Part shown: one piece after another, positions 1 to 45,296 of the stretch
Layout of the letters: the number at the start of each line of letters is the position of its first letter
How positions within the stretch are numbered: the stretch's first letter is position 1
IMG/VR virus record: IMGVR_UViG_3300020165_000035
Span: 1-45,296 of that record
DNA length: 45,296 bases
Source: a virus
Strand: one strand, 5' to 3'
Notes under the pieces: model-generated
Database searches by the model: none
The model's input: the letters and a program-made list of their open reading frames with translations, nothing else
What the model was told of the DNA's origin: nothing
Translations under genes and position numbers: made by a program

Positions 1-1177
1 CAGTCCAAACACCAGCACCCAGTGCATAAAAATAATCAGCAGTATCTTCGGTTGGAGCAGACAATCTCTTGGTTGCCCAACAGACAGGTCTTGCGCTTAA
101 TCCGATAGCATTTGTTTGCCATCCAATGTCAGTTCGATTACTCATATCCATTTCGTGACAGATAATTCGTTCACCGTTGATGATAATACCCCAACGAATA
201 GAACCTCCCGCCAAAACTTGATAATCGTAGAAATATTGGTTTGCCGTTGTGACATCAAGTGTCACACCTGATCTGTTGCTGTTGCCACCAGCACCATCCA
301 GACGATCTCCGTTCCAATTTGCCTGTGATATGACTGTTTCGGATTGAACACCGTCAAAGGTTCTACGGTGTACGACAGAAAGACCTGACCCAGTAAGACG
401 GAACATAAATCCATCGGTTGCATCAAATGGTCCCCAGTTTCTCACACAGGTTGCTTTACCAGTATCAGGAACCACAGTACCCATAATAACGAAGACGCCA
501 GAACCATATGATAATGGGTGATAGAGATGCGAAGTGTTTGTTGCAAGGTCTCCAGAAGCGCCATTGCCGAGATTGCCTTCTAAACCAAGACGTATCCATT
601 TCTTACCTGGATCCCAAACTGCTGTGCCAGAACCTAAAAGAGAGTTAGCAAATTGATCAGGCATTGCGCTAACATCAAAATTGTATCTGGCAAGAACTTT
701 AGAGTTAGCAATACGCAACTGACCATAAGCAGCAAGTTCTGGTTGTCCTTCCGAAAACCTAATGTTTGCCGCGCCGAAACGATCAATTTCTAATCCATAC
801 TCTGGATTGTCGTATCCCATAAGGTGTGTTGTAGGAACATAAACATCGTATGCAACTCCTACTTTACAGATGGGAGTACCGTTATAAGAAATTACTGCAA
901 GCGCTTCGGGTACTGCATTTTCAAATTTAGCAGATGCGTTGTAGTGAACCGCAAGAATACCTGTACCATCACCTTTATCATAAACACCGTGAACGTGAAC
1001 ATCACCACCTAAAAATCCAACAATGTCATATCGTTTACCAATATTCCAAACGTGACCGGTATCTCCACCTTGTGCATCTAATTTTTGAACAAATTCGATC
1101 TCGGCAGTATGGACCATGTACAAACGGTCACCCGTACTCTCCGGTGGTATCCTAGTAAATCGTTTTTCGCCTGCCAT
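1..1177 (-). CDS. Virion structural protein, lectin-like family (3' truncated by window edge)
   Basis: An open frame starts at an ATG at 1177 and stays open to base 1, giving about 392 visible residues; the C-terminus lies outside the window. The start is preceded by AGGA about ten bases upstream (AACAGGATTCAATAATG on the minus strand). The protein begins MAGEKRFTRIPPESTGD. Later stretches, PDQFANSLLGSGTAVWDP and a region ending in FDYQVLAGGSIRWGIIINGE, resemble, from memory, structural proteins of many environmental tailed phages that have a concanavalin-like beta-sandwich; no domain search was possible. It is the last visible gene and has its own late promoter at 1214-1221. No T4 counterpart is recognised. 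A role in the tail, fibre or capsid surface is inferred from its neighbours. Confidence is high that it is a gene and low for a specific function. Confidence 0.75.
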   Translation of the reverse strand, partial: MAGEKRFTRIPPESTGDRLYMVHTAEIEFVQKLDAQGGDTGHVWNIGKRYDIVGFLGGDVHVHGVYDKGDGTGILAVHYNASAKFENAVPEALAVISYNGTPICKVGVAYDVYVPTTHLMGYDNPEYGLEIDRFGAANIRFSEGQPELAAYGQLRIANSKVLARYNFDVSAMPDQFANSLLGSGTAVWDPGKKWIRLGLEGNLGNGASGDLATNTSHLYHPLSYGSGVFVIMGTVVPDTGKATCVRNWGPFDATDGFMFRLTGSGLSVVHRRTFDGVQSETVISQANWNGDRLDGAGGNSNRSGVTLDVTTANQYFYDYQVLAGGSIRWGIIINGERIICHEMDMSNRTDIGWQTNAIGLSARPVCWATKRLSAPTEDTADYFYALGAGVWT

Positions 1178-1213
1178 TATTGAATCCTGTTAATAATTTT
1201 TTCTTAATAGTTC

Positions 1214-1221
1214 TATTTATA
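1214..1221 (-). promoter_or_regulatory. T4-type late promoter TATAAATA
   Basis: The exact T4 late promoter octamer TATAAATA is read on the minus strand. It lies just after the stop codon of the 1226-3058 gene and 36 bases before the ATG at 1177. In T4 this element is read by the host core polymerase with gp55, gp33 and the sliding clamp. Assignment here is by motif and position only. Confidence 0.65.
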
Positions 1222-1225
1222 CTGG

Positions 1226-3058
1226 TTATGGGTTAGAAAACACCCTATCTGCACGTTGTGATATTTGAATGTTCTGTGATGTTGTGTATGAATCGACAAT
1301 AGTATCCGCAATAAAACCTGTATTGAATGCTTTAATGTATAAAGTCGCACCACTATTTGCATTAAACGTGAAAGTATTTGCGTTCGTGGTTCCACCCGCA
1401 GTACCGTTGACCGCAGTACTACCGACATCTACACCACCTGTTAAATTTTCTACTCTCGAAATGACGGTGGGTGCATCGTATGGCGTAACGTCATCCCTAG
1501 AATCAAGAACTACTATTTCAGTACCATCAAGTATATTTGTCAACGTCAGTGCAACGGAATTGATTATGTTTACAGTCAACGATCCACCACCAGTAATCCC
1601 TGTAATATCGGTTTCTACTGTGGGAATTGTTGCGCTATTCAATACATTAATATCTACTACAATAGTGTTTCCACCTGTTGCAGTAATCTTTATTGCACCG
1701 TTCGCGGTAGTTGAAATACCGTTTCCTGCAACACCAGTCCATCTATTACTTGGAGAAACAAGTTCATTACCATTCCAGTCTACCGTTGCACTTGATGTCA
1801 CTGTTCCCAAATCAACAGCATTTCCTGTTGCTGAAATTGTACTGAATAGTGAATTAGTCGCTAAATTAATAGTAGAAGGTGTTGATATAAGTCCAGCAGA
1901 ACTTTGAGGATTTTCAAACGTACACGATGTAAACGTACCACCACCCTGTGTTACATCATTACATCTACGAAAGGTTGTATCAACCAACGTGCTATTGGAT
2001 TGAAAGATGAACGAATCCATTGCCGTGAAAGAACAACCAGTAAAGTTTACGGTAGCATTATCAACGACAGTTATACTTCCTAATGATCTAATTGCATTAG
2101 AAACAAACTGTACGGTTTCCCAGTTAACAGTGCTACCTGTGCCTCTGATTTCTATCAAGTTGAACTGATCAGTAATTTTTCTCGTATCGTCTATACTGAT
2201 GTTTTCATTAGCGGCATCAAAGTAGACGTTAGTTCCCGTCAATCCTAAATTCAACAACCCTTTGTATATGTAACCGCCCGTTACTGCCTGAAAGATTCCA
2301 AGACGATGAAATCCAGTATCTACTGAAGTCCAAGTTGCTCCACCTGACCCAGTAGTCGCACTACCACCACCATTGTAATCGTTAAACTCTGCAATCTGTG
2401 CAAAGTTGGCGGCAGAACTAGAAAGTGCACCAGATGCGGTATTATCTACTGCGGTGTTGGTTCCACCAGTGACTTCAATATCACACCTTCCGTAACGAAT
2501 AACATCTACCTTGTAACCCTGACCTTTACCTGGTGTTGTTGTAGTTGCCGCCGCCCATCCTACATGAGTATAGTTTTCATTAGCAGGGGTGCCGTTTGGA
2601 ATTTCATCTTCATTAATGACAGGATTTGTTAGAGTGACGTTAGCAAGTTGGTCATGGTTGCTTTGGGCAAGATTTTTCCAACCACCGTAAGTATAGTTCT
2701 CTTGTCCAAAATGATAGTATGCATAGAAGTTACTAGTTCCGGTTCCAATACACATTCTAACACCGTTGTTGGCGTTTAGACCAACCGATGCATCGTATTT
2801 AATCCACGTTAAAATAGCACCATCTGTAGGAACAGTTAATGCGGTGCCGACACCAAGTAAGGCACTTACACCCGCGCCGTTTGCAGGACCTGGTTGACCA
2901 GAAGTACACTCAGCACCTTGAATGAAATCGTCGGTATCACCTTCCGTGGTTGCCGCTCGCATATCATTGTAGCCGGTATTGTTTGCGGGTTCGCTCCAAG
3001 TCTCAGAGGAGAGACCTTCGAGGAATGTGGTCAGATTTGTTGAGTATGTTCCTGCCAT
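1226..3058 (-). CDS. Virion structural protein with beta-rich repeats (610 aa)
   Basis: The protein begins MAGTYSTNLTTFLEGL. The first 250 residues or so are aromatic- and Gly-rich. The middle, about residues 290-450, has serial Thr/Val/Asn-rich short strands such as SITVVDNATVNFTGCSF and STLVDTTFRRCN, a pattern typical of right-handed beta-helix proteins. The end is Thr/Gly-rich and closes with RADRVFSNP. There is no signal peptide or membrane segment. It starts six bases after the stop of the 66-residue gene, in the same direction. I do not recognise a T4 homologue. The layout matches large virion-associated proteins encoded in late operons of marine phages, so a tail, fibre or head-decoration role is likely but unproven. 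Its N-terminus MAG and that of the next gene are similar only over a few residues. Confidence 0.75.
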   Translation of the reverse strand: MAGTYSTNLTTFLEGLSSETWSEPANNTGYNDMRAATTEGDTDDFIQGAECTSGQPGPANGAGVSALLGVGTALTVPTDGAILTWIKYDASVGLNANNGVRMCIGTGTSNFYAYYHFGQENYTYGGWKNLAQSNHDQLANVTLTNPVINEDEIPNGTPANENYTHVGWAAATTTTPGKGQGYKVDVIRYGRCDIEVTGGTNTAVDNTASGALSSSAANFAQIAEFNDYNGGGSATTGSGGATWTSVDTGFHRLGIFQAVTGGYIYKGLLNLGLTGTNVYFDAANENISIDDTRKITDQFNLIEIRGTGSTVNWETVQFVSNAIRSLGSITVVDNATVNFTGCSFTAMDSFIFQSNSTLVDTTFRRCNDVTQGGGTFTSCTFENPQSSAGLISTPSTINLATNSLFSTISATGNAVDLGTVTSSATVDWNGNELVSPSNRWTGVAGNGISTTANGAIKITATGGNTIVVDINVLNSATIPTVETDITGITGGGSLTVNIINSVALTLTNILDGTEIVVLDSRDDVTPYDAPTVISRVENLTGGVDVGSTAVNGTAGGTTNANTFTFNANSGATLYIKAFNTGFIADTIVDSYTTSQNIQISQRADRVFSNP

Positions 3059-3064
3059 TTTTTG

Positions 3065-3265
3065 TTATGCATCTTCTTGTTTGTCTAGCGCTTCTTGATC
3101 TTCGATTTGTTGTTTCAATTTTAAAACATCTTCAAGCACAAAAGTCCAAGCGAGGGTGTCATCATCAACCCCCGCTTGGATCTTGTTTAGTTGCACTGCA
3201 AACATCAATTCATCTTCACTCATGCTGAGAACATCAGCAGCATCTTTCTTACTTAATAAAGTCAT
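3065..3265 (-). CDS. Small protein with helix-turn-helix (MerR/Xis-like) pattern, 66 aa
   Basis: This short ORF sits between two large structural genes, 22 bases after one stop and six bases before the next start. TGGA lies ahead of its ATG at 3265. The sequence LLSKKDAADVLSMSEDEL followed by an aliphatic stretch, a short turn and WTFVLEDVLKLKQQIE matches the layout of the small winged helix-turn-helix of excisionase/MerR-type proteins: the LLTxxEAAxxLGxS motif, then a basic turn, then xxREDLExW. The central part is more acidic than in a typical DNA-binding member (VDDDTLAW), and the C-terminus is acidic (DQEALDKQEDA). It could be a transcription factor, a protein-protein adaptor that reuses the fold, or an assembly factor. 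The assignment is by eye from pattern only. Confidence 0.6.
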   Translation of the reverse strand: MTLLSKKDAADVLSMSEDELMFAVQLNKIQAGVDDDTLAWTFVLEDVLKLKQQIEDQEALDKQEDA

Positions 3266-3287
3266 ATTATATTCCAGTTATGTAAAA

Positions 3288-5879
3288 TTATACAGGATCA
3301 GAGTAGTTTCTTTCCTTAGCAGCAACGAGACTGATTGTAATCGGAGCAGTAGACTTCGGTATATTTGTAGGAGCAGATTCTACAAACTGTCCTTCTTCAA
3401 GACCAATTGCTCTTGCAACCACTACTGCGTCATACACGTTATCACCAGTGCCTACATTACCACCAGAATTGGTCGAACCTGCTTGGGTTCTACCGCCCTG
3501 CACGTTTGTCGTATATGCAAAACCCTTGGTGATTGTTGCGGCATTAATATCTACTGCAATATCAGCACCAGTATCATCCTGCACCACAATTGTTTGTGGT
3601 GAGTTGATGGGGTTCTCACGCATAATACAATTACCTATACCAGAAGCTTCAGGAACAATCGTGGCACCATCAACCTTGAAGAGTGTGAAATCCGTTGCAG
3701 TTGCAATTGATTCTACTCTCCACAATCCATTGTTTGATGCTGTTGGAAACCCTTGAATATCCAAATAGTCATCAACAACAAGACTTGTACTTGGGAAGTT
3801 TACAGCACCACTGGTAGTGGTAAACTGTGCGGCACCAGCACTAGGGTTTCCAATCGTCACAGTATTAGTCACGTTGAACTGTTTGGTGTATTGGAAGAAC
3901 AACCAAACCTTACCGTCATTAACGCCACCTGAACTAAACAAGTTATCGTTAAATGAAAGTATGATTGACGTTACGAACGGGAATGCTCTAGCTTCCCCTC
4001 CGTTATCAACGAAAGTTAAAATGTTGAGATCTTCTGGTTTGAATCCTTCAATGATTACACCATTACCAGCAGAACTGGTAACAGGGTTTTCAGAAGCGCC
4101 AGATTCTGAACCAGATCTTAAATTGTCACCCGTAAAGAACAGAAGTTCTGTTGCGAGCGAACCTGTGACCGCATCAGCAGCAACGCTTGTTGCGTTAATA
4201 TCAGAATTTTGTCGCAATTGATACTGAACAGATTCAAAAATCTCTTGAGTCGTTGCAACAACGGGCGTTGCTCTCTGCAATGTAAAGGAAGCACCAGTAT
4301 CTGCTGTTGCTGTTGCGTCAAGCACGATAGTGTTTGCATCAGTAACGCTGACAATACCATAACTGGCTTTTGCATTACCCTCATGAATTGTTAATGTTCC
4401 ACCTACAAAGGTAGCATCAGTTGCCCATGGAGAGTCAGCACTAGTGAAAGTGGTTGTTCCGTTTGTTACACCATCAACACCAGAAACCGTACCTACGTCA
4501 ATTACAACACCAAAACTTCGTGGGCTACCACCCTCGACATCTACTTCTCGGGTAAATGCATTAGTGTTGAAGTAACGGATTTTAACCTCAGTCCATGGAG
4601 AGGTTACTGCAATCGTTGCATCTTCTTCACTAATTTTAAGATCGGTTGCGTTGGTAAGGGGGAATCGGAATACTTTGTTGTCAAGACCCGATGCATCAGC
4701 ACCAATTGCCGCAAGATCAGAAAACCCGAATGTCTTACCGTTTGTATCACCACCATTTTCTGGTTCACGCAAGAAGATGTTCAGAATGTTTCTGTTATTC
4801 ACTGCCGCAGTAAACGTGGTATTGGTCGCATCATTCGCAAGCAAACCATTAGTCAACGTTATTGTATCATTCGTCGTAGAAACAGTCGTAATGGTGTCAA
4901 TGGTGTATGTTCCACCGACAGCAGCAGTTAAGTCACCAGCAGTATCAGATGTTACAACTGTAATCTGACCACCTTCTTTGAAACCTAGTGTTTTGAAGTT
5001 AACAACACCAGCACCGCTTGAGGTAATAGTGTTAGCACTACCATTTCCTGCAATAGCAATGTCGCCCAATGAAGTTTTGTAACTGTAAGTAGTAACAACT
5101 TCGTTAACGGGACCAAAGAATGAGAAGTCTGTTGGGGCAGTGGTGTCAGTAATATCGTCACCCTGCTGGAAGTATGCTTTGTCATTCGTAGCGTCTTCAA
5201 ACGTACCCAAAGATACGATAGAAGCAAATTCGTCGTTAAGAGTTCCGTTTACTGCAACTTCTCGGAAACCACCAGTACGGATTAACTGAGTTGCCTCATA
5301 CGTGGTGCCTTTACCAACTGCTCCACGGTGGAATGTCCACCCAGAACTTAATTCGAACTGTTCTGGTGTAATAGCAGTGAAAGGGAATGGGTGCACGATA
5401 AGAGTGTTGTCGTTTTTCCATTCTTCTTTTGCAAATGAGTATAAGAACTGGAGAATAACACCAGTATCCGTAGCATTGACACCGCCTGTTAAACTACCTT
5501 GACCTGGGATTAACCAGATCTCACGTTTAATAGTGTCAAAGAATACTGATTTTTCTTCTGTTACGGTTCCATCGTCATGAAGCGCACTAGCGCCAGTGTT
5601 ATCTACCGCAGAGTTTTGAGGATCAGCAGCAGAACCGCCTACTTTAGAAGCAGTGACAGATCCCGTAGTAGGCGACCCGCCGTCTTCTAAATAGAGTCCA
5701 TTGTTTTCGGGGTTAATTGCCCCACGAATTTCGAAATAATCTCCCGCAGTAATGGTCGGAAGAGAAGTACCTGCTGATGTAATCGTGACTTGCGCTCCGG
5801 TTTGACCGGAGAATCGCATATCTGCAACGGCAGTTTCTAAACCCTGACTTAACTGATCGGGATCGTTAATGATCGCCAT
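3288..5879 (-). CDS. Large virion structural protein (863 aa)
   Basis: The protein starts MAIINDPDQLSQGLETAV, with an AAGGA ribosome site upstream. Residues about 110-200 contain KREIWLIPGQGSL, FLYSFAKEEWKNDNTL and FPFTAITPEQFELSSGW, followed by LIRTGGFREVAVNG. From memory these stretches typify a structural protein family found in many environmental myo- and podophages. The rest is Thr/Gly/Asp-rich beta sequence with repeated short elements: two separate copies of a 'DYxxIxGxxxxxNNGLW/Y' type unit, one near residue 46 (YFEIRGAINPENNGLYLE) and one near residue 712 (YLDIQGFPTASNNGLWRV). It is transcribed from a late promoter 63 bases upstream and leads a three-gene group with the 66- and 610-residue proteins. 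The function is unknown beyond a probable virion component. Confidence 0.8.
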   Translation of the reverse strand: MAIINDPDQLSQGLETAVADMRFSGQTGAQVTITSAGTSLPTITAGDYFEIRGAINPENNGLYLEDGGSPTTGSVTASKVGGSAADPQNSAVDNTGASALHDDGTVTEEKSVFFDTIKREIWLIPGQGSLTGGVNATDTGVILQFLYSFAKEEWKNDNTLIVHPFPFTAITPEQFELSSGWTFHRGAVGKGTTYEATQLIRTGGFREVAVNGTLNDEFASIVSLGTFEDATNDKAYFQQGDDITDTTAPTDFSFFGPVNEVVTTYSYKTSLGDIAIAGNGSANTITSSGAGVVNFKTLGFKEGGQITVVTSDTAGDLTAAVGGTYTIDTITTVSTTNDTITLTNGLLANDATNTTFTAAVNNRNILNIFLREPENGGDTNGKTFGFSDLAAIGADASGLDNKVFRFPLTNATDLKISEEDATIAVTSPWTEVKIRYFNTNAFTREVDVEGGSPRSFGVVIDVGTVSGVDGVTNGTTTFTSADSPWATDATFVGGTLTIHEGNAKASYGIVSVTDANTIVLDATATADTGASFTLQRATPVVATTQEIFESVQYQLRQNSDINATSVAADAVTGSLATELLFFTGDNLRSGSESGASENPVTSSAGNGVIIEGFKPEDLNILTFVDNGGEARAFPFVTSIILSFNDNLFSSGGVNDGKVWLFFQYTKQFNVTNTVTIGNPSAGAAQFTTTSGAVNFPSTSLVVDDYLDIQGFPTASNNGLWRVESIATATDFTLFKVDGATIVPEASGIGNCIMRENPINSPQTIVVQDDTGADIAVDINAATITKGFAYTTNVQGGRTQAGSTNSGGNVGTGDNVYDAVVVARAIGLEEGQFVESAPTNIPKSTAPITISLVAAKERNYSDPV

Positions 5880-5942
5880 ATCATTTTCCTTTTTTTAGTC
5901 TTTAAAAATCGCTGTATACATAAAGCAAGTTAGTAACGCTAT

Positions 5943-5950
5943 TATTTATA
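5943..5950 (-). promoter_or_regulatory. T4-type late promoter TATAAATA
   Basis: Exact TATAAATA on the minus strand, four bases after the stop of the collagen-like gene and 63 bases before the ATG at 5879. It would drive the 863-, 66- and 610-residue genes. Confidence 0.65.
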
Positions 5951-5954
5951 AGAA

Positions 5955-7059
<1,105 letters not shown>

Positions 7060-7073
<14 letters not shown>

Positions 7074-8766
7074 TCAATTTGCTCATAAACCGAGTCATGT
7101 TTTCGAGAAGTTCATCTTCTTGTGACGGGATATAGGTTTCTTTCTTGTCAGTTTTTTTCTTTTCTACCTCACCGCCATTAACGTTAATGTTAATAGGCGC
7201 TGCCTGTGGCGATTCTGGTGCCGCTGGTGCCTCAGGAGGACCATCAGCAGCAGCAGCAGGTTCTTCTGCATCCATGCCGCCCTCATTATCTTCGCCTTCC
7301 ATTTGTTTCTGAACTTCTTTTATTTCATCGTCGTCCATTCTAAGAACATTTTTCCATATCCATTCTTTAGATATATACTCACCCGCAAATTGAGTTGCCT
7401 CACTCATAAGACCTAAACGCTCACGCATTATTTCGGATTCTTTTAATTCGACATAATGATTGTCTTTAATAAAATCTACTTGAATGTCACCTTTCCATTG
7501 ATCCCAATCTTGCTCAGTAATAACACCTTTAAGAATCAATTGTTTTTTGAGGATATTTAGGAAAATGTGTGAGAATTTTCTGCGAAGTCTGTCGATAAAT
7601 TTTTGGAATTTAATCTCATCCCTAGTAATTTCATTTGATCGACCAAGAGAAAAATTGTTTTCTTGTTCTAACCTCTGGGCAGGAACGTTTAATGAACGGT
7701 ATAATCTTTTTTGGAAATAAAGTATATCATCAATCTGACCTAAGTTATCTCCCCCAGGAAGTGTTGAGATTTCGGTTCCTCGTCCACCTTCTCGTCTTGG
7801 CAACCAAAAGTCTTCGAGCATAGACATATGTTTACGATCATCTTTGAGTTCGCCGGTGTTTGCATCGTAGACTAATTTGTTACGATACTTTGCCATGATG
7901 TCTTTCATGTACTGCTCTGCCTTACCGCGAGGTAAGTTACCTACGTCGATATAGAAAATTCTACGTTCTGGCGCACGAGCAAGACGATAGATGACTAACG
8001 AGTCTTCCATCATTCGTAATTGATTAATAGGTTTAAGTGCCTTATGTAAGTGGGACACAACTTTCTTTTTTGTTTCGTCTAAAAGACCAGACGTTACATA
8101 GGTAATAGAATCGGTAGAGAATTTTACTGCACCAGCTTGTTGATTTATGCCGGGTTTTTCTTCGTAGATATAAAACTCGTCCACGTTGTCAATAATTTTT
8201 ACCCCAGTCTTGGGGTCTTTCTTAGTAGAAATATTTTTAACTTTTCGAATTTTGGCAGCATCGATGTTTCTAATTTCTTTAACACCTTGCTTTGGGTTTG
8301 CTTCGTCGATAAGAAGATGATAAAATATCCTACCATCAATATACCACGAGCGAAAAATATCATGACCTAAATCTGTAAAGTTTAGCATGTTCAGAATCTG
8401 CTTAAACTCTTCTGTCATAGTTTTTTTAATTTTAGTTGTTGCATCTATATCGTCCAGATTAATTTGGACGTTCATTTCTAACTCTGATGAGGTGATGCTT
8501 TCGTTTACAATTTCTTCAACTGCCATATCTACTTCTGAGTTCTGTGAAACTCCTCGATATCGCATAATTAATTGGTGCACATCTTTGGCATTATCTCCAT
8601 CGATGTTAACATACTGACCAAAATAACCAGCAGATGATGTTACATATCCTGCTCCATCATTGTCAGTAGGAGGAACCACAGATTTAAGGTCAGGTGTTTT
8701 AGCAACACCCTTACCCGATTTTTTGATTTCAAAACCAAAAAGTTTAAATAAAGTATCGTCCGACAT
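7060..8766 (-). CDS. 20: Portal vertex protein gp20
   Basis: This 568-residue protein matches the T4-family portal by recall (T4 gp20 is 524 residues). Diagnostic stretches are VHQLIMRYRGVSQNSEVDMAVEEIVNE near residue 60, APERRIFYIDVGNLPRGKAEQYMKDIM near residue 260, and LPGGDNLGQIDDILYFQKRLYRSLNVP near residue 340. The portal forms a dodecameric ring at one capsid vertex. It is the DNA entry and exit channel, the dock for the gp17 packaging motor and the connector to the neck. The last 100 residues are Ala/Pro-rich and acidic, with an Ala run coded by GCT-type triplets, and look like a flexible tail. The ATG at 8766 has GAGGA upstream. The 3' end overlaps the collagen-like gene by 14 bases. 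In T4 the genes after 20 are 67, 68, 21, 22 and 23; none is seen here. Confidence 0.95.
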
Positions 8767-8792
8767 GTGATCCTCATAGGAAATTAAACAAA

Positions 8793-8811
8793 GGGAGCCT
8801 TAAAGACTCCC
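8793..8811 (-). terminator. Hairpin with T-rich tail between gp19 and gp20
   Basis: On the minus strand GGGAG (8811-8807) pairs with CTCCC (8797-8793), extendable by one A-T pair, with a nine-base loop. The 3' side is followed by TTTGTTT. It lies 17 bases after the gp19 stop. It looks like a short intrinsic terminator closing the gp18-gp19 transcript. The stem is short, so some read-through into gp20 is likely. Confidence 0.45.
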
Positions 8812-8813
8812 TA

Positions 8814-8821
8814 TATCTATA
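8814..8821 (-). promoter_or_regulatory. Possible variant late promoter TATAGATA
   Basis: TATAGATA on the minus strand differs from the T4 late octamer at one base. It sits seven bases after the gp19 stop and 47 bases before the gp20 ATG, the same relative place as the five exact copies. The hairpin at 8793-8811 lies between it and gp20, so it would have to fire through or around that hairpin. This is weaker than the exact copies. Confidence 0.3.
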
Positions 8822-8827
8822 ACGCTA

Positions 8828-9355
8828 TTAACTAGTTGTATTTGACTCCCAGTATTGAACTGCGAATTCAACGTCGAACTGCTCAATAGTAGTTGCTTGG
8901 TCGTAATCCAAAGCAATAGCACCTACACTGATGGGGAAGCATCCACGAAAAGTGTATTTTTTCAACACAGATTCGTCTCTATCAAGTTGTTCTACAATAA
9001 GATCCGCTTGATAGTCTGCGGGATTAACAAGACCTGTATTAGCAGAATGCGAGTTAATACCATTTATCCATCGTTCGAAAGAATCTCGTGATACAAATCC
9101 TGTATCATTCATGATGGTAACAGTCCAGTTTTCAAAAGTTCTGTCTCCTGCCATCTTGAGTATTCTTCCACGAAATGGAACTTCAATTACACCCGTAGTA
9201 GAAGCAGGTAATTGTGCAGTTCTGCAAAGGAAAGATGTCAGTTCGACATCTCCCCCAGCATATCCCGGAAAGTTCAGTGTAACCTTAAAAAGATTAGCAC
9301 GTGCACCACCACCGGTTAGTTTTGACTTAAAGTCATCGACTCCTAAAATTGCCAT
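8828..9355 (-). CDS. 19: Tail tube protein gp19
   Basis: This 175-residue protein (T4 gp19 is 163) starts MAILGVDDFKSKLTGGGARANLFKVTLNFP. It contains LTSFLCRTAQLPASTTGVIEVPFRGR and a W/N-rich middle, FENWTVTIMNDTGFVSRDSFERW, all hallmarks of the T4-like tube protein. Hexameric rings of this protein stack to form the inner tube that delivers DNA. It follows gp18 by 11 bases with a strong AAGGAG site ahead of its ATG. Gene order 18-19-20 is the same as in T4. Confidence 0.95.
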   Translation of the reverse strand: MAILGVDDFKSKLTGGGARANLFKVTLNFPGYAGGDVELTSFLCRTAQLPASTTGVIEVPFRGRILKMAGDRTFENWTVTIMNDTGFVSRDSFERWINGINSHSANTGLVNPADYQADLIVEQLDRDESVLKKYTFRGCFPISVGAIALDYDQATTIEQFDVEFAVQYWESNTTS

Positions 9356-9366
9356 CTAGACTCTCC

Positions 9367-11091
9367 TTATACTGTGCCAGTAACTTCTTCAAACTCAACA
9401 CCTGATCTAACTGCCACGAAATTAAGCGTGATAAAGTTGATCGAACGTGCGGGTTTGACAAAGATACTTGCCACAAAACGGTTGCTATCGATTACGTTTG
9501 CCGTGTTGTTTGTTTCGTCACAAACTACTCGGAAATCTGTAATCCCTCTTCGCCCTTGAATCTCTCGTAAGAAAGGTTCTACAATACCTACAAACTCTGA
9601 TCGAGTAAACTCGTCGTTGAACTCAAACAGAACATTTGATGATGCTGCTTTGATTGCTCTTTCAATTACAAGGAACAACCTACGAACATTGATTCTGTCA
9701 AACGCCGAAGGTCTTGACTCTTTGGTCTTGTCGCCGTATAATAGAATGCCCTGTCCTGGCAGATTAACAATTGGATTAATCCCTTTCTTGTATAAAAGAT
9801 CGCGCTTGCTTCTATCTGCATTCCACGCAAGAGAAGTAACACCAAAGTATTGTCCTCTTCGTTGTCCTGCGGGTGAGAACCATGGAGCAGATACTTGATC
9901 TGTCAATGCCATCAAACCAGCAGTAGAACTTGCAGCAGGAATCATTAAATACTGATCGTTATACTTATCGTATACTTTCAGAAAGTTATTATCGCAGATT
10001 AGATATGAAGATGGAGCATAATTTAAAGTACTAGCAAGAATTGCATTCGTAATATCTGTTGCGTTTGCTTGATTAAGAACAGCGTCTCTGCTTGGAGAAG
10101 TTACCACCACACAATCTTTTCTCGTTGAAGCAGCAATACCTACCATATAATCGACAACAGTTTTATGGTCTGCATCACTAACCATAGAAGGTGCGATGAG
10201 GAAGTCTACCGTAATGTTTTCTGGATCATTAAATGTATCGAAACCAGTTTGATAATCGCCAGTGTCTAACGCGGGTGATTGTACCCCTCCGGAAAGTGCC
10301 AGACTAGCAACCGCATTGCCTCCTGCACTAGCAAAAGATGCTGATAAAACACCAACATCGGTGTAATCAGTAATATCAGATGCTCTTACAAAGTTAGATT
10401 TGTTGTTTAATACATTAATTATGAAATTGTCTGTACCATCAGGAGTTTTAGCGTCTCCTGCTAAAGAAAGATAAGCAAATGATTCAAGGACAGTTCCTGG
10501 AACACCAGAAAATACACCGTCAGAGTCTATGACCAAAGCATGAACTTCATCTAGTGGATTAGTAAGACCAGAAGCATTTTTCACATAAGAAGAAGATCCG
10601 GGAGCAGTATCAAATTGATCTTGATATGCAGAATCCCATGAAGCAAAAGCAGTATCGGTAGTGCTTGCAGGGCAAAGTTTTACTGCTATGCTATTACCTG
10701 CGGCACCTGGATATTTTGCTAAAATTTCTTGTGTTAATAACCCTGATTTTTTGAAGTCCCAATCAACATCGTTTTTAATTAATGTAGCTGATCCAGCATG
10801 TGATGCGTTCACGGCATTTGTGTTTACTGTTCGAGTTACGTAAAGTGTGCTTGCATATTTAAGGAAGTAAGATGCTGATAAAAAATCAACAGCACTACTA
10901 TCTTTAATTAATGAGGGCGAACCAAACGCTTCTACTAATCCTGCTTCGTTACTAATTAAAATCGGTTGTTCAACTGGTCCCCAATTAAAGTCTCCCACAA
11001 ACGCTCCAGTAGAGGTATCGACTGCTGGCACTACGCCACTAAGATCGATTTCCTTTACGGTTATGTTTGGAGACGCGAATTGATTTGCCAT
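9367..11091 (-). CDS. 18: Contractile tail sheath protein gp18
   Basis: This 574-residue protein (T4 gp18 is 659) begins MANQFASPNITVKEIDLSG and has TGAFVGDFNWGPVEQPILISNE at residues about 28-49, the typical sheath N-terminal arm and first domain. The C-terminal sheath domain has RRLFLVIERAIKAAS, FEFNDEFTRSEFVGIVEPFLREIQGRRGITDFRVVCDETNN and SINFITLNFVAV, characteristic of T4-like and other contractile sheaths. Subunits polymerise around the gp19 tube and contract at infection. The variable middle is shorter than in T4. AAGGA precedes the ATG, and a late promoter lies 66 bases upstream. Confidence 0.97.
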   Translation of the reverse strand: MANQFASPNITVKEIDLSGVVPAVDTSTGAFVGDFNWGPVEQPILISNEAGLVEAFGSPSLIKDSSAVDFLSASYFLKYASTLYVTRTVNTNAVNASHAGSATLIKNDVDWDFKKSGLLTQEILAKYPGAAGNSIAVKLCPASTTDTAFASWDSAYQDQFDTAPGSSSYVKNASGLTNPLDEVHALVIDSDGVFSGVPGTVLESFAYLSLAGDAKTPDGTDNFIINVLNNKSNFVRASDITDYTDVGVLSASFASAGGNAVASLALSGGVQSPALDTGDYQTGFDTFNDPENITVDFLIAPSMVSDADHKTVVDYMVGIAASTRKDCVVVTSPSRDAVLNQANATDITNAILASTLNYAPSSYLICDNNFLKVYDKYNDQYLMIPAASSTAGLMALTDQVSAPWFSPAGQRRGQYFGVTSLAWNADRSKRDLLYKKGINPIVNLPGQGILLYGDKTKESRPSAFDRINVRRLFLVIERAIKAASSNVLFEFNDEFTRSEFVGIVEPFLREIQGRRGITDFRVVCDETNNTANVIDSNRFVASIFVKPARSINFITLNFVAVRSGVEFEEVTGTV

Positions 11092-11143
11092 AATCGTGTC
11101 CTTTTTTTCGTTTACCTATGATAAGAAAACATAATGCGGTATT

Positions 11144-11177
11144 AATCTCAATGCTTTTATTTATAACAATTGAGATT
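11144..11177. repeat. 9-bp inverted repeat enclosing a late promoter
   Basis: AATCTCAAT at 11144-11152 and ATTGAGATT at 11169-11177 are perfect inverted copies separated by 16 bases. The loop contains the late promoter octamer at 11158-11165, and the right arm touches the first base of the gp17 stop triplet. There is no T-tract after it on the minus strand, so it is not a standard terminator. It could be an mRNA end-stabilising hairpin or a cruciform-prone promoter. Confidence 0.55.
11158..11165 (-). promoter_or_regulatory. T4-type late promoter TATAAATA (gp18)
   Basis: Exact TATAAATA on the minus strand, 11 bases after the gp17 stop and 66 bases before the gp18 ATG. The context AATTGTTATAAATAAAA is identical over 17 bases to the promoter at 38876-38883. 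Strong separate expression fits the high copy number needed for sheath and tube. Confidence 0.75.
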
Positions 11178-12808
11178 TACCAATATTCCAAAGTGTCTAC
11201 TTCTGACCACACTTGCCATTGTTTTCTTTCCCAGTCTTCACGAGATTCTATTTCGTCGATAACATCGCTGCCATCATCTATAAAACCAAAAGGTACCACG
11301 TCTGCTTCAATTTGCTTCATACGTTCCTGATACATTAAATCTTTAAGATTAATGTCTGTCAAGTTATGGAAGAATTCCGTATGTATAAAGTACCCCATCA
11401 TGACCAAGTTCATCATAAGATCGTCATGGTTACCTTCGCTTGCCTCATAGGACTGACCTTTCAGAACAAAGGTAGAAATTTCCATGATGGTTTGCTCATC
11501 TACTATCTCTAATTTTCGAGACTCCATGAGATCTTTGATACCAGAACAACCGAGACGTTTAGTTCTTCGGTTCATCTCAACACCTATATGAGATGATTTT
11601 ATTGTTGATGATACGTGTACATTTTCATATTCGATGTCGTAGTATAAACCATTACAGACTACTGCACCCTGATCATTTGCTTCAATTACCACATATGCAT
11701 CATTGTAAACAGTCGCGTACTTATATATAATATTAGGGAAGAGTATTGGAGAGATAGTGTTGTTCCGGTACACAGCAACCTGTTTAAAGGGTCTGGTCGT
11801 TATGTCAATAACAGTGAACGTAGAATAGTCCTGTCCTCTTCCTTTCGAGACATCAACGGTCATGATGTACTCGTGACTCGGCCGAGTTTCATCGTAAACT
11901 AACATAAGACCACCCTCTAGTACCCGCAGGGGCGCTTTTGATCTTAACGACAAAAGTGTCTCTGCGTTTATTAGGGTGTCCCCTGTTCCGAAAAAAGTAT
12001 TACCAAATTCTTGATCGAATTGCAATTGCGAAGTGTTGGCAATTGTCATTTGTTTCCATGCTTCGTCTCGACTTGGAACGTCCCACCAATCTACTCGAAA
12101 GGATTTAAACTCGTTCGTTCCTTGCTCTGCTCCTTCCCAGATTTTGTGGAAAATGTTTCCGATACCGTTTGCCGTAGACGTGATAATAACCTTCGTGTCT
12201 TTACCGGAAGAGATAACCGGATAGGTGGAAGTATAGAATTCACCTGCTCGCTCAACAAAAGCAAACTCATCGAGATAGAGCAAATTAACAGACATACCAC
12301 GAATAGAAGACCCGCTGGTAGAAGCAGCAACAATCCTAGAATTATTAGAAAATTCAATAGACCCTTTGTTAAGAGATTTGCAACCGGGCTGCAAAAAGAA
12401 AGGAAGGTTCTCCAACATGAGAGTAACACGTCCAAGCATCTCTCTCGAAGTGGAACCTTTGTTTGCGAGGACTGCGATTGTTTTTTCGGGATTGAAGATT
12501 GCATACCAGAGTAAGTAGGCGACAGACGAAATAGATTTGCCACTCTGTCTACAAGCAAGAATAATAGTAAAACGATTGCTATTAAAATGCTCGAACATCT
12601 TTTCTTGATAGGGGTAAAGATCGAACGGAACGAGACCTTTATCGAGTGATATAATTTTGACATATGTTTCCGCAAAATACGAAGGACTTGCCATACACTT
12701 TGCATATTCTTGGACCTCCTCTGTGGTCCACTCCTGAACTACACCATCTCTTTTTACTAGTGAGTTATATTGATATGTTTCATTCTGCATTCGAATTGCT
12801 TGAGTCAA
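11177..12808 (-). CDS. 17: Terminase large subunit gp17 (packaging ATPase-nuclease)
   Basis: This 543-residue protein (T4 gp17 is 610) has the N-terminal ATPase motor with a Walker A-type CRQSGKS at residues 86-92, Walker B NLLYLDE ending at D180 with catalytic E181, and coupling motif TSTAN at 210-214. The C-terminal RNase H-like nuclease has D319 (TVDVSKGRG), E376 (VIEAND) and D462/D463 (HDDLMMN). It pumps DNA into the prohead through gp20 and cuts the concatemer. The start is a TTG at 12808, chosen because AGGTGA sits six bases upstream. The first in-frame ATG, at 12790, lacks a ribosome site. The gene overlaps the end of gp16, as the two genes also do in T4. Confidence 0.97.
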   Translation of the reverse strand: MTQAIRMQNETYQYNSLVKRDGVVQEWTTEEVQEYAKCMASPSYFAETYVKIISLDKGLVPFDLYPYQEKMFEHFNSNRFTIILACRQSGKSISSVAYLLWYAIFNPEKTIAVLANKGSTSREMLGRVTLMLENLPFFLQPGCKSLNKGSIEFSNNSRIVAASTSGSSIRGMSVNLLYLDEFAFVERAGEFYTSTYPVISSGKDTKVIITSTANGIGNIFHKIWEGAEQGTNEFKSFRVDWWDVPSRDEAWKQMTIANTSQLQFDQEFGNTFFGTGDTLINAETLLSLRSKAPLRVLEGGLMLVYDETRPSHEYIMTVDVSKGRGQDYSTFTVIDITTRPFKQVAVYRNNTISPILFPNIIYKYATVYNDAYVVIEANDQGAVVCNGLYYDIEYENVHVSSTIKSSHIGVEMNRRTKRLGCSGIKDLMESRKLEIVDEQTIMEISTFVLKGQSYEASEGNHDDLMMNLVMMGYFIHTEFFHNLTDINLKDLMYQERMKQIEADVVPFGFIDDGSDVIDEIESREDWERKQWQVWSEVDTLEYW

Positions 12809-13163
12809 TTTCTATCACCTTTTCATCTTCTACTTTATGTAGCAACCTTTGTAAGTCTGTTGTGCTACCGAGAAATACATTGTTATTGGTGATCTGCTTT
12901 GCTTGATTCTTGCTTGGTTCTAACATTTCTTTTTGTTTCTTATTCAGATCCATCAGTCTATCGTTGACATCAGATATGTTTTTGACCATACCTGATAACA
13001 CTTCAAACGCACGAGGGTGTTCTGATTCACGAGCAACTTCGATCATAAGATCAAGAGACTCTTTACCCTTCTCTATAAGTTCATAGTATGTAGCGCGAGA
13101 GTAATCGTAGTCATACTCTACTTTTTCTTCGGGTGTTTTTTTATCTTTATCGTGGTTTTTCAT
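12780..13163 (-). CDS. 16: Terminase small subunit gp16
   Basis: This 127-residue, highly charged and mainly helical protein (T4 gp16 is 164) starts with KNHDKDKKTPEEKVEYDYDYSRATYYELIEKG. It then has two long amphipathic helices, EKGKESLDLMIEVARESEHPRAFEVLSGM and KNISDVNDRLMDLNKKQKEML, the central coiled-coil region that forms the small-terminase ring. A Gly-Ser-Thr segment (NNNVFLGSTTDLQRLL) follows, as in T4-like gp16. It regulates gp17 and helps select DNA for packaging. Its ATG shares bases with the TAA of the preceding gene (TAATG at 13163), and its 3' end overlaps gp17. Confidence 0.9.
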   Translation of the reverse strand: MKNHDKDKKTPEEKVEYDYDYSRATYYELIEKGKESLDLMIEVARESEHPRAFEVLSGMVKNISDVNDRLMDLNKKQKEMLEPSKNQAKQITNNNVFLGSTTDLQRLLHKVEDEKVIEIDSSNSNAE

Positions 13164-14383
13164 TATGATGGACCATCCGATGCTTCTACTTTATGTTCAA
13201 AATTTCCAGTCAGGACAGTTGTTCCGGTTCCCAGAACCCCCGAGTATTGTTTGATAGTATATTTAACGTAGTTTGTGATCGCAGAGGAACCAGCACCAGA
13301 ACCATCGCCCGTTCCACCTTCGGCTCTGGTTGCTTGTAGTCTAACGATATCACTCAATTGAATCCACGTATTTGCTGTGGATTGTGTCCAAGAAGTTGCT
13401 ACACCTCCTTTTAGAACTTCATAAGCGTCACCTGCCACAGAACCTCTTGTAGAGCTTGTTAATATCGTTAAACCAGAATTCTCATAAACTTGGAACAAAA
13501 TTTGATAACTATCTCCAAAAATAGAATTTTGAGTGCTAGACCAGTTATTTCCTGTATCAAGAGCAGGAGTAATGGTCTCCACGTTTTCAGTCCCAAATCC
13601 AGTACTCTGTATAGCAGTCGAACCATTTCTTAAGAAATCTATTTGAGAAGTTGTGGTACACCCAAGGAACGGATTGTTAGTAAACCTTCTATGTCTAACT
13701 AATGTAGGATCGAATGCGAATGTGAGTGCTGTAGGATCATCTGCCACAGTAATCGTTGCAGTGGTTGCTACTTCAGTTCCGCCAGTCACAGCATCAAACA
13801 ATTTACCAGTAAATTGTTCACCATCATCTACACCGTCTGCGCCTCCTGCTCCCGCAAGTGTCACATCAACAGTGGCAGGAGAGAATGATGTTCCATTCCA
13901 TGTAACAGTAGTTCTTGCAGTCGCACCATTACCAGGAGGATCAGCAGTAAAGTCAGCATTAGACGTGGTGCCATGAGTGATATTGAAGTAATATGTTTGT
14001 GCGGCAGACCCTGCTGCTTCACCGAATGTAAAGGTAACAGTATTGCCTTCTGTGGGTGTCGTAGTACTGGGCGTAACAGTCGGAGCATTTGCAGGAATAA
14101 CTGTGCCATCTATTACATTAAAAGAATGAGTTTGTTTTCCGATATAACTAGCATTGGTTGCTACTTCTAAAACATATCCCCTTGTTCCGCTGGTAGCATT
14201 TTCTTCCACTTCTAATTCTATACTAGAATTTCTAGTACCGTCCGTGGTTTCAGTTCCGCTGTCTCTGCTCGGAAAATCTACTGCTATATTTCCGCCGGTG
14301 CCATTAACAATTCTCCAATACAGCGTAGATGCATTGGGCATATTTGAATGAAGCACACTAAATTGATATGTTGGATTAGCCAT
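13163..14383 (-). CDS. Ig/Calx-beta-like virion protein (406 aa)
   Basis: The protein consists of beta-sandwich-like units and nothing else visible. Residues about 1-95 carry YQFSVLHSNMPNASTLYWRIVNGTGG and end in a VIDGTV linker. Residues about 95-215 form a clear Calx-beta-like unit, PTEGNTVTFTFGEAAGSAAQTYYFNITHGT ending in TATITVADDP. The C-terminal part, 220-406, is another Gly/Thr/Ser-rich domain ending in GNFEHKVEASDGPS. It has no signal peptide. It lies between gp15 and gp16, where T4 has no gene, and is probably a decoration or adhesion protein of the neck or tail. TAATG coupling to gp16 and a 13-base gap from the gene before suggest one operon. The exact role is unknown. Confidence 0.75.
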   Translation of the reverse strand: MANPTYQFSVLHSNMPNASTLYWRIVNGTGGNIAVDFPSRDSGTETTDGTRNSSIELEVEENATSGTRGYVLEVATNASYIGKQTHSFNVIDGTVIPANAPTVTPSTTTPTEGNTVTFTFGEAAGSAAQTYYFNITHGTTSNADFTADPPGNGATARTTVTWNGTSFSPATVDVTLAGAGGADGVDDGEQFTGKLFDAVTGGTEVATTATITVADDPTALTFAFDPTLVRHRRFTNNPFLGCTTTSQIDFLRNGSTAIQSTGFGTENVETITPALDTGNNWSSTQNSIFGDSYQILFQVYENSGLTILTSSTRGSVAGDAYEVLKGGVATSWTQSTANTWIQLSDIVRLQATRAEGGTGDGSGAGSSAITNYVKYTIKQYSGVLGTGTTVLTGNFEHKVEASDGPS

Positions 14384-14396
14384 AGTATCTTATCTA

Positions 14397-17300
14397 TTAC
14401 TGTTCATAAGTTGCTGTCATAGTGACAGTTATGGCATCTAAAAGATCTAGTGTTGTGCCATCTCTTATACTAAGAGTGCCGAACACATTGCCATTTGCTT
14501 GCGTAAGTGATTCGTCCCGCGAGACCCAAACATGACTACCGCTTGCGTCTAACCATGATCCGGTGGTGCCTGAAAATAATGCCGATGATGAACCGTCGAG
14601 ATCGAATCTGATATCGTAATCGCTTGACGATCCTGCAAGCAACCATGTTCTGGTGATCGGAAGGTTGCTACTACCGAAACCGGTGCTTGTATCAGTGAAT
14701 CTGAAATCACCGTCTGATAGAGAGTTCCAACTAAATGTAACTTCTGCTTTGTCCGGTCCAGGTGCAGGTCCGGATTGCGCAGCAGCATTTACTTGTGCGC
14801 CAAGATCAACCAAAGTCGTTGCTCCTCCATCATTAATCTCAGTAGGACCAGAAACACTATTGATTGCTGCTGCCTGATCTGTAATAGTCACAGTTTGTTG
14901 TGGTGCTGAATTACCGTAAGTATCACCAACCGCATCGATGGTGACATTTTCGTCCCCTTGATATACAGGATCGCTTATTACACTGTAATTCTTTGTTACC
15001 GTACCGCTACCCGAAGTAAATTCTGCTGCGGTGATTGCAAAATTACCAGCGGTGACCCTGTTCGAAGCAGTGCCCGTAATTGTAACCGTAACATCTTCAT
15101 ACGAACCACCGTTTACTTCCGTTGCTACAATAGTATATTCTATTGGGAAACCTTCTGTTACCGGCGTATTGGTTGACGCAGTGTAAGTAACAGTAGGAAC
15201 AGCATCAGTAATATCAACCGTATCGGATTGACCACCCGCAGTCAAAGTTAGAGTTTCGTTTTCAATCGCAACATTATCATAGACAGCAGTGACATCAATA
15301 AATCCACTGTTACTGCCACCCATTGTAATGTTTCCAGTCAATGCTACATCAATATCTGCTGCTTGAACACCTGTAATTGTATATGGAACAAGAGTACCGT
15401 TTGGAATATTGGTGCCCGAAAGGGTGAACCTAGCAACACCGCCTTGTTCTGCAATACTTGATACATTGAACGATCCAGCATTGTAAACAGTTGCAGCATC
15501 TACAAGACTAAACGTATCACTTGTTCCAGTTCCAGAAATTGTAATCGTCTGTGGACCTTCATAAACATCACTAGAAGTCGTGGTAGGACTGATTGTAACC
15601 ACACCGCTATTAGATGCAAATGTAGCAGCAGTAATAGTAGTCGATCCAACATTAGCACGTGTATCACCAGTAATCTCATATGCAAAATCCGCATAAGTGG
15701 CGGTGTTCTGTAATGTTTGAGTGACAGTGAAACTGTAACCATCGCCTTCTGTTACGGTTGTAGCAACCATGTCGATTACATTAGTTCTTACTATTCCTGC
15801 TTCATTGACGGTAACTGTTTGTTGTGCTGTTTGACCACTGTCATCACCAGTAACGGTGAACGTCCAAACTTCGGGACCAACAAACCCTGTGTTTTCTGTT
15901 GTACCGACAACAACGTCATCATAAGTCGGTGCGGTAAAGTCACCACTCGAAGCACTAGCACGTCCTTGAGTATCTCCGGTCAATGCCCAACTAACGGTTT
16001 CGCCAACAGAATTGGTTACACTCAAATCTAGTGTTATGTCATTGCCTTCCGTTACAGGTGAGGCAATAGTCAATCCATATGTTGGAACAAGGTCTGTCAA
16101 ATCGAATTCAACTGTATCTTGTATTCCTGTGCTCTGACCTGTAACCGTAATGGTGATAGTCTGAGTCTCCTCTTCCGTTGCAAGAACAGTTGTAGGAAGA
16201 TTTAGATTTGCATAACTTGATCCGTTCCAGACGAAAGTTCCTCCAGCAACACTGTATCTTCCAGTGCCATCATCTTCAATTGCGTAGTCTACATTTTCTC
16301 CAACAGAGTTAGTAACATTCAAACCAATAACAACAGTGCTACCTTCTGTGTATGATCCTGCCGAGGTTAAAACTTCATATACAGGAACAACATCAGTAAT
16401 CGAAGAGTCGAAGGTTGCTATCGCGGCACCGCCAACAGTATCGGAAACATTCACAGTGAATGCTTGTGTGCCTTCCGGAGGAAGTTGATCTAAGACAGCA
16501 GTAAGATCCATGGTGGATGTCATGATCATGGTATCGCCGCCAGCAGTAATACTAGCAGCAGTTGTGCCTACTGTCAAGGTTGATCGTGAACCTGTCCTTG
16601 GAACAGAAGAAAAATCTGCGTCTTCTGCCCCAGTAACCCACCAATAATAAGTTGTTCCGGGCGCAGTATTCTTTCGAGTAAATGTCCACGAACCAGATGC
16701 TCCTTCTGATATAGCAGTAGGTCCGGTGATTACAGCAGCACTAGGAGCAGCATCAACCATGTTAAAAGTATTCGTAGATATTTGAGCAGGAACATCGTGG
16801 TTTGTAATTCTAATCGTTGAAGTTTGTGTTCCTCTATAATACCCATCTACTGTGGTTGCAGATAATGTTGGTGTTTGCGATGCTGCATTAAAAGCAATTC
16901 TTCCGCTGGTAGTTGTAATTCTTCCATCCAAGTCATCAAGGATTTCCCAAAGCACTCCATCAGAGGTAAGTGTTTCTGTGCTTTGATTGTAAAAATAATC
17001 ACCGTTTGGATTGTGTTCGTTTGTTACAGTGATTGTCGGAACAATAGAACCGCCCTCAGTAATATTATTTTGAGAAACAGCATACTGTGGATAAACCGAA
17101 GTGTCCTTAATTGTAATCAACTGTCCTTGCTGAACTGATTCTTCTTGTGTTGGTGTTAAATTGTCTAAACCAGTAGCAGGAGGTTGTAAGTATGCAAGAA
17201 GTTCAACTGTATTCGCATCGTTATGATAATCACTGTAAGATGCTGGTCCTACTAAGAAAACACGAAAAGTTTGATCCCCTTCTGTTATATAATCTTTTTT

Positions 17301-18887
17301 AGGATATACTGTAAAACTTGCAGCATTTGATGATACTACAATAGGTTGTCTGTTATTAAATCCAAAGGCATTGGGTTGTGCAGCATCCCAGTCGTTTGGA
17401 TTTGCAGTCAAATTAGCATCTGCGACCTGATTTATTCCGCTGCTAGTATTTTCGTCTGTTAGATAGTAATAAATGGTTCCATCTGGTAAATTAGTTCCTG
17501 TTATGTTAATTGAAGTACCAACAGAACCAACTTCGTTGACTTCCGTAGTAGATACGATGTAATGAACATCTGCAATACCATATAAGTTATCAAGTACTTC
17601 ATTTCTTACAGGAGCATTACACCAATCCAGTATATGAATCCTATATGTTTCTAAACCTTCTGCTGCTAAAAAGAAATCGTTTGCTATTTGAAACGAAAGC
17701 GATCCAGAAGTAGGGGTGTCGTAAACTTTACCAGGAACATCAGCAGGAGGAGTCGAACCCAATTCAGTTTTAACGGTTACTTCTAAATCTTCCCAACCTC
17801 CTGTAACTGTAAACGCTGTCAATGCAGGAAGATCAGAAGTAATACCATCAGACAATTGAATAGTGTTTGTACCACCGCCTACAACAGATACGATACTAGT
17901 ACCACGAAAAATCCCTGGACCTGTGATATCAAATCCTTCCCAACCAGTCGGATCAGAATTGATTGACAGTATTCGATCTCCTTTGGTAGCAAAACTTGAT
18001 GCTTCAATGGAAGGAGTATGTGTCTCTATCTGTGGAGGTACCACAACAAAGTCATCATCTACCGTCGATACATGTTCTAAGTACCATTTATATGTTCCGG
18101 GATATAGGTAGGTTTGTTCGGTTGCTCCTGCTCCATTCAACGAGGTTCCTGCACCTACGGTGTAAGTAACAGTAATACCTTCTGGCACAGGTTCATGTGA
18201 TGGCGCGAGAGTTATAACTGGTGATTCTAATGTAGTAGTTTCGCCAGAACCCTGCGAGGTCAGGTTCAAATCAGCAACACTTTCTAACAACACCTCTCCA
18301 CCCAAATACATACCGGCAGGATGAACAAATAATTTAAATAATTTTTTCCATTCGTTTACTGGAATTCCAGCACGAACAAGAATAGCAAACGTCTGATAGA
18401 GTTTATCATTAGTGATATATCTTAATGACGATGGACCAATTTTAGATATCAACGACGAAGGATTGTTTTCATCGGCAATAAGAAAAACGTTTTCTTTGGT
18501 ATAGATTACTTCTGGATCAAGGTTAAAGAAAGATCTGAAAAACCATTCGATAGAATATTTAGAACCCTTTGCACGAAACAACACACTAGAAAAGTTTGCT
18601 GCTGCCCGTTTGTCACCAGACCCTTCGAAGTAACTTCCACCTAACAACAACTCATCTTCGATAAAGTTAAGAAGCGTCAGGTCTGTTTCGGTAATATCAC
18701 GCGCAGCAAATAAATGATTCAACAACTCAGTTGCGTCATATTGGTTTTGCCATTCGTAATATCTTTCTAAAAGATTGATAAACTTTGGGTATGACGAACC
18801 AAAATGTTCAGGCAAAACGTTTTCAATATGCACATCACGCAGATTGATTCTTCGTCTTTTCTTGTCTATGAAATTATCGTGTGCCAT
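14397..18887 (-). CDS. Giant virion protein: conserved N-terminal domain plus Ig/Calx-beta-like chain (1496 aa)
   Basis: Residues 1 to about 210 are a compact helical domain: NVLPEHFGSSYPKFINLLERYYEW, then ITETDLTLLNFIEDELLLGGSYFEG, RAKGSKYSIEWFFRSFFNLDPEVIYTKE and KLFVHPAGMYLGGEVLLE. I recall this domain from structural proteins of marine T4-like phages. The remaining 1280 or so residues are a chain of roughly a dozen units of about 100 residues, each with a TEGxxxxxxLxVTN-type opening, a GTTYYW or VDYAI strand and a closing DxVPTY linker. These resemble Calx-beta and Ig-like domains. The N-terminal domain probably anchors the protein to the tail or neck while the chain projects outward. No clear ribosome site is visible, and the gene starts nine bases after gp15, so coupling is likely. 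Confidence 0.8.
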   Translation of the reverse strand: MAHDNFIDKKRRRINLRDVHIENVLPEHFGSSYPKFINLLERYYEWQNQYDATELLNHLFAARDITETDLTLLNFIEDELLLGGSYFEGSGDKRAAANFSSVLFRAKGSKYSIEWFFRSFFNLDPEVIYTKENVFLIADENNPSSLISKIGPSSLRYITNDKLYQTFAILVRAGIPVNEWKKLFKLFVHPAGMYLGGEVLLESVADLNLTSQGSGETTTLESPVITLAPSHEPVPEGITVTYTVGAGTSLNGAGATEQTYLYPGTYKWYLEHVSTVDDDFVVVPPQIETHTPSIEASSFATKGDRILSINSDPTGWEGFDITGPGIFRGTSIVSVVGGGTNTIQLSDGITSDLPALTAFTVTGGWEDLEVTVKTELGSTPPADVPGKVYDTPTSGSLSFQIANDFFLAAEGLETYRIHILDWCNAPVRNEVLDNLYGIADVHYIVSTTEVNEVGSVGTSINITGTNLPDGTIYYYLTDENTSSGINQVADANLTANPNDWDAAQPNAFGFNNRQPIVVSSNAASFTVYPKKDYITEGDQTFRVFLVGPASYSDYHNDANTVELLAYLQPPATGLDNLTPTQEESVQQGQLITIKDTSVYPQYAVSQNNITEGGSIVPTITVTNEHNPNGDYFYNQSTETLTSDGVLWEILDDLDGRITTTSGRIAFNAASQTPTLSATTVDGYYRGTQTSTIRITNHDVPAQISTNTFNMVDAAPSAAVITGPTAISEGASGSWTFTRKNTAPGTTYYWWVTGAEDADFSSVPRTGSRSTLTVGTTAASITAGGDTMIMTSTMDLTAVLDQLPPEGTQAFTVNVSDTVGGAAIATFDSSITDVVPVYEVLTSAGSYTEGSTVVIGLNVTNSVGENVDYAIEDDGTGRYSVAGGTFVWNGSSYANLNLPTTVLATEEETQTITITVTGQSTGIQDTVEFDLTDLVPTYGLTIASPVTEGNDITLDLSVTNSVGETVSWALTGDTQGRASASSGDFTAPTYDDVVVGTTENTGFVGPEVWTFTVTGDDSGQTAQQTVTVNEAGIVRTNVIDMVATTVTEGDGYSFTVTQTLQNTATYADFAYEITGDTRANVGSTTITAATFASNSGVVTISPTTTSSDVYEGPQTITISGTGTSDTFSLVDAATVYNAGSFNVSSIAEQGGVARFTLSGTNIPNGTLVPYTITGVQAADIDVALTGNITMGGSNSGFIDVTAVYDNVAIENETLTLTAGGQSDTVDITDAVPTVTYTASTNTPVTEGFPIEYTIVATEVNGGSYEDVTVTITGTASNRVTAGNFAITAAEFTSGSGTVTKNYSVISDPVYQGDENVTIDAVGDTYGNSAPQQTVTITDQAAAINSVSGPTEINDGGATTLVDLGAQVNAAAQSGPAPGPDKAEVTFSWNSLSDGDFRFTDTSTGFGSSNLPITRTWLLAGSSSDYDIRFDLDGSSSALFSGTTGSWLDASGSHVWVSRDESLTQANGNVFGTLSIRDGTTLDLLDAITVTMTATYEQ

Positions 18888-18896
18888 AGTTTATAT

Positions 18897-20852
18897 TTAG
18901 CTCGTCGGAAATGCTTGTGTTGGAACAGAGAAGTTCGCAGTATATCGTGCGACACCTTTTGTGATTCTGAAATCTTCGATGAATCCTTCCCAGGCACTGC
19001 CTGACCCATTACGGGATGCATCCATTATCTGCAAAAAGTTTGAACTATAATTTTGAGTATCGTTCGTTACAGTACGTCCCAGAACACCGTTGACAAAAAT
19101 TCTTAGGTCAGTGCCTTCTCGTGTTACTGCTACGTGATTCCATGCGTTAAGATTTAATGGAGTCCCAGAAGTATCAAAATTACTAAATCCTCTAATCACT
19201 CTTACTTCGTGAGTAACTGCGATTTGTTGTAACCCTAAACCGTCATTCACCCCTTCATTTGAATGGGTAGATGCCATCTCGTAGTTACCTGACTGTAACG
19301 TGTAAAACCACCCTTCCATGGTGAAATCACCAGCACCTAATACTCCGCCTGTGCCTGTGAACGTACTTTCAATTCTGCCATTAGTGCCATTTCCTTCCAT
19401 TGACTTTGCTTGGAATAATGTAGTCAATCCCGCTTCCGCTTGGACACCATTAACTGTGACTAGTGAATTATTAAAAGTAGAAACATCACTTGCGTATGTT
19501 GTAGGACTACTCTCACCATCAACAGCATTGACTAAGAATACTACGTTAGCAAAGTCGTCATCTATATTACTAGTGTCTGTAACGACTATTGTAACATCGC
19601 CCACTTCTGCTGAGTTTTCTGCACCGTCTGGGATTGCTCTATACTGCCAAGTAACAGTACCGCCGAAGGGTGCTGCTGGTGGAGTGTATAAAAAAGTCCC
19701 TGCAAGAGAGTCGATAATAGTAACTGTTCCCTGTGCGGGTTGTGACTGCACCGTATGGGTGATATCACCTACAGTTTCAAACAAATCGTTGCTTGCAACA
19801 TTCATTGTCAAGGTTTCTGCGCCAGAGTAATTCAGTGTGAACGAATCGTCTACTGCATCATCAACCCCAGCATTAACCGGACCATTGATAGCAATGTTAA
19901 TATTTTCTATTACATTTTGCCCTACATCTACTCCAACAACAAAAGCGTCTGGTCCATAAGCATCTGGATTGGGTGTATACGTCCACGTTCCATCAGAGTC
20001 TATAATTGCTGTGCCAAACTCTGGCGCGGTTATTATTGAGTAACCTTGTATATCATTGAGGGTATTTTTTAACGATATAGTATTAGTCGCAGTCTGCCCC
20101 GCATCTTCTAATATATTAGAAGGAAGACTTGCGCTATCTCCACTCAAAATATTAGACTCGACTTTACAGAACGCAAGCAAACCACCGGTATCGAAATCCA
20201 AGAGACTTGTTTCGACTGTTCTGATAATAGATGATGCCGATTCGACGACTTTATACATGTTAATTTTCATTTCAAAATCGAGCGTGTATATAATAGTTCT
20301 TCGCGTTTCGATTGCCCCTTCATAATCGTCTTGCATTACCACACCATCAAGTTTAATAGGCGTGTCTTCTGTGATATCGTATCCGGTAAGAGGTTTTACT
20401 GTTACAGTATATTGTGGAGTAAAGTAAGGTATAATTTGTTCGACTACTTGAAGCGCGTCATCTTGACTTCTAGCATATACATTTAATTGAAATTGTAAAT
20501 TATAAGGAACAGGATTGTACATCCTTCGTGCCTTTGTGGAGTCGGACGTTCCCGCAATAGTTCTTGCACCTACCTTAGATAACTGTCGAGCAGCATCATA
20601 TTGTATTGCTAAAATTTCAAAAGACATCCTTGGAAGTTTGATCGCAATCTGTCGCTCTTGTTGCTCACCGATTTCCATGCCAGAAATTCTGTCCATGAAA
20701 TCTCGACGAGGTGCGTAAGATAAAGGAACTTTGGTCTCGTTAATAACATCACCCGCGCTATTATGGCGAACGACATATATGTTATTGAACAATGATCCGA
20801 ATACCGCAACTGCTTTACGAATTCTTTCGTGATAAAACCAATTACCTAACAT
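18897..20852 (-). CDS. 15: Tail terminator/sheath stabiliser gp15 with LamG-like C-terminal extension (651 aa)
   Basis: Residues 1 to about 225 match T4 gp15: WFYHERIRKAVAVFGSLFNNIYVVR, VPLSYAPRRDFMDRI, KLPRMSFEILAIQYDAARQL, NPVPYNLQFQLNVYARSQDDALQVVEQIIPYFTPQY. In T4 this 272-residue protein forms a hexamer that caps the tail and joins it to the neck. Here about 425 extra residues follow. First comes a cadherin/VCBS-like stretch (GTWTYTPNPDAYGPDAF and TFLYTPPAAPFGGTVTW, residues about 290-420). Then comes a LamG-like jellyroll at about 435-651 with FTMEGWFYTL, LNAWNHVAVTREGTDLRIFVNGV and IEDFRITKGVARYT. The frame is continuous with no stop. The ATG overlaps the gp14 stop (TAATG). Confidence 0.9.
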   Translation of the reverse strand: MLGNWFYHERIRKAVAVFGSLFNNIYVVRHNSAGDVINETKVPLSYAPRRDFMDRISGMEIGEQQERQIAIKLPRMSFEILAIQYDAARQLSKVGARTIAGTSDSTKARRMYNPVPYNLQFQLNVYARSQDDALQVVEQIIPYFTPQYTVTVKPLTGYDITEDTPIKLDGVVMQDDYEGAIETRRTIIYTLDFEMKINMYKVVESASSIIRTVETSLLDFDTGGLLAFCKVESNILSGDSASLPSNILEDAGQTATNTISLKNTLNDIQGYSIITAPEFGTAIIDSDGTWTYTPNPDAYGPDAFVVGVDVGQNVIENINIAINGPVNAGVDDAVDDSFTLNYSGAETLTMNVASNDLFETVGDITHTVQSQPAQGTVTIIDSLAGTFLYTPPAAPFGGTVTWQYRAIPDGAENSAEVGDVTIVVTDTSNIDDDFANVVFLVNAVDGESSPTTYASDVSTFNNSLVTVNGVQAEAGLTTLFQAKSMEGNGTNGRIESTFTGTGGVLGAGDFTMEGWFYTLQSGNYEMASTHSNEGVNDGLGLQQIAVTHEVRVIRGFSNFDTSGTPLNLNAWNHVAVTREGTDLRIFVNGVLGRTVTNDTQNYSSNFLQIMDASRNGSGSAWEGFIEDFRITKGVARYTANFSVPTQAFPTS

Positions 20853-21769
20853 TATGGGTTCCCAAACGGATTAGATTCTGAAAAATCAAGGATACCATCA
20901 GCAACATCTTCGAAAACATCATTTTGATTCTGACTCATTTCTTTCTCAATAACAGTAACAGGAATACCTACTGCATTACTTTCTAAACCTATTACACTTG
21001 CGACTGTGCTAAACGAATGAAACAGTCCATCCGAAGTGCTCATGTTAGTTATACTTAGCACTATTGCATCTGGGTCCGAAGCGTCATAACTAACAACGTC
21101 ACCAAAAACATAATAAGCAGTAAGACCTTCACCTTGAACTTGTCGAACTCTTTCACCGACTTCAAAAGCACCCGGAAGATTCATATTCTCTGTTGTGAAA
21201 ACTTCGGCAAATGTCATTTGATGTTGGTGACCAAAAATTTCTACATTATCTATTTCTGCAATATTAGTTTCAAAATTTTCACCACTGAATTCGAACAGTT
21301 CACATGAAAGTCTAAACACTGGAAGATTTTTTAATTGATAGAAAGGAGTTTCGTCAAACACCTTTTGTATTTCGAATATAGAACCAGACAACGGAAGGAA
21401 AATAAGATCTCCTTCTCTTGGTCTGAAAAATTGTTTAGTGTCTTCTTCGTGCTCGTATGGTGCTACTTGTTGTAACCATCTACGTCGAGCAACTACAAAG
21501 GTTGCTTGGTCACGAATCTCTACTCCGAACTTCGTAAACAAGTCGCCCTCGCCATCGAATCCTTCTACATTTTCGATGTACATTTCAATCTTGTAGGCGT
21601 CATCGAAAATAGCAGAAGTTTCGTCACCAAAAATAGTGTCGGTATTGACAGCATCTCTTGGCATGTAATAGACATCTTGCCCATACATTTTTAAAGACTC
21701 GACAATCAAGTCTTCATACAAGAGTTGCTCTGATCTGGCACCCTGAGAAAAATATTTATTTGTTGCCAT
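20852..21769 (-). CDS. 14: Neck protein gp14
   Basis: This 305-residue protein (T4 gp14 is 256) starts MATNKYFSQGARSEQLLYEDLIVESLKMYGQDVYYMPRD, the conserved N-terminus of T4-like gp14. It continues with FDDAYKIEMYIENVEGFDGEGDLFTKFGVEIRDQATFVVARRRW, RPREGDLIFLPLSGSIFEIQKV and VPVFRLSCELFEFSGE-type segments. With gp13 it completes filled heads and forms the neck collar that joins head to tail. It follows gp13 by three bases and its stop overlaps the gp15 start. The C-terminus, DGILDFSESNPFGNP, is typical of the family in marine phages. Confidence 0.93.
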   Translation of the reverse strand: MATNKYFSQGARSEQLLYEDLIVESLKMYGQDVYYMPRDAVNTDTIFGDETSAIFDDAYKIEMYIENVEGFDGEGDLFTKFGVEIRDQATFVVARRRWLQQVAPYEHEEDTKQFFRPREGDLIFLPLSGSIFEIQKVFDETPFYQLKNLPVFRLSCELFEFSGENFETNIAEIDNVEIFGHQHQMTFAEVFTTENMNLPGAFEVGERVRQVQGEGLTAYYVFGDVVSYDASDPDAIVLSITNMSTSDGLFHSFSTVASVIGLESNAVGIPVTVIEKEMSQNQNDVFEDVADGILDFSESNPFGNP

Positions 21770-21772
21770 TTG

Positions 21773-22531
21773 TTAACCTACAAAAAAATCAGGTGGTAAC
21801 TCTTGTTCGATTCTCAATTTCTCTTCTAGTTTTTCTAATTCTGCATTAGCATCTTCAAATATCTGTCTACCGTTAACGGTAACCCCACCTGGTAATTGCA
21901 TGCCCTCAAACTTAGACATGTTAATACCCCATTGTTGTTTGATAGAAGCAGTAAGGTAATTTTTTACAAACATGTCATTAAAAATGCTTGTATGAACAGT
22001 AGGGTCTACTATGGAATATATTTCTGCAACGACATAGTCGCCTACTTGAAGATCCTTGTTAGACCATTCACCCCAAATATACAAACGATCTTGATGCCGT
22101 GACCAAGTAGTTTGCGGAGTGCCTTGAAGCAGTTGATCTAAAAAACTTAGATACTGTTCGAACTGATAGTAGTATGACATTCCACCACCAAAGTTCAAAA
22201 AATCACCCATACTATTCAACATCATTTGATACTTAACATCAAACATTCCGATAGATGACGTGCCTCCAACTTGATTAATCGGAAACATTTGTGAGATATA
22301 AAGAACGTTAGTAGATATTGGGATATATCCATTATCTTTATCTTCCTGAGTAATCAAATGTTTCAGATAAGTTCTGTATGTTGCATCACTATGAAATTCC
22401 TGATACATCTGCAAAGTGTCATCGACCTTGTCTTGTATCTGGTCTTCATCGACATTAATTTCGATTACAGGATCGCCCAACCTACGTAGGCAGTGATCGA
22501 TCAAAGTTTGTCTAGAATTTGGTAACGCCAT
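21773..22531 (-). CDS. 13: Neck protein gp13
   Basis: This 252-residue protein (T4 gp13 is 309) starts MALPNSRQTLIDHCLRRLGDPVIEINVDEDQIQDKVDDTLQMYQEFHSDAT, the strongly conserved N-terminus of T4-like gp13. It continues with YYYQFEQYLSFLDQLL, DRLYIWGEWSNKDLQVGDYVVAEIYSIVDP and TASIKQQWGINMSKFEGMQLPGGVTVNG. It binds the portal vertex after packaging and, with gp14, seals the head for tail attachment. AAGGG precedes the ATG. A late promoter lies only 18 bases upstream of the ATG, so the leader would be about a dozen bases. Confidence 0.95.
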   Translation of the reverse strand: MALPNSRQTLIDHCLRRLGDPVIEINVDEDQIQDKVDDTLQMYQEFHSDATYRTYLKHLITQEDKDNGYIPISTNVLYISQMFPINQVGGTSSIGMFDVKYQMMLNSMGDFLNFGGGMSYYYQFEQYLSFLDQLLQGTPQTTWSRHQDRLYIWGEWSNKDLQVGDYVVAEIYSIVDPTVHTSIFNDMFVKNYLTASIKQQWGINMSKFEGMQLPGGVTVNGRQIFEDANAELEKLEEKLRIEQELPPDFFVG

Positions 22532-22549
22532 TTAACTACCCTTTTCGTT

Positions 22550-22557
22550 TATTTATA
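22550..22557 (-). promoter_or_regulatory. T4-type late promoter TATAAATA (gp13 operon)
   Basis: Exact TATAAATA on the minus strand that includes the TAA stop of the 2456-residue fibre gene. It lies 18 bases before the gp13 ATG and would drive the neck-to-terminase genes. A 7-bp inverted repeat (GGTAACG at 22521-22527, CGTTACC at 22558-22564) surrounds it. Confidence 0.65.
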
Positions 22558-25500
22558 CGTTACCCCAGAGGACATCCCCTGCTGAATCGTAAATAACCAG
22601 ATTTGCTCCTGCGGCATCTTGTAGTTGAACACCGGTTTGTAATTGCATTTTGTTAGCATCTAGTGACATTTTCAATCCACCAATATCAAATCCAAAAGTA
22701 GATTCGGTTTGGAAAGAATATGATTGAATAGTTCCGCTAATATCAAACAACTGTGAATTATATGTTACTGTATCACCAGCACCGCCCGAAGCATCTAATG
22801 TATTGATAAAATGTCTATGAATAGTTGTGTCCGTAGAAAACATCTTCGTTTCAATAACAGATTTCCAACCAGAAGCATTCCACGCTGCAGTCTTATTATT
22901 ATGAATCTGAATGGGTATTTGCGATGTTTTATTAATCTGAACATCCGCACCAACAGTATCATGAAAAACACTGAACTGTCCGTCTACTCTGACTGAATCC
23001 AGAGCAACCGACATCGTCTGAGTTTTAACACCAGACGAGTAATTATAAAAATTCATTGTGGCAGCAATGTCACCCGCGCTTTGTGTTCCCTCAGCTATTA
23101 CCTTTATTTCTGCGCCTGGTATTGATGCTACAGTTCCATCATTTCCACCAAAGGCGATGGTGCCTAAATTATCACCGCTGACGACAATAGCAGGGTTAAG
23201 TAAATTTGTCCCTCTGTTTTTAGACAAGAATAAATATGGTCCAAGAGCATTAGCACCGTGACGATGAATCTGTAATGCAGCGTTAGTCGCATCATCTCCT
23301 ACAATACCAGTCTTCGATATTACAGGAGTTATGTTATTTACTTTGAATGTATCGACACCGACATTTGCTCTGAAAGCATAACTACCGTCAGTATTAACTA
23401 CTGATAGATAATTATCACTAATCTCAATATCGTTGGTAGTCGTTGACCCAACATCTGTTACTGATTGCAGACTCGGAACATCATACATGTCACTGAAAGC
23501 AGTCTTACTTACAACATCACCGTTGATAGTAAGAACATCAGTGTTAGTAGTTTGAGTGCCAAGGTTCGGTATCGTTAATCCATTACCAAATGAACCAGCA
23601 TCTATCGCAGTTGAGTCTAGTGTGGTGATACCGTCAACTTGTAGACCCATGCCCTGTTGTAGTTTTAATGCGGAATCACCTACTGGACCACTCCAATCTA
23701 TTAAAACTCTTGATTTATCTGTAAAGTTAGGAAATGCTGGGAAACCTGTCCAATCATTAGCAAACCCCATTCTCTGATTATTTCTTTCATACCAAATACC
23801 ATATTGAGCATTGCTAACACCTGGTTGTTGGTGAGTTAAACTGAATCTGGATCCATTACCGCCCCATTGATAAATTGCCGAATCTTCAAGATTGGTATTA
23901 TAATGATTAAAATTGATAGTAGGACCATTGTCTTTTATATACAATGCAGGTCCACCAAGCGTTGGTGGTTTATCTATTGTAAGTGTATCAAAAGTTCTAA
24001 TTTCTTGTGCACGTAACAAAGTACTTACATATGCAGAGTCTGAAATGACAGCAATGTCAGTTGTAAGTTTGGTCTGTCTTCCCGCAGCAGGACCAACAAC
24101 AGAGAGAACCTCTGGATAGTCTCCGCTAAACCCAAGACCATCTGAGAATGCTACATCACCTAAGCGAAGTCTTACTCCACCAAATGCTGCTTCTGAACTT
24201 GTTTTGTCACCAACACTAACCGCATCATGTAACGAAACTTCACCCGAAATACTCGACACAGATCTTCGATATAGTTGTCCAGTAGTAGTATCGATACCTA
24301 TAATAGTATCAATCGTGTTTAAGTCACCGAGTCCACCGAGATAGAAATCCCCTTTAAAATTAACTGCGATACTTGTAGAGTCGATACCGTCTTGACTAAT
24401 ACTAGAACCATATGTTGTAACATCATTAAGATCTTTATTAACTACAACGTTAGTAATGTTACTGATGTTACCACGTTTAACGCTATCGGTATCAGTGTTG
24501 ATTACTAACATCTGTAAGAAATTAGATTGTTCTGGATCAGTTGCGTTCGGATTAGATATGATCGGAGTACCAGGTCCGCGTAAAACTAAACCACCACTTG
24601 TGACAATCTTAGAACTTGTCGAATCACCTTCGTCCGTAACAATTTGTAAAGTCGGATTTAAAAATGCAGCATCAGATAAGGTTCTATAACCTACTTGATT
24701 ACTAACCGAATCATACATTAATGCATCGTCAGTTGAAATTGCTGGCAGATTATTAAGAATCGTAATCGTATTACCCGCAAGCTTCAATGCATCCATAGTG
24801 ATTTCAGCAGTTGTGCTATCACCCCAATTCGTCACTTCTTGTAATGTAACTTGATCTCTGAAAGCGAACGCGCCGACATCTCTATAACCAACACTGTCCT
24901 GTGGACCTATGAACAGCGCATTACCGTCACCTACCGGTGCATATACACTTCCGGTGAACTCTGGGACGCCTGCTATCAGTTTACCAATTTTAATATTATT
25001 GGTTGTCGATGCGTAATTCTCAGATCCTATTAGAACCTGTTGGTTACCTGTAACAAAATCAAGAGTGATATCAGTTTGTGCAAGATTTGCGGCAGTGCCT
25101 AATGTTCTGTAACCTACACTATCGAGTGTTCCTGTTGTATTAAAAACAGGAACAATTAAACTAGTAGAGTAATTGGTAGTACTTGGAAGATTGTCTCTAT
25201 CGATCAATAAACCATTTTGAAAATAAGGTTGATTAATACCAGAAAGAGGACTGTTGTTTAGAACGAATGACCAAGTATAATCTTCTGCGGGTTTGACAGC
25301 ACCGGATTGTAGCGTAACTCGAAAAGCACTATCTGTTCCGCCAACATCAGCAAGCTTTATAACATCGAATGCACCGGTAGGAACCGCAGGAGTGTCTGTT
25401 GTAAGACTGGCAGTAAAACCACCATCTAAATCAAGCGCAGATGTTACATCTATTTGTTGGTTTAAAGTGTTGGATCCTGTTAGTGCTGCTTGATCTAATG

Positions 25501-28500
25501 TAAAATATGTTAATGCAGTATGAGCAGTTGTTTCTACTACTGTTGATACTACACTATCTCCGACCAAACCTAATAAAGTTAATTGGTCGTTTACGTTGAA
25601 AGCAGGGGAAAGTTTTAACCCACCCGTCAAAGTCAATTTGTTAGTAGTAGAAGCACCGTGATCTGTTACATATTGTAACGTGGCAATGTCTAGTATATTA
25701 CCAAGAGTTCTATCTACTACACTATCAAGTGCAGTAAGACCTAATATAACAGTATTATCTGATACTGCATCTGATAAATTAGACGTGCCTACCGTTAATC
25801 CACCGGCACCGATGTTTGCCCTATTTGTATTAAGTCTATCATTTGAATAAGTTAGACTGCCATTATCTTCTAACTCACCGTCTGTTCCTGCTAAAACTAT
25901 TCTAGTCGCAGTTAAATCAGATACTTTGGCGGTTCCTAATGTAGCAGAGTCGCCACTGAATCCCAACGCAACTATTGGTCTGGTTGTAACATAACCTTGA
26001 TCGGTAACGTTCTGTAAAGTTGGATCCGAGAAAGCAGAAGCAGATGCTTCGCGGGTTCCTACTGTCCCGTCTGCGGCAATAGTGACAACAGTAAATTCGG
26101 TACCTTGAGCGGTTAGTCCTGTAACAACCAACCCTGCGTTAGTTGCATCAATCGTAGTAGAGTCTAATGTTGTAATACCACCAACATCAAGATCCGTTGT
26201 GACATTAATATTGGTGGCAGTTAATGTGGTATTACTAAACGTTAAGTCAGCATCGTCTTCTAATTCACCATTAGTTCCAGCAATGACCACCCGACCACTG
26301 GTTAAATCTTCTACTTTAACTGATGAAGCTTCGATGCCAGCATTAGCATCAAGTAAACCGTCAATAGTTGTTTTATCGAGAGTAGTTTCTCCCGTTACAT
26401 CAAATCCTCCAACTATCGAAGTTGAGTCTAATGTTGTAATACCATCAACATCAAAATTTTGTTCGATGTTTACGCCTTTGTTAAAGGACCAGTCATCACT
26501 AACCGCATCGTATTGTATTGTTGCTACACCATCCGACCCTAACGAAAGTGTTATACCGCCTCCGTCAGCATCTTCTTTTTGAGTAGAACCGTCTGCAATC
26601 GTGATATTAATATCATCAACAGAAAGTTCTGTGGAGTTGACAGTAGTGGTTCCACCTTCGACTCTGAGGTTCCCTAATACTACAAGTTCTTGTCTTACGG
26701 TGACAGAATCAAGTGAGGATATACCCGAGACATCAAAATTTGCAACTAAGTTTAAATTAGTTCCATCGAAAGTGAAGTTGGCATCGTCTTCTAATTCACC
26801 AGAAGTTCCTGCGATCACTACCCGATTATCTGTCAGATCGCTCACTGCTGCACTTGCTAATGTTGCTTGGGTGCCAACACTCAAATTAGTCGCAAAGGTA
26901 GCACTATCGGCAGTTATCGCAGAAGTGCCGCCTAAAAGAATATCTAAATTCGAAGTATTACCAACTGTCAATACTTCGTTTAATCCCAAAGCAGACCCAT
27001 CAAGGATTGAACCATCAACTTCTAAAAATTCTACACTGTCTCCCGATGCACCTGATCCGAGATTCAACAGTTTATATGTTGCTTGTGTGTCCGTTGCGTT
27101 TGCTGCGAGAGAGATACCACCATTTAAATACAATGGTGTTGAGGTGACATCATATCCAACAGGTCTCGTAGGATCTGTGACAGTAGTTAATGTTTCGCCT
27201 GTAAAAGCAGTAGATTCAATTGTTCTTCGAGCAACTTCATTAGAACCATCGATTGTTAATACATCTAATGATTCAGTACCTATCAGTCCAGTTAGATTAA
27301 CCGCTCCTACTATCGTGGTAGAGTCTAATGTTGTAATACCACCAACATCAAGTGTACCTACTATTGAAGTTGAGTCTAATGTTGTAATACCATCTACGTT
27401 AAGATTTACACCAACTTGAAGTGCTGTTCCATCGAAAGTAAAATTAGCATCGTCTTCGAGTTCGCCATTAGTTCCAGCAATGACCACCCGACCACTGGTT
27501 AAATCTTCTACTTTAACTGATGAAGCATCAATTCCAGCATTAGCATCAAGTAAACCGTCAATAGTTGTTTTATCGAGAGTAGTTTCTCCCGTTATATCAA
27601 GTGTACCTACTATTGAAGTAGAATCAAGATTCGTTACTCCCTCGACATCAAGGTTGTTGAGTACGTTTAAATCACCATCCGCATCAATTCTTAACCGCTC
27701 TAAATTTCCGGTGAAGAACGACATTGGTTTGGCACTGATACCTCTGAAATTTACCGCACCACTTTCAGTTGTAATTTCTAATACGGTATTATCACCTGTG
27801 TTATCCAGACGTAAAGACACTGGAGTTGTTCGTTCAATCTCCAGTCCTCGTCCACTAAAAAAGGTGGGTGTGCTTGTTCCCATACCAAAGTTTGCTTCGG
27901 CGTTGGAAATTTCGCCATGAAAAAGTGCACCATTCAGATAGACATCGTCGCCATCGACAACGAGTCTTCCGTTAATTGTGGTGGAGTCTAATGTGGTGAG
28001 ACCATCTACGTTAAGATTTACACCAACTTGAAGTGATGTTCCGTCGAAAGTAAGATTAGCATCGTCTTCGAGTTCGCCAGCAGCACCAGAGAACACTACA
28101 CGATCCGTGGTCAAGTCTGTAACGCTTGCGCTTGCAAGAGTTGCCTGAGTAGTTGCTTCTAGGTTTTGGACGGTAGCACTATCCCCCACAAAACCTTGCG
28201 CGATAATTTCTAACGTAGTAGTTCTTCCGCGCTCGGTTGCGGTTTGAAGTGTTGTGTCATCACCGTCCAAGACTTGGTTGTCGAGTTCTCGGAGAATTAC
28301 CTGTCCTTCGCCAGAAGATTTATCGTAGACTAAGAACCTATTAACAGTCTCAGAAGAACCCATTACATCGGAATCTATACGGAGACCAACGCCTATACCA
28401 TCGATGGTCAAACCGCCGACATGTAATGATCTGTTAGTGCTATCACCAAACCCTGAAGCAGAACCAGCATCTACTTGATCGGTTACAGTTTGTAAAGTAT

Positions 28501-29923
28501 CTAATTCGGTGCCCGTAAAAGCAATTGTGTTAAGATTAACGAAACCTACCGAATCATTATCCTGAATAACTAAGACACGATCTTGGTTGCCGTTTCTATT
28601 AGTTTTGTTAGATAGTAATACGTCACCGTTCAAACTAACCTTGCGAGCAGTAGTATCGCCCTTACCTACAACGTAATCAAGAGTTACCAGATCGCCATTG
28701 AAAGCAATATCATCTGCAAGTCGTTTTGCTACAATCGCACTATCACCGCTCGCGGCAAGTTCTGCTACCAGAACATAATTCCCTACGCCATTGGCAAGCG
28801 TCAATCCGGTACCGTTGCCCCGAAGTTTTATGCTGTTACTGAATATTACTGGGTTTCCAGTTTCACCAGCTTCGAACCCATCTTCTGTTCTTCCCGAAAC
28901 ACTGTGTAATGTTTCAAAAGTGGTGTCGAGATTTTCAACCTCAATATCTACAACTTCATATTCTTTTGAGGTTTCGTTCCACGTGACCATTGGAATAAGA
29001 CCAGATGCCGGTAGTGTCGCAACAGTTGGATTTAATACATCAAGTTGCCCAACTCTGATATTACTATTGGTGCTATCGTAAAAAGCAAGATCTCTTAGTG
29101 ACCTGACACCTATTGAATCGTCTATACCATCAATTACCAATGCGTTTCTGTGTGTTACAAAATTGCCTCTTGTTTTAGGTTGTTCGTTGAATTGAAAAAA
29201 CTTAGCATTTAAACCGTATGTGGTAACCGCACCTTTCTGGAAAGAAGAGGTTTGATCGCCCGAAGAAATTGTTTCTTCTACTACTTGTTGTAAAGTAGGT
29301 GCAGTAAAATTAGTAAAATCGAAATTAGTAAAACCGACACTATCCTCTGCACCTTTTACCAGAAGCAGAGTAGATTGAATGCCCTGTATACCAGATACAT
29401 TTACAAGTGAGTTAAGATTTACTTGTCCATCAAATTTTGCCAAACCATCGATTTCCATCGAGTTAGCATCTTCAATTTTTAATCCATAACTGTTAGGAGA
29501 ACTTCCTTCCACACTGCCAAGAGTTTGAATTACAATACCTTGATCAGTAGTGCTTCCAGTAACGGTGACCGTCTGTAACGTAATTTCACTTTCATCGGTG
29601 AAAGCAAGATCACCTAACTTACGATAACCAACGCTATCTGCGTCAGAAGAGGTCGTAGGGTTTCCATTAAGAATTAATGCGTAATCATTATCACCAGCAT
29701 CATTAAGTTCACCATCATCAAACGCAAGACCCTCAAGTTGAGGTCTTTTAGTGAACCCACGAGTACCATCCGCATTGGAAAAGAACAGCGAGTTATCACT
29801 CGCTGGATTACCGGGATTCGGTTCTGCTTGTTCAAGAGACAGGTAAGTATAACGATCATCATCTAACTCATCATTAGATCTCCGAACTATCTTACCACTT
29901 AACGATATGAGTCTTTTAGCCAT
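22553..29923 (-). CDS. Giant tail-fibre-like repeat protein (2456 aa)
   Basis: The protein starts MAKRLISLSGKIVRRSNDELDDDRYTYLSLEQAEPNPG and is built almost wholly of beta-type repeats. Three modules recur: TLQxVTDxGxxTT followed by a short strand (about ten copies); DSVGYRxLGxxAF; and RVVIAGTNGELEDDANFTFDG followed by NLNVDGITTLDSTTIDG. The last module clusters between residues about 560 and 1330. The C-terminal 450 residues or so are less repetitive and include RMGFANDWTGFPAFPNFTDKS and a final globular stretch ending DSAGDVLWGNV. The modules resemble shafts of marine phage tail fibres, probably trimeric and beta-helical. The ATG overlaps the end of the preceding gene by eight bases, with GGA upstream. 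No chaperone domain is recognised at the C-terminus. Confidence 0.85.
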   Translation of the reverse strand: MAKRLISLSGKIVRRSNDELDDDRYTYLSLEQAEPNPGNPASDNSLFFSNADGTRGFTKRPQLEGLAFDDGELNDAGDNDYALILNGNPTTSSDADSVGYRKLGDLAFTDESEITLQTVTVTGSTTDQGIVIQTLGSVEGSSPNSYGLKIEDANSMEIDGLAKFDGQVNLNSLVNVSGIQGIQSTLLLVKGAEDSVGFTNFDFTNFTAPTLQQVVEETISSGDQTSSFQKGAVTTYGLNAKFFQFNEQPKTRGNFVTHRNALVIDGIDDSIGVRSLRDLAFYDSTNSNIRVGQLDVLNPTVATLPASGLIPMVTWNETSKEYEVVDIEVENLDTTFETLHSVSGRTEDGFEAGETGNPVIFSNSIKLRGNGTGLTLANGVGNYVLVAELAASGDSAIVAKRLADDIAFNGDLVTLDYVVGKGDTTARKVSLNGDVLLSNKTNRNGNQDRVLVIQDNDSVGFVNLNTIAFTGTELDTLQTVTDQVDAGSASGFGDSTNRSLHVGGLTIDGIGVGLRIDSDVMGSSETVNRFLVYDKSSGEGQVILRELDNQVLDGDDTTLQTATERGRTTTLEIIAQGFVGDSATVQNLEATTQATLASASVTDLTTDRVVFSGAAGELEDDANLTFDGTSLQVGVNLNVDGLTTLDSTTINGRLVVDGDDVYLNGALFHGEISNAEANFGMGTSTPTFFSGRGLEIERTTPVSLRLDNTGDNTVLEITTESGAVNFRGISAKPMSFFTGNLERLRIDADGDLNVLNNLDVEGVTNLDSTSIVGTLDITGETTLDKTTIDGLLDANAGIDASSVKVEDLTSGRVVIAGTNGELEDDANFTFDGTALQVGVNLNVDGITTLDSTSIVGTLDVGGITTLDSTTIVGAVNLTGLIGTESLDVLTIDGSNEVARRTIESTAFTGETLTTVTDPTRPVGYDVTSTPLYLNGGISLAANATDTQATYKLLNLGSGASGDSVEFLEVDGSILDGSALGLNEVLTVGNTSNLDILLGGTSAITADSATFATNLSVGTQATLASAAVSDLTDNRVVIAGTSGELEDDANFTFDGTNLNLVANFDVSGISSLDSVTVRQELVVLGNLRVEGGTTTVNSTELSVDDINITIADGSTQKEDADGGGITLSLGSDGVATIQYDAVSDDWSFNKGVNIEQNFDVDGITTLDSTSIVGGFDVTGETTLDKTTIDGLLDANAGIEASSVKVEDLTSGRVVIAGTNGELEDDADLTFSNTTLTATNINVTTDLDVGGITTLDSTTIDATNAGLVVTGLTAQGTEFTVVTIAADGTVGTREASASAFSDPTLQNVTDQGYVTTRPIVALGFSGDSATLGTAKVSDLTATRIVLAGTDGELEDNGSLTYSNDRLNTNRANIGAGGLTVGTSNLSDAVSDNTVILGLTALDSVVDRTLGNILDIATLQYVTDHGASTTNKLTLTGGLKLSPAFNVNDQLTLLGLVGDSVVSTVVETTAHTALTYFTLDQAALTGSNTLNQQIDVTSALDLDGGFTASLTTDTPAVPTGAFDVIKLADVGGTDSAFRVTLQSGAVKPAEDYTWSFVLNNSPLSGINQPYFQNGLLIDRDNLPSTTNYSTSLIVPVFNTTGTLDSVGYRTLGTAANLAQTDITLDFVTGNQQVLIGSENYASTTNNIKIGKLIAGVPEFTGSVYAPVGDGNALFIGPQDSVGYRDVGAFAFRDQVTLQEVTNWGDSTTAEITMDALKLAGNTITILNNLPAISTDDALMYDSVSNQVGYRTLSDAAFLNPTLQIVTDEGDSTSSKIVTSGGLVLRGPGTPIISNPNATDPEQSNFLQMLVINTDTDSVKRGNISNITNVVVNKDLNDVTTYGSSISQDGIDSTSIAVNFKGDFYLGGLGDLNTIDTIIGIDTTTGQLYRRSVSSISGEVSLHDAVSVGDKTSSEAAFGGVRLRLGDVAFSDGLGFSGDYPEVLSVVGPAAGRQTKLTTDIAVISDSAYVSTLLRAQEIRTFDTLTIDKPPTLGGPALYIKDNGPTINFNHYNTNLEDSAIYQWGGNGSRFSLTHQQPGVSNAQYGIWYERNNQRMGFANDWTGFPAFPNFTDKSRVLIDWSGPVGDSALKLQQGMGLQVDGITTLDSTAIDAGSFGNGLTIPNLGTQTTNTDVLTINGDVVSKTAFSDMYDVPSLQSVTDVGSTTTNDIEISDNYLSVVNTDGSYAFRANVGVDTFKVNNITPVISKTGIVGDDATNAALQIHRHGANALGPYLFLSKNRGTNLLNPAIVVSGDNLGTIAFGGNDGTVASIPGAEIKVIAEGTQSAGDIAATMNFYNYSSGVKTQTMSVALDSVRVDGQFSVFHDTVGADVQINKTSQIPIQIHNNKTAAWNASGWKSVIETKMFSTDTTIHRHFINTLDASGGAGDTVTYNSQLFDISGTIQSYSFQTESTFGFDIGGLKMSLDANKMQLQTGVQLQDAAGANLVIYDSAGDVLWGNV
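26268..26403. repeat. 136-bp near-identical direct repeat, copy 1
   Basis: This block matches 27465-27600, same orientation and frame, with only a few mismatches by eye (about 1.2 kb apart). It encodes ELVVIAG-type, ASSVKVEDLTSGR and TTLDKTTIDGLLDANAG sequence of the fibre protein. The near identity at third codon positions suggests recent duplication or gene conversion. Confidence 0.85.
27465..27600. repeat. 136-bp near-identical direct repeat, copy 2
   Basis: Second copy of the block at 26268-26403. The differences cluster at the ASS/DASS segment and at one base near the end. Confidence 0.85.
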
Positions 29924-30287
29924 TTAACGATTCCAAGAAACTTAATGTCAGTTGGAGTTTACCCGCCGACTCTGCCCAAATTGCGATTTGGTTTCCTTCT
30001 TGCACAATCAATTTTCCTGTTAAAGAACCAACAGCATCGAATGCTTGACATGCAAAATCTTTTACTAGAAATGTAGTTGTATCTGTTCCCGCATCGTGAT
30101 GAACAAAATTAAAATCCCACGTCTGAGTATTATCTATATTGGTAATCTGTGCCATCAAAACAATTGCCGTGATGCCAGCAGGGACCGTGTATACTACATC
30201 TGTACCACGTGCTTTGATGGCATCAGTAGGATCTTTTGCCTGTATGATATAGGTTTTAGTTTTAAATGTATTTAATGGAGTTGCCAT
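29916..30287 (-). CDS. Small conserved beta-rich virion protein (123 aa)
   Basis: The protein reads MATPLNTFKTKTYIIQAKDPTDAIKARGTDVVYTVPAGITAIVLMAQITN and ends LQLTLSFLESLNG. Alternating hydrophobic strands suggest a single beta-sandwich. The segment VYTVPAGITAIVLMAQITNID resembles jellyroll domains seen in small phage adhesion or capping proteins. It sits between two giant fibre genes, one base after one stop and overlapping the next ATG by eight bases, so stoichiometric co-translation is likely. It could cap or connect fibres. The family is not recognised with certainty. GAGGGA lies ahead of the ATG. Confidence 0.75.
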   Translation of the reverse strand: MATPLNTFKTKTYIIQAKDPTDAIKARGTDVVYTVPAGITAIVLMAQITNIDNTQTWDFNFVHHDAGTDTTTFLVKDFACQAFDAVGSLTGKLIVQEGNQIAIWAESAGKLQLTLSFLESLNG

Positions 30288-30288
30288 C

Positions 30289-33200
30289 TTATCCCTCTAA
30301 TGCTAGAATATAAGGTGTTAATACTGCGAACAAAGATCTATCGAAAGTCGTCCCTGTAATTGTTCCCGACTCACGGTTGATGGTTAAATCGCCACCAATT
30401 CGGAAGTCGCCTAATTCGTCTGTTGCTGTAAAGTAAACCAAACCAAAGTTAGGTTGTGCTGCATCCGCAGAATCAAAAACTACTTCTAAATCTTTCTTAG
30501 GAATACCACCGTTTTGTGGAACCGCCGCAAACATGTTAGTACCGGATCCCACAAATTCAAAGGTGTGAGAAGAAGCACTAATCAAAGATCTTTGATGAAA
30601 GTTCGATGTTTGTTCCCCTTTCATGTTTTTATTTAGGGGCGGAGCAATCGTTATATCGTAAGAACCTGTCTCTGGAAGGATAGAACTGTAAGTAAATGCT
30701 GCACCCCGGTAAGGAATGGATACGTCAGCAGTTCGCTCTGGTGCGCTAATAGCAAGATAGTCTGCACTTCCTCCAACTGCAACCCCTTCACCAAACCTGT
30801 CATCATTAAAGCTGGCATTAGTATCACCATTGAATTGTCGGTTTTGAGGTCTAAGAATATTAACCTCAGTCCAATTAGTGCCACCACGTTCGAATATATA
30901 TGCCCCAACAGTGTCGTTCGCAACTTCTGAGGCACTACTTCTGTTCGCTCCGACTACTACAATATCACCTTTATCATTGATATCAATAGAACGTCCCATC
31001 CTAGTACCTTCTCTACCATCAGAAGGATACAGAGTTTCTTGATGCGTCCAATTACCTTCTTTAAAAGCAAACATGTCTACGCCACCAGTCTCATCGGTGT
31101 AACCAAAGACATAGTTTGAACCGTCCCATGTACCAATATTAGGTGAACTAATGGTTAATTGATTTGATGCTGGAATATTAATAACAGTAGTCCCATCTGT
31201 CAAGTTAGCATCTCTGTCTTCATAGTTTGCATTTTCAAATGATCCAGAATATAAAGTTTGTCCGATTGTAAATTTTTCTGCACTATCGACTAAAATATTT
31301 GACACGCCTACACTAGATGCTTGTGCGCGAGAGACAACCGTATTACCCGAAGTAGGATTAGCAAATGCCGCATATGTAGCATCAGGATTCATTGCCACGA
31401 TGTGATCAGAGATCGTTCCATTATTTTGAAACTGTGGTAAACTAATGTTCTGCGAGATACTGTAAGTTCCGAATTGATTCTTAGTATAGTAGTATGCAAC
31501 ATCTCCTCTCCAAGCAGCAAGTATACTACCACCGTCATTGCTTATTGCCGTCGAAGGAGCAAAAGAAGCAGTTCCTTTGGGGAAGAGTAATTTCTGGGCA
31601 AAGGTGAACCCATCAGGGTCTAATGCGGAGTCTCTGTTAAAAACGTGAATCGCACCGCTAATAAAGTTTGTGTCAGAATCAAATTTATTAGAAATACAAA
31701 TAGTATTCCCGTCACCCGATATTGATGTTCTCTTTCCAAATTGTCTGGTTTGTCCATTTTTAGTAGGAGACGATGATACTGAATCTTCGAGGAAATGGGT
31801 TTGCGACCAAGTAGAACCATCCTTCTCGAAAACATAAGCAGCACCATGCAAGGTAGTCGTGTCACTATAACCTGTAACATATCGTGCATTCTCTGCACCG
31901 GTAACAACTACTTTGCCGTCAGCACTTATTCCGGATTGTTCTGGCGCATAACCAAAAGAACTTCCCGTCCCATTGTTTATTGGGTTAACAGGGGCGATAG
32001 ACTGAACAAACTGCCAAGTCTTAGATCCTTCTGCTCGTTCCCAAAACTCTTGATATGATGCGTCTCTATTTGCCCAAGTAAGTGTAGTGTCATCGCTCGA
32101 CATAGCAATACCAGCACTGTGATAATTCCCTCTGGGCGTGTCACCGGTTTCGTATACGATCTGATCAGTGTTACCACTAACACCCCAGTTCTGCAAAATC
32201 TCATCGGACACATCTAAAACGGTGTAGTAGTAATTATCGGAATCAAATTTAATCGCATCATTATAATTAGGTTTCTTAAAATCACCTAATTGTAAAGAGT
32301 AATTTGCGGCATCGGTGTTTGTGATTCCGTTGATACGAATAATGTCATCATTCAAATTGTAATCGGCATGTAAAGAACCATTGTAAATTGATTCGGAACC
32401 ACCGGTTGAAACCAAACCACGGTCACCAAAAGAAGAGTTCGAGTTCGTAACAGAACATTGCCCACCCGTTTCAGCAAGAATAGATGTTGAGGTAGAAATC
32501 GTGAAACAAGACACTAACTGAGCATATGCACGATTGGTTAAGTGAACACCAATACCGTCTGCATTAAACTGTGTGAACGCATCAAGCACCATTGATCGTA
32601 GACCAGACACCTTAGAACCATCGATCTTCATACCAATACCCGATGTTGTCAACGAAGTACAGTTTTGTACATATGGTGATTGGGTAATGAACGGACCTGT
32701 GATCGCATCGTTTCTCGGATCGAATGCTACACAAGCAGCACCGTTCTGATGGTCGCGGAAAGTAACCTCTTTCACATAACAACCATTGTCAACCCAGAAA
32801 ATATCACTATCTACATTACGTGGGCGAATTGTAGTTGCCCTCAAAGCATCACCAATGATAGAAGTCTTAGGTGGGAGTTTGATCGGATTGTTAACAGTGT
32901 AGTCACCAGACTTCAAAAAGATAGTAGTATCGGTCCCTTGGTTCTGAGCAGTCTCGGATGACTGACGAATAATAGTCTGTCTTTCTGGTGTCGGGACACT
33001 ACTTAAAGTAATGCCCTGCTCGAACTTAGACCATGCGGTATAGATCTCGGGTGTTGTCGTAGAAATCCCTATACTAACAAGGTCTGGAAACACTAACGAA
33101 TCGTAACCTACTGCAAGTCCTGTCGGGTAGTTGTATTGGTAGATAGCAGTTCCGTTAAAGAAATCACCTAATTGGAAAGTTCCTATACTAGATTGCTCAA

Positions 33201-36200
33201 CAGCATGAATAATAATATCTAAGAGGTTTTGGATCTTAGTAATATTACCTGAATCTGTTCCTGCCGTATAACCCGCAATAATAGATTTTAACTGTTCGTA
33301 TGCTGCAATCGTTGCAGTCAGTTCACTTTGACCAAGTCGATCAGCATAACCATTACCAAAGATAGAGAAGTATGCTCGCATCGCAATAGAGGTTGCGCTG
33401 TTACCACCGTACTTGAGATCATAGGTCAACGCATCCAGAATGTATCCCACGTCTCTGCGACAAGTTGCCTGATCGTAAGAGTATGTTGGGAAAACGCTAT
33501 TGGCATAAAATACTACTTGCTCTTGTAACGTAGATCTGATAGCATGAAAAGTACTGCTCTCGCCAGTGAAAGTAGGCACAACAACAGGAATTGCTGATCC
33601 ATCTGCGGCATTGATTGCGTCTCTAATCCTTTCGATTAAAGCAACAACCCGAGCTTCTTCCGTAGAAGTCGTGACGTAATTATTAATGATAGTTTTTAAC
33701 TGTTCGTATGCAGCAAGTGAGGCGGTAATTTCACCGGCACCTAATTGATTAGTCCAGATGTCTGCGAGACCATCTAAACTTTCGTATGCAGTTGTGGTGT
33801 TCTCGATGTTAAGGTCTTTACCGACCCAGTATGAACGAGCATTGGTATCAGTAGCAAAAGAACCGTCGAAAAGAATATCGTGAGTCACGGCATCTACAAT
33901 GTATCCAACGTCTCTTTGACACTTGTCTTGATCGTATTCTAACGAATCGAAATTGTTTTGAATCCAAGTGATCAACTGACCCTGAATGGTTCTTCGATTA
34001 ACGATCAGAGCGTTTGCTGCATTTCTCTTATCGGCACTCTCACTTCCAGTTCCGGTAAAGTCGATAGAGGTTCCGTCTTCTTTTCCGTATGCGGTGGACT
34101 CTTCAAGGAGTTCAGTGATCTGTTTGATACGTGCCGTAACGAAAGTCTGACTTGTTGCGTTAATACCAGATGCGTTGATCTGGTCTCGCAAGTAATTGAT
34201 AGAATCGATTGTGTATTGTAATTGATCGCTCTGAACTTTTTGTGCATTACCTCTTTGGTATGCGAGTCCAGCAGTGATGCTATTATAGTCTGTATTGTTC
34301 TGTAAGTCAAGAGCAATCGCATCAATTATTAAACCGGTGTCTCGTTCACACTTGTGTTGATCGAAACTGCCTACAATGTTTTGATCATTTACATAGTCGA
34401 TGACATCGTTCTGAATGATCAATCTGTTTGCAACGATGGCATCAAAATCTGTTGTTGTCAATCCCGCAGTATCCACTTCTACTTCCGCAGGAATACTATC
34501 GGTATTACCAGCAGTAATAACGCCAGTGACCAGACCCATGAGTTCATCAACTCTTGCATTTTCAGAAGTATAATTCTTAATCTCTCCTGCAAGAAAATTG
34601 TACGCCGCAACTGTAGGTGCGGTTTCTCCTGAACCTAACTGGGAATTTGTTCCTGCAAAATATGAAAGTGCAGCATTACGAGAGGCGGTGTTACCGCCAT
34701 ACAACAAATCAATATTTATTGCATCAATTACGAATCCTGTATCTCTTTCGCACTTGGCTTGATCATATGCCAGTCCAGAATAGTTAGCAGTAATGAAGTT
34801 AGTAGTTGCTGTGATCAAAGCACTTCTCTGTGATCGTATAGTTCCGTGGTCTATATCTCTAAACTGTGAAGATGCATACGTTCCGTTTGCGGGATAAGTA
34901 GCATAGGTTTGAACTGTTGTTACGGTTCCATCAAGAACATCTATCACACGTTCAAACAACGTGTCTACCGTTGCATCAAGTGCGCCAACTAATGCTTTAA
35001 CTTTTGACTTGGCAAAATTAACAGCATCAATAGTTGCTTGTTTCTGATCGCTCAACACATAAGCAGTATTTGCTCTTAGGTATGAATTACCTGCCGCAAT
35101 TGTCCAAAAATCTGATCCAAGTAAAAGATCACGTGCAACAGCATCAAGGATTAATCCAACGTCTCTTGCACACTTACCGGCATTATATCCACCAAGTTTA
35201 GTGGACCAATTCAGATCAACATAGTCAATCGTGGCAGCCTGAGCACCTACGATTCCTGCAACGATAGCATCATATTCGGTAGTAATCAATCCAGTAGTAA
35301 CGATATTTACTTCTGCGGAAAGACCCGTGGTATTACCCGCCGTGATAACACCGGTGATTTCATCCACAAGTCCACCAAGAACTGTTTGTTCCGGAGCAGT
35401 CGTAACCACTGCGTTAATCCGTGTTTTAAGATCATTGTATGCCGCAACAGTTGCAGTGCCTTCTCCGAAACCTAACTGAGATACTGTACCTGAGAAATAT
35501 GCCAGAGCATTTGTGCGAGTCGCAGTGTTACCACCATACTTGACATCATGGGATAAACCGTCTATGATATAACCAACATCTCTTTCACATTTTGCTTGAT
35601 CGTAACCAAGACCTGGATAGTTGGCATTGATGTAAACCGTGGTATCAGAAATTAATGTTGCACGATTTGCTTGAAGATTCGTAGTTGCCGCAATTCGATC
35701 TGCCGTCTGGTATGTTGCCCCTGCCGTAGTCACATAGTTGATTGTTGGGTAAACCGTTTGCGTTGCGTTAATGACATCGGTAACATTCTTGAAAAGGTTT
35801 TCGATGTCAGTATCGGAAGTAACACCAGCAAGAGCAATAATGTAATCTCTCGCAAAGTTGATACCCGCAATAGTTGCTTCGTTCTGATCGCTCAATACAT
35901 AAGCAGAGGAAGACCTATTGTATGCCCAACCAGCAGTAATCGTATTGTAGTCAGTGCCTAATAATAGATCACGTGCAACCGCGTTGACAATTAGACCGAC
36001 ATCCCGAGAACAAGTTGTCGCATCGTATGACCCTGTGAGGAAATCGTTTGCGGGGTTGTTCAGGTAATCTAGGACCGCATCCTGAATTGCTTCTTTGTTA
36101 GTCTGAATAGCATTAGATGCTGCATTCGCGTCAGTCTGTGCTTCGACAGGTGGATCAGGAAACTCTAATGCAGAGGCAGTGCCGCCCACAAGAATCTCAA

Positions 36201-36753
36201 TGATCTCATCGAAACCAGAAGCAACACGTAGTTTAGAAGTCGCGTCAGTTTTTACTGCGGGAACAGAAACCATACCGAGACGTTCTTCGTTGATTGCTCG
36301 TCTAGTCTGATAGAGTTGTTCTGCGGTAACTTTAATCGCGTTACCACGCTTATACGATTGTCCAGCAGTTACCGCACCATAGTTTGTGCCTAATGCCATG
36401 TCATAACGAACACCATCCATAATAAGGTTAAGGTCTCGTTCACATGTAGTTTCGTCAAACTTGAAGTTTTCTTTTGCATATACAACTGCTACTGCCGAAT
36501 CCAAAGAGGAGAAAGCATTCATCAAAGATTTGCCATCATTTCCAGGAACGCCCGACTTAGAAACATAATAGACGTTATCTACATCTTCGGCACCAATTGA
36601 ATTGATACTGACTTCGCCGTTCTTGTCTTTCTTAATATACGCTTTACCATCGTGCGTATTGATTGCAATCTCGCCGAAGTCTATTTCATTAAGAGTCGGA
36701 GCACGTCCTGGTATGTCGCTGCGCGGAAATAATATTTTTTTTCTGGATGCCAT
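30289..36753 (-). CDS. Giant fibre/adhesin protein with CxRD repeats, beta-helix and beta-propeller-like region (2154 aa)
   Basis: The N-terminus is RKKILFPRSDIPGRAPTLNEIDFGEIAINTHDGKAY, a marine phage fibre start I recall. Eight units of about 140 residues follow, each marked by YDQxKCERDVGYIIDA, with the Cys near residues 104, 248, 388, 528, 666, 801, 942 and 1095. Residues about 1250-1445 look like a pectate-lyase-type beta-helix (IFLKSGDYTVNNPIKLPPKTSIIGD). Residues about 1560-2000 hold six or seven blades like FG-GAP/WD repeats (GISADGKVVVTGAENAR, SIDINDKGDIVVVGANRS). The last 150 residues (SSHTFEFVGSGTNMFAAVPQNGG) resemble the C-terminus of cyanophage virion proteins. A role in host adsorption is inferred. 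Confidence 0.85.
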   Translation of the reverse strand: MASRKKILFPRSDIPGRAPTLNEIDFGEIAINTHDGKAYIKKDKNGEVSINSIGAEDVDNVYYVSKSGVPGNDGKSLMNAFSSLDSAVAVVYAKENFKFDETTCERDLNLIMDGVRYDMALGTNYGAVTAGQSYKRGNAIKVTAEQLYQTRRAINEERLGMVSVPAVKTDATSKLRVASGFDEIIEILVGGTASALEFPDPPVEAQTDANAASNAIQTNKEAIQDAVLDYLNNPANDFLTGSYDATTCSRDVGLIVNAVARDLLLGTDYNTITAGWAYNRSSSAYVLSDQNEATIAGINFARDYIIALAGVTSDTDIENLFKNVTDVINATQTVYPTINYVTTAGATYQTADRIAATTNLQANRATLISDTTVYINANYPGLGYDQAKCERDVGYIIDGLSHDVKYGGNTATRTNALAYFSGTVSQLGFGEGTATVAAYNDLKTRINAVVTTAPEQTVLGGLVDEITGVITAGNTTGLSAEVNIVTTGLITTEYDAIVAGIVGAQAATIDYVDLNWSTKLGGYNAGKCARDVGLILDAVARDLLLGSDFWTIAAGNSYLRANTAYVLSDQKQATIDAVNFAKSKVKALVGALDATVDTLFERVIDVLDGTVTTVQTYATYPANGTYASSQFRDIDHGTIRSQRSALITATTNFITANYSGLAYDQAKCERDTGFVIDAINIDLLYGGNTASRNAALSYFAGTNSQLGSGETAPTVAAYNFLAGEIKNYTSENARVDELMGLVTGVITAGNTDSIPAEVEVDTAGLTTTDFDAIVANRLIIQNDVIDYVNDQNIVGSFDQHKCERDTGLIIDAIALDLQNNTDYNSITAGLAYQRGNAQKVQSDQLQYTIDSINYLRDQINASGINATSQTFVTARIKQITELLEESTAYGKEDGTSIDFTGTGSESADKRNAANALIVNRRTIQGQLITWIQNNFDSLEYDQDKCQRDVGYIVDAVTHDILFDGSFATDTNARSYWVGKDLNIENTTTAYESLDGLADIWTNQLGAGEITASLAAYEQLKTIINNYVTTSTEEARVVALIERIRDAINAADGSAIPVVVPTFTGESSTFHAIRSTLQEQVVFYANSVFPTYSYDQATCRRDVGYILDALTYDLKYGGNSATSIAMRAYFSIFGNGYADRLGQSELTATIAAYEQLKSIIAGYTAGTDSGNITKIQNLLDIIIHAVEQSSIGTFQLGDFFNGTAIYQYNYPTGLAVGYDSLVFPDLVSIGISTTTPEIYTAWSKFEQGITLSSVPTPERQTIIRQSSETAQNQGTDTTIFLKSGDYTVNNPIKLPPKTSIIGDALRATTIRPRNVDSDIFWVDNGCYVKEVTFRDHQNGAACVAFDPRNDAITGPFITQSPYVQNCTSLTTSGIGMKIDGSKVSGLRSMVLDAFTQFNADGIGVHLTNRAYAQLVSCFTISTSTSILAETGGQCSVTNSNSSFGDRGLVSTGGSESIYNGSLHADYNLNDDIIRINGITNTDAANYSLQLGDFKKPNYNDAIKFDSDNYYYTVLDVSDEILQNWGVSGNTDQIVYETGDTPRGNYHSAGIAMSSDDTTLTWANRDASYQEFWERAEGSKTWQFVQSIAPVNPINNGTGSSFGYAPEQSGISADGKVVVTGAENARYVTGYSDTTTLHGAAYVFEKDGSTWSQTHFLEDSVSSSPTKNGQTRQFGKRTSISGDGNTICISNKFDSDTNFISGAIHVFNRDSALDPDGFTFAQKLLFPKGTASFAPSTAISNDGGSILAAWRGDVAYYYTKNQFGTYSISQNISLPQFQNNGTISDHIVAMNPDATYAAFANPTSGNTVVSRAQASSVGVSNILVDSAEKFTIGQTLYSGSFENANYEDRDANLTDGTTVINIPASNQLTISSPNIGTWDGSNYVFGYTDETGGVDMFAFKEGNWTHQETLYPSDGREGTRMGRSIDINDKGDIVVVGANRSSASEVANDTVGAYIFERGGTNWTEVNILRPQNRQFNGDTNASFNDDRFGEGVAVGGSADYLAISAPERTADVSIPYRGAAFTYSSILPETGSYDITIAPPLNKNMKGEQTSNFHQRSLISASSHTFEFVGSGTNMFAAVPQNGGIPKKDLEVVFDSADAAQPNFGLVYFTATDELGDFRIGGDLTINRESGTITGTTFDRSLFAVLTPYILALEG
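33430..36480. repeat. Eight-copy divergent coding repeat (about 420 bp period)
   Basis: Within the 2154-residue gene the CxRD unit recurs at about 36440, 36010, 35588, 35168, 34754, 34350, 33928 and 33468. Two sub-types are visible: one continues DLLLGTDYNTITAG, the other HDxxYGGNTATRNAxxYFxG. They mostly alternate, giving a superperiod of about 280 residues. DNA identity between units is modest, so this expansion is old. Confidence 0.8.
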
Positions 36754-36779
36754 ACTTATTCTCTATCGTATCTTTTTAT

Positions 36780-38255
36780 TTAGGCGTATGTGCCACAGTC
36801 GATTACTTCAAATTCAAGCGATTGGGCATATATCTTGGGTGAAAATTCCCATCGTGCCGAATCGACTCCGTTGTTTGCATAACGAGCATACGCATAGGGA
36901 GATGCTGAATCTCCTATCGCAATACCGGCACCGTTAGCGAGAACAGCGGTTGGTGTTCCATTCGCAATAACAATCTGTTGATCTTCTACTAATAATTCTG
37001 TTGTTGAGATATTAGTCTGTTCGCCGTAAACAAAGAGATTTCTATTTACTATCAAGTCACCATCAATTGTGGTAGAGTCTAATGTCGTAAGACCATCTAC
37101 ATTAAAATCGACATCTACTTGAACATTCTGTTTGAAGGTTGCGCTTGCTGAATCAAACGTTGCAAGCAATGGGAAAGACGGTCCACCATTCCTAAATTCT
37201 ATTGCACCATTATCATCATCTGAGTATAGAACAACTTTTTGATTTGCTGTTTGAGTTCCTAGTTCTATTGCCCCGCCTTGACTTAATTCAAGTCGTGCCC
37301 TAGTTGATTGAATACCCCCACTTCTAAATTCAAGTGATTTATTATAAGTAACAAGACTAATTGACCCGCCTTCTGTTAACTCTTGCAATCGGATTTCTGA
37401 TCCAGGATTACCTTCTGGTCTGAATATTAATCCTCGATCATTAAAGGTAGGTCCAGTTGAACCATTTATAATTAACAAAGGGTCAATCGTAGTTGAGTCT
37501 AATGTTGTAAGACCATCTACGTTGAGATCTTCATTGATCTGTAAAATATCAAACGTTGCTGAGTCGAGGATGGCTTGTCTTACATGAAGAGTTCTCCATC
37601 TCTGCAAAGCAGTTCCGAGGTCATACGTATCTGTGATATTGGGTATAAGAGAAGAATTAATATCTGCACCGAAAACAACGTTATCGGTGTTCTGATCACC
37701 CACCGTAATCGTTCCGGAAGTTCCTGCTTTCAAGGTCGCTATACCATCAACAGTTAGAGTACCATCGATTTGTACGTTCTGTGTGACCTGCAGGTCGCCT
37801 GTGACCTTGGTTAAACCAGTGCCACCACGTAACACTAGGTCATTTGTTGCTTCTGTTGATACAGAGTCTTTGTTAAAATATAAAAAATCTACAAGAAGTT
37901 CGTTGAGTTTTTTATCGTCATCTACCAAAAGAGAGGATGCAGCAGTAACAATACCGCGCTGATGATTCATCATGTCGGTGAAATATTTACCGCCGATAGT
38001 ATGAATCTCAGACGAATAGTAATGCGATACCGAGTCGCCTTGGGAGTTTACATCTGGTTCATATAATATGTTACCAGCACCAATATAAAGACGATCACCG
38101 CCATTACCCAAACCGTCATCGTTAGTATCTGCTAATAAAGAATATGCTATCTCAGAAACTTGTATTAACGATTTTCCAGTACCATCTTCTACTGGCAGAC
38201 CCCTAGTTGTCGAGCGTCTTATTAATATTGTGGCATGAGAAGAATCGTGGGACAT
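36780..38255 (-). CDS. Tail-fibre-like protein sharing modules with the 2456-aa gene (491 aa)
   Basis: The protein starts MSHDSSHATILIRRSTTRGLPVEDGTGKSLIQVSEIAYSLLADTNDDGLGNGGDRLYIGAG, a start I recall from cyanophage fibre proteins. It has two to three DGLTTLDSTTIDG modules (near residues 175, 253 and 393). It ends with an ISTTELLVEDQQIVIANG unit and ARWEFSPKIYAQSLEFEVIDCGTYA. It is likely a fibre or fibre-base component. The ATG overlaps the preceding TAA (TAATG at 38255), so it is probably co-translated with the 69-residue protein. The next gene starts 26 bases on, with no exact late promoter between. Confidence 0.85.
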   Translation of the reverse strand: MSHDSSHATILIRRSTTRGLPVEDGTGKSLIQVSEIAYSLLADTNDDGLGNGGDRLYIGAGNILYEPDVNSQGDSVSHYYSSEIHTIGGKYFTDMMNHQRGIVTAASSLLVDDDKKLNELLVDFLYFNKDSVSTEATNDLVLRGGTGLTKVTGDLQVTQNVQIDGTLTVDGIATLKAGTSGTITVGDQNTDNVVFGADINSSLIPNITDTYDLGTALQRWRTLHVRQAILDSATFDILQINEDLNVDGLTTLDSTTIDPLLIINGSTGPTFNDRGLIFRPEGNPGSEIRLQELTEGGSISLVTYNKSLEFRSGGIQSTRARLELSQGGAIELGTQTANQKVVLYSDDDNGAIEFRNGGPSFPLLATFDSASATFKQNVQVDVDFNVDGLTTLDSTTIDGDLIVNRNLFVYGEQTNISTTELLVEDQQIVIANGTPTAVLANGAGIAIGDSASPYAYARYANNGVDSARWEFSPKIYAQSLEFEVIDCGTYA

Positions 38256-38464
38256 TAGTAATCCCCACCGTCAAAGGTTGCGACATTCAAAACGCTAGAT
38301 GCTTGCCATAGACCAAGTGTTCCGTTATAAACTAAAACATCTCCTTCTACCGCCCCAGTAGCATTTACACCCGGAATTCCTGCTGCTTGAACAGTTCTAA
38401 CAGGAGTTCCGACTACAATTTTATCAACAACAATGGTTTTATTATTGGTTAGTTTATAACCCAT
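38255..38464 (-). CDS. Small virion-associated protein (69 aa)
   Basis: The protein contains KLTNNKTIVVDKIVVGTPVRTV, then GDVLVYNGTLGLWQASS, the short 'VLVYNG..GLWQ' motif common at the base of phage fibre proteins. It has no membrane segment. AAGGAG lies eight bases ahead of the ATG. It is nine bases after the preceding stop and overlaps the 491-residue fibre gene. It is probably a fibre or baseplate accessory piece, but its function is not known. Confidence 0.7.
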   Translation of the reverse strand: MGYKLTNNKTIVVDKIVVGTPVRTVQAAGIPGVNATGAVEGDVLVYNGTLGLWQASSVLNVATFDGGDY

Positions 38465-38473
38465 GAGAACTCC

Positions 38474-38845
38474 TTACTTTGTCACTGAAGGTGTGACTTG
38501 AATATGACCTTCAAGTATTCTTTCAATAATATAAGTGAGGTTGCCACTACCATCTGATTCACTAACATATGCCATTTCTACATCATAAACGTATCGTTTT
38601 TTAGTGTTAAGTAAATCGGTTTGTTGGTTGGTCAGCGATAAATTTACAATACCATCTGTGGGCGGATCCGCAATTATTCCTGTGAAAAGTATCTTCTCAC
38701 TAGAATCTGCACCGTAACTCGGTTTCATTGAAGCATTGACTGTATAGTCAGTTAGGTTTTTAATGCTCTTATCTTTGTTTATTAAATGCAGTTCAATTGA
38801 AACATCGGTTCCTTGATCGATTGTGATGTCTTCGTAATACGCCAT
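38474..38845 (-). CDS. Small beta-rich protein, possible baseplate/fibre adaptor (123 aa)
   Basis: The protein starts MAYYEDITIDQGTDVSIELHLINKDKSIKNLTDYTVNASMKPSYG. It continues GIVNLSLTNQQTDLLNTKKRYVYDVEMAY and ends RILEGHIQVTPSVTK. The pattern of a binding-type beta-sandwich with a closing 'RILEGxIxVTPxVT' resembles N-terminal Ig-like domains of phage baseplate upper proteins and small cyanophage fibre-associated proteins. It is first in a late transcription unit, with TATAAATA 30 bases upstream of its ATG. There is no strong ribosome site. The call is by pattern only. Confidence 0.7.
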   Translation of the reverse strand: MAYYEDITIDQGTDVSIELHLINKDKSIKNLTDYTVNASMKPSYGADSSEKILFTGIIADPPTDGIVNLSLTNQQTDLLNTKKRYVYDVEMAYVSESDGSGNLTYIIERILEGHIQVTPSVTK

Positions 38846-38875
38846 TAGTACAGTCCGTGAGAATACTTATGGTTT

Positions 38876-38883
38876 TATTTATA
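38876..38883 (-). promoter_or_regulatory. T4-type late promoter TATAAATA (fibre cluster)
   Basis: Exact TATAAATA on the minus strand, nine bases after the stop of the oxygenase-like gene and 30 bases before the ATG at 38845. It shares AATTGTTATAAATAAAA with the gp18 promoter. No other exact octamer was noticed before 22557, so it may serve the whole fibre cluster. Confidence 0.75.
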
Positions 38884-38892
38884 ACAATTAGA

Positions 38893-39576
38893 TTACTGAT
38901 CCGAAGATATACCTTCAATAATCCATTTTTGGAGTTCTTTTGATCGATAAGTAGTATCTAAGGTAAAAGCAATCGTCATTCGCCAATCATCATTTCTTGC
39001 TGAATGATACATTAATTTTTTAGGATCTTCTTTGTATGAGGCAAAATACCCTACTTTACATTGCCATCCAGTTTTATCTGGAATTTTAACTATCTGTTTC
39101 TTTTCACGATCTAGAAATGAAAAATGTCCTTTTCCGCTTTCACTCCAAGTAAATATAATATTATATGCACTCGCGTTAGCATTATTATGCCAACCTATAA
39201 ATCCGCCTGGCGGATAAACTGAAAATAACGCATTAGATTTAAAAGCGTTTTTAAGTTTAAACTCTTCTAATCTACTCCAAACCTTTTCCAGTAGCGACAC
39301 ATATTCTTCGCCTTCTGAATCGGGATTTAATTTAAATGTATTAAGTTGTAAACTATAACTTTTAAGGTAATCAGGAAATCCTTTATGACTGTGACCTTCT
39401 TTTAATACTTCTTTAAGATAGTCTATTCCAGTCCAGTAATCTGCTTGTTTATAAGTAAAATTATGTCCTATACAATAAAAATGTTTTAAAAAATCAGATT
39501 CCTTGCATTGTTCAAAAAACGAAAGATCATTTAAAAGTTCCAGATTTCTAATAGGAACATCCGTCATTGTGGTCAT
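38893..39576 (-). CDS. 2OG-Fe(II) oxygenase-like protein (227 aa)
   Basis: The C-terminal half has the layout of a double-stranded beta-helix dioxygenase: FSVYPPGGFIGWHNNANASAYN with H130, a core strand IIFTWSESGKGHFSFLD, and MYHSARNDDWRMTIAFTLD with H191 and R199. In this superfamily the two His plus an acid bind iron and the Arg binds 2-oxoglutarate. Here the usual HxD/E is H-N-N, so the acidic ligand is absent at position 132. I recall similar HxN proteins in marine phages, but cannot check. The N-terminal 110 residues are helical and charged. The ATG overlaps the glycosyltransferase stop (ATGA). It may hydroxylate a protein side chain or have lost catalysis; the neighbours suggest a fibre protein substrate. 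Confidence 0.6.
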   Translation of the reverse strand: MTTMTDVPIRNLELLNDLSFFEQCKESDFLKHFYCIGHNFTYKQADYWTGIDYLKEVLKEGHSHKGFPDYLKSYSLQLNTFKLNPDSEGEEYVSLLEKVWSRLEEFKLKNAFKSNALFSVYPPGGFIGWHNNANASAYNIIFTWSESGKGHFSFLDREKKQIVKIPDKTGWQCKVGYFASYKEDPKKLMYHSARNDDWRMTIAFTLDTTYRSKELQKWIIEGISSDQ

Positions 39577-40337
39577 CTTAATCTACTTCTTGCTAAACTT
39601 TCTTTTTTAGGAACAGAATTAGAATAATGAAATACAACCGGTTCTTTATCGTTACAATGATCCCATTCATATCCATGAAAGTTATTCCATCTGCAATCGT
39701 ATTCGTCATCTAATCTACCTACCAAAATATCAGAATATTTAGGTTCTCGATTTAATAACCACCATAAAGAAAATTGATCCCATCTTGCTAACGATTTAGG
39801 ATAGTTGACGGTATCAGGTGTTCCGTCAGGAGCGGAAGGCCACCACTCGCCGCTATACTGTTTAACAGTAAGGTCATACCAATCGTTCATTAGGTCTTTA
39901 ACGAGAGGTTTGGTCATATCGTAGAGACAAACTGCTCCGCACCAATCAAATGATACACCATTGCCCCATTCATATTCAGCAAAAATATATGATCTTTCGT
40001 CTGTTAGAGCAGTGAACAATACGTGCTTATCTTTAAATAAATCGAATACAGTGGGCAAGTCACCATGAATAATTTCACAATCAGCATCTATATAAAAGGT
40101 CTGGTCAAAGGGAGTGTTTGCCATCCCCCATAACTTTGCTCTTGGATGATTATCACACGTTAAAATATGATCCGCAATATGGGATCCGCCGAGATCTAAA
40201 TATTTTTGTTCTGATACTAAACAAACTTTGGCATCTGGATCAAACTCTTTAATTGAAGAAATTAAATTTAAAGCACTATAATAATAAAACTCTAATCTAT
40301 TTGCTACTACTACATACCCTTTATTTACTTTCGTCAT
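39573..40337 (-). CDS. GT-A fold glycosyltransferase (254 aa)
   Basis: The N-terminus KGYVVVANRLEFYYYSALNLISSIKEFDPDAKVCLV and the motif FYIDADCEI, a DxD at about residues 84-86 from the ATG, are typical of nucleotide-sugar transferases of the GT-A fold. The DxD binds the metal and sugar nucleotide. A later WGNGVSFDWCGAVCLYD segment and RWNNFHGYEWDH fit the acceptor side. The donor and acceptor cannot be told. The ATG at 40337 is chosen because GGA lies nine bases upstream; a TTG at 40343 is in frame but less likely. It overlaps the upstream gene by 17 bases and the downstream oxygenase-like gene by four, so the pair is likely made together. It has no membrane segment, so it acts in the cytoplasm. 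Confidence 0.8.
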   Translation of the reverse strand: MTKVNKGYVVVANRLEFYYYSALNLISSIKEFDPDAKVCLVSEQKYLDLGGSHIADHILTCDNHPRAKLWGMANTPFDQTFYIDADCEIIHGDLPTVFDLFKDKHVLFTALTDERSYIFAEYEWGNGVSFDWCGAVCLYDMTKPLVKDLMNDWYDLTVKQYSGEWWPSAPDGTPDTVNYPKSLARWDQFSLWWLLNREPKYSDILVGRLDDEYDCRWNNFHGYEWDHCNDKEPVVFHYSNSVPKKESLARSRLR

Positions 40338-40779
40338 TATCAATTTCCAAAGACTTCAATAATACAACTGCAATCCAAGCGTTCATTTCAATATCGCTTT
40401 TAGATCCTCGAATTTTAGTTCGAAGTGCTTTATCTGTACATTCACGAACCTCTTTGATTTCGAAAGCTTTCAACTTGAGTCCAAACAAATGTTCTAACCC
40501 AGCAGATCTTTCTCTCTGATTTTTTTTCAAATCAGTCTCATTTTTTTCTTTGAGTTTAGTTTTACGGCGTATGTCCGTATTTTTAGTGATTCTGTCTTCA
40601 CCAATTTCTGCGAGTAGTTGTGTCCATAATGGATTGACGCTACCGTCAGGAAGATTTTTAGGAACAGGTTGCTGTCTATTTTCGACAGTGCCATCATCTT
40701 TCTCAATCGTATAGATTGACATTGCTTCTGTTTTTTCTTTATTGACCCAAAACGGGTTACTTTGGAAATATGCTTTCAT
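40321..40779 (-). CDS. Conserved small protein of unknown function (152 aa)
   Basis: The protein starts MKAYFQSNPFWVNKEKTEAMSIYTIEKDDG and has a proline-rich loop (QQPVPKNLPDGSVNPLWTQLL). It then has a very charged helix (RRKTKLKEKNETDLKKNQRERS) and a C-terminal helical region with KLKAFEIKEVRECTDKALRTKIRGSKSDIEMNAWIAVVLL. AAAGGATG lies just before the ATG. The helical, charged character and its place after a long fibre gene recall tail-fibre assembly chaperones, but no family is recognised. It lies 48 bases after the peptide-repeat gene and overlaps the glycosyltransferase start. Confidence 0.75.
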   Translation of the reverse strand: MKAYFQSNPFWVNKEKTEAMSIYTIEKDDGTVENRQQPVPKNLPDGSVNPLWTQLLAEIGEDRITKNTDIRRKTKLKEKNETDLKKNQRERSAGLEHLFGLKLKAFEIKEVRECTDKALRTKIRGSKSDIEMNAWIAVVLLKSLEIDNDESK

Positions 40780-40827
40780 ATATCATCCTTTAAAAATACT
40801 CAATCATCTCATATATCTAGTAGTTTA

Positions 40828-43800
40828 TTATCTCTGTGTATCCACTTCGAAAGTAATCACGACATTAACATCATCACTTCCTGCACCGACCTTACGGATT
40901 TTAATTCGTGCTTGGTCTGTAAGTGATAGATTTGAGTTTGCGTTGGCGCTTCTTCCAAGAACAGTTCTAGTTGTTCCAAGAGAAACATAACCGGTTGTAG
41001 TTCCAGTTATGGTTCCAGACACCTGAGTTATTTCAACTTCATAGTCGCTTCCGCTTGCCACTTGTCGATCATCTGCTGTTAACCACTTATCTATAAGAAT
41101 ACTGCTAGGTGTCGTTCTGTAAAAATCTCCCTGTCCTGCAAATTGTAATTGACCACTGGAGTTTAACGCAATACCTGACTCTAACACGTCACTAGTGCCA
41201 ATTGCTGCTTGACTGTTTTGAGATTTTCTAACAGTAATTGCCGTCATCTGAGCATCCGGTTGATCAGCAGATGCTGTGCTAGTATCATTTATATAGACTG
41301 CTTGTGAAGTAGCAATTCTGCGTCCACCCGTAGCAGAATCCCAAAGTTCAATCCAGAAATATTCTTCGCCTTCGGTGAGAGTATCAGCAGCAATACCCTT
41401 GAAAAGAGTGGATGACGATACTGCACCGGTTAAATTAACAGCACCTCTGGACGTTTCTCCATTATTGAAACTAAGATCATTTGCATCAGCCGTTCCTAAT
41501 TCTCCGTTGATAGTGTTATATGCATAATAAACGGTTTCATCAAATCCTGTATTTGCTCTCGTAATTCTCGTATTTAGAGTTTCTCCTTCATCAATGCTAT
41601 ATCTTGGTCCAGTCAATGATGGGAAAGAAATATCCCACCCTTGATCATCGTCTACCTTACAATACAGGGTGTAGGTTTCTATTTTCGCAAATTCTGTTCC
41701 GACTAATAATTGATCATCACCGCCAAGAAAACTTTCAGTTCTCGTTACGGTTATAAAGTCGCCTATGAACGGAGTATCTTCTATGTACGATATGTTATCA
41801 ATAAACGGAGTATCTTGAATGAATGGAATATTATCGATATATTCTTGGGTGTCGATTGTTGGTGTATTTTGAATAAAAGGTACTGTCTCATTAGTGTTAG
41901 CAATGAAAGGGATTTGATCAGTGGTAACGGTATTTCGAATGAAAGGGGTATTCCTATCAAAGTTGGTATCCCCTATGAATGGAACATTTCCTATGAATCC
42001 ACCAGGTATATCAATATTGTCTTGGAAGTTACTATTACCGATGTAATCTATAGTAGTGTTGTAATCGAAGTTAAAAATAAAATTGGAAGTAAAGTTTATA
42101 TTACCTAAAAAAGAGACGTTCTCGATGTAATCCTTCTCAAAAATGAAACTTAAAAACCCTTCTACATCTCTAATATAATCACGATCAGTAATAAAATCAC
42201 CGATATAATCCGGAGTTGTAATAGTATCTCTAATATAATCCGGAGTTGTAATAACGTCACCAATAAATGGTGGCGTTGTAATAACGTCACCAATAAATGG
42301 TGGAGTTGTAATAACGTCACCAATAAATGGTGGCGTTGTAATAATATCTTGAATATAATCCGGAGTTGTAATAGTATCTCTAATATAATCCGGAGTTGTA
42401 ATAGTATCTCTAATATAATCCGGAGTTGTAATAGTATCTCTAATATAATCCGGAGTTGTAATAACGTCACCAATAAATGGTGGCGTTGTAATAATATCTT
42501 GAATATAATCCGGAGTTGTAATAACGTCACCAATAAATGGTGGCGTTGTAATAACGTCACCGATAAATGGTGGAGTTGTAATAGTATCTCTAATATAATC
42601 CGGAGTTGTAATAGTATCTCTAATATAATCCGGAGTTGTAATAACGTCACCGATAAATGGTGGAGTTGTAATAGTATCTTTAATATAATCCGGAGTTGTA
42701 ATAGTATCTTTAATATAATCCGGAGTTGTAATAACGTCACCAATAAATGGTGGCGTTGTAATAACGTCACCTATAAATGGCGTATTGCGAATAAAGGGAT
42801 TACGAACTTCTTGAATGTATTGCTGTTGAACGTTATCAATAAAATCTGCTGTACCTTTCGTGTTGCCAATGTAGTCAATTTCTGTATTGATATTGTCAAT
42901 GTAATCGATATTGTCAATATAATTACCAATGAAAGGTATATTATCAATATAATTTACGTTCCGGATATAATCTACATTTTTAATATACGGCGTTGCAGTA
43001 TTAACGTTATCGATGTAGTCAATGTTGTCTTGATAATTAATATTATCAATGTAGTCAATATTATCAGTAAACTCCGCAAGACCTTTCGTGTTGCCAATGT
43101 AGTCAATATTATCTTGATAGTTAATATTATCAACATAATTTACGTTCCGGATATATGGCGGAGTTGTAATAACGTCACCAATGTAGTCAATATTATCTAC
43201 ATAATTGATATTATCAATATAATCTACGTTTCTAATATACGGCGTTTCAGTATTAACGTTATCGATGTAGTCAATGTTGTCTTGATAGTTAATATTATCA
43301 ATATAATTTACATTTTTAATATACGGCGTTGCAGTATTAACGTTATCGATGTAGTTAATATTATCTTGATAGTTAACATTATCAATATAATCTACGTTTC
43401 TAATATATGGTGTAGTAGTATTAACGTTATCGATGAAGTTAATGTTGTCTTGATAGATAACATTATCAATATAATCTAGGTTGGCAATATACGGCGGAAA
43501 CGTAATGGCATCACCAATGTAGTCAATATTATCAATAAAAGGTTGAAGACCCTTCACGTTATCGATGTAGTCAACGTTCTCTTGATAGTTAACATTATCA
43601 ATATAATTTACGTTGTAGATATATGGCGTTGTAGTATTAACGTTATCGATGAAGTTAATATTATCTTGATAGTTAATATTATCAATATAATTTACATTTT
43701 TAATATACGGCGTTGCAGTATTAACGTTATCGATGAAGTTAATGTTGTCTTGATAGTTAATGTTGTCTTGATAGTTAACATTATCAATATAATTTACGTT

Positions 43801-45296
43801 CCGGATATACGGCGGAAACGTAATGGCATCACCAATGTAGTTAATATTATCTTGATAGTTAATGTTGTCTTGATAGTTAACATTATCAATATAATTTACG
43901 TTTCTAATATATCCTATATCGTCTTTCAACCCGCCGATGAAGTTGATGTTGTCTTGAAAGTTGACATTATCAATAAAATTTACGTTGTAGATATAATTTA
44001 CGTTGTAGATATACGGCGTTGAAGTAAGAACGTTATCGATGTAGTTAATGTTGTCTTGATAGTTAACATTATCAATATAATTTACGTTGTAGATATAATC
44101 TAGGTTTTGGACATATGGCGGAGTTGTAATAACGTCACCAATGTAGTTAATATTGTCTTGATAGTTAACATTATCAATATAATTTAGGTTTTGGACATAT
44201 GGCGGAAACGTAATGGCATCACCAATGTAGTTAATATTATCTTGATAGTTAACATTATCAATATAATTTAGGTTCCGGATATACGGCGGAGTAGTTGTGG
44301 TATTAGCAACATAAGAAATATCGTTAATATACGGCGTTGCAGTATTAATGTTATCGATGTAGTCAACGTTGTCTTGATAGTTAACATTATCAACATAATC
44401 TAGGTTTTGGACATATGGCGGAGTTGTAATAACGTCACCAATGTAGTTAATGTTGTCTTGATAGTTAACATTATCAATATAATTTACGTTCCGGATATAC
44501 GGCGGAAACGTAATGGCATCACCAATGTAGTTAATGTTGTCTTGATAGATAACATTATCAATATAATCTAGGTTTTGGACATATGGCGGAAACGTAATAC
44601 CATCACCAATGTAGTTAATGTTGTCTTGATAGTTAACATTATCAATATAATTTACGTTGTCAATATATGGCGTTGCAGTATTAACGTTATCGATGTAGTT
44701 AATGTTGTCTTGATAGATAACATTATCAATATAATCTAGGTTGGCAATATATGGTGTAGTACCTGTGGTATTACCAATAAAAGGAATATCATCTATAAAA
44801 GGAATATTATCAATAAAATCTAGGTTGGCAATATATGGCGGAAACGTAATGGCATCACCAATGTAGTTAATATTATCTTGATAGTTAATATTATCTTGAT
44901 AGTTAACATTATCAATATAATCGGGTGTATTCGGAATATCAGCTATAAACGGCGGGGTTGTAATAGTGTCACCTATGAAAGGAGTTTCAATTACTTGAGG
45001 CGTTATAACAGGAGTATTAGTAATAAAATTCCCGACAAAATCTATGTTTTGAATGAAATCTAAATTTTCTACGTAATTAGTTTCCGTATTGACATTATCA
45101 ATGTAATCAGTTTCCGTATTGACATTATCAATGAACGGTGTTTCCGTGTTAATATTATCAATGAACGGTGTTGTCGTATTGACATTATCAATGTAATCAG
45201 TTTCCGTATTGACATTATCAATGAACGGTGTTTCCGTGTTAATATTATCAATGAACGGTGTTGTCGTATTGACATTATCAATATAATCAGTTACCG
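40828..45296 (-). CDS. Giant short-peptide-repeat fibre protein with Calx-beta-like C-terminus (5' end outside window)
   Basis: The minus frame is open from the stop at 40828 to the right edge, at least 1488 residues; I checked every triplet from 43930 to 45294 and found no stop. A TTG at 43929 gives a shorter 1033-residue reading, but it lies inside the repeats and has no spaced ribosome site, so it is not the start. The protein is almost pure repeat: hexapeptides YIDNVN / YQDNIN, decapeptides such as YIGDVITTPP and FIDNVNTATP, a perfect decapeptide array at 42181-42780, then degenerate units (PFIGD, YIEDT). From about 41750 down, the C-terminal 310 residues are globular and include a Calx-beta-like unit (SIDEGETLNTRITRANTGF ... 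TEGEEYFWIELWD). No family is recognised. A long rod ending in an adhesive domain is inferred. Confidence 0.85.
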   Translation of the reverse strand, partial: VTDYIDNVNTTTPFIDNINTETPFIDNVNTETDYIDNVNTTTPFIDNINTETPFIDNVNTETDYIDNVNTETNYVENLDFIQNIDFVGNFITNTPVITPQVIETPFIGDTITTPPFIADIPNTPDYIDNVNYQDNINYQDNINYIGDAITFPPYIANLDFIDNIPFIDDIPFIGNTTGTTPYIANLDYIDNVIYQDNINYIDNVNTATPYIDNVNYIDNVNYQDNINYIGDGITFPPYVQNLDYIDNVIYQDNINYIGDAITFPPYIRNVNYIDNVNYQDNINYIGDVITTPPYVQNLDYVDNVNYQDNVDYIDNINTATPYINDISYVANTTTTPPYIRNLNYIDNVNYQDNINYIGDAITFPPYVQNLNYIDNVNYQDNINYIGDVITTPPYVQNLDYIYNVNYIDNVNYQDNINYIDNVLTSTPYIYNVNYIYNVNFIDNVNFQDNINFIGGLKDDIGYIRNVNYIDNVNYQDNINYQDNINYIGDAITFPPYIRNVNYIDNVNYQDNINYQDNINFIDNVNTATPYIKNVNYIDNINYQDNINFIDNVNTTTPYIYNVNYIDNVNYQENVDYIDNVKGLQPFIDNIDYIGDAITFPPYIANLDYIDNVIYQDNINFIDNVNTTTPYIRNVDYIDNVNYQDNINYIDNVNTATPYIKNVNYIDNINYQDNIDYIDNVNTETPYIRNVDYIDNINYVDNIDYIGDVITTPPYIRNVNYVDNINYQDNIDYIGNTKGLAEFTDNIDYIDNINYQDNIDYIDNVNTATPYIKNVDYIRNVNYIDNIPFIGNYIDNIDYIDNINTEIDYIGNTKGTADFIDNVQQQYIQEVRNPFIRNTPFIGDVITTPPFIGDVITTPDYIKDTITTPDYIKDTITTPPFIGDVITTPDYIRDTITTPDYIRDTITTPPFIGDVITTPPFIGDVITTPDYIQDIITTPPFIGDVITTPDYIRDTITTPDYIRDTITTPDYIRDTITTPDYIQDIITTPPFIGDVITTPPFIGDVITTPPFIGDVITTPDYIRDTITTPDYIGDFITDRDYIRDVEGFLSFIFEKDYIENVSFLGNINFTSNFIFNFDYNTTIDYIGNSNFQDNIDIPGGFIGNVPFIGDTNFDRNTPFIRNTVTTDQIPFIANTNETVPFIQNTPTIDTQEYIDNIPFIQDTPFIDNISYIEDTPFIGDFITVTRTESFLGGDDQLLVGTEFAKIETYTLYCKVDDDQGWDISFPSLTGPRYSIDEGETLNTRITRANTGFDETVYYAYNTINGELGTADANDLSFNNGETSRGAVNLTGAVSSSTLFKGIAADTLTEGEEYFWIELWDSATGGRRIATSQAVYINDTSTASADQPDAQMTAITVRKSQNSQAAIGTSDVLESGIALNSSGQLQFAGQGDFYRTTPSSILIDKWLTADDRQVASGSDYEVEITQVSGTITGTTTGYVSLGTTRTVLGRSANANSNLSLTDQARIKIRKVGAGSDDVNVVITFEVDTQR
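42181..42780. repeat. Array of twenty 30-bp in-frame tandem repeats
   Basis: Twenty consecutive units of exactly 30 bases each code for ten residues on the minus strand. Types in reading order are PPFIGDVITT (nine, the first with T in place of the leading P), PDYIKDTITT (two), PDYIRDTITT (six), PDYIQDIITT (two) and a last divergent PDYIGDFITD. Several units of one type are identical at DNA level, so slippage or recombination has been recent. The + strand carries the shared core CGGAGTTGTAAT or its TGG/CGT variants in every unit. Confidence 0.95.
42781..45296. repeat. Higher-order 18/30-bp repeat field coding YIDN-type peptides
   Basis: Short units of 18 and 30 bases, all multiples of three, recur throughout. 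Larger blocks are reused: the 60 bases at 44101-44160 and 44401-44460 differ at about one base, and a block coding GDAITFPPY followed by an NYIDNVNYQDN-type stretch appears near 43500, 43815, 44200, 44500 and 44840. The field continues past the right edge. Confidence 0.9.
45091..45270. repeat. Perfect 90-bp tandem duplication
   Basis: Bases 45091-45180 and 45181-45270 are identical as read. Each 90-mer holds three 30-base units coding NTETDYIDNV, NTETPFIDNI and NTTTPFIDNI in varying order. A third copy begins at 45271 with a few changes and runs off the window. Confidence 0.93.

Follow-up and report, generated by a model that had tools for sequence, protein, structure and literature searches.

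A glycosyltransferase and an oxygenase-fold protein encoded beside giant repeat fibres of marine T4-like phages may decorate those fibres

Results

A gene pair set between two groups of fibre genes

The window, by which we mean the entire 45-kb stretch of DNA analysed (IMG/VR virus record IMGVR_UViG_3300020165_000035), carries T4-type portal, tail sheath and terminase genes. Its portal is nearest to that of phage C48C1 (Kyanoviridae), followed by those of Methylophilales phage Melnitz, T4-like cyanophages and pelagiphages. On the minus strand, the genes of interest are transcribed in the order repeat fibre, UP152, glycosyltransferase (GT), oxygenase-fold protein (OXY), fibre-assembly protein, a 69-aa ORF, and two fibre-like proteins of 491 and 2154 aa. 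Their features are as follows.

40828..45294, minus strand: giant repeat fibre of 1488 aa or more, cut at its 5' end by the edge of the contig, with repeats of the YIDNV/YQDNI/FIGDV type plus a C-terminal domain; the presumed substrate
40321..40779, minus strand: UP152, 152 aa, constant cassette member without family assignment
39573..40337, minus strand: GT, GT-A fold glycosyltransferase, 254 aa, with a UGGT/glycogenin/LARGE-like model (alignment and predicted structure)
40080..40088, minus strand: DxD motif of GT, D84-A85-D86, invariant in the alignment
39627..39629, minus strand: H237 of GT, invariant, candidate C-terminal metal-binding His by reference to GT8 enzymes
39573..39576, minus strand: stop/start overlap of GT and OXY, ATGA
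38893..39576, minus strand: OXY, 2OG/Fe(II)-oxygenase-fold protein, 227 aa, with eight DSBH strands and H130-x-N132...H191...R199
39181..39189, minus strand: H130-N131-N132 codons of OXY, with Asn at the superfamily's Asp/Glu position (H130 and N132 in 112/112 distinct sequences)
39004..39006, minus strand: H191 codon of OXY, putative distal metal ligand (112/112)
38980..38982, minus strand: R199 codon of OXY, putative contact of the 2OG C5-carboxylate (110/110 sequences having a residue there)
38474..38845, minus strand: fibre-assembly protein, 123 aa, conserved next gene (PHROGs: phrog_3304, L-shaped tail fibre assembly; phrog_1084)
36780..38255, minus strand: downstream fibre-like protein, 491 aa (PHROGs: phrog_15769)
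30289..36753, minus strand: downstream fibre-like protein, 2154 aa
5955..7073, minus strand: collagen-like protein, outside the cassette (Pfam Collagen)

The length of GT is counted from the ATG at 40337; the gene would begin at 40343 if a TTG were used. A preliminary description of this DNA had noted that the GT and OXY reading frames overlap at ATGA, and they do share the letters 39576-39573. It had also placed the pair directly between the repeat gene and the fibre cluster. The pair does lie between them, but it does not adjoin the repeat gene, since the 152-aa ORF missed in that description intervenes and overlaps GT by 17 nt. A promoter scan revealed no excess of sigma-70-like sites. Elsewhere in the window (18897-20852), an ORF of 651 aa seems to be a fusion in which a tail-sheath-stabiliser domain (phrog_227) occupies residues 1-216 and the C-terminal region resembles families of the baseplate-wedge type.

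The cassette recurs in every locus compared

A search with GT returned 160 IMG/VR loci, and we fetched 80 of these for gene-order comparison. UP152, GT and OXY occur in this order in all 80 and in phage C48C1, with the fibre-assembly gene next wherever the sequence reaches that far, and such recurrence indicates that the arrangement is not due to chance. Clustering of the 95 GT genes from IMG/VR and C48C1 at about 95% yielded 46 clusters, and OXY and UP152 are each represented in 46 of 46, the fibre-assembly chaperone adjoins in 45 of 46, and an upstream fibre, recognized by a shared C-terminal motif or by aromatic repeats, is found in all 44 testable clusters. In the one exceptional cluster (L091 and relatives), the chaperone gene lies beyond inserted large genes. 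Members of the cassette GT family range down to about 42% identity.

We also searched in reverse, using the fibre C-terminal motif alone. Wherever the contigs of the 55 loci recovered extend past the last fibre gene, the enzymes come after it. Five loci with fibres and apparently no enzymes (L188, L189, L207, L208 and L215) are explained by a contig or fetched stretch that stops within the second tandem fibre gene, and the L188 record does carry GT beyond that gene. Thus, the co-occurrence of GT, OXY and a repeat fibre across relatives that had been predicted holds from both ends, and we did not find the enzyme pair spread widely in the company of no repeat fibre. In L087, L088 and L091, inserted large genes, of fibre type or otherwise, separate GT from OXY or OXY from the chaperone gene, indicating that the enzymes stay with the fibres although the spacing varies. 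This linkage is strong support for a functional relationship rather than proof of one, because vertical inheritance explains part of it; late genes are passed on in blocks among T4-like phages, and so linkage alone overstates functional coupling.

The carriers of the cassette are a mostly uncultured family of marine T4-like phages. The sole close match in bacterial genome contigs (L244, JAAXIF010000028.1) contains the whole cassette together with phage structural genes; its assignment to a Sphingobacteriales MAG probably reflects misbinning of a phage contig. A literature search found no match for C48C1 or for this cassette.

GT resembles enzymes that glycosylate proteins

The earlier assignment of GT as a DxD glycosyltransferase is well founded. 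D84 and D86 of the motif and H237 near the C terminus are invariant, and the AlphaFold model built from the alignment of relatives (pLDDT 92.6) adopts a GT-A fold. From the sequence, these residues are compatible with a metal-dependent retaining glycosyltransferase, in which H237 would help to bind the metal. The top PDB matches of the model are UGGT (GT24), glycogenin (GT8), LARGE1 and Skp1 Gat1 (TM about 0.5-0.6), all of which act on proteins or glycoproteins. Like glycogenin and UGGT, the cassette enzyme combines a GT-A fold with a DxD motif; unlike them, it is a 254-aa single domain that matches no GT8 or GT24 Pfam profile. Searches of the window protein against Pfam, PHROGs and PDB sequences gave no useful family, and profiles of relatives add weak matches; weak Glycos_transf_2 Pfam matches occur in 17 of 43 GT members.

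Distant cellular homologues of GT (L246 and L247) adjoin tandem flagellin genes (L247:1467-9799; L246:3653-9927) and a TPR-GT41 protein. This setting is likely a flagellin glycosylation locus, and it points to protein glycosylation. Among the seven phage records of 137 kb or more, all encode a sugar-nucleotide epimerase and five have a UDP-glucose dehydrogenase over the cut-off; the two genes are adjacent in C48C1. This suggests that the phages support the supply of UDP-sugars, but genes of this kind could have other uses.

OXY has an oxygenase fold with asparagine in place of the metal-binding carboxylate

Searches of Pfam, PHROGs and PDB sequences did not assign the OXY window protein to a useful family, and profiles of relatives add weak matches. 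The dioxygenase fold proposed for it is borne out by the AlphaFold model from the alignment of relatives (pLDDT 95.6), which contains the eight strands of a DSBH (residues 114-121, 126-130, 137-145, 150-156, 161-166, 170-178, 191-195 and 199-205). 2OG/Fe(II) oxygenases account for all of the best 50 PDB matches listed, at low Foldseek TM-scores of 0.3-0.4. The active-site residues of 2OG oxygenases reside at the end of strand II and at the starts of strands VII and VIII. In the model, H130 ends strand II, H191 starts strand VII, and R199, a putative 2OG contact, starts strand VIII, with T201 close behind it. All four residues are retained.

The Asp or Glu expected of a dioxygenase-like enzyme is not present. 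Instead of H-x-D/E...H, the protein has H130-x-N132...H191, and Asn132 occurs in 112 of 112 distinct sequences. We place N132 at the Asp position by strand topology and spacing rather than by a solved structure, since hhalign comparisons of OXY with PHD2 and with a phage PF13759 oxygenase gave no meaningful alignment. OXY shares with PHD2/P4H-type enzymes the DSBH strand order, the spacing of 61 between the two histidines (as in PHD2) and an Arg after the distal His, but differs in this Asn and has only about 10-17% identity to them. Because Asn replaces the metal-binding carboxylate, hydroxylation cannot be assumed, and the name 'hydroxylase' would be premature.

Two further groups of OXY-like genes lie away from the fibres. 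In many records, a close paralogue directly follows genes for gp23 (the major capsid protein) and a gp19-like tail-tube protein and precedes UvsY and helicase genes (L110:9875-10519; C48C1 record 18267-18920, which is L229:6268-6921); it may modify another structural protein. A third group, which carries HTN[YF]D and thus again has Asn at the +2 position, is found between the genes for DnaB helicase and a NifU-like Fe-S protein in C48C1 (record 40130-40804, which is L228:4131-4805; also L239-L242). For Melnitz, a 2OG-Fe oxygenase gene has been reported in the vicinity of the replication genes (PMC9004378).

The partner fibres are rich in hydroxyl-bearing residues and poor in Lys and Pro

The giant fibres (window 40828-45294 and relatives), for which our searches found no family name, are built from short aromatic repeats, reach at least 3347 aa, and have a conserved N-terminal cap and a C-terminal YTLYVRVA. 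The repeats themselves differ greatly between fibres, but the cap is common to them, as usually is the C-terminal motif E-x-YTLYVRVA. Repeats of the form [YF]-x-G-[N/D/Q/E/T] abound in them, and in 66 distinct fibre ORFs the pattern [YF]-x-G-[NDQE] occurs 5134 times, compared with 425 in shuffled sequences. Every one of the 66 has abundant Thr (6.9-21.5%) and Tyr (5-19%), whereas the medians are 0.6% for Lys and 2.1% for Pro. This composition makes Thr, Ser and Tyr the most probable acceptors of sugar, as they are abundant in the partner fibres, unlike Lys and Pro. Asn, Asp or Tyr are possible sites of oxidation. No single acceptor residue is fixed across the fibres, whose repeats are too variable. 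Sequons (N-x-S/T) were also considered and set aside; their 1.4-fold excess over shuffled sequences is likely a by-product of the repeats.

The preliminary description had offered Lys of the Gly-X-Y protein at 5955-7073 as another acceptor. We reject this candidate on both co-occurrence and composition. Collagen repeats occur in seven of the 30 records searched, and five of the seven near-complete relatives lack them: they were not found in C48C1 (156 kb) or in pair-carrying records of 155, 153, 160 and 144 kb. The enzymes therefore occur without collagen repeats, in contrast to what is expected of an L230- or PLOD-type system.

Discussion

Covalent decoration of the fibre is the best-supported reading of this cassette, as yet unproven. 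The association with repeat fibres that underlies the original form of the idea stands, and its collagen/Lys variant does not. We consider it probable, with some reserve, that GT and OXY together modify the giant repeat fibre. Late in infection, fibre, UP152, GT and OXY would be produced together in the host cytoplasm, and UP152 might serve as an adaptor (or chaperone) that presents the nascent fibre to the enzymes. GT, as a UGGT/glycogenin-type GT-A enzyme that depends on metal, could then use a UDP-sugar as donor and glycosylate hydroxyl-bearing side chains in the repeats, most likely Thr, Ser and Tyr. OXY could act on the same fibre through its H-x-N...H metal site, oxidizing Asn, Asp or Tyr side chains and so creating or tuning acceptors, or it may have an altered chemistry or a binding role there. 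The downstream chaperone would subsequently assemble the fibre, and the outcome would be a glycan-coated adhesin, with consequences for stability, attachment to the host or evasion of recognition by it. An ordered pathway in which hydroxylation precedes glycosylation, as had been envisaged, is about half as likely as modification of the fibre by the pair; it cannot be assumed, given H-x-N in place of H-x-D/E and the separation of the two genes, unlike the fused giant-virus enzyme.

The state of the OXY metal site makes room for a simpler arrangement, in which GT alone acts directly on the fibre and OXY, having lost the triad carboxylate, is a pseudo-enzyme or lectin-like helper. This fits the H-x-N found in 112 of 112 sequences and in the third paralogue group, and glycogenin-like glycosyltransferases work without prior hydroxylation. 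We regard it as possible though somewhat unlikely, since H130, H191, R199 and T201, which a dead enzyme would not need, are all kept, and iron held by two His ligands can still function in some oxygenases. The paralogues beside gp23/tail-tube and DnaB/NifU genes count against modification of the fibre and raise the prospect that the enzymes target the host envelope or virion proteins other than the fibre and are simply carried along with the late block. In T4-like phages the order of late genes is in general conserved, and OXY paralogues do adjoin other structural genes, but the association with fibres persists to about 42% GT identity and through fibre duplications and insertions between the enzymes, and we judge such hitchhiking unlikely.

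Oxygenase and glycosyltransferase pairs are also known for DNA hypermodification, and C48C1 encodes a DNA methyltransferase, so the pair might make a hydroxymethyl base and glycosylate it, as in phages with TET/JBP enzymes. That is very unlikely, as the pair is located within the tail-fibre block in every locus and not among replication genes, most of the top fold matches of GT are enzymes acting on proteins or glycoproteins, and the related cellular GTs adjoin flagellin genes. Moreover, OXY has H-x-N, and no TET/JBP protein is among its best 50 PDB matches listed. Lysyl hydroxylation and glycosylation of the collagen-like protein, as by mimivirus L230, is extremely improbable and largely refuted already. 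The window does have such an ORF, in which Lys fills 11 of 54 Y positions, but it is about 32 kb from the pair, 23 of 30 records (five near-complete ones included) have no collagen repeats, and OXY has no sequence match of the procollagen-lysyl-hydroxylase type.

Several known systems resemble the proposed decoration of the fibre. Mimivirus L230 and PLOD3 are collagen lysyl hydroxylase-glucosyltransferases, fused in the giant virus. The cassette has the combination of oxygenase and glycosyltransferase in common with them, but it employs separate genes, requires no collagen, has a Lys-poor apparent substrate, and shows no sequence similarity that we could find. In the Skp1 pathway, a prolyl hydroxylase (a 2OG oxygenase) and the GT8 enzyme Gat1 modify one protein. 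The pairing of a 2OG oxygenase with a GT-A/GT8 enzyme is alike, and Gat1 is among the fold matches of GT, but the cassette fibres are Pro-scarce, and the acceptor and the evolutionary context differ. The cassette is best grouped with phage virion glycosylation, which is itself known: in mycobacteriophages, glycans on capsid and tail proteins have been tied to phage glycosyltransferase genes (Freeman 2023, as cited in PMC12619734). Virion glycans linked to a phage glycosyltransferase are the common idea, and for the cassette a glycan on a structural protein is predicted from its genes. Relative to the mycobacteriophage work as that citation conveys it, the cassette differs in its constant 2OG-fold partner and UP152, in a giant repeat fibre as the apparent target, and in a UGGT/glycogenin-like GT.

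A broader proposal, which we advance tentatively and consider rather unlikely as a whole, is that marine phages coat fibres of thousands of residues with glycans, that OXY represents a new 2OG-fold class with an obligatory His-x-Asn...His iron site, and that its paralogues modify other virion proteins. If true, these phages would generally oxidize structural proteins late in infection. The Asn found without exception at the metal site offers a direct test of whether the carboxylate of the 2-His-1-carboxylate motif is replaceable in nature, and the chance of new enzymology in this cassette is real. Phage adhesins set host range, and their decoration by phage-encoded enzymes has been little studied; a constant cassette in an almost uncultured group of marine phages provides a clear genetic handle.

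Follow-up and report, generated by a model that had tools for sequence, protein, structure and literature searches.

In pelagimyophages, the interval from VrlC to gp14 has been described as a host recognition cluster, in which the genes just after VrlC encode tail fibres in most genomes and which forms a large nonsyntenic island (available sections of PMC7029224). T4 gp5 contains a triple-stranded β-helix of octapeptides (VxGxxxxx) with an Asn/Asp ladder, the conserved last strand of which binds a tip protein (available sections of PMC4576200). Two Kyanoviridae proteins lend themselves to comparison: a structural protein of S-RIM2 (KX349269.1) with short Gly-Asn repeats (VTGNLTGN), and CDS0201 of Phage C48C1 (OQ984149.1), a 3,347-aa protein annotated as hypothetical.

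The DNA analysed here (the window) is a virus contig of 45,296 bases, the last 4.5 kb of which are a single open frame on the minus strand (Table 1). Its sequence and surroundings suggest that the encoded protein is very probably a virion fibre for host contact. Likeness to T4 gp5, as far as the available text of PMC4576200 describes that protein, is one of analogy only (a short β repeat, an Asn/Asp ladder, and a conserved last strand), and no PDB sequence match of the fibre to T4 gp5 was found. The S-RIM2 protein also has short repeats, but these are aliphatic rather than aromatic, its N-terminus is a different one, and neck proteins are annotated after it; it was rejected as a relative because it is not homologous. 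The C48C1 protein, in contrast, has a homologous N-terminal anchor (39% over 165 aa). Like the family of the window protein, it shows even spacing of aromatic residues and ends in ETYTLYVRVA, and its gene is followed by three cassette homologues in order and by an annotated L-shaped tail fibre assembly gene; unlike the window protein, it mostly uses steps of 4 and 8 (288 and 76 of 455) and lacks a C-terminal extension. Taken as a whole, the explanation favoured here, with a probability of roughly two thirds (0.68), is that the window encodes an adsorption fibre, anchored to the baseplate of a T4-like marine phage and possibly modified by the products of its own gene cassette.

Table 1. Features of the fibre locus in the window (residues are those of the visible part of the fibre).
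Feature	Position	Strand	Basis
Giant fibre gene, C-terminal part, 1,488 aa	40828..45294	-	Open frame, stop at 40828
28-residue super-repeat stretch, 15 copies, residues 182-741	43072..44751	-	Unit parsing, autocorrelation, pattern match
Pure decapeptide array, [DP]-[YF]-I-x-D-x-I-T-T-P, residues 840-1028	42211..42777	-	Unit parsing
ETYTLYCK, C-terminal strand motif of the family, internal here	41656..41679	-	47/49 relatives end at motif
275-residue C-terminal extension after the motif	40831..41655	-	Alignment A8, common to L127, L100, and L104
152-aa protein, charged, directly downstream of fibre	40321..40779	-	Syntenic homologue in 39/39 testable members
Putative GT-A-like glycosyltransferase, 256 aa	39573..40343	-	Alignment A5, invariant Y-x-D-x-D
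Putative Fe(II)/2-oxoglutarate-type oxygenase, 227 aa	38893..39576	-	Alignment A6, invariant W-H-x-N, later H, R
L-shaped tail fibre assembly homologue, 123 aa	38474..38845	-	phrog_1084 E 4e-17, phrog_3304 E 3.5e-13

Repeat units of the fibre

The fibre frame runs off the end of the contig, and no clear start codon for it lies within the window; a TTG at 43929 was dismissed as a mechanical listing of the ORF finder, and the plus-side ORFs at 41710-42108, 42349-43479, and 43543-44022 were taken as shadows of the fibre repeats. Short units occupy 1,205 of the 1,488 visible residues (residues 1-1205), the last 283 (40831-41679) being ordinary non-repeat sequence. When residues 1-1205 were cut at each Y or F preceding I, V, Q, L, S, or T, 156 units were obtained, namely 86 hexamers, 55 decamers, and 15 units that differ in length from both (4, 12, 8, 16, 7, 3, and 9 residues), which bears out the preliminary description of this DNA, where aromatic-Ile-x-Asp/Asn units every six or ten residues had been noticed. 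The consensus of the hexamers is [YF]-[I/Q]-D-N-[IV]-[ND] and that of the decamers [YF]-I-[GD]-[DN]-[VTI]-[IN]-T-T-[PT]-[PD], position 4 being N or D in 85 of the 86 hexamers and 54 of the 55 decamers. Hexa-hexa-hexa-deca (6-6-6-10) is the order within the super-repeat, whose copies are interrupted by other unit orders, and the aromatic autocorrelation (lags 1-59 computed) peaks at lag 28. With 15 copies of this super-repeat, the order of units is non-random.

The N-terminus, for which an extension of the contig had been proposed, was found on an overlapping contig (IMGVR_UViG_3300020185_000107, L010), the only other contig matched in a search with a repeat segment; there, the fibre frame starts at an ATG (L010:2769). 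By arithmetic from both contigs, the full fibre has ∼2,939 aa, with an anchor region (residues 1 to ∼518) followed by the repeats and a second non-repeat domain at ∼895-1062. Assembly from short reads collapses or expands arrays of near-identical repeats, and the window contig ends inside the repeats, so that their length and order might be assembly artefacts. The two contigs, however, agree over an overlap of 3,628 bp save for one mismatch and one indel of 30 bp, i.e., one decapeptide, and C48C1, deposited as a complete genome, carries its own 3,347-aa version, which leaves an artefact scarcely credible. The exact copy number of the repeats in the window fibre is uncertain. The decapeptide array is one unit longer in L010, be it due to copy-number variation in the population or to assembly.

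In the L010 copy of the repeats (row L021, residues 519-2669), successive aromatic residues lie at most 12 positions apart in 255 cases, and 92% of these steps are even, compared with 46% on average and 56% at most in 200 shuffles of the same repeats; the spacing is thus far from chance. Steps of six (118 of 255) and ten (79) prevail, two steps are of eight residues and one is of five. The composition (∼13% Tyr plus Phe, 24% Ile plus Val, 3.4% Gly, with Asp, Asn, Thr, and Pro abundant) and the spacing disagree with collagen (low Gly), with the left-handed hexapeptide β-helix [LIV]-G-x4 (the unit positions are Y/F, I/Q, D, N, I/V, N instead), and with pentapeptide repeats (the single step of five), all three of which had rightly been excluded beforehand. 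A triple-stranded β-helix of the gp5 type (VxGxxxxx) was rejected as well, given the two steps of eight.

Structure predictions and profile searches

For the anchor, AF2 with 35 rows gave a pLDDT of ∼90 for residues 1-50 and 350-480 (78-96 by tens of residues), and mostly below 40 for the repeats after residue 485. A separate model of 427 repeat residues, in which only residues 29-112 had shifted copies aligned to them, showed long strands with a period of 28 residues, solenoid-like for the 28-residue repeats, its pLDDT by tens ranging from 65 to 87 over the first 130 residues and from 51 to 73 over the next 60. The decapeptide array yielded no structure (pLDDT below 40). The stacked solenoid proposed earlier has a tentative counterpart in the model of the 28-residue repeats and none in the decapeptides. 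The best of the listed fold matches of the repeat model was 9rkv_M (Z 13.4, rmsd 3.2, 175 aligned), which we take to represent Agrobacterium phage tail fibres, tied with SufB at 13.2; the matches are presumably mainly right-handed parallel β-helices, with some pentapeptide-repeat, LRR, and left-handed helices among them. Foldseek returned no match of this model at E 0.001. Since AF2 draws unrealistic β-solenoids for repeats (available sections of PMC11795689), the solenoid model of the 28-residue repeats is weak evidence.

Fold matches of the anchor (laccases and pilins; Foldseek TM ∼0.1) were set aside, as they concern an inserted Ig-like part and barely test the conserved domain; the conserved part itself had no informative fold match, and the anchor had no PDB sequence relative up to E 5. 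Neither repeats nor anchor matched a PHROGs family of known function; phrog_22415 (E 3.4e-6), of unknown function, covers the repetitive stretch of the window. Among the Pfam matches of repeats and anchor, only UBQLN1 (PF23195, cut-off 27 bits) exceeded its cut-off, with 37.8 bits for the protein and 43.2 bits for the decapeptide array alone; it was not found at E 0.01 in the repeats of three relatives (L026, L054, and L100) and was taken to reflect composition. LED_rpt (PF20854) stayed below its curated cut-off (54.7 versus 59 bits) and was likewise missing at E 0.01 from the repeats of these three, and DUF3232 and Extensin matched only the repeats of the window, in none of three relatives tested. 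A match to the P-SSP2/P-SSP3 tail fibre, with repeats of the TTAKIADD type and another N-terminus, was also ascribed to composition. A profile search, suggested earlier as a way to reveal a well-described family, thus uncovered none that we take to be kin.

The repeats would, in the favoured explanation, form a long β-rich rod from thousands of residues in short units, with an aromatic residue every 4, 6, 8, or 10 positions. They might instead be a flexible, largely unfolded tether or brush, in keeping with the low pLDDT of the decapeptide array and of the first repeats after the anchor and with the abundance of Asp, Asn, Thr, and Pro. The content of Tyr plus Phe and of Ile plus Val, on the other hand, favours order, even spacing is kept over thousands of residues, and the predicted β structure of the 28-residue stretch is moderately confident, which makes a tether rather improbable.

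Relatives of the fibre and the spacing of their aromatic residues

In 50,697 phage records (E 1e-5), the anchor (first 530 aa) matched Phage C48C1 (Kyanoviridae) alone, and in IMG/VR it matched three contigs besides its own. A profile built from four rows (A1) gave 88 matches among viral contigs, of which 80 were kept, with the fibre's own contig included; these comprise the contigs behind three of the four profile rows and near-identical contigs from different samples. Clustering at 90% identity over the anchor end reduced 77 of the 80 to 35 clusters, the other three being without the motif used. The earlier reading, that a tailed phage encodes a giant fibre-like protein here, is supported. 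The homologues found lie in the collections searched with the anchor, viral contigs and phage records. The anchor is conserved over its first 60 and last ∼175 residues, with inserted sequence in between in many members; with inserted Ig-like domains set aside, the conserved domain amounts to ∼240 residues. No description of this fibre family was recognised in the open-licence literature, judged by titles and the beginnings of abstracts.

After the anchor, the repeat units of the relatives differ (YTGNYSRDFVGN, YTGDFSADYTSES, YIDNVNYQDNIN), and so does their step length: among the 9,058 aromatic steps of at most 12 residues pooled from the 33 clusters without that of the window, 6,106 are of four and 1,410 of eight residues. 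The even fraction ranged between 0.70 and 1.00 over the 34 clusters that have at least 60 repeat residues (one of the 35 being too short for this test), and in none of them was it reached by any of 200 shuffles. Judged by these sequences, the 4/8 rule is the wider one, and the 6/10 spacing of the window a variant of it. Even spacing holds the aromatic residues on one face of a β strand. Three residues past the aromatic, Asn or Asp is found in 87% of cases in the window protein, where these two make up 26% of all residues; across 32 clusters, the median is 45%, against a median background of 13%.

Two relatives combine steps of 4, 6, and 10: L022 (IMGVR_UViG_3300007276_000230), the nearest by anchor (48%, among the 80 kept of 88 matches), and L100 (IMGVR_UViG_3300023170_000023), the nearest by glycosyltransferase (63%, among the best 80 of 268), which also shares NYQDNVDYIGD units and the C-terminal extension with the window. 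Since tetrad units are still common in both, they look intermediate, and the window protein accordingly looks like a tetrad fibre whose units have grown by two residues. A universal coil of 28 residues was rejected, as lag 28 ranks among the top three multiples of four in only 12 of 30 clusters, others preferring 12/24 or 44.

The length of the rod would change by whole units. Fibres of near-identical phages differ by 10 aa, by 24 aa, and twice by 60 aa, and across 14 pairs (four of them gap-free), gap length is divisible by four in 25 of 55 cases; because gap placement is messy in most gapped pairs, only pairs with clean indels are cited. The 28-residue super-repeat, the relation of 6/10 to 4/8 spacing, the pure decapeptide arrays, and the five-gene cassette (fibre gene included) had not been foreseen in the preliminary description.

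C-terminal strand and extension

Almost all relatives with a stop codon (47 of 49) end two residues after [EQ]-x-[YF]-TLY-[VC]-R, and the remaining two carry a tail of 27 residues past this motif; the 49 are redundant, with a complete representative in 20 of the 35 clusters. The typical last strand is ETYTLYVRxA, with the variants ETWTLYVRVA and EIWTLWCRVA at loci reached via the glycosyltransferase. It may cap the rod or dock a tip, the extension of the window protein possibly serving as a tip domain of its own. L127, L100, and L104 share the extension but have different repeats, which indicates that the fibre end is modular. When the four extensions were combined into a profile, the 21 PDB matches listed included weak ones to tachylectin-2 (E 8e-5 overall, with no individual stretch passing) and to Calx-beta of a Na/Ca exchanger (E 0.014); no Pfam match was obtained up to E 1. 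Used as a query, the C-terminal 290 aa had no relative in viral contigs and a best E of 6 in phage records, and beyond the window they are absent from the family loci compared; relatives surfaced only in the glycosyltransferase scan.

Position of the fibre gene

Upstream of the fibre, L010 contains the 473-aa end of a VrlC-family protein (phrog_358), which also matches 788 phage records, several of them annotated as VrlC or baseplate protein, and an ORF of 352 aa. Downstream, the window contains, in this order, the cassette, fibre genes, head-tail adaptor, head closure, sheath-stabiliser protein, terminase, sheath, tube, and portal. The fibre gene thus sits between VrlC and the neck genes, as in a Kyanoviridae-like cluster, close to the VrlC end of the host recognition interval, and a fibre-assembly homologue is the fourth gene downstream. 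The conserved N-terminal domain would attach the fibre to the baseplate side.

A released or surface glycoprotein outside the virion, e.g., a decoy or exclusion factor, might be considered in view of the adjoining putative glycosylation gene and the fact that no solved relative was found. Yet the gene lies inside a tail and baseplate operon with the tail-fibre-assembly homologue adjacent, the anchor is conserved, and no signal peptide was seen by eye at the fibre N-terminus; such a role is very unlikely.

The cassette downstream of the fibre

All four cassette genes were present in the same order in each of the 39 members (17 clusters) that have a stop codon and at least 3.5 kb downstream; of the other ten stop-bearing members, eight hold as much of the cassette as their contig fits and two end within 0.5 kb. 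For the 152-aa protein, no credible PDB relative was found; it may be a chaperone or substrate adaptor and would, in the favoured explanation, help the fibre fold. The 256-aa protein has an invariant YxDxD (19 sequences), which we take to be the DxD motif of glycosyltransferases, and WDQFSLWWL. Support from Pfam for this assignment is weak and ambiguous: Glycos_transf_2 matched 13 of 19 members weakly (best E 0.0011), the unrelated ExbD model also matched 13 of 19 (best E 0.0062), and the match shown for the window's own copy is CIMR (E 0.13), without Glycos_transf_2. In the 227-aa protein, H130-x-N132, H191, and R199 are invariant (17 sequences), which is presumably the HxD/E...H...R motif of 2OG-Fe(II) oxygenases with Asn in place of the acid. 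This putative oxygenase had no significant Pfam, PHROGs, or PDB match, and profile comparison with three annotated S-RIM2 2OG oxygenases gave no significant kinship (P 0.018, 0.056, and 0.21; probability below 3%). Among the 50,697 phage records, both proteins matched only C48C1 at E 1e-5.

A reverse search with the 256-aa profile gave 268 relatives, the best 80 of which were kept. Homologues of both the 152-aa and the 227-aa protein were present in all of these 80 loci, and in 70 of the 77 with at least 1 kb upstream, an ORF with even-aromatic repeats lies directly upstream. Another ORF takes that place in the remaining seven; the anchor-plus-repeat profile still has a match elsewhere in five of these records (in one, only to its repeat-side end), and two end ∼2 kb upstream. 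The cassette enzymes could thus serve other fibres too. An ORF of 422-423 aa, alike in L147, L149, L164, and L166, separates the cassette from the repeat fibre or from the contig end; as it lies directly upstream of the 152-aa gene in these four loci, the cassette may accept other fibres.

The putative glycosyltransferase and oxygenase may modify side chains of the fibre repeats (Asn/Asp, Thr, or Tyr), a possibility that, judged by gene order and motifs, we rate at somewhat less than even odds. Alternatively, the fibre may be the same and both enzymes act elsewhere, e.g., on host surface polysaccharide, thereby blocking later phages; many glycosyltransferases have been reported in the host recognition cluster of pelagimyophages, where a change of the host surface was proposed (available sections of PMC7029224). 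The fixed order of the cassette in 39 of 39 testable members, despite the nonsyntenic nature of the island described there, and the joint occurrence with the oxygenase and 152-aa genes at all 80 loci (best 80 of 268) speak against this, as does a bacterial locus at which the pair adjoins another repeat protein without the glycosyltransferase; action elsewhere is thus doubtful.

The bacterial locus is the only confirmed match of the oxygenase profile among genome contigs, a Bdellovibrionales MAG contig (SXSP01000345.1, L188). At L188:1845-4388, an oxygenase homologue (HMM E 3e-43) adjoins a 152-aa homologue (E 3e-14), and the pair adjoins an ORF on the opposite strand with 17-residue repeats (SAWHPPGSNSTFYSNGG); no glycosyltransferase homologue was found at this locus. 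In 368 genomes of the phylum, the only bacterial copy of the oxygenase was the one already known. As a single case, this is a lead, not proof, that the oxygenase/152-aa pair acts on repeat proteins. A further oxygenase-like ORF with an HSD motif (read by eye) lies at L188 3531-4388.

As a probable phage tail fibre, the protein is distinguished by its spacing rule, its last strand, and a dedicated gene cassette, none of which was recognised in the open-licence literature searched. Although its product is annotated as hypothetical in the sole phage record found with it, the gene has relatives in many viral contigs, which spacing rule, anchor, last strand, and cassette together make recognisable; a likely adsorption fibre of a large, mostly uncultured phage group thereby gains a testable identity. 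The cassette suggests that fibres may be hydroxylated and glycosylated by enzymes that the phages themselves encode. In its most far-reaching and quite speculative form, the phage family would run a modification line of its own for one virion protein, with hundreds of fibre side chains hydroxylated and glycosylated, the 152-aa protein as adaptor, and a decorated β rod of undescribed fold whose length is tuned by gain and loss of whole units.

Other large reading frames in the window

An ORF of 2,456 aa in the fibre region (22553-29923) had no PHROGs match at 0.001, and the sole match of an ORF of 1,496 aa (14397-18887) at this threshold was phrog_26741, of unknown function. A tail fibre protein of 2,154 aa (30289-36753) matched phrog_5342, phrog_17885, and others, and 12 of the other family loci searched hold matches to it, mostly short. 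Another tail fibre protein, of 372 aa (5955-7073), adjoins the portal gene and matches collagen-like minor tail families.
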